A stretch of DNA of 64,000 bases from Streptomyces sp. NRRL S-1022. GTDB taxonomy: Bacteria; Actinomycetota; Actinomycetes; Streptomycetales; Streptomycetaceae. Below, one piece after another: positions 1-64,000 of this stretch (position 1 is the first letter of the stretch; each line of letters starts with the position of its first letter). A model generated the notes under the pieces. It was not told the origin of the DNA and did not search any database. It worked only from the letters and a program-made list of their open reading frames with translations. Position numbers and translations under genes: made by a program. The DNA is taken from assembly GCF_000720135.1 (NCBI RefSeq), contig NZ_JOIU01000024.1, forward strand, positions 66,808-130,807, in the 5' to 3' direction.

Positions 1-251
1 GTATCGCCACCAGCCGGGTGACCGGCGTGGTGCTCGACATCTCGGGCGTGGACGTCGTCGACTCCTTCCTCGGCCGGGTGCTCGCGGAGATCGCCTCCAC
101 GGCCAGCCTGCTGGCGGCCCGTACGGTGCTGGCCGGGATGCGGCCCGCCGTGGCGATCACCCTGGTCGAACTGGGACTGACCCTGCCCGGTCTGGTCACC
201 GCCCTGGACGTCGACCGTGCCATGGAACTGCTCACCCAGAGGGGGAGCTGA
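1..251 (+). CDS. STAS-domain anti-sigma factor antagonist, RsbS-like (5' partial)
   Basis: This is the C-terminal part of a small single-domain STAS protein; the reading frame is open to the window edge, so the true start lies upstream. The visible residues carry the STAS signature: a beta strand ending VVLDISGVDVVDS, where the serine after VVD is the usual phosphorylation site, then a helix and a second strand (LAGMRPAVAITL). RsbS-type proteins form the stressosome core with RsbR and are phosphorylated by RsbT. The stop overlaps the ATG of the RsbT-like gene (TGATG), so the two are translationally coupled. An RsbR-like gene would be expected just upstream, outside the window. Confidence 0.85.
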   Translation, partial: IATSRVTGVVLDISGVDVVDSFLGRVLAEIASTASLLAARTVLAGMRPAVAITLVELGLTLPGLVTALDVDRAMELLTQRGS

Positions 252-697
252 TGCAGCTGTCCGGCCAGGCGACCGCGACGCGCCTGCCCATCGGCTCGGA
301 CGCGGATCTGGCCTGGGTCCGGCAGCAGGTGCGGCAATGCGCGGCGCAACTCGGTTTCGGTCTGGTGCAGCAGACCAAGCTGGTCACGGCGGCCAGCGAG
401 CTGGCCCGCAACACGCTGGTGCACGGCGGCGGCGGGCGGGCGGAGATCACCCCGCTGGACAACGGCCGTACCCGGGGCCTGCGCATGAGTTTCATCGACG
501 ACGGTCCGGGCATCCGCGACCTGGAGCTGGCCATGACCGACGGATACACCTCCGGCGGCGGCCTCGGACTCGGGCTGAGCGGAGCAAAACGGCTGGTGCA
601 CGAGTTCAGCGTCGACACCGAGCCCGGCCGGGGCACGACCGTCACGGCCGTCGCCTGGGTCGCCCAGGTTCCCTCGTCCCGTCCGGGGGTGGGATGA
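251..697 (+). CDS. RsbT-like serine kinase / anti-sigma regulatory ATPase
   Basis: A 148-aa single-domain GHKL ATPase. The N-box (KLVTAASELARNTLVHGGG, about residues 47-65), the G1 box (DDGPGI) and a GGGLGLGLSG lid glycine run are all present, as expected for the RsbT/RsbW family. Position directly after an RsbS-like STAS protein points to RsbT, which phosphorylates RsbS/RsbR and, once released, activates an RsbU-type phosphatase. The start is fixed by the TGATG overlap with the upstream stop; the end overlaps the next ATG (ATGA at 694-697). Confidence 0.88.
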   Translation: MQLSGQATATRLPIGSDADLAWVRQQVRQCAAQLGFGLVQQTKLVTAASELARNTLVHGGGGRAEITPLDNGRTRGLRMSFIDDGPGIRDLELAMTDGYTSGGGLGLGLSGAKRLVHEFSVDTEPGRGTTVTAVAWVAQVPSSRPGVG

Positions 698-1755
698 GCC
701 GGGTGTGGGAGGTCCCGGTGCACGACTCCACCCGGGTCCGGGACGCCCGGATCGCGGCCCGTGAGGCGTGCGAACAGGCGGGCCTGGCCCCCGTGCGCAC
801 GGCGGACGCGGAGCTGGTCGCCACCGAGCTGGCCACCAATCTGCTCAAGCACGCCGGCGGGGGCCTCATGGTGGTGAACCTCGTGGAGCCGCCGACCGGT
901 GAGGCGGGCACCTCGGTGCAGGTGTACTCGCTCGACCACGGGCCGGGCATCGCCGACGTCGGCGCGGCGCAGCGCGACGGCTGGTCCAGCGCCACCGGCT
1001 CGCTCGGCGCGGGCCTGGGCAGCTGCCTGCGCAGCGCCAACTCCTTCCATCTGCACAGCGTGCCGGGCCGCGGCACGGTGGCCGCGGCACGGATAGACCC
1101 CGAACCCGACCGGCGCGGGGCCTTCGCGGCGCCGGTGCCCGCGGGCGGCATCACGGTCGCGCTCGCGCAGGCCGAGCAGTCCGGCGACGCCTGGGGCTGG
1201 GCACGCTCGGGCGGCCTGCTGACGCTGCTGCTCGCGGACGGCCTCGGGCACGGCGCGAAGGCCGCGCACGCTTCCGACGCCGCCGTGGCCGAGCTGCGCA
1301 GCGCCCCGTACCTGCCGCCGGGGGAGCTGCTGCGCCGCCTGCACACGGTGCTGCGGCGCACCCGGGGCGCCGCGGTGGCGGTGGCCCAGGTGGACGAGGA
1401 ACGGGCGGAACTCAGTTTCGCCGGGGTCGGCAACGCCGGCGCCCGGCTGCGCACCGCGGACTCCTGGACGTCCCTCGTCTCCCACCCGGGGATCGTCGGG
1501 GCATACTTCCCGTCGAACGTTCCGGTGCGCCGGATGCCGTGGCGCCGGGACAGTCTCCTCGTGCTGCACAGCGACGGACTGCCCAGCCGCTGGCATCCTC
1601 CGGAGGATCCCCTGCTGCTCGCCCACGACCCGTCGGTGGTGGCCGCGGCGATCCTGCGGGACGCCGGCAGCCCCGCCCGCCCCGTACGCGACGACACCAG
1701 CGTGGCCGTACTGGCCCCCGACCGCCGGACCAGCGCCCATGACAGCCGCCTCTGA
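694..1755 (+). CDS. GHKL ATPase fused to a SpoIIE/RsbX-type PP2C phosphatase
   Basis: A 353-aa two-domain protein. Residues about 1-135 form an RsbT/RsbW-like ATPase (ELVATELATNLLKHAGGG N-box, DHGPGI G1 box). Residues about 150-350 form a small PP2C-type phosphatase with the metal-binding signatures LLLADGLGHG, LHSDGLPS and RDDTSVAVL. RsbX-type phosphatases dephosphorylate STAS proteins, so this one chain may carry both a kinase-like and the opposing activity; that is inference. The ATG overlaps the preceding stop (ATGA), and the 3' end overlaps the next gene by 17 nt, so it sits inside a tightly coupled operon. Confidence 0.85.
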   Translation: MSRVWEVPVHDSTRVRDARIAAREACEQAGLAPVRTADAELVATELATNLLKHAGGGLMVVNLVEPPTGEAGTSVQVYSLDHGPGIADVGAAQRDGWSSATGSLGAGLGSCLRSANSFHLHSVPGRGTVAAARIDPEPDRRGAFAAPVPAGGITVALAQAEQSGDAWGWARSGGLLTLLLADGLGHGAKAAHASDAAVAELRSAPYLPPGELLRRLHTVLRRTRGAAVAVAQVDEERAELSFAGVGNAGARLRTADSWTSLVSHPGIVGAYFPSNVPVRRMPWRRDSLLVLHSDGLPSRWHPPEDPLLLAHDPSVVAAAILRDAGSPARPVRDDTSVAVLAPDRRTSAHDSRL

Positions 1756-3406
1756 GAACTGGACCATCGCCACCGCCGCCGACGCGGCCCGCGCCCGTGC
1801 CCTGCTGGCCCGGCTCCTCGCGGACGCCGGGGTGTCCGCGTTCGACCGGGTCCGCTTCCTCGCCGCGCTCGGGGCCCGGCTGCGCGCCGGCCTCGCCGCG
1901 GACGGCACGGACCTGACCGTGACCGCCGGCGCGGGCGGCGAGCTGCGGGTCGCCCTGGGCGGGCCCGAGCCCTGGCAGCACACCGTCGTCTGTCCCTCGC
2001 CGGTGGCCGCTCCGCCGTCCGGCCTGGACGACGCCCCGCTCGCCGAGGCGCTGCTGGACGCCGACGCGGACGCGGACGCCCTGCTGGCGCGCCTGACGGA
2101 GACGGAGGAGCTGCTCGGGTTCCACCGGGAGGAGCTGCACCAGACCAACCAGGGGGTGCTGGCGCTGCACGCCGAACTGGAGGCGGCGGCGCGGGCACAG
2201 CGTGAACTCCTCGACGCGGAGCGGGCTGCGCGCGCGGAGGCGGAGAACGCGCGCCGCCTGTTGACGTTCCTGGCCAACGCCAGTGCCGTCCTGAACGCCT
2301 CCCTGGAGCACGAGGACATCCTGCGCCGGCTGCCCGAGCTGCTGGTCCCGGAGTACGCGCGGCACGTCGACATCTGGTTCATGGACGACGAGCGGACCGC
2401 GCCGGGCGAGCGGGCGGCGGCCACGGTGACGGCGGCCCGCACCGGCCGCCCGCAGCACGCGGGCCCGCACCCCGCCGAACTGCCGGGCGTGGACGACCTG
2501 CCGGCCTCGGCGCTGTACCCGGACCGGCCGCTGCTGTGCCTGCCGCTGGGCGCGCGTACCGTGCAGGGCGTGCTCACGCTGGCCGCGCCCGGTGACCGGT
2601 TCGACCCGGACACCACCGTGATGCTGCTGGAGCTGGCCCGGCGGGCGGGCATCGCCCTGGACAACGCCCGCCGGTACGAGCAGCACCGGGACGTCGCCAA
2701 GGCCCTGCAGCGGGCGCAGCTCACCGATCTGCCCGCCACCCGGGGTCTCGACCTGGCCGCCCGCTATCTGCCGGCGACGCACGGTCTGAACATCGGCGGC
2801 GACTGGTACGACGCGTTTCCGCAGCCGGACGGCAGTGTGCTGGCGGTGATAGGGGACGTCACCGGGCACGGGCTGCGCGCGGCGGTCATCATGGGCCAGT
2901 TGCGCACCGCGCTGCGCGCCTACGCCGTCGAGGGCAACGGCCCGGCGCAGATCCTCACCCTGCTGCACCGGATGCTCCGCCACCAGCAGCCGGAGCTGTA
3001 CGCGACCTGTGCGATCGCCCGGTTCACGCCCGGCGAGCCCGGGGTGGTGTGGGCCGCGGCCGGGCATCCGCCGGCCGTCACGCGCGGTCCCCGGGGCGAG
3101 GTGCGGGTGCTGGACGCCAAGCCGGGGATCATGCTCGGGGTTCCGGTGCCGTTCACGTACGAGGAGCACACCCTGGAGCTGCCGGCGGGGTCGACGCTCG
3201 CGCTGTACACGGACGGTCTGGTGGAGCGCCGGGCCGCCGGGATCGACGCGGGCATCGACCGGCTGGCCCAGGCGATGGGGGCGCTCGGCGGGGCGGATCT
3301 GGTGGATCTGGACGCGGCGGCCGACGCGGTGCTCAAGCCGATGCTGCACGACTCCGAACACGACGACGACATCTGTCTGTTGCTGTGCCGCACCACGCAG
3401 GAGTGA
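1739..3406 (+). CDS. GAF-domain SpoIIE/RsbU-type serine phosphatase
   Basis: A 555-aa cytoplasmic phosphatase, last gene of the partner-switching operon. Residues 1-90 look like a degenerate GHKL-type module, 115-185 is a charged coiled coil, about 185-315 a GAF sensor domain, and 345-555 the SpoIIE/PP2C domain (GGDWYDAF, IGDVTGHG, LYTDGLVERR, HDDDICLLL). RsbU-type enzymes dephosphorylate an RsbV-like antagonist and so release a stress sigma factor; GAF and coiled coil are the expected signal input and RsbT-docking parts. Neither the sigma factor nor its RsbW/RsbV pair is in the window. A strong hairpin follows the stop. Confidence 0.88.
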   Translation: MTAASENWTIATAADAARARALLARLLADAGVSAFDRVRFLAALGARLRAGLAADGTDLTVTAGAGGELRVALGGPEPWQHTVVCPSPVAAPPSGLDDAPLAEALLDADADADALLARLTETEELLGFHREELHQTNQGVLALHAELEAAARAQRELLDAERAARAEAENARRLLTFLANASAVLNASLEHEDILRRLPELLVPEYARHVDIWFMDDERTAPGERAAATVTAARTGRPQHAGPHPAELPGVDDLPASALYPDRPLLCLPLGARTVQGVLTLAAPGDRFDPDTTVMLLELARRAGIALDNARRYEQHRDVAKALQRAQLTDLPATRGLDLAARYLPATHGLNIGGDWYDAFPQPDGSVLAVIGDVTGHGLRAAVIMGQLRTALRAYAVEGNGPAQILTLLHRMLRHQQPELYATCAIARFTPGEPGVVWAAAGHPPAVTRGPRGEVRVLDAKPGIMLGVPVPFTYEEHTLELPAGSTLALYTDGLVERRAAGIDAGIDRLAQAMGALGGADLVDLDAAADAVLKPMLHDSEHDDDICLLLCRTTQE

Positions 3407-3417
3407 GCGGGCGGTGA

Positions 3418-3442
3418 CGCCGGCCCCGTGACGGGGCCGGCG
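3418..3442. terminator. Hairpin between convergent phosphatase and katE genes
   Basis: Perfect 11-bp inverted repeat (CGCCGGCCCCG / CGGGGCCGGCG) with a 3-nt TGA loop, 12 nt past the phosphatase stop and 76 nt past the katE stop. There is no T-run, which is usual in Streptomyces. It can act in both directions. Confidence 0.75.
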
Positions 3443-3517
3443 CCGCGCCGTGCGGGCGGTGTCCCGCCCCGGCACTCCTGGTCGCCTTGGCACTCCTGGC
3501 CCGCCCTGGCCTCCTGG

Positions 3518-5794
<2,277 letters not shown>

Positions 5795-6243
5795 CAGTAC
5801 CTAATCCTTCACTGGGTCACGCGGCGGGTCCGGCAGGGACGGACGGGATGTGTCCGGTGCGCGGTGGCCACGCCGGGTATGCGACCGACACCATGGGCAT
5901 AGCGGGTGAATCTATGAGGAAAGGGTCGACAGCGACCCTGGTACCGAGGTCCCCGGACCGGGGCGTCCGAAACCGGGAACCACAGGTGATTTCCGGTCAG
6001 GGTGAAGTCGGGCCGCCTCCCGCCGAGTCGACGGGAGAGCAGGGCCGCCGGACGCACCGGTCATGGATCCGGGGACCAACGGCAGGGCCGAATGCGCCCC
6101 TGCCGAGGGCGTGTTCGTCAGCAGGGCCGTCTTCTTGACCCGGGGCAGGCGGAACAACCGTCCGCCCGCACCCGCCACCCTAGGTGCTGCCGGCGGCCGG
6201 CGCAGTCCGGGAGCGGCCGGTCGCGTGGGGCCGGGCCGGCCGG
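5795..6243. other. Gene-free region upstream of katE
   Basis: About 450 nt between the decarboxylase stop and the katE start, both on the minus strand. No frame gives a convincing protein. It must hold the katE promoter; nothing matches a stress-sigma consensus well. No strong terminator for the decarboxylase was identified by eye. Confidence 0.5.
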
Positions 6244-7707
6244 TCACGGCCGGGCCGTCACCCGTACGGTCTCCAGGGCGGGGTCCGCCGCGCCCGCGAT
6301 GAGGAAGCCGTGGGCGACACCGCTGCGCAGGTAGTCGAGGACCTCCGCGGTGATCACCTCGCCGGGCGCGACGACCGGCACGCCCGGCGGGTAGGGGCAG
6401 ATCATTTCGGCGGCGACCCGGCCCACGGCCCGCTCGGCGGGCACCTGTTCGGCCGGTCCGAAGAAGGCGTCGCGGGGCAGGACGGCCTGTTCGAGTTCGA
6501 GGACGTGGGGCTCGGGCAGGTGCACGGCGGGCTGCCGCTCGATGGTGTCCGCCCGCTCGACCAGTGTGCGCACGGACTCCAGCAGCAGCTTCTCGGTCTC
6601 CTCGTCGTCGGCGTGGGTGATGGAGGCGCTGATCCGGCAGGTGTCGGAGCCGCCGGTGTCGATGTGGCAGTTGGCACGCAGCCACTCGGCCGCCTGCATG
6701 CCGCTGATGCCGAGGTCGCGTACGTCGACGACGATCTTCAACGGGTCGAACTCGGCGGCCAGGCCCTCGTCGACGATCTCGCCGCCCATCACCCGCAGTC
6801 CCGGCAGCTCCCGGAGCCGGGCCCGGATGCGCTCGGCGCGGTGCAGGGCCGCGTCCAGCAGTCCGTGGCCCTGTTCCACCATCTGCCGCCGCCACCCGTC
6901 GAGCGTCGCGTAGACCAGCGAGGAGGCGCTGGTGGTGCCGAGCAGGTCCTCACGCTGCTTGAGGACGTCGGGCGAGATCCGGTCGTGCTGGAGGTGGAAC
7001 ACCGAGCTCTGTTCGATCGCGCCGCCCATCTTGTGGACGCTGGTGACGACCAGGTCGGCGTCCGCGTCCATGCCCCAGGCCGGCAGACCGGGGTGGAAGG
7101 GCAGGTGGGCGCCCCATGCCTCGTCCACGATGAGCGGTACGTCGCAGGCGTGACAGGCGTCGGCCACGCCCCGGATGTCGGCGCAGGTCCCCCAGTCGGT
7201 GGGGGTGATCAGCAGCATGCCCTTGGCGTCCGGGTGCTCGCGCAGCCGGGCGCGGACGTCGTCGGGCTCCGGCGGGTGGGCGAGGTGCCGTTCCGTGTCG
7301 AACTTCGGGTGGACCCAGATCGGCTCCACACCGTTGATGATCACCGCGGAGATGACGGCCTTGTGCGCGTTACGGGACAGCAGCAGCTTCTCCCCCGGCC
7401 CGGCGACCGCGCACATCGCGGTCTTCACGGACAGGGAACTGCCGCACGTGGAGAAGAAGGCGTGCTCGGCGCCGACCGCGTCGGCCATCAGCTCCTCGGC
7501 CTGTTGCAGCACGCCCTGCGACTGACGGCGGTCGTCCAGGCCGTTCAGGGAGAGCACGTCCGAGCGGAAGACGTCCATGCCGACGATCTCGGCGACGCGC
7601 GGATCGGCCCCGCGGCCCTGCTTGTGCCCCGGCGGCCCGTACGCCACGTCCCCCCGGCGGCGGAACTCCTCCAGTGCCTCCAGGACGGGTACGCGCGAGT
7701 GGTCCAT
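6244..7707 (-). CDS. PLP-dependent Orn/Lys/Arg decarboxylase family protein
   Basis: A 487-aa fold-type I PLP enzyme of the basic amino acid decarboxylase family. GPPGHKQGRG near the N terminus is the family's N-terminal signature; IVDEAWGAHLPFHP holds the PLP-contacting Asp, and VTSVHKMGG holds the Schiff-base lysine. The C-terminal small domain ends with a CPYPPGVPVVAPGE motif typical of this family. The product should be a polyamine (cadaverine, putrescine or agmatine); substrate cannot be read from the sequence. The ATG has a good AGGAGG upstream. It is divergent from an M20 amidohydrolase gene, with 141 nt between starts. Confidence 0.9.
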   Translation of the reverse strand: MDHSRVPVLEALEEFRRRGDVAYGPPGHKQGRGADPRVAEIVGMDVFRSDVLSLNGLDDRRQSQGVLQQAEELMADAVGAEHAFFSTCGSSLSVKTAMCAVAGPGEKLLLSRNAHKAVISAVIINGVEPIWVHPKFDTERHLAHPPEPDDVRARLREHPDAKGMLLITPTDWGTCADIRGVADACHACDVPLIVDEAWGAHLPFHPGLPAWGMDADADLVVTSVHKMGGAIEQSSVFHLQHDRISPDVLKQREDLLGTTSASSLVYATLDGWRRQMVEQGHGLLDAALHRAERIRARLRELPGLRVMGGEIVDEGLAAEFDPLKIVVDVRDLGISGMQAAEWLRANCHIDTGGSDTCRISASITHADDEETEKLLLESVRTLVERADTIERQPAVHLPEPHVLELEQAVLPRDAFFGPAEQVPAERAVGRVAAEMICPYPPGVPVVAPGEVITAEVLDYLRSGVAHGFLIAGAADPALETVRVTARP

Positions 7708-7848
7708 GGGTGTCCTCCTGAGCTGAACGGGGCCGCACCCACCGTGTTGCACCGGCCTGGCGCCCCAAACACTCCGGCTGGTGTCAGGGGCCGTCCGGGT
7801 GGAACCCGGGCCGGCACGCTCCACGCCCGCCGGACCGGAGGAGGTCTC

Positions 7849-9015
7849 GTGTCCCTGTACCAGCGGATCCGGGAGGAGGCCGCACGGCGCGCCGACGCGC
7901 TGTGGGCCGTGGCCTCGGCCCTGCACGCGGAGCCGGAGACCGCCTTCGCCGAACACCGGGCGGCGGCGCTGCTGAGCGGCGAGCTGGAGGGCGCCGGCTT
8001 CGAGGTCCGGCGCGAGGCCGCGGGCCTGCCGACCGCGTTCACGGCCCGCTCGGGCGAGGGCCGGCCGGTGGTGGCGTTCCCGCTGGAGTACGACGCCCTG
8101 CCCGGGCTCGGGCACGCCTGCGGGCACAACCTGATCGCGGCGGCCGGCCTCGGGGCCGCCCTGGTCGTGGACGCCGTACGGGACGGCGCCCCGGGCACGG
8201 TCCTGGCGGTGGGGACGCCGGCCGAGGAGGGCGGCGGCGGCAAGGCCCTGGAGGTGGAGGCCGGGGTCTTCGACGGGGTGGACGCCGCCCTGATGTTCCA
8301 CCCCGGGGTGTACGACTGGGTGCGGGCACCGCTCACCGCGCAGGAGCAGTACCGGGTCGGCTTCCGGGGCCGGGCCGCGCACCCGACGGGCAACCCGACG
8401 GAGGGCATCGACGCGCTGGCGGCGCTGATCGAGCTGTTCAACGTGGTGTCGGCGCTCGGCCGGCGGCTGCCGGAGGGATCCCATGTGCAGGGGATCATCA
8501 CCCACGGCGGTACGGCCACGAACATCGTCCCGGAGTACGCCGAGGGCCGCTTCGGGCTGCGCGCGCTCACCACGGCCGCCCTGGACGAGCTGGCGGCGCA
8601 GCTGCGCACGGCGGCCGAGGGCGTCGCGCTGGCGACCGGGACGAGTGTGACGGTGGAACGCGCGAGCGTGCGCTACGAGCACTTCCGGGACAGCACGGTG
8701 CTGTCCGAGCGGTTCGCCGGGCACCTGGACCGCGCCGGGATCACGCTCACGCCGCCCGCTCCCGGGGTCTACCTGGGTTCCTCCGACATCGGCAACGTGA
8801 GCGGCCGGGTGCCCGCCATCCACCCGTTCGTGGCGATCATGGGCGCGGACGGCTCCGACCACACGCCGGAGTTCGCCGAGGCGGCGGCCTCGGAGCGGGC
8901 CCGCGGTGTGCTCCTCGCGGTGGTGGAGGCGCTGGCCTGCACGGCGGCGGACGTCCTGGGGGACGCGGAGCTGCGCGGCCGGGCGTGGGAGGACCTGCGC
9001 CGGGCCCCGGCCTGA
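7849..9015 (+). CDS. M20-family amidohydrolase (AbgB/PTD012-like)
   Basis: A 388-aa cytoplasmic zinc amidohydrolase/peptidase. It shows the M20 metal signature PLEYDALPGLGHACGHN near residue 85 and the PAEEGGGGK catalytic Glu motif near residue 125, followed by the dimerisation domain (FRGRAAHP, IITHGGTATNIVPEYAE). This layout fits the p-aminobenzoyl-glutamate hydrolase/carboxypeptidase-like branch; the substrate is unknown. I chose the GTG at 7849 because GGAGGAGG sits 5 nt upstream and the first residues align with the family N terminus. The gene is divergent from the decarboxylase and probably shares its control region. Confidence 0.9.
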   Translation: MSLYQRIREEAARRADALWAVASALHAEPETAFAEHRAAALLSGELEGAGFEVRREAAGLPTAFTARSGEGRPVVAFPLEYDALPGLGHACGHNLIAAAGLGAALVVDAVRDGAPGTVLAVGTPAEEGGGGKALEVEAGVFDGVDAALMFHPGVYDWVRAPLTAQEQYRVGFRGRAAHPTGNPTEGIDALAALIELFNVVSALGRRLPEGSHVQGIITHGGTATNIVPEYAEGRFGLRALTTAALDELAAQLRTAAEGVALATGTSVTVERASVRYEHFRDSTVLSERFAGHLDRAGITLTPPAPGVYLGSSDIGNVSGRVPAIHPFVAIMGADGSDHTPEFAEAAASERARGVLLAVVEALACTAADVLGDAELRGRAWEDLRRAPA

Positions 9016-9019
9016 GCGC

Positions 9020-9037
9020 GCCCGGCCGCGGCCGGGC
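9020..9037. terminator. Palindrome between convergent M20 and ANTAR genes
   Basis: Perfect 18-bp palindrome (GCCCGGCC-GC-GGCCGGGC) filling the gap between two convergent stops. Likely a shared bidirectional terminator. Confidence 0.6.
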
Positions 9038-9394
9038 TCAGCCCGGCCGGCCGCACGCCACCTCGTGCCCGGCCTTGCGGTGGTCGGCACCGGCCTGGGC
9101 GCGCGCGTGCTCCACGGCGGCGGGCAGCGCCCGGCGGATCACCTCGGGGAGCGTGCGCCGCGCCGGCCACTCGACCAGGCAGCGCGCCACCTCCCGCAAT
9201 TTGACGTTGGTGTGCTGCGACATGTGCTTCAGGGCCTCCCAGCCCTGCTCCCGCCGCAGACCGCCCACGGTGATGACCACGCCGATCGCCTGGTCCACCA
9301 GGGCGTGCGAGACCAGCGCCTCACGCAGCTGGTCCACCTCGTCCTGGAGTGCCTTCACCTGGTCCTGGTCCGTCCGCTCGTCGGGTCCGATCAT
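9038..9394 (-). CDS. ANTAR-domain RNA-binding protein
   Basis: A 118-aa protein made of a short coiled-coil segment (residues about 10-30) and an ANTAR domain (HALVDQAIGVVITVGG, then EALKHMSQHTNVKLREVA). ANTAR domains bind paired hairpins in nascent RNA to block termination. There is no receiver or PAS domain, so any signal must come from a partner. The ATG at 9394 has GGTGA 6 nt upstream; a GTG three codons earlier is possible. No obvious dual-hairpin target was found nearby. It is divergent from the AraC-type regulator. Confidence 0.85.
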   Translation of the reverse strand: MIGPDERTDQDQVKALQDEVDQLREALVSHALVDQAIGVVITVGGLRREQGWEALKHMSQHTNVKLREVARCLVEWPARRTLPEVIRRALPAAVEHARAQAGADHRKAGHEVACGRPG

Positions 9395-9526
9395 GTCTTT
9401 CACCCTGAGCGGCCCGGCCGCCCGCCGCAAGCCGCCATGCGAACAGCAGGGCAAGCCACCGTACAAAAAACGAAAAATGGCTGGTAGGAGGCCCATACAC
9501 GTGGGTTTCAGGGGCAGCGGAAGGCC

Positions 9527-10477
9527 ATGCAGACACTCACCTTCGACAGCGACGACATGGACGTGACGGAGGATTTCCTCAGCCGTGCCTACGCCCGGAT
9601 GCGGATCGGCAGCGGCAGCCCCGGTTCCCACCGCGCCCGGATCCGCCGTACCGGCATCGACTCGGTGAGTGTCGACGAGCTCGCGCTGGACTTCGAGATG
9701 GACTACTCGGTGACCCCGCTGGGCCGGATCTGTCTGTGCGTCATGCACGACGGGACCGTGCGGGACCACGCCTTCCAGGGCGTCGAGGACGCCTTCGGCC
9801 CGGGTGACGTGGTGCTGTTCGCGCCGCCGGACCTGCCGTACACGGGCCGGATCTGCAACGCCCGCTACAACATCACGATGCTGGAACCGGCGCTGCTCAC
9901 GCAGGTGGCCGGGGACGCGGACGGCTCGCGGCCGGTACGGCTGACCGGGCATCGGCCGCGCTCGGGGGCGTCGGCGCGCAATCTGTACCGCACGATCGCC
10001 CATCTGCGGGACACGGTGTTCGCCGATCCGGAGCTGGCGGACCAGCCGCTGATCGCGGCCACGGCGGCCCAGCACCTGGCGGCGAGCGTGCTGGCCGCGT
10101 TCCCGAACACGGCGCTGGACGAGCCCGCCGCCGGCGGCGCCGACGCGCACCCGGCGGTGCTGCGCCGTGCGCTCGCCTACATCGACGACCACGCGGACCA
10201 GCCGGTGACGGTCGCGGACATCGCCGCCGCGGCCCATGTCACGGTCCGCGCGCTCCAGTACGCCTTCCGCCGCCATCTGGACACCACGCCGCTCGCCCAG
10301 CTGCGCCGGGTCCGGCTGGCGCACGCCCATCACGCCCTGGTGGCCGCCGACCCCGGCGCCGGGGCCACGGTCACGGAGATCGCGGCCCGGTGGGGTTTCC
10401 ACCACCCGGGCCGCTTCGCCTCCCTGTACCGGGACACCTACCGGCGGGCCCCGCACGAGACCCTGACCGGTGGCTGA
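9527..10477 (+). CDS. AraC-family transcriptional regulator
   Basis: A 316-aa regulator. Residues 1-190 resemble the AraC-binding-like N-terminal domain, with no recognisable ligand motif. Residues about 210-315 hold the two helix-turn-helix units: the first at VTVADIAAAAHVTVRALQYAFRR, the second at VTEIAARWGFHHPGRFASLYRDTYRRAP, which is the conserved AraC signature. It converges with the beta-helix protein gene, leaving 8 nt between stops, so it is not part of that transcription unit. Target unknown. Confidence 0.9.
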   Translation: MQTLTFDSDDMDVTEDFLSRAYARMRIGSGSPGSHRARIRRTGIDSVSVDELALDFEMDYSVTPLGRICLCVMHDGTVRDHAFQGVEDAFGPGDVVLFAPPDLPYTGRICNARYNITMLEPALLTQVAGDADGSRPVRLTGHRPRSGASARNLYRTIAHLRDTVFADPELADQPLIAATAAQHLAASVLAAFPNTALDEPAAGGADAHPAVLRRALAYIDDHADQPVTVADIAAAAHVTVRALQYAFRRHLDTTPLAQLRRVRLAHAHHALVAADPGAGATVTEIAARWGFHHPGRFASLYRDTYRRAPHETLTGG

Positions 10478-10485
10478 CCGGTGTT

Positions 10486-13026
<2,541 letters not shown>

Positions 13027-13073
13027 TCGGCGGCTCCAGACGAGGGCGGGGTCGGCGAACCTGACCCCACGGC

Positions 13074-13106
13074 TTAGTTCATGTTTTGATTTAAGTGATG
13101 AACCAA
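13074..13106. promoter_or_regulatory. AT-rich inverted repeat upstream of the beta-helix protein gene
   Basis: TTAGTTCAT and ATGAACCAA form 9-bp arms with one mismatch around a 15-nt AT-rich spacer, centred about 64 nt before the ATG. The base composition is strikingly low in GC for this genome. It is a probable repressor or activator site; the cognate protein is unknown. Confidence 0.55.
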
Positions 13107-13167
13107 GCGGGCCACAAGACTTGCGACATGAGATCCTTCAACCGGTGTGCGAGGGGGAGGAGTTCAC

Positions 13168-14523
13168 TCAGAGGCGCAGACCGTGCCCGCGCCCCAGGAC
13201 CAGATGCGGATCGTGGCGCCGTTTGGCGTCCGCGAAGGACCGCCAGCCGGCGCCGTGGTGCTCCCGCCAGTCCGCGGCGGACAGGGGCAGGGCGTTGACG
13301 GGGTAGGCGACGGCGCCGGCGGCCCGGGCCAGGTCGTGGGCGGCGCGATTGGCGGCCACCATCCGGGCGGCCGTCTCCGGGCTGCCCGGCGCAGCCGTGC
13401 GCAACAAGGCGAACAGCCACAGGACTTGACCGGGCGGGCGGCGGAAGAGCGGCGCGCGCAGCCGGCCGGAGACGAGCGGGTAGAGCAGGACGAGACCGGT
13501 GGTGCGCAGGTCGGCGAAGGCGGGGTCGGCGAGCACCGAGCGGACGACGGTCTCGGCGGTGTGGTCCGGGAGGAGCAGGTTGAGCCACGGGTGCGGATGC
13601 AGCCACTCCCCCGTCGCCCGGAGGATCTCCTCGTCGCTGTCGACGCGGTGGGCGAACTCGGCGTACCCGAGGTCGGCCGTCTCCACGGTGACCGGATCGT
13701 GCGCGAGCCCGTCGAGCAGGCGGCCGTCGTCCGGTGGACGCGGCCCGTCGTGCCAGGCCACGGCCTCGATCATGTACTGCCAGTCGCGGTCCCCCACCGG
13801 GCGGGCCTGGCCCTCCAGGTAGGCGAAACGCCCTTCCCCGGCGAGCCGCCGCTGGTCGGCGAGGTAGCGGGGGAGGTCGTCGTAGAAGAGGCAGTAGCGG
13901 CGGACGCGTTCGGGCGCGGGGACCAGGCGCAGGGTGGCCCCGACGATCACGGCGCACTGGCCGAGCCCGGCGAGGACGGCGTGGAACAGCGCGGGGTCCC
14001 GGCCGGGCGAACAGACGCGGTGCTTCCCCGCCCCGGTCACCACCTCCAGCTCCCGCACCTGGTCCGCGACCAGGCCGTGCCGGTGGGTGGCGCCGCCGAG
14101 GCCGCCCGCGGACAGGACGCCGCCGACGCCCGCGCCCAGGTAGTCGGTGAGGACCGGGGGCGTACGGCCGGAGGGCAGGGTGGCGGCCAGCACCTCCCGC
14201 CACAACGCGCCTGCCTGCACGGTGACCTGGTCATCTGTCACCTGGCCGACGCCGTTCATGGCGCGCAGGTCGACGACGATCCCGCCCGCCGCCTGGCTAT
14301 GGCCGTACAGCGCGTGGCCGCCGCCGCGCACGCCGACCGGGATGTGCCGCGGTCCGGCGAATTCCAGCAGGTCCCGGATCTGGGCGGCGGACCCCGGCCG
14401 CAGTACGGCCCGCGGGGTCGCCCGCACGAGCTGCCCGAAGTCCTGGGCGGCGTCCCGCAGGGTGTCCGGGCGGGTGTCCAGGGCCGGGCCGAAGCGGGCG
14501 GCCAGGTCGTCGGCCAGGGTCAT
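13168..14523 (-). CDS. FAD-dependent oxidase, BBE/cytokinin-oxidase-like
   Basis: A 451-aa flavoprotein of the PCMH/VAO superfamily. The FAD-binding domain begins with TPRAVLRPGSAAQIRDLL. The RGGGHALYGHS segment (about residues 67-77) contains the His that usually carries covalent FAD, and GAGVGGVLSAGGLGG is the second FAD loop. The C-terminal substrate domain ends KRRHDPHLVLGRGHG, which resembles the FDPxxxLxPGQ end of cytokinin dehydrogenases. It is cytoplasmic, with no signal peptide. Substrate not assignable; cytokinin-like amines, alcohols or sugars are options. It precedes the beta-helix gene on the same strand by 141 nt, with an operator-like dyad between them. Confidence 0.85.
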   Translation of the reverse strand: MTLADDLAARFGPALDTRPDTLRDAAQDFGQLVRATPRAVLRPGSAAQIRDLLEFAGPRHIPVGVRGGGHALYGHSQAAGGIVVDLRAMNGVGQVTDDQVTVQAGALWREVLAATLPSGRTPPVLTDYLGAGVGGVLSAGGLGGATHRHGLVADQVRELEVVTGAGKHRVCSPGRDPALFHAVLAGLGQCAVIVGATLRLVPAPERVRRYCLFYDDLPRYLADQRRLAGEGRFAYLEGQARPVGDRDWQYMIEAVAWHDGPRPPDDGRLLDGLAHDPVTVETADLGYAEFAHRVDSDEEILRATGEWLHPHPWLNLLLPDHTAETVVRSVLADPAFADLRTTGLVLLYPLVSGRLRAPLFRRPPGQVLWLFALLRTAAPGSPETAARMVAANRAAHDLARAAGAVAYPVNALPLSAADWREHHGAGWRSFADAKRRHDPHLVLGRGHGLRL

Positions 14524-14651
14524 GCGGGCATCCCATCAGACGGCGGCGCCTTCCGTCGAGACGGCCTCCGGCCGGCTCCCCGGACCCGATCGTCATGGGG
14601 TGCACGACGGGCGGTTCCCACACCGGAGTCGGGCGGGAACCGGTCGCCGGG

Positions 14652-16448
14652 TCAGGTGGTGGCCGGGGTGAGGGTCAGGGTCTGTTCGGCCGCGGTGCGT
14701 CCGCCGCCCACCGGGCCGCCGGTGCGGTCCGTCCAGGTGCGCACGGGTGTGGTCTCGGCGAGTCGGCCCGCGGTCGCGGAGAGGCCGAGGGCGAGACCGC
14801 TGTAGCGGTTGACCAGGCGGTAGGTGCCGTCTTCGGGGGTTGCGGGCAGGACGAACCACTGCTGTCCGACGGCCGGCCCGCCGGTGCGGGGCGCGGTGAC
14901 CACCGGCTTGGCGCCCCAGGCGCGGCCGGCCTTCCTCGCGGAGTCGACGGCGAGCAGCCGGCCGGTCGCCGCGTTGGCGACGGTGAAGGCGCCGTCGCCC
15001 GTCGGGGTGAAGGACCACGAAGCGCGGGCGGAGCCGGTGGCCGGGGCCACCGAGGTGACCGCGGAGCCGCCGGACGCCTGGGCCAGGACCCGGCCCCTGC
15101 CGCTCGCGATGCGGTAACCGCGGCCGGTGTCCACGGGCGGGGCGGCCGGGGCGACGGGGTCGACGGTGACGTCGACGTACTCGCCGGAGGCGTCGTGGGA
15201 GCAGCCGAAGGAGCAGTAGGCGCGGAAGGTCCGGCCGAGGACGGCGGAACCGGTGCGGCCGGCGGGGTCCAGGAACCAGCGGTACCAGGACGCGGTGGTG
15301 TAGGCGCCGGTGTCGCCGATGAGCCGCCACTTCTGCGTGGCCAGGTCGTCGGTGGCGTACAGGTACTGCGGTGCGCCACCGCTCTGGTCGACGGCCTGCG
15401 GGGTGCCGATGTACAGGCCGAGATGGGCGTCGTAGGCGATGTCGAGCACGAACAGCGGCGAGGTCGGGGGCATGGTGCCGGCCGCGATCTGCTCCGCGGC
15501 GGTACCGGGGTTGGCCGGGTCGTACTCGGCTCCGGCGGGGGTGTAGCCGGTGGGGTGGCCGGCGTCGACGGGGACGATGTCGCTCTCCCGGCCGCCGGTG
15601 CCGGGCTCGGACCAGGCGCCGTCGTACCACTTGCGCCAGGAGCCGGGGGCCATCTTCGCGGCGATCGGGGCCCGGGCCACGTGCTCGTAGAAGGCTTTCC
15701 AGCCGCCGCGTTTGTCGACGATCCGCGAGCCGTAATAGACGTAGAAGTAGCCGGAAGCCGCGTCCACGAACAGGCGCTGGTCGCCGTCACCGTAGGAGTA
15801 CGTCTCGTGCGGGAAGGCCGCCGTGTCCCCGCGCTCCGTGCTGTACGGCGAGGTGATCACGTGGTCCTCGATGGTCCAGGTGCGGCCCTGGTCGGTGGAG
15901 ACGGCGTAGTCGACGGCGTCGTAGTGGAGGCCGTCGCCGAAGGGCTGCGGGGTGAACTCGTTGTGCGCCAGGCCGTACCAGTCGCCCGTGTCGGGGTCCA
16001 CCCACACCCCGGACAGGTCGCAGTAGTTCTTCTGCGCGTAGCCCGAGCCGCTCGGCGCGTACGTCGCCTCCCGCCCGGTGGGGCCGGTGTTGCACCGCCG
16101 GGTGGTGTCGTCGTTGCGGTCGGCGGGGTCGGCCGGGTCGACCGCCTCGCTCAGACTCCGGTCGAAGGCGGCGCTGTCGAAGTCCTTGCCGGTGTAGAAG
16201 TCCCAGACCCGCGGGTCGCCGGCGCCGTAGAGGGCGGCCGACTGCTGGTAGTGGAAGGTGCCGTCCCTGTCGAGGTAGGGGGTGGCGGGGGTGTCCGTGG
16301 GGTGGGTGAACGGCACCGGGGTCCCGACGGTCACGGTGTAGCCGGCGGCGCCGGGGGACGCGGTCCGCGCGGGCGCCGCGGTGCCGACGCCCAGGACCAG
16401 GGCGACGGCCGCGGCGACGGCGCCGCCTGCTCTGCTCAACGGTCGCAC
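14652..16448 (-). CDS. Secreted beta-propeller protein with C-terminal ricin-B lectin domain
   Basis: A 598-aa exported protein. The signal peptide covers about residues 1-32 (AAAVALVLGVGTAAPARTAS). Residues 40-410 contain propeller-like repeats (GVWVDPDTGDWYGLAHNEF, STDQGRTWTIEDH, FYVYYGSRIV), as in GH43/sialidase-like glycan enzymes. About residues 425-598 form a beta-trefoil ricin-B lectin domain (repeated GRGRVLAQASG, TGRLLAVD, YSGLALGL with QQW). I chose the GTG at 16448 because AAGGAG lies 7 nt upstream and the signal peptide starts there. Catalytic residues were not assigned, so the specific glycan target is unknown. Confidence 0.8.
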   Translation of the reverse strand: MRPLSRAGGAVAAAVALVLGVGTAAPARTASPGAAGYTVTVGTPVPFTHPTDTPATPYLDRDGTFHYQQSAALYGAGDPRVWDFYTGKDFDSAAFDRSLSEAVDPADPADRNDDTTRRCNTGPTGREATYAPSGSGYAQKNYCDLSGVWVDPDTGDWYGLAHNEFTPQPFGDGLHYDAVDYAVSTDQGRTWTIEDHVITSPYSTERGDTAAFPHETYSYGDGDQRLFVDAASGYFYVYYGSRIVDKRGGWKAFYEHVARAPIAAKMAPGSWRKWYDGAWSEPGTGGRESDIVPVDAGHPTGYTPAGAEYDPANPGTAAEQIAAGTMPPTSPLFVLDIAYDAHLGLYIGTPQAVDQSGGAPQYLYATDDLATQKWRLIGDTGAYTTASWYRWFLDPAGRTGSAVLGRTFRAYCSFGCSHDASGEYVDVTVDPVAPAAPPVDTGRGYRIASGRGRVLAQASGGSAVTSVAPATGSARASWSFTPTGDGAFTVANAATGRLLAVDSARKAGRAWGAKPVVTAPRTGGPAVGQQWFVLPATPEDGTYRLVNRYSGLALGLSATAGRLAETTPVRTWTDRTGGPVGGGRTAAEQTLTLTPATT

Positions 16449-16593
16449 GGGTACTCCTTGCTGCCGAAGGGCCGGTTGCACGGAACGATCCGGCCCGGGC
16501 GGCGCCCCGGCAATGGACTCCCGTGCGCCGCCTCTTGCACTTTCGTGCGTGCGGGACGGCTGGTGCGGCCACGTTCGCGCAGGGGGCGTGGCC

Positions 16594-17760
16594 TCAGTGC
16601 GGCGCGGGCGGGACCGCGGACAGCGGGGTGTCCCAGGCCAGTTGGCGCAGCAGCCCCTCGTCCGGTCCGGCGGGCCGGGCCGTCACGGGTGCCGGGCCGG
16701 ACGGCGTGCGGGTGCCGCGCGAGAGGCCGCCGCTGACGGTGATGTTGTGCTCGGCCCGCGGGCGGCGGTGCCGCTCGTACGCGGTGAACGCGGTCCCGGG
16801 GGCGGGCAGGTCGCGCAGCGCCTTGGCCAGGACGACGGCGTCCTCCAGCGCCATCGAGGCGCCCTGGCCGGTCGCCGGGGACGCGGCATGGGCCGCGTCC
16901 CCGGCCAGCAGGACCCGTCCGGTGTGCCAAGCGGTGCCGAGCGGCAGCTCCGTGGCGTTGGTGACCATGACCGCTCCGTCGGCGGCCTCGACCAGACCGG
17001 CGGCGGGTGTCGCGTCCTCCCGCAGCAGTGGCAACAGGTGGGCGCGCAGCTCGGCGGCGGGCGCGGCGGGCGCCCCGGCGGGCAGCGGGTCGCCGCCGGC
17101 GCGGGCGAACCAGTACGTCTCCCCCGCCGGGGACACCGCATAGCCGAACGCGGTGGCACTGCCCCGCACCATGGTGATCGCGCCCTCCGGGCCGGGGGCG
17201 GGTGCGGTGCGGGTGTAGCCGTAGTACACCCGCTGACCGGCGTATCCGGGGCGCACCCCGGGCCGGAGCAGCCCGCGTACGGTCGAGTTCAGCCCGTCGG
17301 CGCCGACGAGCACGTCCCCGGTGGCGGTGGTGCCGTCGGCGAAGCGGGCGGTGACGGCGTCCGGTCCGTCGGCCAGGGACACCAGGCGGGCGCCGTGGCG
17401 CAGCCGGATGCCGCGCCGGGCCGCCTCGCCCTGGAGGGCCGCGTTCAGTTCGCCGCGGCGCAGACAGCGGTAGCGCAGGGCGGGGTCGCCGGCCTCGCCC
17501 AGGGGCTGGTGTGCGACCTCGGTGCCCCGGCTGTCGAGCAGCCGCAGCGAAGTCAGCGGAAAACCGACGGCCGTGACGGCGTGCGTGGCGCCCAGTTCGG
17601 CCAGCGCGCGCATGCCGTTGCTCGCCAGGGTGAGGAAGGCCCCGATGTCCTCGGCCGTGTCCGGGTGCGCCTCGAACACGGTCACGTCGATACCGGCCTT
17701 GTGCAGCCCCAGGGCGGTCGCGGTCCCCGCGATGCCACCGCCGATCACCAGTACCCTCAT
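16594..17760 (-). CDS. FAD-dependent aromatic monooxygenase (PHBH/UbiH-like)
   Basis: A 388-aa class A flavoprotein monooxygenase. It has the GxGxxG dinucleotide fold at the N terminus (VLVIGGGIAGTATALGLHKAG), the DG motif (VLVGADGLNSTVR) and the GD motif that contacts the FAD ribityl chain (VLLAGDAAHAASPATGQGAS). Enzymes of this group hydroxylate aromatic or polyketide substrates using NAD(P)H and O2. It is a single-gene unit divergent from the Ppx/GppA gene. The ATG at 17760 starts directly at the flavin fold; a GTG five codons upstream is possible. Confidence 0.88.
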   Translation of the reverse strand: MRVLVIGGGIAGTATALGLHKAGIDVTVFEAHPDTAEDIGAFLTLASNGMRALAELGATHAVTAVGFPLTSLRLLDSRGTEVAHQPLGEAGDPALRYRCLRRGELNAALQGEAARRGIRLRHGARLVSLADGPDAVTARFADGTTATGDVLVGADGLNSTVRGLLRPGVRPGYAGQRVYYGYTRTAPAPGPEGAITMVRGSATAFGYAVSPAGETYWFARAGGDPLPAGAPAAPAAELRAHLLPLLREDATPAAGLVEAADGAVMVTNATELPLGTAWHTGRVLLAGDAAHAASPATGQGASMALEDAVVLAKALRDLPAPGTAFTAYERHRRPRAEHNITVSGGLSRGTRTPSGPAPVTARPAGPDEGLLRQLAWDTPLSAVPPAPH

Positions 17761-17885
17761 CGCACCCGCTCCGCTCACCTGCCGCTCCCGGTGCCGGCAG
17801 TGGTCGTGACCATCTAAGGACAACGGGGGCCCGGCCGGGGCCGGTTCGAGGCGGGTTTCGGACAGCGAACCGGCGAAGAGACCCC

Positions 17886-17949
17886 GGGCGCCGCCCGGTC
17901 CCGGTGGATGCGCCGCCCGGTACCGGCGGGTGCGCCGCGCGGTACCGGT
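17886..17949. repeat. Three tandem ~22-bp repeats in a divergent intergenic region
   Basis: Units at 17886-17905, 17906-17927 and 17928-17949 share the pattern GGRTGCGCCGCSCGGTACCGG; the first unit is 2 nt shorter. They lie in the 303-nt gap between the monooxygenase and Ppx/GppA starts, which holds no gene. They could be operator repeats or neutral expansion. Confidence 0.6.
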
Positions 17950-18063
17950 CCGCGTCCGGGCCGCCGCGCGCGTCCGTCCTGAGGCGCGCGGCCGGGGCGG
18001 CGTGCACCGGCACGCCCCCCGTGTTCACGGGTCGCCGCCGGTGAAATGGGTACTCCCCCGCTT

Positions 18064-19071
18064 ATGCGGGTGAGCGTGGTGGATGCGGGTTCGAACACGG
18101 TCCGGTTGGTGATCGCCGACGTGGAGGGGGGTGTTCCGCTGCCGGTGCACACCGTCAAGTGGAAGCTCCGCCTGTCCGAGCAGGTCGGCCCGGACGGCGC
18201 CATCGCCGACGAGGCGGTGGAGCAGCTGGTGAAGGCGGTGGCCGCGGCGGGCGCCACGGCCCGGCGCTGGCACGCGACGGGACCCCTGGCCTTCGCGACC
18301 GCGGTCGTCCGCAGCGCCCCGAACCGCCACGAGGTGCTGCAGAGGGTGGCGTCCGGTACCGGGATCCACATGTGCACCCTGCCCGGCGAGACGGAGGCCG
18401 AGCTGACCTTCCTGGCGGCCCGCCGCTGGCTCGGCTGGAAGGCGGGCCCCCTCGCGCTGCTCGACATCGGCGGCGGCTCGCTGGAGGTGGCCTTCGGCCG
18501 GGGCCGGCTGCCCGACTTCGCCGCGTCGCTGCCGCTCGGCGCGAACCGGCTGACCCGGGAGTACCTGGGCGTCCAGGACCCGCCGGCGCCGGGCGAGCTG
18601 AAGGTGCTGCGCCGCCGGATCCGCCACGAACTGCGGGACGTGGCCTCGCGGATCCGCTGGGAGGGCCCGCGCACCGCCGCCGTCACCTCCCGGACGTTCC
18701 AGCAGCTGGCCCGGTTGTGCGGGGCGGCGCCGGGGCGCTACGGCCCGTTCGTGGAGCGGGAGCTGGCCTGCCGGGACCTGCGCGAGGCGGTGCGCTCCCT
18801 CGCCGTACTGCCCGCCGCCGAGCGCGCCCTGCTGCCCGGGATCTCCGCACCGCGTGCCGCCCAGAGCCTGGCCGGAGCGGTCGTCGGGCACACGGCACTG
18901 AAGCTGATGGGCCTGCGCCGGGCCGTCGTCTGCCCCTGGGCGATCCGCGAGGGCGTGCTCCTGCGCTATGCCGAGGACGGCAGCGACTGGTGGACGGACG
19001 CGACGGGCGAGACCGGCACCCCCGCACCGTCCCTGGCGGCCACCCTGTGCATCGCCGGTCCGCCCGCCTGA
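18064..19071 (+). CDS. Ppx/GppA-family phosphatase
   Basis: A 335-aa protein of the ASKHA fold. The phosphate-1 motif is VVDAGSNTVRLVIADV at the N terminus, PGETEAELTFLAA is the family motif, and LDIGGGSLEVAFG is the phosphate-2 loop. The family includes exopolyphosphatases and (p)ppGpp pentaphosphatases, so a role in polyphosphate or ppGpp turnover is likely. At 335 aa it is of the short two-domain type common in actinobacteria. I prefer the ATG at 18064 because the fold begins immediately after it; an ATG six codons upstream (18046) is an alternative with a closer GGTGA. Confidence 0.88.
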   Translation: MRVSVVDAGSNTVRLVIADVEGGVPLPVHTVKWKLRLSEQVGPDGAIADEAVEQLVKAVAAAGATARRWHATGPLAFATAVVRSAPNRHEVLQRVASGTGIHMCTLPGETEAELTFLAARRWLGWKAGPLALLDIGGGSLEVAFGRGRLPDFAASLPLGANRLTREYLGVQDPPAPGELKVLRRRIRHELRDVASRIRWEGPRTAAVTSRTFQQLARLCGAAPGRYGPFVERELACRDLREAVRSLAVLPAAERALLPGISAPRAAQSLAGAVVGHTALKLMGLRRAVVCPWAIREGVLLRYAEDGSDWWTDATGETGTPAPSLAATLCIAGPPA

Positions 19072-19160
19072 CCCGGACGGACGGCCCGGGCCGCCGCCCC
19101 CGCTGCGGCCCCGCCGCCGCCCGCCGTCCGTCCCCGATGGCCGGGCCCCGGCCAAGGCCC

Positions 19161-19166
19161 TAGCGT
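19161..19166 (+). promoter_or_regulatory. -10 hexamer close to the MFS start, likely leaderless transcript
   Basis: TAGCGT lies 6 nt before the ATG of the MFS gene and no Shine-Dalgarno is present. This spacing puts the transcription start at or next to the start codon, as in many Streptomyces leaderless mRNAs. Confidence 0.45.
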
Positions 19167-19172
19167 CGGATC

Positions 19173-20402
19173 ATGCAGTCGCCCCGTGGCGCGCCGGCCG
19201 TGGACACGGTGCCCGGCCTGTCCGCCGGGCCGGTCGCGCTGGCCTGGCTGACGCAGTTCCTGGTGGGAACCGATCTCTTCGTGGTGGCGCCGCTGCTCCC
19301 GCACATCGCGGCGTCGTTCGCGGTCTCCGTGGCGAGCACCGGCCTGCTGGTCACGGCCTTCTCGGTCGCCTACGTGGTGGCGTCACCGTTCGCCGGCTGG
19401 CTCTCCGACCGCTGGGACCGCGCGTCCGTACTGGTGGTGGCCCTGGTGCTGTTCTCCGCGGCCAACGTCGGCACCGCTCTGGCGCCGTCCTTCGGTGTGC
19501 TGCTGCCGGCCCGCGTGGTGGCCGGCCTCGCGGCCGCCGCGACCGGCCCCACGGTGTACGCCCTGGTCAGCACCCGTGCCCGGCCGCAGTCCCGGGCGCA
19601 GCTGCTGGCCGTGGTGGGCTCGGGCCTGCTCACCGCCCTGTGGGTGGGCGCGCCGGCCGGGTCGCTGCTGGGGCGGTACACGGGCTGGCGGCCCGCCTTC
19701 CTCGTCCTGGCCGCGGGCACGTTCCTGCTGGCGCTCCCGCACGCGTTCGTCTGGCGGGCCCGTCCGGTACCGGTGGCCGCCGCGCCGCCGGAGCGGACCG
19801 GGCGGCCGGGCCCGGGCGCGGCGGCGCCGCCGCGGGCGGGGCGGCCCGGTACGGCCGTGGCCGTGTCCGCCGTCGCGGTGACGACCCTGTGGGCCTTCTC
19901 CGTGTACGGCCTCTACACCTTCCTGGCCGTCGCGCTGCACTCCGACGGCAGGGCCGCCACCGTGCCGTGGCTGCTGGTCGCCTACGGCATCGGCGCCGTC
20001 GTCGGCGGGCAGCTGGGCGGCCGGTGCGCGGACCGGGCCGATCCCGTGCGGGTCACCAGGTCGGCACTGGCACTGACGGCGGTGCTGGAGGTCGTCGTGG
20101 CCCTGGCGTTCCCGCTGACCGGGGCACTGGCCGGCGCCCTGGCCCTGTTCGCGCTGGCCGCCTACGCCTTCTTCCCCGCCCAGCAGCGCCACCTGGTCGA
20201 CCTGTTCCCGGAGCGGGCGACCGCCCTGCTGTCGTGGAACAACAGCGCCTTGTTCGTGGGCCTGTCCCTGGCCGGCGCCGCCGGCGGGCAGACCGTGCAC
20301 GCCCTGGGCTATCCCGCGCTGCTGTACCTCGGCGCCGGGGTCGCCGTACCGGCGTGCCTGGTCGCCCGCGGCCGGCCGGCCCGGAGCCGCGGGGGCACCT
20401 GA
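19173..20402 (+). CDS. MFS drug/metabolite exporter, DHA1-like
   Basis: A 409-aa integral membrane protein with about 12 predicted helices. Between TM2 and TM3 is the MFS motif A variant GWLSDRWDRASVL; motif C-like glycine residues appear in TM5 (VGSGLLTALWVGAPAGSLLG). A Pro/Gly-rich cytoplasmic loop sits mid-chain (about residues 200-230). The architecture is that of arabinose-efflux/DHA1 permeases, which export sugars or small drugs; the substrate is unknown. It converges on the PAS phosphatase gene with only 4 nt between stops. Confidence 0.88.
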   Translation: MQSPRGAPAVDTVPGLSAGPVALAWLTQFLVGTDLFVVAPLLPHIAASFAVSVASTGLLVTAFSVAYVVASPFAGWLSDRWDRASVLVVALVLFSAANVGTALAPSFGVLLPARVVAGLAAAATGPTVYALVSTRARPQSRAQLLAVVGSGLLTALWVGAPAGSLLGRYTGWRPAFLVLAAGTFLLALPHAFVWRARPVPVAAAPPERTGRPGPGAAAPPRAGRPGTAVAVSAVAVTTLWAFSVYGLYTFLAVALHSDGRAATVPWLLVAYGIGAVVGGQLGGRCADRADPVRVTRSALALTAVLEVVVALAFPLTGALAGALALFALAAYAFFPAQQRHLVDLFPERATALLSWNNSALFVGLSLAGAAGGQTVHALGYPALLYLGAGVAVPACLVARGRPARSRGGT

Positions 20403-20406
20403 AGCC

Positions 20407-21735
20407 TCACCGGCCCGTGGCGGGAGCGCGCTCGTCGAGACGGACGGCGATCAGCGCGATGTCGTCGCGCGCGCCGCCGCTGACCCCCAGGCGGGCCAGC
20501 AGCGCGTCCGCGAGGCGCTCGGGGCCCAGGCGGACGGAGCGGGACAGGGCGTCGCACAGCTGGCGCAGGCCCACGTCGATGTCCTCGCCCCGACGCTCGA
20601 TGAGGCCGTCGCTGTACAGCACGAGGGTGTCGCCGACGGTGTAGGGCAGCCGTGCCTCGGTCCGGGAGACGTGCTCGACGTGCGCCCCGAGCGGCGGATC
20701 GGTGGCCCGGTCGAGCAGCTCGCAGGTGCCGTCGGCGTGCAGCAGGACCGGTGGCGGGTGTCCGGCGCTGCTGTAGGAGATCACGCGTTCGCCGGTGTGG
20801 ATCACCGCGTTGACCGCGGTGGTGGTGAGTGCCCCCTCCACGCAGAGGGCGTACCGGCACAGCACCTCCAGCGCCTGCGCGGGTTCCTCGACGGTACGGG
20901 TGACCGCGCTCAGCGCGCTGCGGAGCATGCCCATGACGGCAGCGGCGGCCAGGCCGTGGCCGACGACGTCGCCGACCGCCACCGCGAAGCAGCCGTCGGG
21001 CAGATCGACCACGTCGTACCAGTCGCCGCACACGTTGAGCGAACCCACGGCGGGCAGGTACCGCACCGCGATGTCGGGGTGCCGGACCAGGTCCGGGGAG
21101 CTGAGCATCGCCTCCTGCAGGGTGACGGCGACCTGGCGCTCACGGGCGTGGGCCAGACGCAGTTCCTCGTTGAGGCTCTGCAACTCCTTGGCCCGGCCGT
21201 ACAGCTCCGCCTCCAGGACTTCCCATTCCTCCGGCTCCCGGGGTTCCCCGGGTCGCTCCGGTCCGGCGCCGCTCCCGGGGACCGGCCGCTGTTCGTGTGC
21301 CGTGCCCCGGCGGGAGCGGCGGGAGCGGACGAACTCCGTCACGTCCTCGACGCGGTGGATGATCCAGACGACCGCCCCGTCGGGGGCGACGACCGGGGTG
21401 TTGACCGGGGACCACCAGCGCTCCTCGAACGCACCCGGCCGGTCCACGACCGGGATGTCGTACTGCTGCAGGGCCATCGTGTCGCGTGCCCGGGTGGCCA
21501 GGACCCGGTGCAGGGAGGCGCTCAGGTTCCGCACGCCGTCCGCGTAGGGGTCCGCCGGGTTGTCGGGGAAGGCCTCGAAGATGTACGTCCCGACCAGGTC
21601 CTGACGGGTCCGCCCGGTCGCCCGCAGGTAGGCGTCGTTGACGTCGACGATCACCAGGTCCGGGCCGAGGACGAGGTAGGGGCTGGGTGTGGCGGCGAAC
21701 AGTGCCGCGTAGTCGATCCGTGCCACGATCTCCAT
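20407..21735 (-). CDS. PAS-domain SpoIIE-type serine phosphatase
   Basis: A 442-aa cytoplasmic protein. Residues about 5-140 form a PAS sensor domain (SPYLVLGPDLVIVDVNDAYLRATG), about 170-215 a coiled coil, and 220-435 the SpoIIE/PP2C catalytic domain (CGDWYDVVDLPDG, VGDVVGHGLAAAAVMG, LYSDGLIERR, GGARDDIALIAV). All expected metal-binding Asp residues are visible. It resembles the RsbU-like phosphatases abundant in Streptomyces that act on orphan STAS proteins. No STAS partner is adjacent. Confidence 0.9.
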   Translation of the reverse strand: MEIVARIDYAALFAATPSPYLVLGPDLVIVDVNDAYLRATGRTRQDLVGTYIFEAFPDNPADPYADGVRNLSASLHRVLATRARDTMALQQYDIPVVDRPGAFEERWWSPVNTPVVAPDGAVVWIIHRVEDVTEFVRSRRSRRGTAHEQRPVPGSGAGPERPGEPREPEEWEVLEAELYGRAKELQSLNEELRLAHARERQVAVTLQEAMLSSPDLVRHPDIAVRYLPAVGSLNVCGDWYDVVDLPDGCFAVAVGDVVGHGLAAAAVMGMLRSALSAVTRTVEEPAQALEVLCRYALCVEGALTTTAVNAVIHTGERVISYSSAGHPPPVLLHADGTCELLDRATDPPLGAHVEHVSRTEARLPYTVGDTLVLYSDGLIERRGEDIDVGLRQLCDALSRSVRLGPERLADALLARLGVSGGARDDIALIAVRLDERAPATGR

Positions 21736-21863
21736 GGCTGCTGCCCGCCGTCCCGGGCCCGTGGGAGTCCCACCTCTCAATGTACGGGTCGGCGCAGGCC
21801 GCGCACCCGGGCCACCGCCGTCACGGCGGAGGGCCGGCCCCCGGCCCCGGAGCCCGCAGGACC

Positions 21864-22741
21864 TCAGGGGTGCCGGCCCAGCCGGTCCGTGCCCGGCGTG
21901 AGGTCCTGGGTGCCGATCACCGACAGCAGTTCCAGCTGGGCGGCCCCCTCGGTGCCCGGCGGGGCGCTGAACCACAGCAGGCGCTGCCGGCCGTCCTCGC
22001 TGAACAGGTTGTGGCAGTCCACCTCGACGACCCCGAGCGAGGGGTGGACGATCCGCTTGTGGTCGGTGCGGCGCAGGGCCACCTCCCGCTGCTCCCACAG
22101 CGCGGCGAACTCCTCGCTGCGCCGGCGCAGCGCGGCCACCAGCCGGGTGACGTCCGGGTCCTTGGCGCGCCGGGCGGCGACGGCCCGGAGGTCGGCGGCG
22201 AACACCCGGGAGTGGTGCGGGTGGTCCTCGGCCGGGTGCAGCGCGCGGGCGGCGGGGTCGGTGAACCAGCGGTAGGCGAAGCTCGCTTCGAGTCCGCGCC
22301 CGACCGGTGCCGGGCCGAGGAGCGCGACGGCGAGGGGGTTCTGCGCGAGGGGTTCGTGCAGGTCGGTGATGATCTGGGCCGGGGTGGTGACGAGCCGGTC
22401 CAGCAGGCCGAGCAGGGCGGGCTGGGCGTGCGCGGCGGAGCTGTGGGCGACGGCCGGGAGCGGGCGCTCGGCGAGGTGGAAGAGGTGGTCGCGCTCGTCG
22501 CCGCTCAGCCGGAGCGCCCGGGCGAGGGCGGCCAGGACCTGCGCGGAGGGCTGGGCGCCCCGGCCGCGTTCGAGTTCCGTGTAGTAGTCGGCGGACAGCC
22601 CGGCCAGCTGGGCGACCTCCTCGCGTCTGAGGCCCGGCACCCGGCGGCGGGGCCCGCGGTCAGGCCGACGTCGGCGGGGCGGACCCGGTCGCGCCGGGAC
22701 CTCAGGAATGCGGCCAGCTCCGAGTGGTTCACGCCCTCCAT
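21864..22741 (-). pseudogene. XRE/MmyB-type regulator gene interrupted by a -1 frameshift
   Basis: The family layout is complete, but it lies in two frames. From the ATG at 22741 (AGGA just upstream) the typical N terminus is readable (NHSELAAFLRSRRDRVRPAD, ending LTAGP). The rest continues only in another frame: RRRVPGLRREEVAQLAG, the XRE helix-turn-helix, then the MmyB-like ligand-binding domain (VTTPAQIITDLHEPLAQNPLA, VDCHNLFSEDG). The switch lies at about 22642-22656, where adding one G to the GGGG run at 22649-22652 restores one frame. This may be a sequencing error in a homopolymer or a real lesion. Such regulators usually control a divergent oxidoreductase, and an SDR gene lies 129 nt away. 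Confidence 0.8.
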
Positions 22742-22869
22742 GGTCCTGCCCGCGGCCGTGCGGAGCCAGGGGTTGCCGACCCCAGGGTGCGGACAGCCCT
22801 GGTCGGTGTCCGGGCCGGGGCCGAGGCTGGAGGCACGACGTCCCGCCGTCTTCGAGCACAGGAGCTTCC

Positions 22870-23622
22870 ATGTCCGCACAGGCAATCCCCGCACAGCCCC
22901 GCGTCGCCGTCGTCACCGGCGGTTCCCGCGGGATCGGCCGCGAGACGGTGCAGCGGCTGGCCGCCGACGGCTACGCCGTGGTGGTCGGCTACGCGGGCAA
23001 CCGCGAACGGGCCGAGGCCGCCGTCGAGGAGGTCGCCTCGGCGGGCGGCAGCGCGCTCGCCGTCCGCGCCGACGTGGCCGAGGAGCAGCAGGTCGCCGCG
23101 CTGTTCGAGGCCGCGACGGCCGAGTACGGCGGTGTCGACGTCGTCGTGCACACGGCGGGCCGGATGTACCTGGCGCCGATCGCCGAGCTCGACCTCGCGG
23201 AACTGGACGCCCTGCACCGCACCAACGTCCGTGGGACCTTCGTGGTGGCCCGGGAGGCCGCCCGGCGGCTGCGCCGGGGCGGAGCGCTGATCACGTTCTC
23301 CACGTCCGTGGTGGGCCTGGCGTTCCCGGGCTACGGCGCCTACAGCGCGAGCAAGGGCGCGGTCGAGGCGCTGACCCTGGTGCTGGCGCGCGAGCTGCGG
23401 GGCCGGGACGTCACGGTGAACGCCGTGGCCCCGGGCCCGACGGCGACCGAACTGTTCCTGGAGGGCAAGGACGAGGAGACCGTCGCCCGCCTGGCCGCCC
23501 AGCCACCGCTGGAGCGCCTCGGCACGCCGGCCGACATCGCCGAGGTGGTGGCGTTCCTCGCCTCCCCGGCCGGTCACTGGGTCAACGGCCAGGTGGTCCG
23601 CGCCAACGGCGGCATCGTCTGA
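22870..23622 (+). CDS. Short-chain dehydrogenase/reductase (classical SDR)
   Basis: A 250-aa NAD(P)-dependent oxidoreductase. The Rossmann motif TGGSRGIGRE starts at about residue 16. The catalytic Ser lies in TFSTSVVG, and the Tyr and Lys in YSASK. The FabG-like C terminus (PLERLGTPADIAEVVAFLAS ending in VRANGGIV) is present. FabG-like SDRs of this kind often reduce carbonyls of secondary metabolites or xenobiotics. A strong AGGAG precedes the ATG. The divergent regulator gene is the probable controller of this gene, but carries an apparent frameshift, so expression may be altered. Confidence 0.92.
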   Translation: MSAQAIPAQPRVAVVTGGSRGIGRETVQRLAADGYAVVVGYAGNRERAEAAVEEVASAGGSALAVRADVAEEQQVAALFEAATAEYGGVDVVVHTAGRMYLAPIAELDLAELDALHRTNVRGTFVVAREAARRLRRGGALITFSTSVVGLAFPGYGAYSASKGAVEALTLVLARELRGRDVTVNAVAPGPTATELFLEGKDEETVARLAAQPPLERLGTPADIAEVVAFLASPAGHWVNGQVVRANGGIV

Positions 23623-23756
23623 CGCCCGCGGGGCGGGCCGGACCAGCTGCTCGCGGCCGGCGGTCGCGCGGCGGGCCGGGGCCGGCCGGGACGAGCACGG
23701 TATTGACATGAACGTGCATCAACCCCGAGGCTTCGTGCGTGAAGTTGCTCGATCGG

Positions 23757-23771
23757 CGCTTGTTTCAAGCG
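23757..23771. promoter_or_regulatory. Palindromic operator candidate upstream of the GH31 gene
   Basis: CGCTTG-TTT-CAAGCG is a perfect 6-bp palindrome 64 nt before the GH31 start. Its shape resembles LacI-family sugar-regulator operators. A second, looser dyad (TTGA...TCAA, 23703-23722) that includes a TTGACA hexamer lies 50 nt upstream. Confidence 0.4.
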
Positions 23772-23834
23772 TTTCCGAGCAGTGCAGCCGCAAGAACAGT
23801 CAGTCCGCGAAGGTGCGAGGGGAGCTGTTCCGCC

Positions 23835-26480
23835 GTGCGAAGACTCCGACACCGTGTGCCGTGGCCGGCCTGGATACCGCTGGGGCTGGCGAGCGTCCTG
23901 GCCGCGACGGCGCTCGCCGCCCCGGCGAGGGCCGCCGCCCCCGCGGCCGGCGCCGTACTGGACCCGGCGCACAGCAGCGTCAGCTGGCAGAGCCCGGTCT
24001 ACGCCAAGGGCACCGGCGGCGGGCCCGAGACCTGTCCCGACGCCGCCGCCGACCCCGGCGGGGCGGTCTGTGCCCGCTCCGACCTGACGGTCTCGGTGCC
24101 GGACGGCTACTGGGACGACAACCCCGAGGGCGGCATCCCGCTGTCCGTCACCTGGCAGCACCCCTCGGACGACTTCGACCTCTACGTCTACGACGACCAC
24201 GGCAAACAGGTGGCCTCCAGCGCGGGCACCGCGGACCCGGAGGCCACGGTGATCCCCCGGGCCTCGGGCACCTACCACCTGCTCGTGGTGCCGTACGACG
24301 TGCACGACAACTCCTTCGCCGGCACCGCCTACCTGCCCGCGACCACGGACGCGGGCGACCTCACGTCGTTCTCCGGCGGCGGGGGCAGCTACACCGTCGC
24401 CGCCGGACAACTGACCGCACGGGCCGACTTCCTGACGGGTGGCCGGCTCAGGCTCCAGGCCGACCCGTCCGGCGCGCTGAGCGATCCGGCCGGCACCGCC
24501 ATCGTGCGCGAGCAGCCCGCGCTCCAGCGGCACACCTCGTCCTTCGACGCCGGGGACTACTACGGCGTCCGCTCGCCCGAGGCCGTGCTGCGGGTGTACA
24601 AGAAGCCGCTGCGGTTCGGCCTGTACCGGCCCGACAACCGCACCCGGATCTGGCAGGAGGACAAGCCGCTGCGCTGGTCGACCGGCGGGATGCGGCAGAG
24701 TCTGGCGCGGGGCGCGGACGAGCAGTTCTTCGGCGGCGGCGAGCAGAACGGCAGCTTCTCGCACCGCGGCCGGACCATGTACGTGGCCAACAGCTTCGAC
24801 TGGAACGAGGGCGGCTACAACAACTCGCAGCCGTTCTACCTCTCCAGCGCTGGCTACGGCGTCTTCCGCAACACCTTCGCGCCGGGCGTGTACACCTTCG
24901 GTTCGCCGGTGACGACCGGCCAGCAGGAACGGCGCCTGGACGCCTACTACTTCCTCGGTGACGCCAAGCAAGTGATCGGCAAGTACACGGCCTTGGTCGG
25001 CAGGCCCTTCATGCCGCCGGTGTACGGCCTCGAACCGGGCGACTCCGACTGCTACCTGCACAACGCCAACCGGGGCGAGCGGCACACCCTGGACGCGCTG
25101 AAGATCGCCGACGGCTACACCGAGCACCGGATGCCGCTCGGCTGGATGCTGGTCAACGACGGGTACGGCTGCGGGTACGAGAACCTGGAGCAGACCGCCG
25201 GGGGCCTCCAGGACCACCACGCCCAGCTCGGCCTGTGGACCCAGGACGGCATCGACAAGCTCGCCGGCCAGGTCAAGGCCGGTCAGCGGGTGGCCAAGCT
25301 GGACGTGGCCTGGGTCGGCAACGGCTACAAGTTCGCGCTGGACGCCTGCGACGCCGCCAAGAAGGGCATCGAGGACAACAGCGACGCCCGCGGTTTCGTC
25401 TGGCTGCCGGTGTCCTGGGCGGGGGCCCAGCGCTGCGGGGTGCTGTGGAGCGGCGACCAGAAGCTGTCCTGGGACTACATCCGCTGGCAGATCCCGACGT
25501 ACGCCGGGGCGACGATGTCCGGCATCGCCTACAACACCGGTGACATCGGCAGCATTTACCGCCACGACGCCGAGATGTACACCCGCGACCTCCAGTGGAA
25601 GGCGTTCCTGCCGGCCGTGATGACGATGGACGGCTGGGCCGGCGACCTCACCACGGGCAAGCCCGCCGACCAGCAGCCGTGGCGGGACGGCGAGCCGTAC
25701 ACCTCGGTCAACCGCACGTACCTCCAGCTGAAGGAGCGGCTGCTGCCCTACATGTACACGCTGTCCGCGCAGGCCGCGAGGACGGGTGTGGGCGCGGTGC
25801 GCCCGCTGTGGCTGGAGTACCCGGACGATCCGGACACCCTGGGCGCGCAGGCGAAGTACGAGTTCCTGTCCGGCCCGGACTTCCTCGTCGCCCCGGTCTA
25901 CCAGGACTCTGACACCCGTGACGGCATCTATCTGCCGAAGGGCACCTGGACCGACTACTGGACCGGCCGCACCTATCGGGGCCCGGCCACACTGAACGGC
26001 TACCACGCCCCGCTGGACACCCTCCCGCTGTTCGTGCGCGAGGGTGCGATCGTGCCCATGTGGCCGAAGGGCACCACGAGTTGGCAGACCCGTGACCGGC
26101 ACGAACTGGACTGGGACCTGTACCCGGCCGCGCACGGCACCGGTCGCTACACGCTGTACGAGGACGACGGCGTGACCCGTGACTTCGCCGAGGGCGCGGC
26201 GGCCACGCAGCGGGTGTCGGTGCGGGCCGGCGCCCGGGGTACGACCGTGACGGTCGGCGCGAGCAGGGGCGACTACGCGGGCAAGCCGGCCACCCGGACG
26301 TACCGGTTCACCGTGCACGGCGGCACCGCCCCCGCGCGGGTCCTGCTCGACGGGCGCCGGCTGCCGGACAGCGCGTGGTCGTACGACGCAGGCACCCATG
26401 TCACCACCGTCAGCACGCCGGGCCTGCCGCTCGACCGCGGGTTCACCCTGCGGCTGGCCGGCCCGAGGGCCGCAAGGTAA
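23835..26480 (+). CDS. Secreted GH31-family glycoside hydrolase with N-terminal PPC-like domain
   Basis: An 881-aa exported enzyme. The signal peptide covers about residues 1-34 (WIPLGLASVLAATALAAPARA). Residues about 75-165 look like a PPC/jelly-roll domain (WQHPSDDFDLYVYDDHG, GTYHLLVVPYDVHD), unusual in front of GH31. The GH31 barrel follows: GGGEQNGSFSHRG substrate loop, VAKLDVAWVGNG holding the likely nucleophile Asp, and GVLWSGDQKLSWDYIR holding the acid/base Asp. The C-terminal beta domains include LPLFVREGAIVP. Alpha-glucosidase or a related transglycosylase activity is likely. The GTG at 23835 is chosen because the signal peptide starts there and GGGGAG lies upstream. Confidence 0.9.
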   Translation: MRRLRHRVPWPAWIPLGLASVLAATALAAPARAAAPAAGAVLDPAHSSVSWQSPVYAKGTGGGPETCPDAAADPGGAVCARSDLTVSVPDGYWDDNPEGGIPLSVTWQHPSDDFDLYVYDDHGKQVASSAGTADPEATVIPRASGTYHLLVVPYDVHDNSFAGTAYLPATTDAGDLTSFSGGGGSYTVAAGQLTARADFLTGGRLRLQADPSGALSDPAGTAIVREQPALQRHTSSFDAGDYYGVRSPEAVLRVYKKPLRFGLYRPDNRTRIWQEDKPLRWSTGGMRQSLARGADEQFFGGGEQNGSFSHRGRTMYVANSFDWNEGGYNNSQPFYLSSAGYGVFRNTFAPGVYTFGSPVTTGQQERRLDAYYFLGDAKQVIGKYTALVGRPFMPPVYGLEPGDSDCYLHNANRGERHTLDALKIADGYTEHRMPLGWMLVNDGYGCGYENLEQTAGGLQDHHAQLGLWTQDGIDKLAGQVKAGQRVAKLDVAWVGNGYKFALDACDAAKKGIEDNSDARGFVWLPVSWAGAQRCGVLWSGDQKLSWDYIRWQIPTYAGATMSGIAYNTGDIGSIYRHDAEMYTRDLQWKAFLPAVMTMDGWAGDLTTGKPADQQPWRDGEPYTSVNRTYLQLKERLLPYMYTLSAQAARTGVGAVRPLWLEYPDDPDTLGAQAKYEFLSGPDFLVAPVYQDSDTRDGIYLPKGTWTDYWTGRTYRGPATLNGYHAPLDTLPLFVREGAIVPMWPKGTTSWQTRDRHELDWDLYPAAHGTGRYTLYEDDGVTRDFAEGAAATQRVSVRAGARGTTVTVGASRGDYAGKPATRTYRFTVHGGTAPARVLLDGRRLPDSAWSYDAGTHVTTVSTPGLPLDRGFTLRLAGPRAAR

Positions 26481-26490
26481 AGGAATCGCA

Positions 26491-26524
26491 TGGTCTAGTC
26501 CAAAGTGAGCTTTGGTCTAGTCCA
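26491..26524. promoter_or_regulatory. Twin DasR/chitinase-type boxes upstream of the chitinase gene
   Basis: TGGTCTAGTCCA occurs twice as a direct repeat, at 26491-26502 and 26513-26524, with a 10-bp spacer. Each copy is a near-palindrome differing by one base from TGGTCTAGACCA, the core of the DasR-responsive element and of the direct repeats known in Streptomyces chitinase promoters. N-acetylglucosamine/chitin-dependent control of the gene that follows is expected. Confidence 0.8.
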
Positions 26525-26599
26525 ACTTATTGACGTGACCGCAACAGTCCCGGAGGGTGGGGCTCCCCGCTCTGGGGTCCCCACCCTCTGGAGGCACAC

Positions 26600-27814
26600 G
26601 TGAGACGTCTTCGGGCATGTCTGGGCGCGGCGGCGGCCGTCACCCTCGCCGCCGCCGGCAGCACCGCGCTGGTCGCGGGCAACGCCTCGGGCGCGGCCGG
26701 TGCGCTCAGCAACCGCTGGTACGCCGCCGCCCCTTATCTGATGCCGCTGGACAACGACCCGCCGGACCCGGCCGCCATCATGGACGCCACCGGTCTGAAG
26801 GCGTTCCAGCTGGCGTTCGTCCTGGCCCCCAACGGCGGCGGCTGCACGCCGACCTGGGGCGGCACGGCGCCGGTCGCCTCGGACACCGCCGTCCAGTCGG
26901 TGATCGGCACCATCCGCGCCAAGGGCGGCGACGTCTCCGTCTCCATCGGCGGCTACGGCGGCACCAAGCTCGGCCAGGCCTGCGCCGACCCCGCGTCCAC
27001 GGCGGCGGCCTACCAGCAGGTCATCACCAAGTACGGCCTGCACGCCATCGACTTCGACCTGGAGGAGCCGGAGTACGAGAACAGCGCGGCGATCCACAAC
27101 GAGATCGGCGCCGCCAAGATCCTCCAGCAGAACAACCCGGGGCTGTACGTCTCCGTGACCACGGCCGGCACGGCGGACGGCACCGGCTGGTTCGGCAAGC
27201 AGATGCTGCTGGAGGCCAAGTCGCAGGGCTTCACCCCGAACAACTTCTCCATCATGCCGTTCGACGGCGGCTTCAACGGCGCGGCGAGCCAGACCGGCGC
27301 GCTCACCAACTTCAACTCCGTCCTCCAGTCCACGTTCGGCTGGGACCAGGCGACCGCATACGCCCACGAGGGCTTCTCCGGCATGAACGGCCGCAGCGAC
27401 ACCGGCGAGTACTTCACGCAGGCCGACTTCCGGACCGTGCTGGACTACGCCACGAGCCACCACATGGACCGGTTCACCTTCTGGTCGCTGAACCGCGACC
27501 GGCAGTGCACGCCGGCCGACAACGGCGGCCGTACGTCCGGCACCTGTTCGAGCGTGGCCCAGAGCGCGTGGGACTTCGCCAAGTACTCGGTGACGTTCGC
27601 CGGGGCCACCCCGCCGAGCACGACCCCCACCCCCACCCCCACGCCCACGCCCACGCCGGCCTCCTGCAAGCCGGCCTGGAGCGCGAGCGCGGTGTACACC
27701 CAGGGCAACGAGGTCTCGTACGACAAGCACAACTGGAAGGCGAAGTGGTGGACCCAGAACGAGGCGCCCGGCGCCTCGCAGTGGGGTCCCTGGCAGGACG
27801 AGGGTGCCTGCTGA
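26600..27814 (+). CDS. Secreted GH18 chitinase with C-terminal CBM5/12
   Basis: A 404-aa exported chitinase. The signal peptide covers about residues 1-33. The GH18 catalytic domain spans about 38-335: SIGGYGG on beta3, then AIDFDLEEPE on beta4, where Glu155 is the expected acid; the first position of the DxxDxDxE motif is His148 rather than Asp. A (PT)n linker at about 339-353 leads to a CBM5/12 chitin-binding domain with the aromatic core (WSASAVYTQGNEVSYDKHNWKAKWW). The GTG start has GGAGG 5 nt upstream. Twin DasR-like boxes sit 76-109 nt upstream. It acts outside the cell on chitin. Confidence 0.92.
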   Translation: MRRLRACLGAAAAVTLAAAGSTALVAGNASGAAGALSNRWYAAAPYLMPLDNDPPDPAAIMDATGLKAFQLAFVLAPNGGGCTPTWGGTAPVASDTAVQSVIGTIRAKGGDVSVSIGGYGGTKLGQACADPASTAAAYQQVITKYGLHAIDFDLEEPEYENSAAIHNEIGAAKILQQNNPGLYVSVTTAGTADGTGWFGKQMLLEAKSQGFTPNNFSIMPFDGGFNGAASQTGALTNFNSVLQSTFGWDQATAYAHEGFSGMNGRSDTGEYFTQADFRTVLDYATSHHMDRFTFWSLNRDRQCTPADNGGRTSGTCSSVAQSAWDFAKYSVTFAGATPPSTTPTPTPTPTPTPASCKPAWSASAVYTQGNEVSYDKHNWKAKWWTQNEAPGASQWGPWQDEGAC

Positions 27815-27827
27815 CACGGTCGCCCTC

Positions 27828-27856
27828 TTGACGTGTCTGGTTCAGACCTTTAGCTT
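27828..27856 (+). promoter_or_regulatory. Promoter of the PL7 lyase gene with an operator dyad in the spacer
   Basis: TTGACG (27828-27833), 17-nt spacer, TAGCTT (27851-27856). The spacer contains GTCTG-GTT-CAGAC (27835-27847), a perfect 5-bp palindrome that partly resembles the chitinase-type TGGTCTAGACC box. A repressor bound there would block RNA polymerase directly. Confidence 0.6.
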
Positions 27857-27876
27857 CACGGGTCATCGGCGACCAA

Positions 27877-27911
27877 GGATGCGTTCAGCGTTCAGCGTGC
27901 TGAACGCATCC
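27877..27911. repeat. Perfect 13-bp inverted repeat in the PL7 leader
   Basis: GGATGCGTTCAGC and GCTGAACGCATCC flank a 9-nt loop that itself repeats GTTCAGC. It lies downstream of the promoter and 25 nt before the start codon, so it would be transcribed into the 5' leader as a strong hairpin, or act as a DNA operator. Confidence 0.7.
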
Positions 27912-27935
27912 CGGTCCGACGGAAGGACCCCCCAC

Positions 27936-28712
27936 ATGACCCGGTCACGGCTTCTCACGGCGGCGGCCACGGCGGCCCTCGCCGTCGCCCTCACCGCACT
28001 CGGCACCGGCGGCGCGGACGCGGCGGACCCGCGTGTCGCGCCCGGCGGCAACTTCGACCTGTCCGTCTGGCAGCTCCAGGAACCCGTCGGCTCCCCCGGC
28101 AAGCCCACCACCATCCCCTCCTCCCGGCTCCAGGGCCCGAACGGCTACCAGGACGCGTACTTCTACACCGACACCCGCGACGGCGCGATGACCTTCTGGG
28201 CGCCCGAGAAGGGCGTCACGACACCGAACTCCCACTACGCCCGCTCCGAGCTGCGCGAGACGAACCGCGACGGCTCCCCCGCCGACTGGGCGCTCGCCGG
28301 CAGCCACCGGATGAGCGCGACCCTGCGGGTGGTGTCCGTGACCAGGAACGTGTGCGTCGGCCAGATCCACCTCGGCTCCGGCGGCTCCTCCACCAAGCCG
28401 CTGGTCGAGCTGTACTACCACGCGAACGGGGACATCGTCCTCGGCACCGAGGACTCGCCGTCCGGCGGCCAGACCCAGCACCCCGTCGGGCATGTCTCCC
28501 TCGGCAGAACCTGGAGCTACACCATCGCCGTCACCGGCGGGAACACCGTCGAGCTGACCGTGAACGGCACCACCAGCCGGTACGCCGTCCCGTCCGCCTT
28601 CAAGCCGTACAGGCAGTACTTCAAGGCCGGCTCCTACAACCAGTCCTCCTCCGACAGCACCACCGACGGCGCCCGCGTGGCGTTCTACGGGCTGACCGTC
28701 TCCCACGGCTGA
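27936..28712 (+). CDS. Secreted alginate lyase, polysaccharide lyase family 7
   Basis: A 258-aa exported lyase. The signal peptide covers about residues 1-30. All three PL7 signature regions are present: YARSELRE (residues 101-108), QIH (143-145) and YFKAGSYNQ (228-236). The Arg, Gln, His and Tyr of these motifs form the beta-elimination site. QIH rather than QVH is generally linked to activity on polyguluronate or mixed MG blocks. The length fits a single-domain PL7 enzyme with no binding module. Its own promoter and a leader hairpin precede it. Confidence 0.93.
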   Translation: MTRSRLLTAAATAALAVALTALGTGGADAADPRVAPGGNFDLSVWQLQEPVGSPGKPTTIPSSRLQGPNGYQDAYFYTDTRDGAMTFWAPEKGVTTPNSHYARSELRETNRDGSPADWALAGSHRMSATLRVVSVTRNVCVGQIHLGSGGSSTKPLVELYYHANGDIVLGTEDSPSGGQTQHPVGHVSLGRTWSYTIAVTGGNTVELTVNGTTSRYAVPSAFKPYRQYFKAGSYNQSSSDSTTDGARVAFYGLTVSHG

Positions 28713-28807
28713 CAAAACGGCCCTACCTGCGCGACTGGTGCAAACGGCGGGACGGCCGTAGCGTCGGGTGCACGCGGTCGGACACAGTACGACGGGTGGG
28801 AGCGACC

Positions 28808-29269
28808 ATGCGCGGATCAGTGGTGGGAACGGCGGCCCTCGTGGCGGGAGCCCTGCTCACAGCGGCCATGACCACGGCCACGGCCAGTCCGCCGAGTACC
28901 GGTACCGCGCCCCCCGCCCACGCCGGCGGTGCGCAGCCGGTGCTGGTCGACTGCTTCTGGCACCGCACCGTCCGGCCCGGCGACTTCATCCTGGCCTGCG
29001 GTGACGGCAACAGCCGGCTGACCGGACTCCACTGGTCGCAGTGGAGTCCGGACCACGCGACCGCCGAGGGCGTCAACATGGTCAACGACTGCAAGCCGTA
29101 CTGCGCGGCCGGCAGCTTCCGCGCGTACCCGGTGACCGTCCGGCTCGACGACACCCGGCCCTGGAAGAAGCAGCCGGGCGTCCAGCACTACACCCGGATG
29201 AGCCTGACCTACCAGAAGGACCGTCCGGAGGGCTTCCAGCAGGTCATGACGCTTCCGCTCTGGGACTGA
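28808..29269 (+). CDS. Small secreted protein of unknown function
   Basis: A 153-aa protein not recognised as a known enzyme. Residues 1-27 form a clear signal peptide (VVGTAALVAGALLTAAMTTATAS). The mature part is short and has four cysteines (DCFWH, ILACGDG, DCKPYCAAG), which suggests disulphide bonding outside the cell. The segment GDGNSRLTGLHWSQWS is the best conserved-looking stretch. Many actinomycete small secreted proteins have this layout. A TAGCGT -10-like element lies about 45 nt upstream, so it may be transcribed on its own. Confidence 0.75.
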   Translation: MRGSVVGTAALVAGALLTAAMTTATASPPSTGTAPPAHAGGAQPVLVDCFWHRTVRPGDFILACGDGNSRLTGLHWSQWSPDHATAEGVNMVNDCKPYCAAGSFRAYPVTVRLDDTRPWKKQPGVQHYTRMSLTYQKDRPEGFQQVMTLPLWD

Positions 29270-29445
29270 CGGCTGGGGCCGGCGGTCCCGGACCGGGTGT
29301 CACCCGGGCGCGTCCGGTGGGGCGCGCGGCGGTGGGCCGCGCGGGCGATCCCGCGGCCCGGCTCCCGCCACCGGTGACCCGTCGCCCGTCATGTTGGTGT
29401 GGCCCCGCACGCCGGCGCCTCGCGCGCCGACCGAAAAGAGGTCAC

Positions 29446-30426
29446 ATGCCCCGACTCCCCCGGCTGACCGGTGCCGCCACGGCCGCACTCGCGCTCGGCC
29501 TCCTCGCCGCCGCGCCCGCCGCCGGCCACGAGCCGCTCGTCACGGACGCGCGCGTCCTCGCCCACTTCGACCTGGCCGCCGGGCAGACACCCGAGAACAT
29601 CGCGCTCGACCGCGACGGCTCCGCCGACCTGACCTTCGCCTTCGCCCGGCAGATCGCCCATGTCACCCCGGAGGGCCGCACCCAGGTCCGCGCGACCCTG
29701 CCCGCCGTGGCGCACCCGGCCACCCCGCTCGTGCACAGAGCCGCCGTCACCGGCATCGCCCGCGCCCAGGACGGCACGCTGTACGTCGGCTACGCCACCG
29801 GCACCGACGCGACCGGCATCTGGCGCCTCTCCCCCGACGGCGGCGCACCGCAGCGGATCGCCGCGCTGCCGGCCGACGGACTGCCCAACGGGCTGGCCCT
29901 CGACGAGCGGCGGGGCGTGCTCTACGCGGCCGACTCGGTGCGCGGCACGATCTGGCGCGTCCCGCAGGAAGGCGGCACGGCCACGGCGTGGGCGACGGGC
30001 CGGGCACTCGCCCCGCTCCCGGCGCCGGCCGCGCGCGGCTTCGGCGCCGACGGCATCAAGGTCCGCCGGGACTCCGTGTGGGTGTCCAACAGCGACCGGG
30101 GCACGCTGCTGCGCATCCCGGTCGGCCCGGACGGCTCAGCCGGTCCCGTCGAGACCCGGGCCGACGCGCTCCCGGGCATCGACGACTTCTGCTTCCCCGG
30201 GCAGGGCAGGAGCGTGCTCGCCGCGCTCGACTCCGCCGGCAAGGTCGTCCTGATCCGGCCGGACGGCACCGTCACGGACGTGCTCACCGCCCGGGACGGC
30301 CTGTCCGACCCGACCTCCGTGGCCGTCCGCGGCCGGACCGTCTACGTGCCGAACTCCGCGCTCACCACCCGGCGGGACCCCAACCTCCTCCTCTCCCGCC
30401 TGCGCCACCTCATCGGCCGGGGATAG
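29446..30426 (+). CDS. Secreted SMP-30/gluconolactonase-like beta-propeller
   Basis: A 326-aa exported protein. The signal peptide covers about residues 1-26 (AALALGLLAAAPAAGHE). The rest is a six-bladed-type propeller with repeated strands of the LRE/SMP-30 kind (PENIALDRDGSADL, GIARAQDGTLYVGYATG, GLPNGLALDERRGVLYAADSVRGTIWRV, SVWVSNSDRGTLLRIPV). The Asn/Asp residues that bind the metal in lactonases (PNGLALD, WVSNSD) are present, so lactonase activity is possible; several homologues are only sugar- or ligand-binding. RBS AGAGG is close to the ATG. Confidence 0.8.
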   Translation: MPRLPRLTGAATAALALGLLAAAPAAGHEPLVTDARVLAHFDLAAGQTPENIALDRDGSADLTFAFARQIAHVTPEGRTQVRATLPAVAHPATPLVHRAAVTGIARAQDGTLYVGYATGTDATGIWRLSPDGGAPQRIAALPADGLPNGLALDERRGVLYAADSVRGTIWRVPQEGGTATAWATGRALAPLPAPAARGFGADGIKVRRDSVWVSNSDRGTLLRIPVGPDGSAGPVETRADALPGIDDFCFPGQGRSVLAALDSAGKVVLIRPDGTVTDVLTARDGLSDPTSVAVRGRTVYVPNSALTTRRDPNLLLSRLRHLIGRG

Positions 30427-30484
30427 CCGGGGTCAGCCCGGGACAGCCGGGGGCAGGAGGAGACCGGTCCGGGCACCCGGGCCG

Positions 30485-30520
30485 GCCCCGGCCGCGACCC
30501 GTGCGAGGGGCGGCCGGGGC
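30485..30520. terminator. Hairpin between convergent propeller and pyc genes
   Basis: GCCCCGGCCGC (30485-30495) and GCGGCCGGGGC (30510-30520) are perfect 11-bp arms with a 14-nt loop in the 99-nt gap between two convergent stops. A shared bidirectional terminator is likely. Confidence 0.65.
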
Positions 30521-30525
30521 GGCCG

Positions 30526-33500
30526 TCAGCCCAGTTCCGCCAGCAGGTCGCCGCCCTCCACCTGCTGGATGCGGGTGATGGCCAGCCGGGAGACACGGCC
30601 CGCCCGGGGAGCGGTGATCGTGGCCTCCATCTTCATCGCCTCGATGGTGGCGATCGTCGCGCCGGCCGCCACCTCGTCGCCCTCGGCGACGGCCAGGGTC
30701 ACCACACCGGCGAACGGTGCCGCGACATGGCCGGGGTTGGACCGGTCGGCCTTCTCCGTCACCGGGATGTCGGAGGCCGCCGCCCGGTCACGGACCTGGA
30801 TCGGGCGCAGCTGGCCGTTGAGCGTGGACATCACGGTGCGCATGCCGCGCTCGTCGGCCTCGCCGACCGCCTGCAGCTCGATCAGCAGCCGGACGCCGGG
30901 CTCCAGGTCGACGGCGTACTCCTTGCCCGGGCGCAGGCCGTAGAAGAAGGCCTTGCTGTCCAGCACGCTGGTGTCGCCGAAGCTCTGCCGGTGCGTGTCG
31001 AACTCGCGGGTCGGGCCGGGGAACAGCAGCCGGTTGAGGGTGGCCCGCGGGTCCTTGGCCAGTCCCTCGCGGTCCTCGGCGGACAGCTCGGGGGTGGGCT
31101 TGGCCGCCGCGCGGCCCTGGAGCGCCTTGGTGCGGAACGGCTCCGGCCAGCCACCGGGCGGGGTGCCCAGCTCGCCGCGCAGGAAGCCGATCACCGAGTC
31201 GGGGATGTCGAACTTGTCGGGGGTCGACTCGAAGGCATCCGGGGAGACGCCGGCGCCGACGAGGTGCAGGGCCAGGTCGCCGACCACCTTGGAGGACGGG
31301 GTGACCTTGACCAGGCGGCCGAGGATGCGGTCGGCGGCGGCGTACATCGCCTCGATGTCCTCGAAGCGGTCGCCGAGGCCGAGCGCGACGGCCTGCGTGC
31401 GCAGGTTGGACAGCTGGCCGCCGGGGATCTCGTGGTGGTAGACCCGGCCGGTCGGCGAGGCGAGGCCCGCCTCGAACGGGGCGTAGATCCTGCGGACACC
31501 CTCCCAGTACGGCTCCAGGTCGCCGACCGCCTGGAGGTCCAGACCGGTGGGCCGCTCGGAGTGGTCGGTGGCCGCGACGATCGCGGACAGCGACGGCTGG
31601 GAAGTCGTACCGGCCATGGAGGCCACCGCGCCGTCGACCGCGTCGGCCCCGGCCTGGATCGCGGCGAGGTAGGTGGCGAGCTGGCCGCCGGCCGTGTCGT
31701 GCGTGTGCAGGTGCACCGGGAGGTCGAACTCGCGGCGCAGCGCGGAGACCAGCTTGGCGGCGGCCGGGGCGCGCAGCAGGCCGGCCATGTCCTTGATCGC
31801 GATGACGTGCGCGCCGGCCGCCACGATCTGCTCGGCCAGGCGCAGGTAGTAGTCGAGGGTGTAGAGCCGCTCGCCCGGGTCGCTGAGGTCGGCGGTGTAG
31901 CAGAGGGCGACCTCGGCGATCGCGGTGCCGGTCTCGCGCACGGCCTCGATGGCGGGGCGCATCTGGCCGACGTCGTTGAGGGCGTCGAAGATGCGGAAGA
32001 TGTCGATGCCGGTGGCGGCGGCCTCCTGCACGAAGGCGTCGGTGACCTCGGTCGGGTACGGGGTGTAGCCGACGGTGTTGCGGCCGCGCAGCAGCATCTG
32101 GAGGCAGATGTTGGGGACGGCCTCGCGCAGCGCGGCCAGCCGCTCCCAGGGGTCCTCGGCGAGGAAGCGCAGGGCGACGTCGTAGGTGGCGCCGCCCCAG
32201 CACTCCAGGGACAGCAGCTGCGGCAGGGTGCGGGCGACGACCGGGGCGACGGCGAGCAGGTCCTTGGTGCGCACCCGGGTGGCGAGCAGGGACTGGTGGG
32301 CGTCGCGGAAGGTGGTGTCGGTGACACCGATGGTCGGCGATTCGCGCAGGTGCCGGGCGAAGCCCTCGGGGCCGAGGTCGACGAGCAGCTGGCGGGAGCC
32401 GGCGGGCGGCTCGCCGGCGGGCAGCGGCGGCAGCTTGGTCAGCGGGTCGAGCAGGTCGGGCCGCTGCCCGTGCGGCTTGTTGACGGTGACGTCGGCGAGG
32501 TAGGTGAGCAGCTTGGTGCCGCGGTCGGCGGAGGAGCGTGCGGTGAGCAGGTGGGGGCGCTGCTCGATGAAGGAGGTCGTCACGCGCCCGGCCTGGAAGT
32601 CGGGGTCGTCCAGGACCGCCTGGAGGAACGGGATGTTGGTGGCGACACCGCGGATGCGGAACTCGGCCACGGCACGCCGGGCCCGGCCGATCGCGGCGTG
32701 GAAGTCACGGCCCCGGCAGGTGAGCTTGACCAGCATGGAGTCGAAGTGCGCGCTGATCTCCGTACCGGCGTGGGTGGTGCCGCCGTCGAGCCGGATGCCG
32801 GAGCCGCCCGGGGAGCGGTAGGCGCTGATCCGGCCGGTGTCCGGGCGGAAGCCGTTGGCGGGGTCCTCGGTGGTGATCCGGCACTGGAGGGCGGCGCCGC
32901 GCAGGGTGACCGTGTCCTGGGAGAGGCCCAGGTCGGCGAGGGTCTGGCCGGAGGCGATCCGCATCTGGGCCTGGACCAGGTCGACGTCGGTGACCTCCTC
33001 GGTCACGGTGTGCTCGACCTGGATGCGCGGGTTCATCTCGATGAACACGTGGTTGCCGTCGCGGTCGAGCAGGAACTCCACGGTGCCGGCGTTGCGGTAG
33101 CCGATCTCGCGGGCGAAGCGTACGGCGTCGGCGCAGATCCGGTCGCGCAGGTCCGGGTCCAGGTTGGGCGCGGGGGCCAGCTCGATGACCTTCTGGTGGC
33201 GGCGCTGCACCGAGCAGTCGCGCTCGAAGAGGTGGATCACGTTGCCCTCGCCGTCGGCGAGGATCTGCACCTCGATGTGGCGGGGCTCGACGACGGCCTT
33301 CTCCAGGAAGACGGTCGGGTCGCCGAACGCGGACGCGGCCTCGCGGGAGGCGGCCTCGATGGACTCGCGCAGCTGGGCGGGGTCCTGCACGCGGCGCATG
33401 CCGCGCCCGCCGCCGCCGGCGACCGCCTTGACGAAGACGGGGAATCCGATCTCCTCGGCGGCCCGCACCAGTTCGTCCACGTCCGTGGAGGGCTGGGAGG

Positions 33501-33903
33501 AGCCGAGCACGGGTACGCCGGCCGCGCGGGCGGCGGCGACCGCGCGGGCCTTGTTGCCGGTCAGCTCCAGCGTGGCCGCGCTCGGGCCGACGAAGGTGAT
33601 GCCCGCCTCCTCGCAGGCGCGGGCCAGCTCCGGGTTCTCCGACAGGAAGCCGTAGCCCGGGTAGACGGCGTCGGCGCCCGCCCGGCGGGCCGCGGCCACG
33701 ATCTCCTCGACGGAGAGGTAGGCCCGCACCGGGTGCCCCGGTTCCCCGATCTCGTACGCCTCGTCGGCCTTCAGCCGGTGCAGCGAGTTGCGGTCCTCGT
33801 GCGGGAACACGGCGACGGTGCGCGCGCCGAGTTCGTAGCCCGCACGGAACGCGCGGATCGCGATCTCGCCACGGTTGGCGACCAGCACCTTGCGGAACAT
33901 CAT
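30526..33903 (-). CDS. pyc: Pyruvate carboxylase
   Basis: A 1125-aa biotin enzyme that converts pyruvate, bicarbonate and ATP to oxaloacetate, refilling the TCA cycle. Domains in order: biotin carboxylase with ATP-grasp (FRKVLVANRGEIAIRAFRAG at the start, AVAGGGGRGMRRV glycine loop, EMNPRIQVEHTVTEEVT), carboxyltransferase barrel (VTDTTFRDAHQSLLATR, IAIKDMAGLL with the metal-binding and catalytic residues), allosteric linker, and a biotin carrier domain with the biotinyl lysine in EAMKMEA near the C terminus. The length is normal for single-chain PYC. Two adjacent ATGs exist at 33903 and 33900; GAAGGG precedes both. It is divergent from the conservon. Confidence 0.97.
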   Translation of the reverse strand: MMFRKVLVANRGEIAIRAFRAGYELGARTVAVFPHEDRNSLHRLKADEAYEIGEPGHPVRAYLSVEEIVAAARRAGADAVYPGYGFLSENPELARACEEAGITFVGPSAATLELTGNKARAVAAARAAGVPVLGSSQPSTDVDELVRAAEEIGFPVFVKAVAGGGGRGMRRVQDPAQLRESIEAASREAASAFGDPTVFLEKAVVEPRHIEVQILADGEGNVIHLFERDCSVQRRHQKVIELAPAPNLDPDLRDRICADAVRFAREIGYRNAGTVEFLLDRDGNHVFIEMNPRIQVEHTVTEEVTDVDLVQAQMRIASGQTLADLGLSQDTVTLRGAALQCRITTEDPANGFRPDTGRISAYRSPGGSGIRLDGGTTHAGTEISAHFDSMLVKLTCRGRDFHAAIGRARRAVAEFRIRGVATNIPFLQAVLDDPDFQAGRVTTSFIEQRPHLLTARSSADRGTKLLTYLADVTVNKPHGQRPDLLDPLTKLPPLPAGEPPAGSRQLLVDLGPEGFARHLRESPTIGVTDTTFRDAHQSLLATRVRTKDLLAVAPVVARTLPQLLSLECWGGATYDVALRFLAEDPWERLAALREAVPNICLQMLLRGRNTVGYTPYPTEVTDAFVQEAAATGIDIFRIFDALNDVGQMRPAIEAVRETGTAIAEVALCYTADLSDPGERLYTLDYYLRLAEQIVAAGAHVIAIKDMAGLLRAPAAAKLVSALRREFDLPVHLHTHDTAGGQLATYLAAIQAGADAVDGAVASMAGTTSQPSLSAIVAATDHSERPTGLDLQAVGDLEPYWEGVRRIYAPFEAGLASPTGRVYHHEIPGGQLSNLRTQAVALGLGDRFEDIEAMYAAADRILGRLVKVTPSSKVVGDLALHLVGAGVSPDAFESTPDKFDIPDSVIGFLRGELGTPPGGWPEPFRTKALQGRAAAKPTPELSAEDREGLAKDPRATLNRLLFPGPTREFDTHRQSFGDTSVLDSKAFFYGLRPGKEYAVDLEPGVRLLIELQAVGEADERGMRTVMSTLNGQLRPIQVRDRAAASDIPVTEKADRSNPGHVAAPFAGVVTLAVAEGDEVAAGATIATIEAMKMEATITAPRAGRVSRLAITRIQQVEGGDLLAELG

Positions 33904-34231
33904 GGATTCCCTTCAGCTGCCTGCCGGCGACGAACACCCTGGTGTCAGCCACGCCCTGCCGTACTCGCGGCCACCTTAGGGGGTGCCCGCACGGGTCGAG
34001 GTGCGAAAACCATCACACCGACGGGGTGGCCGGCGCCACAGGGGCACGCCGACCCGGTGGGCGGGCGCGGGGACCCGTTTCACCCGAATGCTCTGCAACC
34101 GTTCCGGCACGGTCTCGCAGCACGACGCAAAGAACACGGAACCGTTCTGTTTCGATCACAAACTCTCGTATAGTTACGGCCACTTGACCTCCAGTGTCAG
34201 CCGTCTCTGCCGCGAGGACCCCACCGGACCG
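33904..34231. promoter_or_regulatory. Divergent pyc/cvnA control region
   Basis: A 328-nt gap. Near the conservon side the GC content falls and a promoter-like pair is visible: TTCTGT (34145-34150), 18-nt spacer, TATAGT (34169-34174), giving a leader of about 50 nt before cvnA. No protein-coding frame is convincing here. Confidence 0.5.
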
Positions 34232-35938
34232 ATGACCGCGCCCACGCACCCCGGCGACCGCCCCTCACTCCGTCCGTTCGCCTCCGCCCTCGCCGTGACC
34301 GGTGTGCTGTCAGCGCTCGCGGTCTGCGCGGCCGTGGCGGCGGCCCCCGGCCCGGTGCGCACCCCGCTCGCCTGGGGCACGGGCGCGGCGGCCGTCGTGC
34401 TCAGCGCGGCGGTGGCCACGGCCGCGCACGCCCTGCACACCGCGCGCACCGCCCGGCGCAGGCTGGAGGGCGCCACCCAGGACATCGGACGGCTCCTGCG
34501 GCAGCAGGCCCGGAGCACCGAGGAGGCGAGCCGGGAGCAGCAGCGGCTCATCGACGAGCTCGCCCGGCAGCGCACGGAGCTGACGGAGTCGTTCGCGGCC
34601 GAACGTGCCCGTCTCGACCAGGAGGCCGCGCACGAGCTGGACCGGCTCCGGCAGGAGAACGCCCGGCTCACCGGCGAGTCCGAGCGGGCCCGTCGGGAAC
34701 GGGCCACCGCGCTGTCCGCCACCTCCAACGCCGCCGCCCGGATGCAGGCCCTCGCCACCGCCACGCTCGCCGACCTGCGGGCGATGGAGGACCGGCACAC
34801 CAACGAGGACGTGCTGGCCGACCTGCTCCACCTCGACCACCGCACGGCCCAGGCCGGCCGGCTCGCGGACTCCGTCGCCGTGCTCACCGGGGCGCGTTCG
34901 GGCCGCCGGTGGGCGCGGCCGATCGGGATGGAGTCGATCCTGCGGGGCGCGATGGGCCGGATCGCCGGGTACCGGCGGATCCGGGTGCACTCGGTCAGCG
35001 AGGCCTTCGTCGCCGGGCACGCCGCCGAGGGCGTGATGCACGCGCTCGCCGAACTCCTCGACAACGCGGCGAACTTCTCGCCGCCGACCGCCGAGGTCCA
35101 CGTCTACGTGGAGGAGGTGCCGGCCGGTGTCATCGTGTCGGTGGAGGACAGCGGGCTGGTGATGGGCGAGGTGCAGTTGCGCCGGGCCGAACGGGCGGTC
35201 TCCGGTGACATCACCGGCCTCGGCGGCCTCACCGGCACCCGGCTCGGGCTCGCCGTGGTCGGCCGGCTGGCCCGCAAGCACGGGCTGAAGGTGTCGTTCC
35301 GGCCGTCGGCGCGCGGGGGCACGGGCGTATTGGTGCTCGTTCCGCAGGCCATCCTGACCGGTCCCGCCCCGGCGGAGCCGGCCGCCGCCACCCCGCCCCC
35401 GGTGAGCAGCCCGCCGGCAACGGCGCCGGCCGCCGTGGACACCGCCGTGGTCCATGAGTCCGCCGCGCCGCCGGAGGAGGGCCCGGCCGGACTGCCCAAG
35501 CGCCGCCGGGGCCGTACGCTCGCCGAGGCCGAGCGCGCCCGGTCCGCGCCGGGCACCGCCGCGTCCGGCACCGCCGCGCCCCGCACCGCACCGGCCCCCG
35601 GCGCGGCCAAGGCCCGCGTCGCCCGCTTCAGCAGCTTCCGCCAGGCGGTACGGCCCTCCGACCCGGGCCCCCGGCAGCCCGACCCGGCACCGCCCGCGTC
35701 CATGGCACCGGACCGGCGGGCCGGCTCCGCGGCACCCGACCCGCATCACGGCACGGCCCCCGACGACCTCACGGCCGGTCCTGCGCGGGACGCCGTACGG
35801 GACGGTCGTACCGCCGCTGCCCCGCACACCCCCGCGCCGGACGAGCCGGCCGGCGACCCCTCGTCCGGCGGTGGCCGGCCCACCGGCCCCGACCCCTCCC
35901 ACCCGCACGCGCACCCGGAAGGCGACACCACCTCATGA
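34232..35938 (+). CDS. cvnA: Conservon sensor kinase-like protein CvnA
   Basis: A 568-aa membrane protein, first gene of a conservon. Two N-terminal membrane helices (about residues 15-37 and 45-68) with only a short extracytoplasmic loop are followed by a long coiled coil (75-165) and a histidine-kinase-like ATPase domain (N-box AELLDNAANFSPP, then VEDSGLVMG and the lid GTRLGLAVVGRLA). The last 190 residues are Pro/Ala-rich and likely disordered. CvnA proteins are thought to act as membrane receptors for the CvnB-C-D module. The stop overlaps the cvnB ATG (ATGA). Confidence 0.92.
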   Translation: MTAPTHPGDRPSLRPFASALAVTGVLSALAVCAAVAAAPGPVRTPLAWGTGAAAVVLSAAVATAAHALHTARTARRRLEGATQDIGRLLRQQARSTEEASREQQRLIDELARQRTELTESFAAERARLDQEAAHELDRLRQENARLTGESERARRERATALSATSNAAARMQALATATLADLRAMEDRHTNEDVLADLLHLDHRTAQAGRLADSVAVLTGARSGRRWARPIGMESILRGAMGRIAGYRRIRVHSVSEAFVAGHAAEGVMHALAELLDNAANFSPPTAEVHVYVEEVPAGVIVSVEDSGLVMGEVQLRRAERAVSGDITGLGGLTGTRLGLAVVGRLARKHGLKVSFRPSARGGTGVLVLVPQAILTGPAPAEPAAATPPPVSSPPATAPAAVDTAVVHESAAPPEEGPAGLPKRRRGRTLAEAERARSAPGTAASGTAAPRTAPAPGAAKARVARFSSFRQAVRPSDPGPRQPDPAPPASMAPDRRAGSAAPDPHHGTAPDDLTAGPARDAVRDGRTAAAPHTPAPDEPAGDPSSGGGRPTGPDPSHPHAHPEGDTTS

Positions 35939-36342
35939 CCGGCCCGATCACCGCCGACGACAAGCTCACCTGGCTCCTGGAGGGACTGCTGGAGAGGACC
36001 CCGGGGGCCCGGCACGCACTCGTGCTGTCCCGGGACGGGCTGAAGCTGTGCCGTACGCCGGAGCTGAGCGTCGACCGGGCCGACCAGCTGGCCGCGATCG
36101 CCGCCGGCATCCAGTCGCTCTCGCACGGCGCCTCGGTGGAGTTCGGCGACGGAACCGGCGGGGTGCGCTCGGCGATGACGGAGTTCTACGGCGGTGTGCT
36201 GTTCATCGTGGAGGCGGGCGCCGGCGCCCATCTGGCCGTGATCGCCGCGGAGGACGCGGACGCCGGAGTCGTCGGGCACAACATGAGCGAACTGGTGGAG
36301 CAGCTCGGGGAGCACCTGACCGCTCCGCCCCGTACGTCATGA
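35935..36342 (+). CDS. cvnB: Conservon roadblock/LC7-domain protein CvnB
   Basis: A 135-aa single-domain roadblock/LC7 protein (LTWLLEGLLERTPGARHALVLSRDGL, then DQLAAIAAGIQSLSHGA). In bacteria such proteins pair with small Ras-like GTPases and may regulate their nucleotide state; here the GTPase is CvnD. Both ends overlap neighbouring genes by 4 nt (ATGA), so translation of cvnA, cvnB and cvnC is coupled. Confidence 0.93.
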   Translation: MTGPITADDKLTWLLEGLLERTPGARHALVLSRDGLKLCRTPELSVDRADQLAAIAAGIQSLSHGASVEFGDGTGGVRSAMTEFYGGVLFIVEAGAGAHLAVIAAEDADAGVVGHNMSELVEQLGEHLTAPPRTS

Positions 36343-36701
36343 GCGGACCGGGCATGCACCGTCCGGGCCGGGACGACGCCCCGGACCGGCTGTACACCCT
36401 CACCCAGGGACGCACGCGGACCGGCCCCGACACGCCCTTCGACCTGGTCACCCTGGTGGTCGCCGAGTCGGAGCCGGCAGCCGGGATGCAGTCGGAGCAC
36501 GCGGCGATCCTGAAGCTGACCCGGTTCCCCACCTCGGTGGTGGAGATCGCCGCCGAGCTGCGGCTGCCCGTGGGCATCACCAAGGTGCTGCTGTGCGACC
36601 TGCTGGCGGCGGGCCGGGTCAGCGCCCGTCATCCGCACCGGCCGGCCGTCACCGACCCCGACATCCTGGAGCAGGTGCTCGTTGGACTCCGCAACCTCTG
36701 A
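36339..36701 (+). CDS. cvnC: Conservon DUF742 protein CvnC
   Basis: A 120-aa DUF742 protein. The conserved pattern PFDLVTLVV, EHAAILKLTRFPTSVVEIAAELRLPVGITKVLLCDLLAAG and the C-terminal DILEQVLVGLRNL are diagnostic. The central part looks like a winged-helix fold. In the conservon model CvnC links the roadblock protein and the GTPase to the membrane receptor. Its 3' end overlaps the start of cvnD by 20 nt. Confidence 0.93.
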   Translation: MSGPGMHRPGRDDAPDRLYTLTQGRTRTGPDTPFDLVTLVVAESEPAAGMQSEHAAILKLTRFPTSVVEIAAELRLPVGITKVLLCDLLAAGRVSARHPHRPAVTDPDILEQVLVGLRNL

Positions 36702-37308
36702 CGCGCGCACCCCGTTGGGTGCCTCCGCCGACCAGGGTTTCAAGATCGTGGTCGTGGGCGGCTTCGGCGTCGGCAAGACCACCCTGGTCCGTTCCGTCAG
36801 CGAGATCCGTCCCCTGAACACCGAGGAGACGATGACCCGGGCCGGCGAGGGCGTCGACGACGTCCGGCAGGTGCGCGGCAAGACGGGCACCACCGTCGCC
36901 TTCGACTTCGGCCGGATCTCCCTGGACGCCCGCAACGTGCTGTACCTGTTCGGCGCGCCCGGCCAGGAACGCTTCTGGTTCCTGTGGGACCGGCTGTTCG
37001 CCGGCACGCTCGGCGCGGTCGTGCTGGTCGACACCCGGCGGATCGACGACTCCTGGTACGCCATCGACCGGCTGGAGCACCACGGCACGCCGTTCATCGT
37101 GGCCTGCAACGACTTCGGCGGCCCGGTCCGCGCCGGCGCGGACGTCCGCGAGGCCCTCGACCTGGATCCGCAGGTGCCGCTGGTCGACTGCGACGCCCGC
37201 TCCCGGGAGTCGGCCAAGCAGGTGCTGATCACGCTGGTGCAGCACGTCAAGCACCGGTACGCCGACCCGTCCGTGCGAACGGGCCCGCCCCTACAGGAGC
37301 TCGTGTGA
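36682..37308 (+). CDS. cvnD: Conservon small GTPase CvnD
   Basis: A 208-aa Ras/MglA-like GTPase. The P-loop is GGFGVGKTTLV (about residues 27-37), the switch II region LFGAPGQERF, and the usual NKxD position reads ACNDFGG, as in other CvnD proteins. The frame begins with a TTG at 36682, inside the end of cvnC; no ATG or GTG gives a full N terminus, so a rare TTG start with translational coupling is the best choice. The stop overlaps the GTG of the first P450 (GTGA). Confidence 0.92.
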   Translation: MDSATSDARTPLGASADQGFKIVVVGGFGVGKTTLVRSVSEIRPLNTEETMTRAGEGVDDVRQVRGKTGTTVAFDFGRISLDARNVLYLFGAPGQERFWFLWDRLFAGTLGAVVLVDTRRIDDSWYAIDRLEHHGTPFIVACNDFGGPVRAGADVREALDLDPQVPLVDCDARSRESAKQVLITLVQHVKHRYADPSVRTGPPLQELV

Positions 37309-38516
37309 CCACCCCCGACGCCGTCCCGCTCAGCGGACCCCGGTTCCAGACCGAACCCGCCACGCTCTACCGGGAGATGCGGCGCGACCACGGCGCCGTG
37401 GTGCCGGTGCTGCTCGACGGTGACGTCCCGGCCTGGCTGGTGCTCGGCTACCGCGAACTGCACCAGGTCACCGGCGACCCGGCGCTGTTCAGCCGGGACT
37501 CGGGCCTGTGGAACCAGTGGGACGACATCCCCGCCGACTGGCCGCTGCTGCCGATGATCGGGCGTGGGCAGCCGTCGATCCTGTACACGGTCGGTGAGCG
37601 GCACCGGCAGCGCGCGGCTCTGATAGCGAACGCGCTGGAGGCGGTGGACCCCTTCGAACTGCGCGGGCACGCCGAGCGGTTCGCGGACGAGCTGATCGAC
37701 GCGCTGTGCGCCGCGGGCGAGGCCGATCTGGTCGCCCAGTACGCGATGCTGCTGCCGGTGCGGGTCCTGGCCCGGCTGTACGGCTTCCCGGACGAGGACG
37801 GTCCGGGGCTGGTGACCGCCCTCAACGACATGATCGACGGGCGGGAACGGGCCCTGGCCGGACAGGCCCGTCTGGCCGCGTCCATGGGGCAGCTGCTGGC
37901 CGACCGGAAGAAGGAGCCCGCGCAGGACGTGGTCTCCCGGATGCTCGCCGGTGACAGCGGGTTCGGCGACGAGGAGATCGCCCAGGACCTGATGGTGATG
38001 ATGGCGGCCGGGCACCAGCCGACCGCGGACTGGATCGGCAACTCGCTGCGGCTGATGCTGACCGACGACCGGTTCGCCGCGTCCCTGTTCGGCGGGCGCA
38101 ACAGCGTCGCCGAGGCGATGAACGAGGTCCTGTGGGAGGACACGCCGACGCAGAACGTGGCCGGCCGCTGGGCCGTCCGCGACACCCGCCTCGGCGGCCG
38201 GCGCGTCAAGGCCGGCGACCTGCTGCTGCTCGGCCTGCAAGGGGCCAACTCCGATCCGCGGGTACGCACCGACGCCTCCGCGCTGACCGGCGGCAACAAC
38301 GCGCACTTCTCCTTCGGTCACGGCGAGCACCGCTGTCCGTTCCCCGCGCAGGAGATCGCCGAGGTGATCGCGCGGACCGGCATCGAGGTGGTCCTGGACC
38401 GGCTGCCGGACATCGACCTGGCGGTGCCCGCCGGCTCCCTCGCCCGCCGGCCCTCGCCGTGGCTGCGGGGACTGACCCGGCTGCCCGTGCGGTTCACGCC
38501 CGTACCCGCCCGCTGA
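37305..38516 (+). CDS. Conservon cytochrome P450 lacking the ExxR arginine (CYP157-like)
   Basis: A 403-aa P450 translationally coupled to cvnD. The haem loop is FGHGEHRCP with Cys344 as thiolate ligand. The K-helix reads NEVLW, so the invariant ExxR is ExxW (Glu274, Trp277); this is a recognised peculiarity of the CYP157 family found in Streptomyces conservons. The I-helix is AGHQPT (235-240), with Gln where the usual acid stands. It probably acts with the CYP154-like enzyme encoded 64 nt downstream. Substrate unknown. The GTG start is fixed by its overlap with the cvnD stop. Confidence 0.9.
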   Translation: MTTPDAVPLSGPRFQTEPATLYREMRRDHGAVVPVLLDGDVPAWLVLGYRELHQVTGDPALFSRDSGLWNQWDDIPADWPLLPMIGRGQPSILYTVGERHRQRAALIANALEAVDPFELRGHAERFADELIDALCAAGEADLVAQYAMLLPVRVLARLYGFPDEDGPGLVTALNDMIDGRERALAGQARLAASMGQLLADRKKEPAQDVVSRMLAGDSGFGDEEIAQDLMVMMAAGHQPTADWIGNSLRLMLTDDRFAASLFGGRNSVAEAMNEVLWEDTPTQNVAGRWAVRDTRLGGRRVKAGDLLLLGLQGANSDPRVRTDASALTGGNNAHFSFGHGEHRCPFPAQEIAEVIARTGIEVVLDRLPDIDLAVPAGSLARRPSPWLRGLTRLPVRFTPVPAR

Positions 38517-38580
38517 GCCCGCGCCAACCCCGCCGTCCCGCCCACGCCGTACCCGACCCCGCCCTGAAAGGCACGTCACG

Positions 38581-39807
38581 ATGACGACCGGTACCGAAGC
38601 ACCCCGCATCGCCCTGGACCCCTTCGTCACCGACCTGGACGGCGAGAGCGCGGCGCTGCGCGCGGCCGGCCCGCTCGCCGCCGTCGAACTGCCCGGCGGG
38701 GTCCCGGTGTGGGCCGTCACGCACCACGCCGAGGCCAGGGCGCTGCTCACCGACCCGCGGCTGGTGAAGGACATCAACGTGTGGGGCGCCTGGCGGCGCG
38801 GCGAGATACCCGCGGACTGGCCGCTGATCGGCCTGGCCAACCCGGGCCGCTCCATGCTCACGGTGGACGGCGCCGACCACCGCCGGCTGCGCGGCCTGGT
38901 CGCGCAGGCGCTCACCCCGCGCCGGGTGGAGCGGATGCGGGAGCGGATCGAGAAGCTCACCGGGGACCTGCTGGACGCGCTGCCCGCCGACGGCTCCACC
39001 GTCGACCTGAAGGCGGCCTTCGCCTACCCGCTGCCCATGTACGTCGTCGCCGACCTCATGGGCATCGAGGAGGCGCGGCTGCCCCGGCTGAAGGTGCTGT
39101 TCGAGAAGTTCTTCTCCACGCAGACCCCGCCGCAGGAGGTCGTCGCGACCCTGACCGAGCTGGCGGAGATCATGGCCGCGACGGTGGCGGCGAAGCGGGC
39201 CGCGCCCGGCGACGACCTGACCAGCGCGCTGGTCCTCGCGTCGGAGGACGGCGACCGACTCACCGACGAGGAGATCGTCTCCACGCTCCAGCTGATGGTG
39301 GCGGCGGGCCACGAGACGACGATCTCGCTGATCGTCAACGCCGTCGTCAACCTCTCCACCCGCCCCGGGCAGCGCGCCCTGGTGCTGTCCGGGCAGGCCG
39401 GCTGGCCGGCAGTGATCGAGGAGACCCTGCGGTACTCCACCCCCACCTCCCATGTCCTGATCCGGTTCGCCACCGAGGACGTGCCGGTCGGCGACCGGGT
39501 GATCCCGGCCGGGGACGCGCTGATCGTGTCGTACGGGGCGATCGGCCGGGACGAGAACGCACACGGGCCGACCGCCGGGGAGTTCGACGTCACCCGCGAG
39601 ACCCGGAACCGGCACATCTCCTTCGGTCACGGCCCGCACGTGTGCCCGGGCGCCGCGCTCTCCCGGCTGGAGGCGGGGGTGGCCCTGCCCGCGCTGTACG
39701 AACGGTTCCCCGGCCTGGAGCTGGCGGTGCCGCCGAGCGAGCTGCGCAACAAGCCGGTGGTCACGCAGAACGACCTGTTCGAGCTGCCCGTGCGGCTGCG
39801 TCCCTAA
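38581..39807 (+). CDS. Conservon cytochrome P450, CYP154-like
   Basis: A 408-aa soluble P450 with all canonical motifs: I-helix AGHETT, K-helix ETLR (ExxR present), and haem loop FGHGPHVCPGAALSRLE. It follows the CYP157-like gene in the same orientation, the order typical of conservon P450 pairs. It needs ferredoxin and a reductase; none is encoded here. Substrate unknown; CYP154 enzymes are known to act on steroids and macrocycles in vitro. Confidence 0.92.
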   Translation: MTTGTEAPRIALDPFVTDLDGESAALRAAGPLAAVELPGGVPVWAVTHHAEARALLTDPRLVKDINVWGAWRRGEIPADWPLIGLANPGRSMLTVDGADHRRLRGLVAQALTPRRVERMRERIEKLTGDLLDALPADGSTVDLKAAFAYPLPMYVVADLMGIEEARLPRLKVLFEKFFSTQTPPQEVVATLTELAEIMAATVAAKRAAPGDDLTSALVLASEDGDRLTDEEIVSTLQLMVAAGHETTISLIVNAVVNLSTRPGQRALVLSGQAGWPAVIEETLRYSTPTSHVLIRFATEDVPVGDRVIPAGDALIVSYGAIGRDENAHGPTAGEFDVTRETRNRHISFGHGPHVCPGAALSRLEAGVALPALYERFPGLELAVPPSELRNKPVVTQNDLFELPVRLRP

Positions 39808-39845
39808 GGCCTGTCGTCCGGATCATGCCGGGCCCCGGGCGCGGC

Positions 39846-39876
39846 TTGACTTCGAGAGCGCTCCAGCTCGTAGCGT
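39846..39876 (+). promoter_or_regulatory. MerR-type promoter with a 19-bp spacer upstream of the aldo/keto reductase gene
   Basis: TTGACT (39846-39851) and TAGCGT (39871-39876) are separated by 19 bp, longer than optimal, and the spacer holds an imperfect dyad (ACTTCGAG...CTCCAGCT). This is the layout of promoters remodelled by MerR-family activators. No MerR gene is adjacent. Confidence 0.6.
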
Positions 39877-39994
39877 CGCGGACGGCGCGCACGGTCCCTC
39901 CCACGGGATGCCGGGTGCCGGGATCCGTCGCTAGATGGAGTAAGGCCACGGGCCGCGCCGGAACGACGATCGGGTACGCACGAAGGGATTTCCC

Positions 39995-40984
<990 letters not shown>

Positions 40985-41020
40985 CCGGCGCGGGGGGGGC
41001 GGAACCGGTGTGGCCGAGGG

Positions 41021-41061
41021 CACAGCCGGCCGGTCCGGGCGGGGCCGGCGGGGCGGCTGTG
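41021..41061. terminator. Hairpin downstream of the aldo/keto reductase gene
   Basis: CACAGCCG (41021-41028) pairs with CGGCTGTG (41054-41061), with further GGCC-rich pairing inside. It lies 37 nt past the stop and has no T-run. The 282-nt gap between the reductase and the MFS start holds no convincing gene. Confidence 0.55.
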
Positions 41062-41266
41062 AGGAACCCCACGCGGGCCCCAACTCGCCCTGCACGCGCG
41101 GGTGGTCGGGGGACGCCGGCCGGGGCGGCCGGTCGCCGTGGCGCGACCGCGGTGTCCCGTCTGCCACGATGGTCGGCGCCCTGACCAGGCGGCCCGGCCG
41201 TGCAACGCCGCCGGACCGACGGGAACCGCCGGTCTGTCCCACCGCCTGGTTGTCGAGTACCCCGCC

Positions 41267-42610
41267 GTGCCCTCTTCCTCTGCCCTGCCCGCGCCCACGT
41301 CCCTGTCCCCAGCCGCCCCGGCCTCCCGTTCGCCATGGCGTTCCCTGCGGTACCGGAGCATGCGCTGGTGGTCGGCCGCGAACTTCGTCTCCAACGCCGG
41401 TACCTGGATGCAGCTCACCGTGCAGAACCTGCTGGTGCTGCACATCACGGGCTCGGCGGCGGCGACCGGTCTGTCCATGTCGGTCCAGGCCGCGCCCGCG
41501 CTGTTCGTGAGCCTGCTCGGCGGCGCGGCTGTGGACCGCTGGCCCCGGAAGCTGACGGTCACCGTGAGCCAGGCCCTGCTCGGCGCGGTCGCCTTCACGA
41601 CGGCGCTGCTGGTGGCGCTGGACCGGATCGACATGCCGGCCCTGCTGGTGCTGGCCGCGGTGACCGGCGTCATCGCCACCGTCGACGGGCCCGCCTGCGC
41701 GCTGCTCGGCAACGATCTCGTGCCGGTGGCGGACGTGCCGTCCGCGATCGGCGTGGGCGCACTGGTGCACAGCGCCGGCCGGCTGGCCGGGACCGCCCTG
41801 GCCGGCATCACCGTCGGTTTCCTCGGCACGGGCGCCGCCTACGCCGCCAACGGGCTGTCGTTCCTGTTCGTGGCCGCGGTGGTGCCGTTCCTGCGGCCGG
41901 CGCCGGGGGCCGCTCCGGAGCCCGCGGCCGGGCCGCGGACGGTACCGGCCCCGGCGCCGATGACCGTACGGGAGGGCCTGTCCTTCTTCGCGCGCCGGCC
42001 GCGCCTGGTCGCGCTGGCGGGCATCACCGGGCTCAGTTCCGTCTTCGGCCGCAACTACGGCCTGACGCTCGCCGTCCTCGTCACCGGGCCGCTGGCCGGC
42101 GGAGCCGGGGCGTTCGGCACGGTCTCCACGGTGCTGGCCGTCGGCGGCATCCTCGGCGCGGTCCTCGGCGCCCGGCTGCGCAGGCCGTCCGTGCGGACCG
42201 TGGGCCTGCTCGCGGCTGCGGGCGCGCTGCTCCAGGTGGTGGCGGGCCTGTCCCCGTCGCTGGCCGTGCTGCTGGTGCTGGTCCTGCCGATGGCCATCGT
42301 GGAGTCCGTCTCCGACACCGCCGGTACGGCCGTGCTCCAGACCGACCCGCCGCCGCACCTGCGGGGCCGGGTGCTCGGGGTGTGGAGCAGCGTCGGCACG
42401 GTGTGGAGCCTGGGCGGGCCGCCGCTGCTGGGCCTGCTGATGGAGTGGGCCGGTGCGCGCGGCGCCCTGGTGGCCGGCGGGCTGCTCATCGCCGGGTCGG
42501 TCGGCGCGGGTCTGCTGGTGCACCGCCGCGCCGCGCCGTCGGTGCCGCTGACGGTGTGCGCGAAGGACGGCGACATGACCGGCCGCGCGGCCCTGCAGAC
42601 GGCGGCCTGA
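41267..42610 (+). CDS. MFS transporter, EntS/MFS_3-like
   Basis: A 447-aa membrane protein with 10-12 predicted helices. The N-terminal segment WRSLRYRSMRWWSAANFVSNAGTWMQ and the TM2-3 loop VDRWPRKLTVTVSQ are typical of the enterobactin-exporter-like branch. It probably exports a small metabolite or siderophore-like compound. The reading frame is open for about 55 more codons upstream; I chose the GTG at 41267 because the upstream residues are not family-like. The RBS is weak, so the start is uncertain. Confidence 0.85.
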   Translation: MPSSSALPAPTSLSPAAPASRSPWRSLRYRSMRWWSAANFVSNAGTWMQLTVQNLLVLHITGSAAATGLSMSVQAAPALFVSLLGGAAVDRWPRKLTVTVSQALLGAVAFTTALLVALDRIDMPALLVLAAVTGVIATVDGPACALLGNDLVPVADVPSAIGVGALVHSAGRLAGTALAGITVGFLGTGAAYAANGLSFLFVAAVVPFLRPAPGAAPEPAAGPRTVPAPAPMTVREGLSFFARRPRLVALAGITGLSSVFGRNYGLTLAVLVTGPLAGGAGAFGTVSTVLAVGGILGAVLGARLRRPSVRTVGLLAAAGALLQVVAGLSPSLAVLLVLVLPMAIVESVSDTAGTAVLQTDPPPHLRGRVLGVWSSVGTVWSLGGPPLLGLLMEWAGARGALVAGGLLIAGSVGAGLLVHRRAAPSVPLTVCAKDGDMTGRAALQTAA

Positions 42611-42637
42611 CGCCCCCGGCCCCGGTGCCGGCCGGTG

Positions 42638-43369
42638 TCAGCCGGGCCGGCCGGGCAGGTGGTACACGTGGAAGGCCTGCCCGATCACCGGCTGGGCGAC
42701 GTTGCGGACGCGGACGCCTCCGCTGGTCATGCCGTGCTCGGTCCCGGCGTGGGCGTGGCCGTGCACCGCGAGGTCGGCGCCGCCGGTGTCGATGGCCTCG
42801 GCGAGCAGATAGCTGCCGAGGAACGGATAGATCTCCAGCGGCTCCCCGGCCAGGGTGTCCGGGACCGGCGAGAAGTGGGTCAGCGCGACCGTCGCGTCGC
42901 AGTCCTGCTCCTCCAGGTGCTTCAGGGCGCCGAGCAGGGCGTCGGCGCACCGGCGGGTGTAACGCACGAACTCCTTCATGAGCGGTTCGCCGAACTCCCC
43001 GGCGCAGCGGCCGACGAAGCCGCCGCCGAAGCCCTTGGTGCCGGCGACCCCGATCCGGGCACCGTCGGCGGTGACGACGGCGGCCTGCCCTTCGAGGACG
43101 TGCGCGCCGGCGTCCCGGAGGATCGCGGCGACCTCCTCGGGCCGCTCGTCGTGGTGGTCGTGATTGCCGAGTACGGCGACGACGGGCACCCCGATGTCCT
43201 TGATCTCCCGGGCCACGATCGCGGCCTCCTCCGGTGTGCCGTGCCGGGTGAGGTCGCCGGCGAGCAGCAGGACGTCGGCGCATTCGGGCAGCGTCTCGAA
43301 GGAGGGCCGCAGGGTGCCCTGGCTCTCGGGGCCCATGTGGATGTCCCCGACGGCCGCGACGCGGATCAT
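42638..43369 (-). CDS. Calcineurin-like metallophosphoesterase
   Basis: A 243-aa cytoplasmic phosphoesterase with the complete two-metal motif set: GDIHMG, AGDLTRHG, GNHDHHDE, LTHFSP and HGHAHAG. The compact size suggests a phosphodiesterase or nucleotidase acting on a soluble small substrate. The ATG overlaps the stop of the BON gene (ATGA) and has GAGAGGA upstream, so it is the last gene of a three-gene coupled operon with the nucleotidyltransferase-like and BON proteins. Confidence 0.9.
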   Translation of the reverse strand: MIRVAAVGDIHMGPESQGTLRPSFETLPECADVLLLAGDLTRHGTPEEAAIVAREIKDIGVPVVAVLGNHDHHDERPEEVAAILRDAGAHVLEGQAAVVTADGARIGVAGTKGFGGGFVGRCAGEFGEPLMKEFVRYTRRCADALLGALKHLEEQDCDATVALTHFSPVPDTLAGEPLEIYPFLGSYLLAEAIDTGGADLAVHGHAHAGTEHGMTSGGVRVRNVAQPVIGQAFHVYHLPGRPG

Positions 43370-43641
43370 GTCAGGTCCTCTCCGTGGTCGGGCGAGGAGG
43401 TCCCGGCGATGAGCAGGTCGCTGTGGACCGGGTGCCCCGCCAGTTCCTCGCGGGCCATGCGCAGGATGTCCTCCCGGCACTGGGTGGACGGCACGGTGCC
43501 GGTGAGCAGGACGGTGTCGCCGCGCAGTTCGAGCCGTACGCCGAGCTCGGCGAGATCTCCGCCGGCCAGGTGCTCGGCGAGGTGGGCGACGCGGTAGTCC
43601 AGGCTCCCTGCCGCCGACGGCGGCGGGCTGGTGTCGGTCAT
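43366..43641 (-). CDS. BON-domain protein
   Basis: A 91-aa single BON-domain protein (YRVAHLAEHLAGGDLAELGVRLELRGDTVLLTGTVPS, then REDILRMAREELAGHPVHSDLLI). BON domains bind phospholipid or other hydrophobic ligands in the envelope (OsmY), or sit in regulators; without a signal peptide this one should be cytoplasmic. It is coupled on both sides by 4-nt ATGA overlaps, so it is made in step with the nucleotidyltransferase-like protein and the phosphoesterase. Confidence 0.85.
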   Translation of the reverse strand: MTDTSPPPSAAGSLDYRVAHLAEHLAGGDLAELGVRLELRGDTVLLTGTVPSTQCREDILRMAREELAGHPVHSDLLIAGTSSPDHGEDLT

Positions 43642-44318
43642 GGCTGCCCCTCCTGGGGGTTGATCACGTTCAGCCGTTCGAGGAGGAAGAGGAAGGCGGC
43701 GGGCATGGGCTGGTCGCCGCACGACGCGCGGACCGTGTCCCAGTCGACCTTCTCGCGGACCGCGCGGGCCACCGGCAGCACCGATCCGAAGTCGCAGTAG
43801 TGTTCGGAGAAGGCGCTGATCAGGCTGCGGAGCAGATCGGTCGGCGAGAGCACGGGCATGAGCACCGAGTCGACCGGCAGGACGTGCGCCCGGTCGAGCA
43901 TGTCCCGGGTGACCGGCTGGTGGGCCAGCGCGAAGATGATGTCGATGTTCTGCCCGTGGCAGGTGGTCTTCAGCAGCCAGTCCTCCGGCGGGGTCCGCAC
44001 GCCGAGACCTGCCTCGCGCAGCGTGGCGGCCACCGCTTCCGCGTCGTCGGGCAGGATGGCGAAGTCGGCGTCGTGCTGGAGGTAGCGGCTGCCGCCGTGG
44101 GCGTAGACGGCCACGCTGCCGGCCAGCGCGAAGGGATGGCCGGCGCGTTTGAGCAGCGCGCCGATCGCCTTGGTGGCCTCCAGGATGGCCTGGCTGCGGT
44201 CCTGCGGCAGTTCCGACGGCTCGTGCGCGGGCATGAGCGGGTCCGGCCCCGAGGCGAGCCGGAGTTCGGTGACCTCCGGCCGCGTCAGGGGCGCGGTGTC
44301 CTCCCCGTTGTGCGTCAT
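43638..44318 (-). CDS. Nucleotidyltransferase-fold protein (AbiEii-like)
   Basis: A 226-aa protein with a minimal nucleotidyltransferase core: LAGSVAVYAHGG (GS motif) followed by LQHDADFAIL (acidic D-x-D pair). Further downstream is a helical part (SPTDLLRSLISAFSEHYCDFGSVL). This matches the AbiEii/kanamycin-nucleotidyltransferase-like superfamily, whose members transfer NMP to proteins, RNA or small molecules. The ATG has GGAGAGG 4 nt upstream. It is first in an operon with a BON protein and a metallophosphoesterase, so the phosphoesterase might reverse its reaction; that is inference. Confidence 0.8.
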   Translation of the reverse strand: MTHNGEDTAPLTRPEVTELRLASGPDPLMPAHEPSELPQDRSQAILEATKAIGALLKRAGHPFALAGSVAVYAHGGSRYLQHDADFAILPDDAEAVAATLREAGLGVRTPPEDWLLKTTCHGQNIDIIFALAHQPVTRDMLDRAHVLPVDSVLMPVLSPTDLLRSLISAFSEHYCDFGSVLPVARAVREKVDWDTVRASCGDQPMPAAFLFLLERLNVINPQEGQP

Positions 44319-44503
44319 GACCTCTCCATTCGGCACCTCGCACCCCGGGCGGCGGCCCCGGGGGGTCGTACGGGTACCCGGCGCTCCGCCCGCGACACGG
44401 CGTCGCCGGAAAGGTTCACTCCGCCACCACGGGCGCCGGGGTCCCGGCGCCGCGGACCCGGTGTGACGTGCGCGGCACCCGCCCCGGGCGCAAGCTGAGA
44501 GGC

Positions 44504-45649
44504 ATGGCACCTCCGCTCGGGCGCGTGGGCCCACGGCAGCCGTGGCAGTCGGCGCACGCGCTGCTGGTGCTCCCGGTCGCGCTCATCGCGGTGATCACGG
44601 TGGTGGACCTGCGGTCCCCGAACGACGTCCACCTCGGGCCGGCCCTGGTGATCGCGCCGGCGCTCACCCCGTCCTTCGCGGGGCCCCGGACCACGGCCTG
44701 CATCGGGGCGCTCGCGGTGGCCGCCCAGGCGCTCATCGGCATCCGACACGGCGGGATCGGCACCACGAACCACGTCGTGCAGCTCATCACCCTGTCCGTC
44801 CTGGTGGTGCTCACCGTCGTCTACAGCGCGCTGCGCCAGCGCCGGCAGGCCCAGCTGGCCCAGGTCCGCACCGTCGCCGAGGCCGCGCAGCACGTGCTGA
44901 TGTGGCCGCTGCCCGAGCAGATCGGCCCGCTGCGGATCGCCTCGCTGTACCTGGCCGCGGAGGACGAGGCGCAGATCGGCGGCGACCTGTACGCGGCGAC
45001 CGTGAGCGACGGCGCGATCCGGCTCCTGATCGGTGACGTCCGCGGCAAGGGGCTGCCCGCCATCGGTGAGGCCGCGCTGCTGCTCGGCGCCTTCCGGGAG
45101 AGCGCCCACCGGCACATCCCGCTGGCCGAGCTGGCGAACCGGCTGAACCAGAGCGTCACCCGGTACGCGGCCGATCTGGAGACCCCGGAGGAGGAGGGCG
45201 AGCGGTTCGCCACCGCCCTCCTCGTGGAGATCCCGGACCGCGACCCGGTCACCCGGATGACCAGCTGCGGTCATCCGCCGCCGCTGCTGCTGAGCCCCGG
45301 ACACGTCGTGACGGTCCCGAGTCTGCACCCGTCGCCGCCCCTCGGGGTGCACGACAGCAGCGAACACACACTGGACGTGTTCTCCTTCGAGCCGGGTGAC
45401 ACACTGCTGCTGTACACGGACGGGGTCGTGGAGGCCCGGGACGAACACGGCCGGTTCTATCCGCTGTCCGACCGGGTCGTGCGGTGGGCCGAGGACAGCC
45501 CCGAGGCGCTGATGCACCACCTGCGACGCGATCTGCTGGCCCACGTCGGCGGCCGGCTCGGCGACGACGCCGCGCTCATCGCGGTACACCGCACCCACGT
45601 CGAACGCCGCCGGCACCACGGCCGCGGGGACCCGGGCCGCGGCGGCTGA
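44504..45649 (+). CDS. Membrane-anchored SpoIIE-type serine phosphatase
   Basis: A 381-aa protein. The first 110 residues hold three or four hydrophobic helices (HALLVLPVALIAVITVVDL, ALVIAPALTPSFAG, LITLSVLVVLTVVYSAL). The remainder is a SpoIIE/PP2C domain (QIGGDLYAATVSDG, IGDVRGKGLPAIG, LYTDGVVEARDEHG, GDDAALIAV). Streptomyces carry many of these with unknown STAS targets. The ATG at 44504 is chosen with GAGAGG upstream; an earlier start would add 12 residues of no clear structure. Confidence 0.88.
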   Translation: MAPPLGRVGPRQPWQSAHALLVLPVALIAVITVVDLRSPNDVHLGPALVIAPALTPSFAGPRTTACIGALAVAAQALIGIRHGGIGTTNHVVQLITLSVLVVLTVVYSALRQRRQAQLAQVRTVAEAAQHVLMWPLPEQIGPLRIASLYLAAEDEAQIGGDLYAATVSDGAIRLLIGDVRGKGLPAIGEAALLLGAFRESAHRHIPLAELANRLNQSVTRYAADLETPEEEGERFATALLVEIPDRDPVTRMTSCGHPPPLLLSPGHVVTVPSLHPSPPLGVHDSSEHTLDVFSFEPGDTLLLYTDGVVEARDEHGRFYPLSDRVVRWAEDSPEALMHHLRRDLLAHVGGRLGDDAALIAVHRTHVERRRHHGRGDPGRGG

Positions 45650-45823
45650 GACGCGCGGCCGGCGGTGGTCCCGTTCCCGCTCCGGTGCTCGCGTTCACCT
45701 GCGTGTGCGGCGATGTTCGGTTCGCGGGGTGGCCCTTCCCGCCGGGGCGTTGCGAGAATCTGCGGCGGGCATCCCTTCGCGCCGACGCCTGACGTGCGCC
45801 CGCCCCGACCCGGGAGGTATCCG

Positions 45824-46891
45824 ATGCCGGCACCCTTACGACGTCTGCTGGCCGGTCTGGCCCTGCTGCCGGCGCTGCTGTCCCCCGTGGCCGCCCAGGC
45901 CGCACCCGGTGGTCCCGTGAAGGGCCGCTTCGACCTCCAGGCGCACCGCGGCGGCCTCGGCCTGACGACGGAGGAGTCCCTGGAGGGCTTCGGCAAGGCG
46001 CTGCGGCTCGGGGTTTCCACGCTGGAGCTGGACACCCAGGTCACCAAGGACCTGCGGGTGGTCGTCAACCACGACCGGCAGATCAGCGGCGTGAAGTGCC
46101 GGGACACCGGCCCGGCCACCCCCGGCGACCCGCTGTACCCGTATGTCGGCAAGTACCTCAAGGACCTGACGCTCGCTCAGGTCAGGACGCTGGACTGCGG
46201 CTACCAGCAGCTGCCCGGCTTCCCCGAGCAGGAGGTCGTCAAGGGCTTCCGGATGGTGGAGCTGAAGGACGTCCTGAACCTGGTCGAGCGCTACCGCGCC
46301 CGGGGCGTGCGGCTGAACATCGAGACGAAGGTGGAGGCGGGCGCCCCCGAACAGACCGCGCCCCGCGAGGTGTTCGTCCGCCGGGTCTACGAGGAGATCC
46401 ACCGCTCGGGCATCGAGCGTCAGGTCACCATCCAGTCCTTCGACTGGGGTGCGCTCAGGGTGATGCACCGGCTGGCGCCGCGGTGGCCGCTGGTGGCACT
46501 GACGAACTACGACTTCCTCCAGGTCGGCAAGCCCGGCGCGTCCCCGTGGCTGGGCGGGATCGACGCCGACGACTACGACGGGGACTTCGTCCGCGCGGCC
46601 GCGACCCTGCCCGGGGTCACCACCCTCTCCCCCAACTACGGCTTCCCGCAGAGCGGCAAGGTCGGCGACCCCGGGTTCCGGTTCTACTCCGACGCGGCGA
46701 TGGTCGCGCGGGCGCACGCCCGGGGGCTGAAGGTGGTGCCGTGGACCTGCGACGACCCGGCGACCGTGGAGGCGCTGATGGACCTGGGCGTCGACGGGAT
46801 CATCACCGACTATCCCGACCGCGTCCGGCGGATCATGGCCGACCGCGGTATGCCGCTGCCCCGGTCCTACCGCCCGCACGGCCACGGCTGA
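45824..46891 (+). CDS. Secreted glycerophosphodiester phosphodiesterase
   Basis: A 355-aa exported enzyme that hydrolyses glycerophosphodiesters to glycerol-3-phosphate and an alcohol. The signal peptide covers about residues 1-27 (LLAGLALLPALLSPVAAQAA). The GDPD core shows the catalytic HRGG in the first strand, then LELDTQVTKD with metal-binding Glu and Asp, and VVNHD with the second His. The C-terminal strand VVPWTCDDPATVEALMDLGVDGIITDYPD is typical of the family. Good RBS (GGGAGG). Likely scavenges phosphate or glycerol from phospholipid head groups outside the cell. Confidence 0.93.
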   Translation: MPAPLRRLLAGLALLPALLSPVAAQAAPGGPVKGRFDLQAHRGGLGLTTEESLEGFGKALRLGVSTLELDTQVTKDLRVVVNHDRQISGVKCRDTGPATPGDPLYPYVGKYLKDLTLAQVRTLDCGYQQLPGFPEQEVVKGFRMVELKDVLNLVERYRARGVRLNIETKVEAGAPEQTAPREVFVRRVYEEIHRSGIERQVTIQSFDWGALRVMHRLAPRWPLVALTNYDFLQVGKPGASPWLGGIDADDYDGDFVRAAATLPGVTTLSPNYGFPQSGKVGDPGFRFYSDAAMVARAHARGLKVVPWTCDDPATVEALMDLGVDGIITDYPDRVRRIMADRGMPLPRSYRPHGHG

Positions 46892-46908
46892 CCGCCGGGC
46901 GGGCGTGA

Positions 46909-46932
46909 GCCCCGCTCCGAATGGGGCGGGGC
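46909..46932. terminator. Hairpin between convergent GDPD and secreted-protein genes
   Basis: GCCCCGC (46909-46915) pairs with GCGGGGC (46926-46932) around a 10-nt loop in the 64-nt gap between two convergent stops. Confidence 0.5.
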
Positions 46933-46955
46933 GGGACCCACGTCCGGGCCCCTCG

Positions 46956-47456
46956 TCAGCCGGCCGGCTTCAGGCCGGTGATCTTCAGGGTCTTGAGGTC
47001 GGACTGGACGTCGATCCGGCTGACCTGCGCGTGCGGGCCGTCGCCCCAGGTGAGCGTGACCCGGCTGGTGGCGTGGCCCATCCCGGAACCGGTGTAGGTC
47101 ACCTTCCACTTCACCGGCACGTTCTGCGCGAAGAGGATGCCGTCGGCGTGTTCCTTCTTCTCGTAGGCGGCGACCTGCTTCCGGACGGCGGACGAGAGGT
47201 AGAAACCGCGCAGCGCCTTGGCGGCGGGCGCGGCCGTGGCGTCGTCGGTGGCCCAGACGGCGTCGATGTAGGCGCCGTAGAAGTCGGCCACGTGCTGGGT
47301 GGTGTTGCGCGGGTCGCCCTGGGCGGACGACACGGCGGCGGCGCGGGTGGTGTGGCTCGCGGAGACACCGGCCAGGGCGGGCGTGACGGCGGCCAGGGTG
47401 AGGCCGGCGGTGAGCACCGTTGCGGTGAGCAGGGTCTTGCGCTTGCGGACGGACAT
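46956..47456 (-). CDS. Small secreted protein of unknown function
   Basis: A 166-aa exported protein. The signal peptide runs to about residue 29 (LLTATVLTAGLTLAAVTPALA) after a basic start. The mature part (QHVADFYGAYIDAVWA, SSAVRKQVAAYEKKEHADGILFAQNVP, VSRIDVQSDLKTLKITGL) looks like a small alpha+beta NTF2/ketosteroid-isomerase-like fold, but no family was recognised with certainty. The second ATG (47456) is chosen over one at 47465 because GGGGGA is correctly spaced only for the second. Confidence 0.75.
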   Translation of the reverse strand: MSVRKRKTLLTATVLTAGLTLAAVTPALAGVSASHTTRAAAVSSAQGDPRNTTQHVADFYGAYIDAVWATDDATAAPAAKALRGFYLSSAVRKQVAAYEKKEHADGILFAQNVPVKWKVTYTGSGMGHATSRVTLTWGDGPHAQVSRIDVQSDLKTLKITGLKPAG

Positions 47457-47512
47457 GTGCGTCATTCCCCCGGTTTCTTCGCGACCGGTCCGATCCCGGC
47501 CGTCGACGGACC

Positions 47513-48043
47513 TTAAGACCGCGTTTCCCCCTGCCTGGTTCCGCCTGCGCTGCTGTTCTTTCCGGTCATTTCCGGTGCCGACGCCCTCCGTCCCTCGACG
47601 AGCCGGGCGAGGTTGTCCAGGGCCGTGCGGGTTCCCTGTTCGTTGTCCCGGGGGGCGATCGCGTCGGGGACGCCCTCGTGCCGGATCTCGACGTCCGTGC
47701 CGTCGCCGGCCCCGGTGAGCGTCGTCGTCATGGTCATCGTGGGCAGCAGGGTGTCGTCGCCGGTCTCGAAGGCGAGGACCTCGACGACGAGGGCGCCGGG
47801 CACGAGCCGGGCGAAGTGGCCCTGGTAGGTGTCCGTCCGCCCGCCCGACTTGCCGGCGCGGGCCGGATCGTCGTAGGTGAGGGAGATCCGGAAGGCTCCG
47901 CCCTCGCGGGCGTCGAAGGTGTGCACGCGCGCGGTCATACCGGCCGGGACCCGCCAGGCGGCGACCGCCTCCGGGTCGGTCAGGGCCCGGTAGACGGCGT
48001 GCGGCGGCGCCTTCACGTGCCGGGTGACTCGGGTGGTGTGCAT
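47513..48043 (-). CDS. SRPBCC/AHSA1-family START-like protein
   Basis: A 176-aa protein with the SRPBCC layout: RHVKAPPHAVYRALTDPEAVAAWRVP at the N terminus, GGAFRISLTYDD, and a C-terminal helix (TALDNLARLVEGR). The fold has a deep ligand pocket; members bind lipids, polyketides or co-chaperone partners. The cytoplasmic location follows from lack of a signal peptide. The final 20 residues are polar and probably disordered. Specific ligand unknown. Confidence 0.85.
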   Translation of the reverse strand: MHTTRVTRHVKAPPHAVYRALTDPEAVAAWRVPAGMTARVHTFDAREGGAFRISLTYDDPARAGKSGGRTDTYQGHFARLVPGALVVEVLAFETGDDTLLPTMTMTTTLTGAGDGTDVEIRHEGVPDAIAPRDNEQGTRTALDNLARLVEGRRASAPEMTGKNSSAGGTRQGETRS

Positions 48044-48140
48044 GGGCTCACGGTAGCGGTCCGGCGACCGCCCCCGCCGTCGTACGGCGGGAGGCGGGGC
48101 CGGGGTCCGGGAGGTGGGTCGGACCCCGGCCCCGGGTCTG

Positions 48141-48956
48141 TCACGGCTTGCGGGCGACCGCGCCGTACATCGCGATGTCCGCGTCCCGGATGCCCTGCTC
48201 GCCGCTGCCGTCGGGATGCCACTTGTGCACCTGGACGATGCCGGGCTCGACCAGGTCGAGGCCCGTGAAGAAGGCGTGGGCCTCGTCCAGGGTGCGCAGC
48301 CGCATCGGCATGTTGCGGGCCGCGTACTCGTAGGCGACCCGGCCCACCTCCTCCGGCGCGAACTCGGCGGTGCCGATGGACATCGCCAGGTAGCTGCCGG
48401 AGGGCAGCGGCTCCAGCAGCCGCCGTACGACGCCGACCGCGTCGTCCGCGTCCAGCATGAAGTGCACGATCGCGATGACGGTGAGCGCGACGGGCCGGCT
48501 CAGGTCCAGGGTCTCGCGCAGTTCGGGGGCGTCCAGGATGGCCGCGGGGTCCCGGAAGTCGGCCTCCAGGTAGGCGGTGCGGCCCTCGGGGGCGCTGGCC
48601 AGCAGGCCCTGGGAGAGGGTGAGCACGATCGGGTCGTTGTCGACGTAGACGACGCGGGACCCGGGGGCCACGGCCTGGGCGATCTCGTGCAGGTTGGGCG
48701 AGGTCGGGATGCCGGTGCCGATGTCCAGGAACTGGCGCATGCCCGCCTCCTCGGCGAGCCAGCGCACGGCACGGTTCATGAAGTCTCGGTTCGCGCGCAT
48801 GTGCACCGGGAGCGCGGGCCACTCCCGCGCCATCGCGTCGCCCGCCTCCTTGTCGGCGGGGTAGTAGTCCTTGCCGCCGAGTATGTAGTCGTAGATGCGG
48901 GCGGAGTGGGCGTTCTCGGTGTCGATCCGGTCGGCCGGCCATCCGTTGTCGGGCAC
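48141..48956 (-). CDS. SAM-dependent methyltransferase, DUF574/SAMT family
   Basis: A 271-aa Rossmann methyltransferase of the actinomycete DUF574 type. Diagnostic segments are IDTENAHSARIYDYILGGKDYYPADKEAG, the SAM site FLDIGTGIPTSPNLHEIAQ, VVYVDNDPIVL and SIGTAEFAPEEV. The GTG at 48956 is preferred because GGGAGA lies 6 nt upstream; an earlier GTG at 48995 would add 13 residues but has no good RBS. These genes are very often paired with XRE/DUF5753 regulators in Streptomyces, as here. Substrate unknown. Confidence 0.88.
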   Translation of the reverse strand: MPDNGWPADRIDTENAHSARIYDYILGGKDYYPADKEAGDAMAREWPALPVHMRANRDFMNRAVRWLAEEAGMRQFLDIGTGIPTSPNLHEIAQAVAPGSRVVYVDNDPIVLTLSQGLLASAPEGRTAYLEADFRDPAAILDAPELRETLDLSRPVALTVIAIVHFMLDADDAVGVVRRLLEPLPSGSYLAMSIGTAEFAPEEVGRVAYEYAARNMPMRLRTLDEAHAFFTGLDLVEPGIVQVHKWHPDGSGEQGIRDADIAMYGAVARKP

Positions 48957-49016
48957 GCCGTGTCTCCCATTCGGTCGAGGGGTCGGATGCTTCACGTCAC
49001 AGGGGGCGGGTGCGGG

Positions 49017-49892
49017 TCACAACTCCTTGCGCAGCGTGCCGAGCAGGGTCTCGGTCCTCCGGGGGGAGGCGGCCTGGGCGCTCAGCCGGTCCAGGGCCTC
49101 GCGGTAGACCACGACGTCCTCCGTCTTGTCGAGGTAGACGGCGCCGGCGAGGCCCCTCAGGTAGGCGATGTCGGGCAGTTCGCGGGCCTGGAACCGGAAG
49201 AGGTGGTAGGCACCGGCCCGCAGGGCGGGATGCGGTCCGTTGGCGAACGGCATGAGCTGCAGGGTGACGTGGGGCAGCCGGTTGACCTCCAGGAGGTGGT
49301 CGATCTGCGCCCGCATCACCCCCGGGCCGCCGACCGGCCAGCGCAGGACGGTCTCGTCCATCACCACCCACAGCCGGGGCGGTGCCGGCCTGGACAGCAG
49401 TTCCTGGCGGCGCATGCGCAGGGCGACGCGGCGTTCGACGGCCTCGGCGCCGGCGTGCGGCTCGTCCGTGGTCAGCAGGGCGCGGGCGTAGTCCTCGGTC
49501 TGCAGCAGGCCGTGCACGAACTGGTCCTCGTACGCGCGGATCTGCAGGGCCGCCTGCTCCAGGCTGAGGTAGGCGGCGAACCAGTCGGGCATGACGTCCC
49601 GGTAGGTGTGCCACCAGCCGCGCTTGTTGGCCTCGCGGACGGACTGCAGGAAGGTGTCGATCTCCTGCCGGTCGGTGACGCCGTAGACCTGGAGGAGTTT
49701 CTCGGCGTCCGCCAGCCGCAGCCGGGCCACCTTGGCGGCCTCCATGCGCCGGATCGTGGAGTGGCTGACACCGATGGCGGCGCCCGCCTCGGCGTAGCCG
49801 AGGCCGGCCCGGGTGCGCAGTTCCTCCAGCTGTCTGCCGAGGATCATGCGCAGCACGGAAGGGGCGCCGCCCCAGTCGGTCTCCGCGGTCAC
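49017..49892 (-). CDS. XRE-family regulator with DUF5753 domain
   Basis: A 291-aa regulator. The N-terminal helix-turn-helix is RMILGRQLEELRTRAGLGYAEAG followed by AIGVSHSTIRRMEAAK. The DUF5753 C-terminal domain is recognised by WWHTYRDVMPDWFAAYLSLEQAA, IRAYEDQFVHGLLQTEDYARAL and the late segment LPHVTLQLMPFANGPHPA. This class usually works with a small DUF397 partner; no DUF397 gene was found nearby, which is unusual. The GTG at 49892 is chosen by family N-terminal length. Two inverted repeats lie just upstream. Confidence 0.9.
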   Translation of the reverse strand: MTAETDWGGAPSVLRMILGRQLEELRTRAGLGYAEAGAAIGVSHSTIRRMEAAKVARLRLADAEKLLQVYGVTDRQEIDTFLQSVREANKRGWWHTYRDVMPDWFAAYLSLEQAALQIRAYEDQFVHGLLQTEDYARALLTTDEPHAGAEAVERRVALRMRRQELLSRPAPPRLWVVMDETVLRWPVGGPGVMRAQIDHLLEVNRLPHVTLQLMPFANGPHPALRAGAYHLFRFQARELPDIAYLRGLAGAVYLDKTEDVVVYREALDRLSAQAASPRRTETLLGTLRKEL

Positions 49893-49937
49893 GCCCCACC
49901 CCCTCGTCAGGTCCCAGGTCCCGCACATCACCCTCGC

Positions 49938-49971
49938 ACGTGATCGGGCTTGCGAGCCCATTCGATCACGT
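49938..49971. promoter_or_regulatory. Nested dyad upstream of the XRE regulator gene
   Basis: Outer arms ACGTGATCG and CGATCACGT (9 bp, perfect) enclose an inner hairpin GGGCT-TGCG-AGCCC (its first G shared with the outer arm). It lies 46 nt before the regulator start and is a candidate autoregulatory site. Confidence 0.55.
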
Positions 49972-49998
49972 TCTGGCGAATGCAGCATGCACTTCCCC

Positions 49999-50018
49999 AC
50001 TTGCAAATTTCAACTTGC
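49999..50018. promoter_or_regulatory. Repeated ACTTGC elements in an AT-rich stretch
   Basis: ACTTGC occurs at 49999-50004 and 50013-50018 around an AAATTT core, in a locally AT-rich segment upstream of the XRE regulator gene. ACTTGC/GCAAGT repeats in AT-rich promoters are seen near other XRE/DUF397-type loci. Possible promoter or operator for either direction. Confidence 0.4.
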
Positions 50019-50212
50019 TGGTTGCGGAGCGTGGTTGGCAGGTGCCAGAGTGGACCTACTGCTCCGGCCGACCCGCGGAGCAGGCGGCGCGGCCGGTCAG
50101 GGGAGACAGCCGCCGGCACGGCCTGCTGTCAGGCGGTGTGACGTCTGCTGCCCGAACGGCCGGCCCGATGCCCGCGGCTCCACCCGCGAGGCCGGACGAA
50201 AGGCGCACGGCG

Positions 50213-50455
50213 ATGGCTCCGCCTCCCCTCCCCCGACCGCCCCACGACCACGGACCGGACCGACCGCACCTGATACGGGGCGGAACGTTCCGGGCCGCAC
50301 CGCCGGCTCCGGCCGGCGTCCCCGGACCACCCGGAGGCGAGCGTCCCGGTCGACTCCCTGGGCCCCACGGCCCCGACCGGCTCGCCTCCGGGGCCCCGCT
50401 CCCCGGCTCCGCCGGCCGCCTCCGGCCCGCGGGCACGGGCGTCGGCGCGGCCTGA
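50213..50455 (+). CDS. Small Pro-rich hypothetical protein (doubtful)
   Basis: An 80-aa open frame starting at an ATG with GAAAGG about 8 nt upstream and ending just before a strong hairpin. The product is Pro/Gly/Arg-rich with no recognised domain. Support is only the RBS and the hairpin placed right after the stop; in GC-rich DNA such frames are common by chance. Confidence 0.3.
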   Translation: MAPPPLPRPPHDHGPDRPHLIRGGTFRAAPPAPAGVPGPPGGERPGRLPGPHGPDRLASGAPLPGSAGRLRPAGTGVGAA

Positions 50456-50474
50456 AGAACTCCGGTGCGGGCGC

Positions 50475-50504
50475 GGCCTCTTCCGCGTAGCTGCGGAAGA
50501 GGCC
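50475..50504. terminator. Strong 12-bp hairpin
   Basis: GGCCTCTTCCGC (50475-50486) and GCGGAAGAGGCC (50493-50504) are perfect arms with a 6-nt loop. It lies 19 nt after the stop of the doubtful 80-aa frame. The length and perfection suggest a terminator or a stable RNA end. Confidence 0.65.
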
Positions 50505-50570
50505 TCACCTGCCTCGGCTCCCTCCCCCCACCGTCACACCCGGACCACCCCACTCGTCCGAAGGACAGCC

Positions 50571-50663
50571 ATGCACCACACCACCCCCACGCCCGCGCCC
50601 GCCGCCGACCCGTCCTGGACCCGCACCCACCCCAAGCCCGGCTCGGAGCGACGGGCCGGCTGA
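50571..50663 (+). CDS. Possible 30-aa small peptide
   Basis: ATG with GAAGGA about 7 nt upstream, 31 codons including TGA. The peptide starts MHHTTPTPAPAADPSW and ends PGSERRAG. It is not recognised, lies between a hairpin and the GNAT gene, and may be a small protein, a leader, or a chance frame. Confidence 0.25.
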   Translation: MHHTTPTPAPAADPSWTRTHPKPGSERRAG

Positions 50664-50802
50664 GCCCGGCCGCGCAGCGTTACGGGATCCGGCCCGCGAC
50701 CCGCTAGATTCACCGCCGGTGCGGAGCGTCCGCGCTCGTCGGCGGTCCGGTTCCGGCACGGACACCGGGCCCGCCGCGTCCGCCGTTCCCGCCGGGGGTG
50801 CC

Positions 50803-51456
50803 ATGGTCTGGTCGCTGTTCCGCCGCGGCCGGTCCGCGGCCGGACTTCCCGTGCCGGGGCGGTGCGCGCCCGGCCGGCACGCGCTGGCCACCGAACGGCT
50901 GTTGCTGTTCACCCCGCGGACCCGGCTGGACGTGGTGGCGGCGCTGGCCGCCAGCGCGGACGCCGGGGCCCAGCGGTGGCTCGGCACCAAGGCGGACGAG
51001 GTGCTGCCCGACCCCGACGCCCGCCGGATCGCGCTGGCCTGGCCGCCCGCCGGCGACGGCCGCCGCATCCCGCCCGTCCTGGCCGAGCCGTTCAGCCCCG
51101 GCCCGGACGACCCGCTGCTGCTGGTCTGCGTGCGCAGGTCCGACCTCCGTTACGCCGGCGCCCTGGAACTCCATCCACAGCGGGGCGAGATGGGCGGCTG
51201 GCTGGCACCGGGCTGCCGCGGGCAGGGCCTGGGCACGGAGCTGTTCCGTGCGGGCGTGGAGCTGGCCCACACCCATCTGGGCCTGGCCACGATCCGCGCC
51301 GGGGCCGAGCCCGCCAACGCCGCGAGCCGGCGGGCCCTGGCCGGCGCGGGTTTCCTCCCGGACCGGGGCCCGCTCCGCCACACCCTGCCCGACGGCCGCG
51401 TCGTCGACGCGGTCTGGCACCGCCACGACACCCCGACGACCACCCGATGCCATTGA
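50803..51456 (+). CDS. GNAT-family N-acetyltransferase
   Basis: A 217-aa protein with a RimJ/RimL-like GNAT domain. The acetyl-CoA pyrophosphate loop is GCRGQGLGTELFRAG, preceded by the strand GEMGGWLAP and followed by the typical ATIRAGAEPANAASRRALAGAGF. The N-terminal 60 residues carry a basic stretch and ATERLLLFTPRT. Substrate not assignable (protein N-terminus, antibiotic or amine). The ATG has GGGGGTG just upstream. A TAGATT -10-like element is found at about 50702. Confidence 0.85.
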   Translation: MVWSLFRRGRSAAGLPVPGRCAPGRHALATERLLLFTPRTRLDVVAALAASADAGAQRWLGTKADEVLPDPDARRIALAWPPAGDGRRIPPVLAEPFSPGPDDPLLLVCVRRSDLRYAGALELHPQRGEMGGWLAPGCRGQGLGTELFRAGVELAHTHLGLATIRAGAEPANAASRRALAGAGFLPDRGPLRHTLPDGRVVDAVWHRHDTPTTTRCH

Positions 51457-51547
51457 CCGAGCCCCGCGTCCCCTGCGGGGCCTCGGCAACGGCCGGACGG
51501 CAGCCCGTCGCGTGCGGGGCGCCACCCGGTCCGCCGACACGTCACCC

Positions 51548-51880
51548 TGCGGGCAGCCCGGCCGTCGGCCTCGGCCGACGCGAACGGCCGTCCTCCGCCC
51601 GACGCGTCCGCCCCCCGCTGCCGAGGGCAGCGACGCCAGCTCGGTCGAATCAACGGCGCAGCCGGCGCACCCGATCCGCCGGCACCTCAACCATGCGGGC
51701 AGCCCGGCCGTCGGCCTCGGCCGACGCGAACGGCCGTCCTCCGCCCGACGCGTCCGCGCCTCCCCGCTGCCGGGGGCAGCGACGCCGGCTCGGTCGAATC
51801 AACGGCGCAGCCGGCGCCCCCAATCCACCGGCACCTCAGCCATGCGGGCAGCCCAGCCGCCGGTCTCGGCCGGCCGCCAC
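51548..51880. repeat. Tandem ~147-bp imperfect repeats
   Basis: The unit beginning TGCGGGCAGCCCGG starts at 51548, 51694 and 51843 (periods 146 and 149 bp); the first two copies are nearly identical and the third is truncated after about 40 bp. A degenerate end of a further copy precedes 51548. Each full unit contains a hairpin CGTCGGCC-TC-GGCCGACG (51563-51580 and 51709-51726). The 464-nt stretch 51457-51920 holds no convincing gene. Confidence 0.8.
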
Positions 51881-51920
51881 CGCGTGCGCCCGGCTCGCCG
51901 GCCCGCCCGGTGCTTCGGGG

Positions 51921-52856
51921 TCAGGTGGTGTTTCTGCGGCGTTCCGTCAGCCGGTGCTGGTCGGGCCAGCGGACGTCGTAGGCCCAGCCGAGGTGTTCGA
52001 ACCAGCGGATCAGGCGGGCGCTGGCGTCGAGTTGGCCGGTGAGCACGCCGTGCCGGGCACTGGTGGGGTCGGCGTGGTGGAGGTTGTGCCAGGACTCGCC
52101 GAAGGAGAGCGGGGCCAGCCACCACACGTTGCCCGAGCGGTCCCGGCTGCGGAAGGGGCGGGAACCGGACGCGTGGCAGATGGAGTTGATGGACCAGGTC
52201 ACGTGGTGGACCAGGCAGATGCGGACCAGTCCGGCCCAGAAGAACGCGGTGAGCGCGCCCTGCCAGGACCGGGTGAGTGCCGCGCCCAGCAGCGCGGGCA
52301 GGGCGAGGGACGCGAGGACCAGGACGCCGAAGCGCCGGGAGATCAGCATCAGGGCGCGGTCGCGGACGAGGTCGGGCGCGTACGTCCGCGGCGGGGCGTG
52401 CTCGGTCTCGAACAGCCAGCCAAGATGGGCGTAGAGCATGCCCTTGGCGAGGGCACGGGCCGAGTGGCCGTACCGCCAGGGCGAGTGCGGGTCGCCGTCC
52501 CGGTCGGAGTACTTGTGGTGCTTGCGGTGGTCGGCCACCCAGGTGATGAGCGGGCCCTGCACGGCGAGGCTGCCGGCCAGTGCGAGGGCGATCCGCAGCG
52601 GCCGCCTGGCCTTGAACGAGCCGTGGGTGAAGTGCCGGTGGAAGCCGACGGTGATGCCGAGTCCGCTGACCAGGTAGAAGGCGACGGCCAGCGCGAGGTC
52701 CGCGGGACTGAGCCCGTGCCGCCAGGCCAACGGCACGGCGGCGAGCACGGCGAGGAACGGTACGGCGACGAAGACCCCGATCATCAGCTGCTCGCCGGTG
52801 GGCCAGGACCGCCTGCCGGCCGCCAGTGGGGTGGATCCGGAGAACTCCGAGGACAT
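51921..52856 (-). CDS. Membrane fatty acyl desaturase (delta-9 type)
   Basis: A 311-aa integral membrane di-iron desaturase. All three His boxes are present: HRHFTH (residues 73-78), HRKHH (110-114) and HNLHH near residue 258. Paired membrane helices lie around residues 25-70, 86-105 and 165-205. Acyl-CoA/lipid delta-9 desaturases of this type produce monounsaturated C16/C18 chains. It follows the ketoacyl synthase gene by 28 nt on the same strand, so the two are likely co-transcribed. About 41 percent-identical-looking paralogy with the desaturase at 60819 is apparent by eye, but no value was computed. Confidence 0.92.
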   Translation of the reverse strand: MSSEFSGSTPLAAGRRSWPTGEQLMIGVFVAVPFLAVLAAVPLAWRHGLSPADLALAVAFYLVSGLGITVGFHRHFTHGSFKARRPLRIALALAGSLAVQGPLITWVADHRKHHKYSDRDGDPHSPWRYGHSARALAKGMLYAHLGWLFETEHAPPRTYAPDLVRDRALMLISRRFGVLVLASLALPALLGAALTRSWQGALTAFFWAGLVRICLVHHVTWSINSICHASGSRPFRSRDRSGNVWWLAPLSFGESWHNLHHADPTSARHGVLTGQLDASARLIRWFEHLGWAYDVRWPDQHRLTERRRNTT

Positions 52857-52884
52857 GGCGACCCTTTCTCGGCCGGGGACCGGG

Positions 52885-54132
52885 CTAGTCGACGGCGGTG
52901 AAGGCGAGCACGGCGTTCTGGCCTCCGAAGCCGAAGGAGTTGCTGACGGCGGCTCGTATCCGGTGCGGGCGGGACGTCTTGGTGACGACGTCCAGGTCCA
53001 TCGCCGGATCGAGGGTGTCCAGGTTGGCGGTGGGCGGGATCAGCTGGTGGCGCAGGGTGAGCACGGTGCAGGCCGCCTCGATGGCCCCGGCACCGCCGAT
53101 GGCGTGCCCGATGGTGCCCTTGACAGCGGTGACGGGCGGCGGCCGGCGGAAGACCCGGTGCAGGGCGTTGTGCTCGGCGGCGTCGCCCTGCGGGGTGGCG
53201 GTGCCGTGCGCGTTGACGTGGTCGATGTCCTCGGGGGCCAGGCCGGCGTCGGCGAGGGCGCCGCTCAGCGCGCGGGCGGCGCCGTCGCCGTCGGGGTGCG
53301 GGGCGGTGAAGTGGTGGGCGTCGCAGGACGCGCCGAACCCGGCGAGCAGGGCCTCGGGCCGTACGCGCCGGGCGCGGGCGTCCTCGGTGCGTTCCAGGAC
53401 GAGCACGGCGGCGCCCTCGCCGAGGACGAAGCCGTCACGGTCCCGGTCGAACGGGCGGGAGGCCGCGTCCGGGGTGTCCGCGCGGCGGGACAGGGCGCGC
53501 ATCTGGGCGAAGCAGGCGGCGGTCATGCGCAGCCGCGCCGACTCGCTGCCGCCGGCCAGGACCAGGTCGCAGCGGCCGGACAGCAGCCAGTCCCGGGCCA
53601 GGCCGAGCGCGCTGGTGCCGGAGGCGCAGGCGGTGCTGACCACCATGTTGGGGCCGAGCGCGCCGAGGTCGAGGGCGATCTCGGCGGCGGCCATGTTGGG
53701 CACGCTGCGGGGCAGCGCGAGCGGGGAGACGCGTTCGGGGCTGTGGGCGGCGAGCCGGTCGAACTCGGCCTGCCAGCCCTGCATGGACCCGGTGCCGACA
53801 CCCATCACCACGCCGACCCGGGCGCCGTCCCAGCCGTCGGGGGCGAGGCCGGCGCCGGCGACGGCCTCGCGGGCGGCGAGCAGCGCGAAGGTCGTGAACC
53901 GGTCGAGCCGGCGGGCCAGCCGGTGCCCGAGCAGGCCGGCCGCGTCCAGGCCGGGCACCTGGCAGGAGAAGGCCACGGGCAGCCCGTCCAGGGCGGGGTC
54001 GGCGGTGGCGGTGGACCGTCCGGCGCACAGGCCCGCCCAGGCCGCGTCCCGGCCGATACCGGCCGGGGTGACCATGCCCAGTCCGGTGACGGCGACCGGG
54101 GCCCGCCGCGCGCCTGTTCTCACCTGCTGCAT
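52885..54132 (-). CDS. Stand-alone beta-ketoacyl-ACP synthase, FabF-like
   Basis: A 415-aa thiolase-fold condensing enzyme. The Cys-His-His triad is complete: Cys169 in VSTACASG, His309 in NAHGTATP and His343 in KGTIGHAIGGAGA. The C-terminal SNSFGFGGQNAVL is typical of KAS II. It is not next to other fatty-acid synthase genes, which suggests a dedicated chain-extension role. In this locus it sits between a PlsC-like acyltransferase and a desaturase gene, all on the minus strand, which would fit building or tailoring an unsaturated acyl chain. Single FabF-like genes also occur in polyketide loci, but no ACP is visible here. Confidence 0.9.
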   Translation of the reverse strand: MQQVRTGARRAPVAVTGLGMVTPAGIGRDAAWAGLCAGRSTATADPALDGLPVAFSCQVPGLDAAGLLGHRLARRLDRFTTFALLAAREAVAGAGLAPDGWDGARVGVVMGVGTGSMQGWQAEFDRLAAHSPERVSPLALPRSVPNMAAAEIALDLGALGPNMVVSTACASGTSALGLARDWLLSGRCDLVLAGGSESARLRMTAACFAQMRALSRRADTPDAASRPFDRDRDGFVLGEGAAVLVLERTEDARARRVRPEALLAGFGASCDAHHFTAPHPDGDGAARALSGALADAGLAPEDIDHVNAHGTATPQGDAAEHNALHRVFRRPPPVTAVKGTIGHAIGGAGAIEAACTVLTLRHQLIPPTANLDTLDPAMDLDVVTKTSRPHRIRAAVSNSFGFGGQNAVLAFTAVD

Positions 54133-54254
54133 GAGGCGTGATTATCCGGGGCGCGGGCAGCGGTTCCGGGCCGCCGCAACTCGTTCGGCCCAGGTCGGCC
54201 GGTGCTACCACCCGGATGCGTGAACGCGGATGCGCGCGGGCGGGCCGGCCGGGG

Positions 54255-54920
54255 TCAGTGCCGGCCGGCGGGCGCCTCGTCCAGGGCGCGGACCGCGCTG
54301 GACCAGGCTCCCGCGAGCGCGGCCTCCAGGTCGTCCAGCGGTCGGTCGGCGGTGTCCAGGCGCAGGGCGGGGCCGATGTGCACGTGGACGCGGGGGCGGC
54401 GCACGGGCGCGGTGGCCCAGCCGGCGAGCTGCTTGGCGCGGCTGCCGGAGGAGACCCGGCGGGCGCCCGCGTGGCCGACGGGGACGACCGGGGCGCCGGT
54501 GGACAGGGCGAGCCGGACCACCCCGGACTTGAGCCGGCCCGGCGGGCGGTCGTGGGAGGTGTCGTAGCGGGACAGGCCGCCCTCGGGGTAGACGAGCACA
54601 CCGCGGCCGGCGGCGAGGGCGTCGGCGGCGTGCCGCAGGGCGTCCGGGGCGCGGCGGCTGCCCCGGTGGACGGGCACGTACCCCTCCCGGGTCAGGGCCC
54701 GGCCCAGCAGCGGCACCCGCCACAGCCCGGCGGTGGCGAGCACCGCGGGGCGCAGACCCAGCCGGTGCAGGGTGCCGATGAGCAGCACCGGGTCGAAGAA
54801 CGAGGTGTGGTTGGCGGCGAGGACGTACCCGCTGCCGGGCGGGTACGCCAGGTGGCCGGTACCGCTCACGCTCGTGTCACTGAAGACGGGCACCAGGGCC
54901 CCGGCCCACGCGGACAGCAT
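54255..54920 (-). CDS. PlsC-like lysophospholipid acyltransferase
   Basis: A 221-aa acyltransferase with the HxxxxD catalytic motif in LAANHTSFFDPVLL, the second motif REGYVPVHRGSR and the third VYPEGGLSRYD. It resembles 1-acyl-glycerol-3-phosphate acyltransferases, which place an acyl chain on a glycerolipid. GGAGAGGAG precedes the ATG. It is the first gene of a minus-strand set with the ketoacyl synthase and desaturase, and its start is 122 nt from the divergent P450 start, suggesting shared control with the dioxygenase genes. Confidence 0.88.
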   Translation of the reverse strand: MLSAWAGALVPVFSDTSVSGTGHLAYPPGSGYVLAANHTSFFDPVLLIGTLHRLGLRPAVLATAGLWRVPLLGRALTREGYVPVHRGSRRAPDALRHAADALAAGRGVLVYPEGGLSRYDTSHDRPPGRLKSGVVRLALSTGAPVVPVGHAGARRVSSGSRAKQLAGWATAPVRRPRVHVHIGPALRLDTADRPLDDLEAALAGAWSSAVRALDEAPAGRH

Positions 54921-55042
54921 GGGGCACTCCTCTCCGCCGTGTCCGGACCGGCTGCCGGTCGTCACCGGCGGCGCGTTCCGGCGCACGGCCATTCTGCCCC
55001 GAATGCCTGTTTGACGTGCGGTGCCCGCGGGCCGGTGGCTCA

Positions 55043-56335
55043 ATGGCCGTCATGGACTTTCTCGCCGCGTACGACGCGATCCCGGAGGACGACGTCCCGC
55101 AGCGGGTGGCCCTGCTGCGCACGACCATGGAGACCGGCAGGGCGGCCCTGTTCGCCGAGCTGCGCGCCCGCAGGCCGGTGTTCAGCACGCCCGTCGGCGT
55201 GTTCGTCACCCGGCACCCCGACGTCCTGGAGGTGCTGTCGGCGCCCGGGACGTTCACCGTGGGGGTGTTCGGCCCGGCGCTGGAGGACGTGCTCGGCGCC
55301 CCGTTCATCCTGGCCCGGGACGGCGGTGACGTGCACTGGCGGGAGCGCGGGTACGCGCAGCTGATGCTCGCCGCCGAGGACGCGCCCCGGGTGCGGGAGC
55401 TGACCGCGCGGATCGCCGACGAGGTGCTGGACGAGGTCACCGCCCGGGACACCGACACCTTCGACCTGGTCCAGGACTACGCCCGCGTGGCCGCCGCCCG
55501 GGTCGCCGCCGCCTATCTGGGGATCACCGGCATCGCGGAGGAGACGCTGCACTCGTGCACCCGCCGGATGCAGTGGGCGTTCGCCGTCAACCCCGGCCGC
55601 GACCCGGAGATCCACGCGGCGGGCGTGGCGGCGGGGCGCGAACTGCACGACGAGGTGGCCGAGCTGATCGAACGCCGGCGGGACACGGCCCACGACGGCG
55701 GCCCCGACGACGTCCTGGGCAGGATGCTGCGCACCCGGCTGCCCGCCGAGTACGGCTTCGACGACGAGCGGATCAACGCCAACCTGGTGGGCTACCTGAC
55801 GGGCTATCAGCAGAACGCCACCCAGTGCACGGCGACCGCCCTCAAGGAGCTCGCGGTGCGTCCCGAGGTGCTGGCCGAGGCGGCGCGGGCGGCGCGGGAC
55901 GGCGACCCGGCGCGCTTCGACGCCTATGTGTGGGAGGCGCTGCGCTTCCACCCGTTCGTGCCCGTCACGCCCCGGCTGTGCCTGCGGGACCACGTGCTGG
56001 CCGCGGGCACCCCGCGGCAGACGGTGATCCCGGCCAAGAGCGTGGTGCTGGCCTGCTTCGCGTCGGCGATGTTCGACGAGGACGTGCTCGACGCGCCGGA
56101 GGAGTTCCGGCCCGGCCGGCCGCCCGCGCACAACCTCGTCCTCGGCTACGGCGCCCACGACTGCGCCGGCAGGTACGCGGCCCGGGTGATCGTGCCCGAA
56201 CTGGTGCGGCGCGTGCTGCTCCGTCCCGGTGTGCGCCCGCTGCCGGGCGCCGAACGCGCCCTGGACTACGCGGGCACCCCGTTCCCCCAGCACTACGCGG
56301 TGCGCTCGGGCCGTGCCGCCGTGGCCCCGAACTGA
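55043..56335 (+). CDS. Cytochrome P450 with CYP74/diol-synthase-like I-helix (oxylipin P450 candidate)
   Basis: A 430-aa soluble P450. The K-helix ExxR is present (EALR, Glu298-Arg301) and the haem loop is GYGAHDCAG with Cys374 as ligand. The I-helix reads TGYQQNATQCT: the usual A-G-x-D/E-T O2-activating pair is missing, and Asn258 and Gln261 give an N-x-x-Q arrangement. In fungal linoleate diol synthases, as I recall, an N-x-x-Q amide pair in the P450 domain drives hydroperoxide isomerisation without O2 or reductase. It is 153 nt upstream of the cyclooxygenase-like gene on the same strand. The inferred job is rearrangement of the dioxygenase's peroxide product. ATG at 55043 or 55052; RBS weak. 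Confidence 0.85.
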   Translation: MAVMDFLAAYDAIPEDDVPQRVALLRTTMETGRAALFAELRARRPVFSTPVGVFVTRHPDVLEVLSAPGTFTVGVFGPALEDVLGAPFILARDGGDVHWRERGYAQLMLAAEDAPRVRELTARIADEVLDEVTARDTDTFDLVQDYARVAAARVAAAYLGITGIAEETLHSCTRRMQWAFAVNPGRDPEIHAAGVAAGRELHDEVAELIERRRDTAHDGGPDDVLGRMLRTRLPAEYGFDDERINANLVGYLTGYQQNATQCTATALKELAVRPEVLAEAARAARDGDPARFDAYVWEALRFHPFVPVTPRLCLRDHVLAAGTPRQTVIPAKSVVLACFASAMFDEDVLDAPEEFRPGRPPAHNLVLGYGAHDCAGRYAARVIVPELVRRVLLRPGVRPLPGAERALDYAGTPFPQHYAVRSGRAAVAPN

Positions 56336-56488
56336 CCCCACCCGGACCGGCGGTGACCGCCGCCCGGCCGGGACGGCGATCCGGCCGCGCCCCCCCGCCC
56401 GAGCCCGGCCACGACCCGCCTGTGCGCGGCCCGGCCGTGACCCGCGTCGCGGCACCGGGACCCGACCCGTGAACCGACCGGAGGACCC

Positions 56489-58111
56489 ATGACCGTCACC
56501 ACTCGTCCGTCCCCGACCCGGACCGTGCCGTGGACCGGGGCCCGGGACAGGTCCCGGGACGGGTTGCGCAACCGCTTCGAGACGCACCTGCTGACCCATT
56601 ACGGCCCGGCCTGGCAGGCGGCCCAGCGCAGCCGGTGGCTGCAGCGCAGGCTCAACTCCAAGCTGACCGACCTGGCCGTGCTGAAGGCTCCGACGCGCCC
56701 CGACCCGCTCAGCACCAAGGCCCCGTACACCTCGTGGGACTCGCTGACCGACCGGTCCTGGGTGGGCCGGCACCTGCCGCCGGTGGCCGCGCCGCCGAAG
56801 GACCTGCCCGCCCCGGAGAAGGTCGCCGAGCTGTTCCGCCGGGAGGGCGAGGGCCGCCCGTGCACCCGGTCCAGTGCGCTGCTGCCGGCGTTCGCGCAGT
56901 GGTTCACCGACGGCTTCCTGCGCGGACATGCGGCCACCGGCGACCCGCGCCGCACCGACTCGCCGCACACCCTGGACATGTGCCAGCTGTACGGCGACCG
57001 TGAGGAGGTCACCGCCTGTCTGCGCACCTTCGAGGGCGGCCGGCTGAAGAGCCGGATCATCGACGGGGCGGAGTTCCCGCCCGCCCTGTGCGCGGACGGG
57101 AGGATCACGGACGAGTTCCGGTCCATCCGCCCGGTCCGGTTCGACGAGGTGCCCGGGGAACTGCTGGACACGCTGTTCGCGTGCGGCGGGGAGCGGGTGC
57201 ACGCGCACATCGGGCCGATGGCGCTGAACGTGCTGTTCCTGCGGGAGCACAACCGGGTCGCCGGCCTCCTCGCCGCCGCGCATCCGGACTGGGACGACGA
57301 GCGGATCTTCCAGACCACCCGCAACACGCTGATCGTGCTGATGATCCGGGTGATGCTGGAGGAGTACATCAACCACATCACGCCGTACCACTTCGGCTTC
57401 GTCCTCGATCCGGTGCGCACCGACCGCGGGGTGTGGCACCGGGAGAACTGGGCGACGATCGAGTTCAGTCTGGTCTACCGCTGGCACAGCCTGATCCCGT
57501 CGGCGTACACCATCGCCGGCCGTCCGGTGCCGCTCGCGCGGACCATCGCCAACGGGCGGCTGGTCGTGGACCGGGGGCTCGGCCCGCTCTTCGAGGACCT
57601 CTCCCGGCAGCCCGCCGGTCTGTCCGGCCTGTTCAACACCGACGAACTGCTGCTGCCGATCGAGGCGCACAGTGTCGCCGTCGGCCGGGAGCTGCGGCTG
57701 GCCTCGTACAACGACTACCGCGCCTACTACGGCTTCCCCCGGGTCACCGACCCGCGGCAGATCTCCGGCGACCCGCGGGTGCAGGAGGCGCTGCTGGACC
57801 TGTACGGCGATGTGGACGCGATCGACCTGTACGTCGGGCTGTTCGCGGAGGAGCCGGAGCCCGGCGCGATCTTCGGGCGGCTGCTGGAACGCATCATCTC
57901 CGTCGACGCGTTCTCCGAGGCGCTGAACAACCCGCTGCTCTCGCCCCGCCTGTTCGGGCCGGACACCTTCTCCCCCGAGGGCCTGCGCGTGGTCCGCGAG
58001 ACGCGCAGTTTCTCCGACCTGGTGCACCGCAACCTGCCGGAGGACAAGGCGCGTTACGACGTGTCGCTCGGCCGGACCGCGGCCGGCGCCCGGGCCGCCG
58101 CGGCCCGCTGA
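56489..58111 (+). CDS. Cyclooxygenase-like haem dioxygenase (animal-peroxidase superfamily)
   Basis: A 540-aa haem protein strongly resembling mammalian prostaglandin H synthase by eye. Matching blocks: YTSWDSLTDRSW (about 80-91), FAQWFTDGF (135-143), LREHNRVAGLL (251-261), FSLVYRWHSLIP (326-337), SRQPAG (372-377), DLYGDVDAIDLYVGL (437-451). Tyr330 and His333 correspond to the radical Tyr385 and proximal haem His388 of COX. Ser476 sits at the Ser530 (aspirin) position. At the distal position COX has FAQxFTH, but here the His is Asp141, so classical peroxidase activity is doubtful. The N-terminal EGF domain and signal peptide of COX are absent. Likely reaction: haem-tyrosyl-radical dioxygenation of an unsaturated fatty acid. 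A GGAGG RBS precedes the ATG. Confidence 0.9.
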   Translation: MTVTTRPSPTRTVPWTGARDRSRDGLRNRFETHLLTHYGPAWQAAQRSRWLQRRLNSKLTDLAVLKAPTRPDPLSTKAPYTSWDSLTDRSWVGRHLPPVAAPPKDLPAPEKVAELFRREGEGRPCTRSSALLPAFAQWFTDGFLRGHAATGDPRRTDSPHTLDMCQLYGDREEVTACLRTFEGGRLKSRIIDGAEFPPALCADGRITDEFRSIRPVRFDEVPGELLDTLFACGGERVHAHIGPMALNVLFLREHNRVAGLLAAAHPDWDDERIFQTTRNTLIVLMIRVMLEEYINHITPYHFGFVLDPVRTDRGVWHRENWATIEFSLVYRWHSLIPSAYTIAGRPVPLARTIANGRLVVDRGLGPLFEDLSRQPAGLSGLFNTDELLLPIEAHSVAVGRELRLASYNDYRAYYGFPRVTDPRQISGDPRVQEALLDLYGDVDAIDLYVGLFAEEPEPGAIFGRLLERIISVDAFSEALNNPLLSPRLFGPDTFSPEGLRVVRETRSFSDLVHRNLPEDKARYDVSLGRTAAGARAAAAR

Positions 58112-58118
58112 ACCCGGC

Positions 58119-58379
58119 TCAGTCCCCGGCTCGCGCGTGCGCGAGCAACGCCTCGGCGGCGGTGCGCAGTTGCTCCGCCGCCGTGACGCAGGCGGCGGCC
58201 TGCCGCTCCAGTGCGGGCCGGCTCCTCGCGGGGGCCGCCGGACAGCCGTCCAGGGTGGCCGCGGTGGCGCGCAGCCGCCGCGCGTACTCCTCCATCAGCT
58301 CGGCGTCCGACCGCAGCGAGCCGACGTGGTCGAGGAGTTCGGTGTCGTACGACGTGACGTCGGGGGACTCGGTCACCAT
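58119..58379 (-). CDS. Small helical protein of unknown function
   Basis: An 86-aa acidic protein predicted to form two long amphipathic helices (SYDTELLDHVGSLRSDAELMEEYARRLRATAATLDG and a second after APARSRPA). The size and helical-hairpin pattern recall WXG100/ESX-like proteins, but no WxG turn is present. It follows the hydrolase/decarboxylase-like gene by 34 nt on the same strand and has a GGGAG RBS, so it is probably co-expressed and may be a partner or carrier of that enzyme. It converges with the cyclooxygenase-like gene, 7 nt apart. Confidence 0.7.
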   Translation of the reverse strand: MVTESPDVTSYDTELLDHVGSLRSDAELMEEYARRLRATAATLDGCPAAPARSRPALERQAAACVTAAEQLRTAAEALLAHARAGD

Positions 58380-58413
58380 GGCGTGCTCCCGCGGGCGGTG
58401 GGGTGGGGTTGCG

Positions 58414-60582
58414 TCAGCGCGGCAGTACGGCGCCGGCGCTGCGGTGCTGCATGAACTGGGGGCAGGTGAGGACGAACCGGGGCCGGGCACCCTCCAGGCC
58501 GAGCCGGCGCAGTTGCCCGGCGAGGGGTGCGTCCGCCGCGGTGTCCAGCCGCAGCCGGATGCCGGCGCCGGTGTGCAGCCGCAGCCTGCCGTGGGTGCGG
58601 ACCAGCGTGCGGATCGTGCTCTCGCCACGGCGGCCGTAGAGGATCCAGTCGGCCTCGGGGCAGCGCAGGCCGCGCCGGAGACGGCCGTCGACGGTCATGC
58701 CGAGGTCCGGGGAGCGGACGCCGATCTGCCGGCCCGTCAGGTCGGCATCGGCGGTCACCCGCAGTGCGGGCTGGGCCCAGATCTCCTGGCCGACGACCCT
58801 GGCCTCCTCGCTGGTGACGGCGAGGCAGAGCACGTGCCGGCCGGTGCGGCGCAGGTCGGCGCGGCGCAGCAGGTCCAGCGCGACGTCGTAGGGGCGCGGC
58901 CGCCACAGGTCGTCGACCAGCACGGACAGGACGATCTCGGTGTACGGGCCGATCGTGGTGCAGCGGTGCTCGTACAGCGAGAGCACGGCCATGGCGCCCC
59001 GGCCCAGCCGGCTCGGCGTCATCCAGGTGACGTCGGGCAGCAGCCCGCGGGCCGCCCCCGCGTCGACGCGGAAGCACAGGTGGGCGGCGGAGGAGTCGTA
59101 GTAGCGCACCGGCACGTCGACGGGGCCGGCCGCGGTGGGCACCGAGGTGGTGGGCAGGGTGAGGAAGGGGTAGCCCTCGGGCGGGTTGGCGCGGTCCTTG
59201 AGCTGGTAGGCCTGGGTGCGTACGACGGGCCCGCGGTAGGGGGCGAGGGCCTCGTCGACGCGCTCGCGGGCCTCCGGGACGACGGTCCTGAGGTGCTCGA
59301 TGTACTCGCGGAGCATGTGGCACAGCGGGAACTCGTGGGCGGGCCCGGTGTAGTCGACCTCGTACCAGTTCGGATGCGGGTCGAACGCGGAGCCCGCGCC
59401 GCGGCCGTCGAGGACGGGCACGATGTCGTGCTGGTTGGTGATGCTGGCGACCCAGGTGCGAGGGTCCGCGGGCTTCTTGTTGTCGACCGGGGAGCCGACG
59501 GCGATCACGTGGGTGACCCGGTAGGTGCGGCAGAACTCCTCGTCCTGGGCCAGGTTCATCACCGCGATGCCGCCCTCGCTGTGCCCGATCAGCGCGAGGT
59601 CGGCGCCGCGCGGGATGCCGTAGTCCGCCAGGGCGAGCAGGATCGAGCGGGTGTACGGCGAGTCGGCCATGAACAGGTTGCGCCAGGCGCCGACGAAGTC
59701 CTGCGGGGAGTCGTTGCGGGGGCGGCCGGGTGCCATGCCCGGCGCCTGGAGGACGTACCGGACGACGCCGTCGGGGCCGCGCACGTTCTGCAGCAGGATC
59801 CGCCCGTCGGTGGAGAGCATCTCGATGTTGCGCAGGAACCCGAGGAAGGAGCCCTCCGGGGCGATGACCTGGCGTTCCTGGTCGGTCAGGTCGACGGCCT
59901 CGGCGGCGCCCTCGCCCTTGTCCAGGCCGGCGAGGTGGGCGGCGCTGACGCCGTGCAGCGGGTCGGCGGACAGTTCGCGGCCGGTGGCCAGCGCCCAGCC
60001 GGTCTCGTCGTTCTTCGGGTCCTCGTCCAGCAGGGCGCGGATCGCGAGGAGTTCGGCCATCACCGGGGCCAGCCCGGACAGCGCCCGCTGGGCTCCCTGG
60101 TCGCGGAACAGAGCGCGCAGGGAGCGTACGGCCGCCAGGTCCTTGTCGGCGGTGACGGCCTCCGTCAGCCGGCGCATGCCGGGGTCGCGCTCGAACTCGG
60201 GGTGGTCGACCAGCACGGCGGCGATCCGCAGCCGCAGCGAGGTGACCGCCACCAGCGCGGCCAGGCTCTCCCGGCCCAGCACTTCCCCGGCGGCGCCGAT
60301 CACATGCCCCATGCCCTTCGGTGCCGTGATCGCGGAACCGCCGAGGCCCTGCTTGTTCGTCAGGGCCCGCAGCAGCGCCCACCGGGCGGCGAGGCCGCTA
60401 CGGGGGCGGCGGCGGGCGGAGACGGTCAGGGCCGGGGCGAACAGCGCCGTGCTGGTGCGTTCGGACACCGCGCGGATGCCCTCGGCGACGCCGACCACGT
60501 CCCGCGCGCACCGGCGCAGCAGTTCCCTGGCGTCCTGGCCGTCCGGCGCCGGCCGTCCGGGTGCGCTGCCGTCCGCTCGCAT
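58414..60582 (-). CDS. Serine hydrolase (lipase-like) fused to an acetoacetate-decarboxylase-like domain
   Basis: A 722-aa multidomain protein. Residues about 10-215 are helical. About 225-480 form an alpha/beta hydrolase with the nucleophile elbow GHSEGG (Ser335), a candidate acid in NQHDIVPVLDG and a candidate His in TGPAHEFPLCHMLREYIEHL. Residues about 490-700 resemble the acetoacetate decarboxylase family (VRYYDSSAAHLCFRVD, YTEIVLSVLVDD, TSEEARVVGQEIWAQP). No signal peptide. I infer that the hydrolase frees a fatty acid from lipid for the nearby dioxygenase; the ADC-like domain may act on an oxidised product. The ATG at 60582 is chosen for GAGGGAG 6 nt upstream; a GTG at 60606 is possible. 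Confidence 0.8.
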   Translation of the reverse strand: MRADGSAPGRPAPDGQDARELLRRCARDVVGVAEGIRAVSERTSTALFAPALTVSARRRPRSGLAARWALLRALTNKQGLGGSAITAPKGMGHVIGAAGEVLGRESLAALVAVTSLRLRIAAVLVDHPEFERDPGMRRLTEAVTADKDLAAVRSLRALFRDQGAQRALSGLAPVMAELLAIRALLDEDPKNDETGWALATGRELSADPLHGVSAAHLAGLDKGEGAAEAVDLTDQERQVIAPEGSFLGFLRNIEMLSTDGRILLQNVRGPDGVVRYVLQAPGMAPGRPRNDSPQDFVGAWRNLFMADSPYTRSILLALADYGIPRGADLALIGHSEGGIAVMNLAQDEEFCRTYRVTHVIAVGSPVDNKKPADPRTWVASITNQHDIVPVLDGRGAGSAFDPHPNWYEVDYTGPAHEFPLCHMLREYIEHLRTVVPEARERVDEALAPYRGPVVRTQAYQLKDRANPPEGYPFLTLPTTSVPTAAGPVDVPVRYYDSSAAHLCFRVDAGAARGLLPDVTWMTPSRLGRGAMAVLSLYEHRCTTIGPYTEIVLSVLVDDLWRPRPYDVALDLLRRADLRRTGRHVLCLAVTSEEARVVGQEIWAQPALRVTADADLTGRQIGVRSPDLGMTVDGRLRRGLRCPEADWILYGRRGESTIRTLVRTHGRLRLHTGAGIRLRLDTAADAPLAGQLRRLGLEGARPRFVLTCPQFMQHRSAGAVLPR

Positions 60583-60760
60583 CCGACACTCCCTCGGCTC
60601 GGCCACTCAAGGACAGGGCTGCGGCCGCGTCGGGGGGCGCGGCCTCGCTCCCATGGTCGGCCAGGGCGTCCGCGCCCGCACCTTCATCCATCCAGGTAGA
60701 GGATGCCGCCGGGTGCCGTACGGCCCGTCGAGCCTGGGCCGCAGGGGCATATGGCTGCCG

Positions 60761-60766
60761 CATAAT
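60761..60766 (+). promoter_or_regulatory. -10 hexamer upstream of leader ORF and desaturase
   Basis: CATAAT differs by one base from the consensus TATAAT, which is rare in such GC-rich DNA. It ends 8 nt before the ATG of a 15-codon frame, so the transcript would begin at or next to that ATG. No clear -35 is visible. Confidence 0.5.
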
Positions 60767-60774
60767 CGCCGCAC

Positions 60775-60822
60775 ATGACCCCCTGTATTCCCCCGCCTGC
60801 CCTGGTGGGAGGCGCGCCGTGA
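60775..60822 (+). CDS. Possible 15-aa leader peptide coupled to the desaturase gene
   Basis: ATG-initiated frame coding MTPCIPPPALVGGAP. Its TGA (60820-60822) overlaps the GTG start of the desaturase gene in the sequence GTGA, and a CATAAT -10 element predicts a leaderless mRNA starting at this ATG. The Pro-rich PPP stretch could slow ribosomes. It may only serve translational coupling, or be a chance frame. Confidence 0.4.
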   Translation: MTPCIPPPALVGGAP

Positions 60823-61808
60823 CCCTGTCCTCCGAACGCCCCGAGGGCCTGGGCACCCCGCTCCCCGACACCGTTCCGGTCAGCCGGCCGCTGCGCACGA
60901 ACACGGTGCTCACGATCGTGGTGCTCCCGCTGGCCGTCCTGGCGCTGGCCCTGCCCGTCGCCCTGGCCGGCGGCTGGGGGCCCCGCTGGTACGACGTGGC
61001 CCTCGGCGCCGGGATGTACGCGCTGTCCATCATGGGCATCACCGCCGGCTACCACCGGTATTTCACCCATCTGTCGTTCAAGGCGAAACGACCGCTGCGG
61101 TTCGTCCTCGGTGTCGCGGGCGGTCTCGCCATGGAGGGCCCGGTGACGCTGTGGGTGGCCGAGCACCGCCGCCACCACCAGTACGCGGACCGGGAGGGGG
61201 ACCCGCACTCGCCGTGGAAGTACGGCACCGGCCGGCGGGCGCTGCTCAAAGGGCTGTGGCACGCCCAGGTCGGCTGGTTCTCCTCGACGGTCCGGTCCCA
61301 CTACCCGCGCTACGCCCCCGATCTGCTCGCCGACCCGGACGTACGCCGCCTGGACCGCTGGTACCCGCTGACCGTCGCCGTCTCCCTGGGCCTGCCGCCG
61401 GTGCTGGTCCTGGCCGTCACCCAGGACACCCGCTCCGCGCTGATCACCTTCTTCTGGGCGAGCCTGGTCCGGTACGCCGTCGTCCACCACGTCACCTGGT
61501 CGGTCAACTCCGTGGCCCACGCCTTCGGTCCGCGCCATTACACCACCCGCGACCAGTCCCGGGACGTGGGCTGGGTGGCCCTGCTGACCTTCGGCGAGGG
61601 CTGGCACAACCTCCACCACGCCGACCCCAACAGCGCCCGGCACGGCGGGCTGCGCGGCCAGCCGGACCTCACGGCGTGGCTGATCGCCCGGTTCGAGCGG
61701 TGGGGCTGGGCGTACGACGTACGGTGGCCCGACGAGCGGCGGATCACCGCGCGGCTGCGCGAGGAGGCCGCGGGCAGGGAACCGCACCCTCAACCACCCG
61801 TGAAGTAG
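60819..61808 (+). CDS. Membrane fatty acyl desaturase (second copy)
   Basis: A 329-aa di-iron membrane desaturase paralogous to the one at 51921-52856. His boxes: HRYFTH near residue 85, HRRHH near 122 and HNLHH near 270. Four membrane helices are predicted (about residues 30-75, 95-115 and 180-220). The GTG start has GGGAGG 6 nt upstream and overlaps the stop of a possible leader peptide. It is divergent from the hydrolase gene (236 nt between starts). Together with the other desaturase it brackets the dioxygenase/P450 pair. The 3' end overlaps the convergent DUF4239-like gene by 19 nt. Confidence 0.93.
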   Translation: MTLSSERPEGLGTPLPDTVPVSRPLRTNTVLTIVVLPLAVLALALPVALAGGWGPRWYDVALGAGMYALSIMGITAGYHRYFTHLSFKAKRPLRFVLGVAGGLAMEGPVTLWVAEHRRHHQYADREGDPHSPWKYGTGRRALLKGLWHAQVGWFSSTVRSHYPRYAPDLLADPDVRRLDRWYPLTVAVSLGLPPVLVLAVTQDTRSALITFFWASLVRYAVVHHVTWSVNSVAHAFGPRHYTTRDQSRDVGWVALLTFGEGWHNLHHADPNSARHGGLRGQPDLTAWLIARFERWGWAYDVRWPDERRITARLREEAAGREPHPQPPVK

Positions 61809-62539
61809 CGGGTGAAGGGAGCGGAGCCGACGGCGAACAGGCCGGTGAAGGTCTGGTTCAGCTCGTAGACCAGCAGCACGGTGAAGGTGATGAGCGCCGT
61901 CAGGCCCATCACCATCACCACGTGGGTGAAGCTCCGCCGCACCCCGAACATGAACATGAAGACCACGGTGAGCACACCGCCGACGACCAGGCCGAACCAC
62001 AGCACGGGTGACAGGGAGTCGGCCACGTCCGCCTCCCGGCCCCGCCGGGCGTCGTCCAGCGCGCTCAGCTCGGCCAGGGTCTCCTGGAGCGTGGCCTGCT
62101 GCACCGGGGTGGCGTCGGCGGGGACCTGGCCCGCCGCCCGCAGGTCGTTGAGCAGTTCCCAGCCGCGCCGGCCCGGCGGCTGCCCCTGCGCCATCGCGGG
62201 CCACTCGGCGGACACGACGTGGTGCACGTACGCGTCGACGGCTTCCCGGGTCCGCTCCCCCTCCGGCGCCGGCAGTCCCGCGGACAGCAGCCGGATCTGG
62301 TGGGCGGCGCTCGCCTCCGCCTGCACATGGCCCACCGCACCGGACCGGGTCTCCCACACCGACACCATCGACAGGCCGAGGACGAGGGCGTAGAGCACGC
62401 CGACCATCATGGAGATGTACTCGGCGACGTCCTCGCGGGGTTCCGCGTCCGGGGCGGGGGGCCAGTAGTGGTGCCGGATCATCACGACGCCCGCGGCGAC
62501 CATGGCGATCCCCACAACGACCGCGAAGGTCTCGATCAT
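61790..62539 (-). CDS. DUF4239-type membrane protein
   Basis: A 249-aa integral membrane protein with the bestrophin-like DUF4239 layout: two N-terminal helices (FAVVVGIAMVAAGVVMI and MMVGVLYALVLGLSMVSVW), a cytoplasmic or periplasmic helical domain (HVQAEASAAHQIRLL, VDAYVHHVVSAEWPAM), and two C-terminal helices (LWFGLVVGGVLTVVFMFMFG, VVMVMGLTALITFTVLLVYELN). Function is unknown; a channel-like role has been suggested for the family. Overlaps the desaturase 3' end by 19 nt. Confidence 0.88.
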   Translation of the reverse strand: MIETFAVVVGIAMVAAGVVMIRHHYWPPAPDAEPREDVAEYISMMVGVLYALVLGLSMVSVWETRSGAVGHVQAEASAAHQIRLLSAGLPAPEGERTREAVDAYVHHVVSAEWPAMAQGQPPGRRGWELLNDLRAAGQVPADATPVQQATLQETLAELSALDDARRGREADVADSLSPVLWFGLVVGGVLTVVFMFMFGVRRSFTHVVMVMGLTALITFTVLLVYELNQTFTGLFAVGSAPFTRYFTGG

Positions 62540-62598
62540 CGGCTCGGTCTCCTGTCGTCTCGGAGTGCTGCGATGTGTGAACGGCCGCTGTCCGTCGC

Positions 62599-64000
62599 CT
62601 ACTTGCCGATGCGCCGCGAGCCGAGGAGGGCCGCGGCGAGGGCGGCCGGGATCAGCATGAGGAGCAGCAGCGCGAGCAGCCCGAGCCCTGTGGGCCCGCC
62701 GCCGGGGCGGATGAAGCGGGACATGATGGAGGCGTTCGGGGGGTGCTGGGGCGGGGTGCGGGCGGTCGGCGTTCGGGGGGACGGGGTGCGGGAGGAAGGA
62801 GTGGGGGGAGTGGAGGGGGTGGCGGCCGGGGGGCGGCTCGGTGGGGCGGAACGGCCGCCGGTGGTCTGGCCGCCGGTGGTCAGGCCGCCCGTCGCTTCGC
62901 CGCCGGTTGCCTCGCCGCCGGTGGACTGACCGCCCGTGGCTTCGCCGCCCGTGGACTGGGCTCCGGTCGCCGCGCCACCGGTCACCGCGCCTGCGGCGAC
63001 GCCGCCTTGGCCGGCGGAAGCGCCTGCGGCCACGCCGACGGTGGCCCCCGCACCGCCGGCTCCGGCACCGCCGGCTCCAGCGCCTCCTGCGGCGGCGGCA
63101 CCGGCCGCACCCGCTCCTCCCGCGGCAGCGGCACCGGCCGCACCCGCTCCTCCTGCGGCGGCGGCACCGGCGGCACCCGCTCCTCCCGCGGCTGCGGCTG
63201 CTGCACCGGCCGCTGTTCCGGCGCCGGCCGCTGCACCGGCTGCTGCACCGGCACCGGCTGCGGCACCGGCTGCTGCTCCGGCACCTGCGGCTGCTCCTCC
63301 GCCGGCCGCGGCACCAGCCCCGGCCGCCGCAGCGGCACCGGCCACAGCGCCAGCTCCGGCGGCGGCTCCGGCACCCGTCGCCCCTCCCCCGGCCGCACCC
63401 GCGCCCGCGGCGGCTGCTCCGGCGGCGGCACCGGCACCGGCTCCCGCTCCCGCTCCTCCGGCCGCAGCACCCGCACCGGCCACAGCACCGGCACCGGTGG
63501 CGGTACCAGCACCTGCTCCGACTCCCGCGCCCGCTGCCGCTCCTCCGGCCGCAGCACCCGCACCGGCTGCGGCACCGGTACCTGCACCTGCACCTGCACC
63601 TGCTCCGGCGGCGGCGCCCGCAGCAGCACCCGCGCCCCCGCCCGCCGCAACACCCGCACCTGCACCTGCACCTGCTCCGGCGGCGGCGCCCGCTCCGGCA
63701 CCGGCACCGGCACCCGCAGCAGCACCCGCGCCCCCGCCCGCCGCAGCACCCGCACCCGTACCCGCTGCCGCGCCGGCACCCGCGGCGGCGCCCGTGCCGG
63801 GAACCGCCGCCCCCGGGGCGGGAGCGGCCGCGGCGGGCGCGGGGGCTGCCAGGCCGGGTACGGGGGCGCCCGTACCGGCCGGAGGCAAGGGCGGGGGCGG
63901 CGGGAAGACGGCTCCCGGCGGCACCGGCAGGACCGGAGGCGCGGGGGGAGGCACGGGCACCGGCGGCGGAACGGGTGCGGGGACGGGAGGGGGCGGGGGC
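62599..64000 (-). CDS. Gly/Ala-repeat surface protein with C-terminal membrane anchor (5' partial)
   Basis: The frame is open to the window edge, so the N terminus is missing. The visible 467 residues begin with a Pro-rich segment, then about 300 residues made almost only of Gly and Ala (GAGAAAGAGAGAGA style), including three 12-residue repeats GGAGAAGAAAAG. This is followed by five-residue repeats of the STGGE/ATGGQ type, a Pro/Ser/Thr-rich stalk, and a single hydrophobic helix (LGLLALLLLMLIPAALAAALL) before a short basic tail. The layout is that of a cell-surface stalk protein anchored in the membrane. Confidence is limited because low-complexity GC-rich DNA easily keeps frames open; the C-terminal anchor is the main support. 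Confidence 0.6.
   Translation of the reverse strand, partial: PPPPPVPAPVPPPVPVPPPAPPVLPVPPGAVFPPPPPLPPAGTGAPVPGLAAPAPAAAAPAPGAAVPGTGAAAGAGAAAGTGAGAAAGGGAGAAAGAGAGAGAGAAAGAGAGAGAGVAAGGGAGAAAGAAAGAGAGAGAGTGAAAGAGAAAGGAAAGAGVGAGAGTATGAGAVAGAGAAAGGAGAGAGAGAAAGAAAAGAGAAGGGATGAGAAAGAGAVAGAAAAAGAGAAAGGGAAAGAGAAAGAAAGAGAAAGAAAGAGTAAGAAAAAAGGAGAAGAAAAGGAGAAGAAAAGGAGAAGAAAAGGAGAGGAGAGGAGATVGVAAGASAGQGGVAAGAVTGGAATGAQSTGGEATGGQSTGGEATGGEATGGLTTGGQTTGGRSAPPSRPPAATPSTPPTPSSRTPSPRTPTARTPPQHPPNASIMSRFIRPGGGPTGLGLLALLLLMLIPAALAAALLGSRRIGK
63085..63200. repeat. ~36-bp tandem repeats in the surface-protein gene
   Basis: Three in-frame copies of a 36-bp unit containing GGCACCGGCCGCACCCGCTC encode a 12-residue Gly/Ala repeat. 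A longer duplicated block of similar type lies at about 63585-63740. Length variation by slippage between strains is expected. Confidence 0.65.

Follow-up and report, generated by a model that had tools for sequence, protein, structure and literature searches.

An unfused cyclooxygenase-like dioxygenase and cytochrome P450 gene pair in Streptomyces, with linked lipase and desaturase genes, as a possible bacterial oxylipin locus

The window analysed here, a stretch of 64,000 nucleotides from Streptomyces sp. NRRL S-1022, contains a cyclooxygenase (COX)-like gene directly after a cytochrome P450 gene, amid genes for two membrane desaturases, a ketoacyl synthase (KAS), a PlsC-like acyltransferase and a hydrolase with an acetoacetate decarboxylase (ADC)-like part, HydADC (Table 1). 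Each reads as an open frame whose third codon positions are strongly GC-rich, and Pfam profile searches returned the families that an earlier note had read from the letters. By gene orientation, PlsC/P450 and HydADC/second desaturase form two divergent pairs; the two divergent promoters proposed earlier hold up as gene pairs, but a sigma-70-type scan of 54880-61000 revealed no promoter-like site.

Table 1. Genes and residues of the locus (positions are those of the window)
Feature	Position	Strand	Evidence
desat1, SCD1/Δ9-type membrane fatty-acid desaturase, accessory paralogue	51921..52856	-	Pfam FA_desaturase 1.8e-20; His boxes
FabF-type KAS, stand-alone; Streptomyces add-on	52885..54132	-	family match
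PlsC-like acyltransferase, variable	54255..55043 (start uncertain, likely near 54920)	-	Pfam Acyltransferase 4.1e-19
Cytochrome P450, predicted hydroperoxide isomerase	ORF 55016-56335, likely ATG 55043	+	Pfam p450 1.8e-12
P450 I-helix motif GYQQNATQ: acid to Gln, Thr to Asn, Gln three residues on	55802..55825	+	alignment vs fungal LDS/EAS motif
P450 haem-thiolate Cys, GYGAHDCAG, HxCxG pocket	56162..56164	+	alignment
COX-like haem fatty-acid dioxygenase (predicted), bacterial 10S-DOX type, 540 aa	56489..58111	+	animal haem peroxidase/COX family, E 2.4e-45
Asp141 in FTDGF, aligned with COX distal His207	56909..56911	+	Asp in 49/49 rows
Tyr293 (COX Tyr348), within MLEEYINHITPY	57365..57367	+	49/49 rows
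Tyr330 and His333 (COX Tyr385, proximal His388), YRWH	57476..57487	+	49/49 rows
HydADC, lipase-like serine hydrolase with C-terminal ADC-like part	58414..60582 (ORF to 60606, 730 aa)	-	GHSEGG motif
ADC-like C-terminal part	58417..59199	-	Pfam PF06314, 29.0 bits, just below cut-off 29.8
Ser343, predicted nucleophile (GHSEGG)	59578..59580	-	predicted triad with Asp394 (59425-59427) and His430 (59317-59319)
desat2, SCD1/Δ9-type desaturase, conserved desaturase of the module	60819..61808 (ORF from 60561; start near 60819 likely)	+	FA_desaturase
Bestrophin-like membrane protein, neighbour in Streptomyces only	61790..62539	-	Pfam PF14023 5.7e-59

The protein of 540 aa belongs with the COX-like haem dioxygenases of the bacterial 10S-dioxygenase (10S-DOX) type, with an activity predicted from its sequence and model. 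By sequence comparison its best solved match is COX-1. Structural alignment places its predicted model much closer to COX than to peroxidases, and N-terminal membrane-binding helices accompany the COX fold. By sequence as well as by model the protein thus ranks with COX and not with non-dioxygenase peroxidases, in agreement with the cyclooxygenase-like assignment made earlier, although the nearest described enzyme is a cyanobacterial 10S-dioxygenase and not COX itself. Plant alpha-dioxygenase (alpha-DOX) is not its closest match, and NCBIfam has no model for it. Catalytic Tyr385, proximal His388 and Tyr348 of animal COX are all matched, whereas the distal His207 is replaced by Asp in every one of the 49 alignment rows, among them nearly identical strains and some genomes that are represented twice. 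Ala and Val align with COX Ser530 and Arg120, respectively, in a pairwise alignment read by eye. Four rows, L032-L035, have the COX and P450 motifs of the others, L035 being a distinct sequence and not a duplicate. The 10S-DOX motifs are present as FTDGF (distal), MLEEYINHITPY (central) and VDAFSEA (terminal, with Glu for Gln). According to the accessible text of PMC13049297, the linoleate 10S-dioxygenase of Nostoc punctiforme (B2J5P4; Brash 2014, as cited there) has FTDSF, YIxxITPy and DAFxQ at these places and forms 10S-hydroperoxides of oleic and linoleic acid. Compared by these published motifs, the two enzymes have FTD and YIxxITPy in common and differ in the terminal one (DAFSE vs DAFxQ); as far as that text describes the Nostoc enzyme, both are bacterial proteins of about 540 aa with the COX fold, membrane-binding helices and catalytic Tyr and His.

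In the Streptomyces copies of the P450, both residues of the O2-activating acid/alcohol pair are lost (Q-N in 13/13 rows). The isomerase-like I-helix noticed earlier is borne out: the pair reads Gln/Asn, the Asn and the Gln after it being Asn267 and Gln270 in P0002 numbering, and the G-x3-N-x2-Q spacing is common to these copies and to fungal linoleate diol synthases (LDS) and epoxyalcohol synthases (EAS), for which Table 3 of PMC13049297, a source available in part, gives the motif GMxxN887QxQ and an HxC pocket. This Asn...Gln spacing is met in the Streptomyces P450s and elsewhere in part only. Copies from a second actinobacterial family (see below) retain the acid, and their alcohol position is Ser or Asn; the full E-T pair occurs in copies from another taxonomic class and in a homologue that carries a cyanobacterial name. 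Across the family alignment, the E-T pair is found in 5/120 sequences and acid with Ser in 64/120. Since some members keep E-T, O2 chemistry is possible within this P450 family. A P450-derived glycosyltransferase activator was also considered and rejected, because TIGR04515 scores 53.7 bits against a cut-off of 343 and the Cys ligand is kept.

The COX-like gene is rare across the phylum, being found in 7 of 396 genomes at E <= 1e-60, the genome of the window included. The neighbourhood, whose conservation the earlier note had treated as decisive, recurs in further Streptomyces and also at loci of a second actinobacterial family; the family of genome G971 we take to be Streptosporangiaceae. The P450 adjoins the COX-like gene in 9/10 Streptomyces genomes and in all 24 second-family loci (one P450 being a fragment). 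A lipase-like gene and a desaturase show almost the same constancy, each being absent from three of the 24 second-family loci. Among Streptomyces COX loci, KAS is present in 8/9 and desat1 in 5/9 of those with wide context (the window counted for desat1), and PlsC in 5/10. Neither KAS (tblastn) nor PlsC was seen in the 24 second-family loci, in which the grouping is one of desaturase, P450, COX and lipase. KAS and PlsC are thus Streptomyces add-ons outside the core set. Of the gene set proposed earlier, dioxygenase, P450, lipase and desaturase are conserved, while KAS and PlsC are not core and the ADC part is lacking in five dioxygenase loci. The association is not universal. Genome G187 has a COX-like gene without such a P450 within its 20 kb (the best P450 relative, 35% identical, is located elsewhere), and G016 has the P450 without COX within 15 kb. 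No such P450 was seen near the distant COX-like genes L087, L089, L113 and L114 or near those of Alphaproteobacteria (L049-L052). In one of these surveys 26 of 27 COX matches were fetched, and few candidates were scored per genome (e.g. three, or two in another survey), which makes absences provisional. The p-values calculated for co-occurrence take no account of relatedness and are inflated by common descent.

The two desaturases differ in their affiliations. The one with His boxes HRHFTH/HRKHH/HNLHH, desat1, groups in the tree with L167, another desaturase of the same genome. In the PDB, desat2 matches acyl-CoA desaturase 1 (4ymk, E 1.2e-29), and its group (UFBoot 98, midpoint rooting) includes 10 of the 12 desaturases from second-family loci that the tree contains and one from an alpha-DOX locus.

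The lipase half of HydADC has a homologue, L083, that reaches Pfam Lipase_3 at its cut-off. Ser343 is kept at every readable dioxygenase locus. HydADC without COX was found in 14/392 Streptomyces, and in 12 of these 14 the Ser343 place is Gly; in the two that keep Ser343, the fragments share a single reading frame, and G327 alone has a stop within its fragment. HydADC P0138, beyond the first 16, which were name-matched to COX/P450 strains, also reads Gly, and the second-family genome G881 (L077) keeps Ser343 with no COX found. Persistence of HydADC without COX points to some other role for it. Acetoacetate decarboxylase carries its catalytic Lys within an E-x-W-G-x-P-K segment; HydADC reads EIWAQPA at this place, with no Lys in the window or in aligned rows. 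The ADC-like part has no PDB sequence match. NCBIfam has no model for HydADC, and its predicted structure is poor (mean pLDDT 58), giving 492 fold matches at E <= 10 and none at E <= 0.001.

The genes, their residues and their conservation are established, and we infer each catalytic step from this anatomy. We consider it somewhat likely that the locus specifies a bacterial oxylipin pathway of unfused enzymes: the COX-like dioxygenase would produce an allylic fatty-acid hydroperoxide, and the P450 would isomerise this without O2 or a reductase. The SCD1-type desaturases would place a cis Δ9 bond in C16/C18 acyl chains and the lipase-like protein, through Ser343-Asp394-His430, would free the acid from lipid. 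The dioxygenase, with Tyr330 as radical site and His333 as haem ligand, would then remove an allylic hydrogen and add O2 at C10 or C8, a reaction that needs no double bond beyond Δ9. Finally, the P450, with its Gln/Asn pair, would split the O-O bond of the hydroperoxide and, in the manner of the fungal LDS and EAS, rearrange it to a diol, epoxyalcohol or allene oxide. As accessories, the ADC-like part may process the product, and KAS and PlsC may supply or re-esterify the chain. The unfused COX/P450 cascade suggested earlier is consistent with the dioxygenase family, the P450 I-helix and the neighbourhood, but not as a pathway with KAS and PlsC at its core or an invariant ADC part.

An ordinary O2-activating monooxygenase or peroxygenase, drawing on redox partners of the host to hydroxylate the oxygenated fatty acid, could take the place of the isomerase downstream of the same dioxygenase. 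Distant family members keeping E-T, the majority with acid and Ser, and the nearest solved P450, GcoA (62 bits), an O2-dependent enzyme, agree with such a role. We regard it as unlikely, because both pair residues are changed in the Streptomyces copies, a search of 20 frames between 41102 and 63960, those at 42638-44534 excepted, found no ferredoxin or reductase, and the upstream enzyme should give a hydroperoxide, on which, in the accessible text of PMC13049297, the fungal P450s that share this Asn/Gln spacing act.

Alternatively, KAS and PlsC might build the chain and ester of a complex membrane or surface lipid that the lipase remodels and the dioxygenase and P450 decorate, with no free oxylipin. 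The frequency of KAS at Streptomyces COX loci fits this, as do the L163 lipase relative, which adjoins PlsC-like, ACP, KAS and bestrophin genes, and the joint persistence of HydADC and KAS without COX at L076, L153 and L154. Nevertheless, the second-family loci retain desaturase, P450, COX and lipase with neither KAS nor PlsC seen, which makes this explanation quite improbable. A role for the haem protein as a peroxidase in stress or defence, with lipid-gene neighbours by coincidence, is scarcely credible, given its distal Asp and fold ranking; moreover, joint recurrence of the genes in related genomes argues for more than a chance grouping. PADLOC returned no match to a defence system for the five proteins tried.

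The proposed oxylipin pathway can be compared with several described systems. In the Nostoc punctiforme system, too, a COX relative has a partner enzyme that takes over the hydroperoxide, but this partner, in the accessible account, is a separate catalase-related hydroperoxide lyase, whereas the Streptomyces locus has a P450, plus lipase and desaturases. With the animal cascade of COX and prostacyclin or thromboxane synthase it would share the sequence of lipase, COX-fold enzyme and isomerase-like P450. Unlike animal COX, the dioxygenase lacks the distal His, has Ala aligned with Ser530 and has no EGF part. No arachidonate source was seen at the locus, so that no endoperoxide is expected; a prostaglandin-like product was rejected because no source of polyunsaturated fatty acids was seen there and the described 10S-DOX uses oleic acid. 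Fungal DOX-CYP fusions (LDS/EAS/AOS; Ppo) likewise combine a haem dioxygenase with a P450 having an HxCxG Cys pocket, and some of those in mushrooms also make 10S-hydroperoxide, according to the part of PMC11719350 available. They differ in being one polypeptide, where Streptomyces has two ORFs (55016-56335 and 56489-58111), COX-type N-terminal helices and linked lipase and desaturases.

A 2026 review suggests, in its accessible part, that the fungal P450 partners might trace back to a P450 of bacterial origin that had been fused to an enzyme of the COX family (PMC13049297). Tentatively, and with more doubt than for the pathway itself, the locus might be a free-standing prokaryotic counterpart of the fungal DOX-P450 fusions, perhaps a living relative of their ancestor, with a complete cascade of lipase, COX-fold dioxygenase and self-sufficient P450 isomerase; the P450 series E-T, E-S/E-N, Q-N would then record an O2-using P450 turning into a hydroperoxide isomerase. 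With the pair present unfused in actinobacteria, alongside lipase and desaturase, the origin of DOX-P450 cascades becomes testable. Some of its carriers are named, cultivated Streptomyces, and the stand-alone proteins are open to mechanistic and structural work. The locus also hints at an unexplored class of actinomycete lipid product.

As the earlier note had supposed, literature searches found no described actinomycete COX-P450 cluster with such a gene set, which is weak evidence of absence, most subscription journals being outside their reach. Bacterial COX-family sequences have been noted as putative proteins in family 4 of the peroxidase-cyclooxygenase superfamily (PMC4420034); the accessible text of that paper on 'bacterial cyclooxygenases' mentions no actinobacterial gene cluster or P450 partner. 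Other Streptomyces have alpha-DOX loci (L083, L158-L161) that likewise combine a haem dioxygenase and a P450 with a lipase from the family seen here; they differ in their alpha-DOX-like dioxygenase, in having another P450 and, with the exception of L160, in an added FAD-linked oxidase.

The gene set that the earlier note had proposed for 51921-61808 is present in the window: two desaturases, a ketoacyl synthase (KAS), a PlsC-like acyltransferase (PlsC), a P450, a COX-like haem protein (the dioxygenase) and HydADC, a serine hydrolase with an ADC-like part. A recurrent flank of the locus is an S-adenosyl methyltransferase gene (Methyltransf_19) adjoining an HTH/DUF5753 regulator (window 48141-50006).

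Features of the window locus and of loci with lipase homologues
Feature	Position	Strand or source
Desaturase 1, then FabF-type ketoacyl synthase, then PlsC-like acyltransferase	start of 51921-61808	-
P450 (55043-56335), then COX-like haem protein (56489-58111)	middle of 51921-61808	+
Lipase-like protein with ADC-like C-terminus (HydADC)	3' of COX-like gene in 51921-61808	-
Desaturase 2	last gene of 51921-61808	+
Bestrophin-like gene	directly after desaturase 2	
Run of FAD-linked oxidase, P450, lipase (homologue of the HydADC N-half) and alpha-dioxygenase-like genes	L083:6114-12367; L158-L161	other Streptomyces
Alpha-DOX-like gene, two desaturases, lipase homologue	L079:9259-14701	
Bestrophin-like, lipase homologue, protein of ~490 aa with no Pfam match, PlsC-like, ACP, FabF-like	L163:8471-14691; L162, L164 in part	

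The dioxygenase is found at 52% or above in 10 of 392 sampled Streptomyces genomes, and the P450 adjoins it in nine of them (the exception is G187). Among the nine wide-context loci (window included; G102, on a 3.9-kb contig, left out), HydADC is always present, KAS and desaturase 2 each occur in eight and desaturase 1 in five; PlsC is found in 5/10 dioxygenase loci. Gene order is rearranged in three loci (L037-L039), with most of the set still together. In S. cellostaticus (L048:8887-9973), P450 and PlsC are apparently truncated and the dioxygenase match is full length.

In the actinobacterial family of genome G971 (the second family), 25 of 150 genomes carry the dioxygenase gene; sequence was retrieved for 26 of 27 matches, giving 24 loci at 51% or more. 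The P450 is next door in all 24 (a fragment only in L104, cut by the contig end in L098), lipase and desaturase in 21 each. None of the three was seen in L113 and L114, second-family loci with more distant dioxygenase genes. The P450 family occurs in 23/23 genomes with the 51% loci versus 1/127 others, and in that one a COX fragment abuts the P450. Distances of COX and P450 are correlated (0.94 over 35 loci; 0.90 over 22 second-family loci). Thus, the neighbourhood, on whose conservation in relatives the earlier note had staked its pathway reading, recurs in Streptomyces and the second family.

In the rest of the phylum, the dioxygenase has matches at E ≤ 1e-60 in 7 of 396 genomes, a count that includes the window's own. 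Wide context was available for five of their loci; a P450 of that same family adjoins the dioxygenase gene in L085 and L086, lies ~4 kb away in L088 and is absent nearby in L087 and L089. It was not found in loci of alphaproteobacterial relatives (L049-L052), where Pfam was run on some neighbours. Two COX-like genes (L085, L059) occur in G513, a genome from a different actinobacterial class. A P450 has only a COX fragment alongside in G1142 (L170:8732-10209) and is retained without COX in G016 (L172:8144-9448); both are probably decaying loci.

The window P450 has an intact haem Cys and HxCxG pocket. In its I-helix, GYQQNATQ, the O2-activating acid/alcohol pair is Gln/Asn, with a further Gln three residues on. 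The spacing (Asn +4 and Gln +7 from Gly or Ala) is identical to that of the fungal DOX-P450 fusions 5,8-LDS (GMxxN887QxQ) and 10R-EAS (AMxxN914QxQ) listed in Table 3 of PMC13049297, which fits the isomerase-like I-helix suggested previously. In the locus alignment, Q-N occurs in each of the 13 rows from Streptomyces; the full 38 rows comprise Q-N 13, E-S 12, E-N 10 and E-T 3, and the 120 listed of 246 homologues Q-N 39, E-S 64, E-N 11, E-T 5 and one gapped. The genome that holds the window yielded 47 P450 matches at 30 loci; 29 frames were parsed, one was discarded as not a P450, and among the 28 other P450s counted the pair is D/E-T in 18 and Q-N in none. Since mutation of these residues altered but did not abolish catalysis in the fungal enzymes (PMC13049297), the motif is a pointer rather than proof.

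HydADC is distributed more broadly than the dioxygenase, being full length or nearly so in 24/392 Streptomyces, including all 10 dioxygenase-positive ones. In each of the 14 dioxygenase-less genomes, one or more of the flanking genes known from the window still lie beside it, which puts it at the same chromosomal place; these loci include a KAS remnant (L145), intact KAS (L076, L153, L154) and desaturase 1 (L154). The predicted nucleophile Ser343 (GHSEGG) is kept in 9/9 readable dioxygenase-positive sampled Streptomyces and 21/21 second-family dioxygenase loci with lipase; among the 14 dioxygenase-less Streptomyces, Gly stands in its place in 12 and two have Ser. L077, from a second-family genome with no dioxygenase detected, also keeps Ser343. 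In a tree computed without the Ser343 column, Gly, dioxygenase-less copies occupy at least two well supported places, perhaps three or more: L145 pairs with the dioxygenase-positive L048 (UFBoot 98), and a large group joins that of the window (UFBoot 99). Among 120 listed of 298 database HydADC proteins, the residue is Gly in 80, Ser in 30 and Arg in one, the pattern being unmatched in nine. Ser is found in 16 of the 17 listed proteins whose species or strain name matches the COX or P450 lists by eye, with P0142 reading GYSEGG; P0138, which has Gly, comes from a second assembly of S. diastatochromogenes. Five loci with the dioxygenase (L091, L092, L093, L098, L101) lack the ADC-like part. Taking these patterns together, we read the predicted hydrolysis as going with the dioxygenase and the ADC-like part as having a separate use.

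What has been established by observation is the gene content, the residues, the fold ranking, the linkage and the pattern at Ser343. For the unfused bacterial cascade of the earlier note, genes, residues and linkage stand; all catalytic steps and their order we only infer. This cascade type is already known in animals and fungi, and a cyanobacterial system has a bacterial COX relative, but with a different partner; bacterial COX-family sequences were noted earlier (PMC4420034). The literature searched yielded no description of an unfused dioxygenase-P450-lipase-desaturase cluster in actinobacteria, in agreement with the earlier note, which knew of no actinomycete cluster with this gene set.

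In other Streptomyces, the lipase half of HydADC, without the ADC part, lies beside an alpha-DOX-like enzyme and a different P450. An FAD-linked oxidase joins most of these loci (none was seen in L160). The tie of one lipase family to two different types of haem fatty-acid dioxygenase supports substrate release as its role. The L163-type locus is a third kind of lipase-homologue locus.
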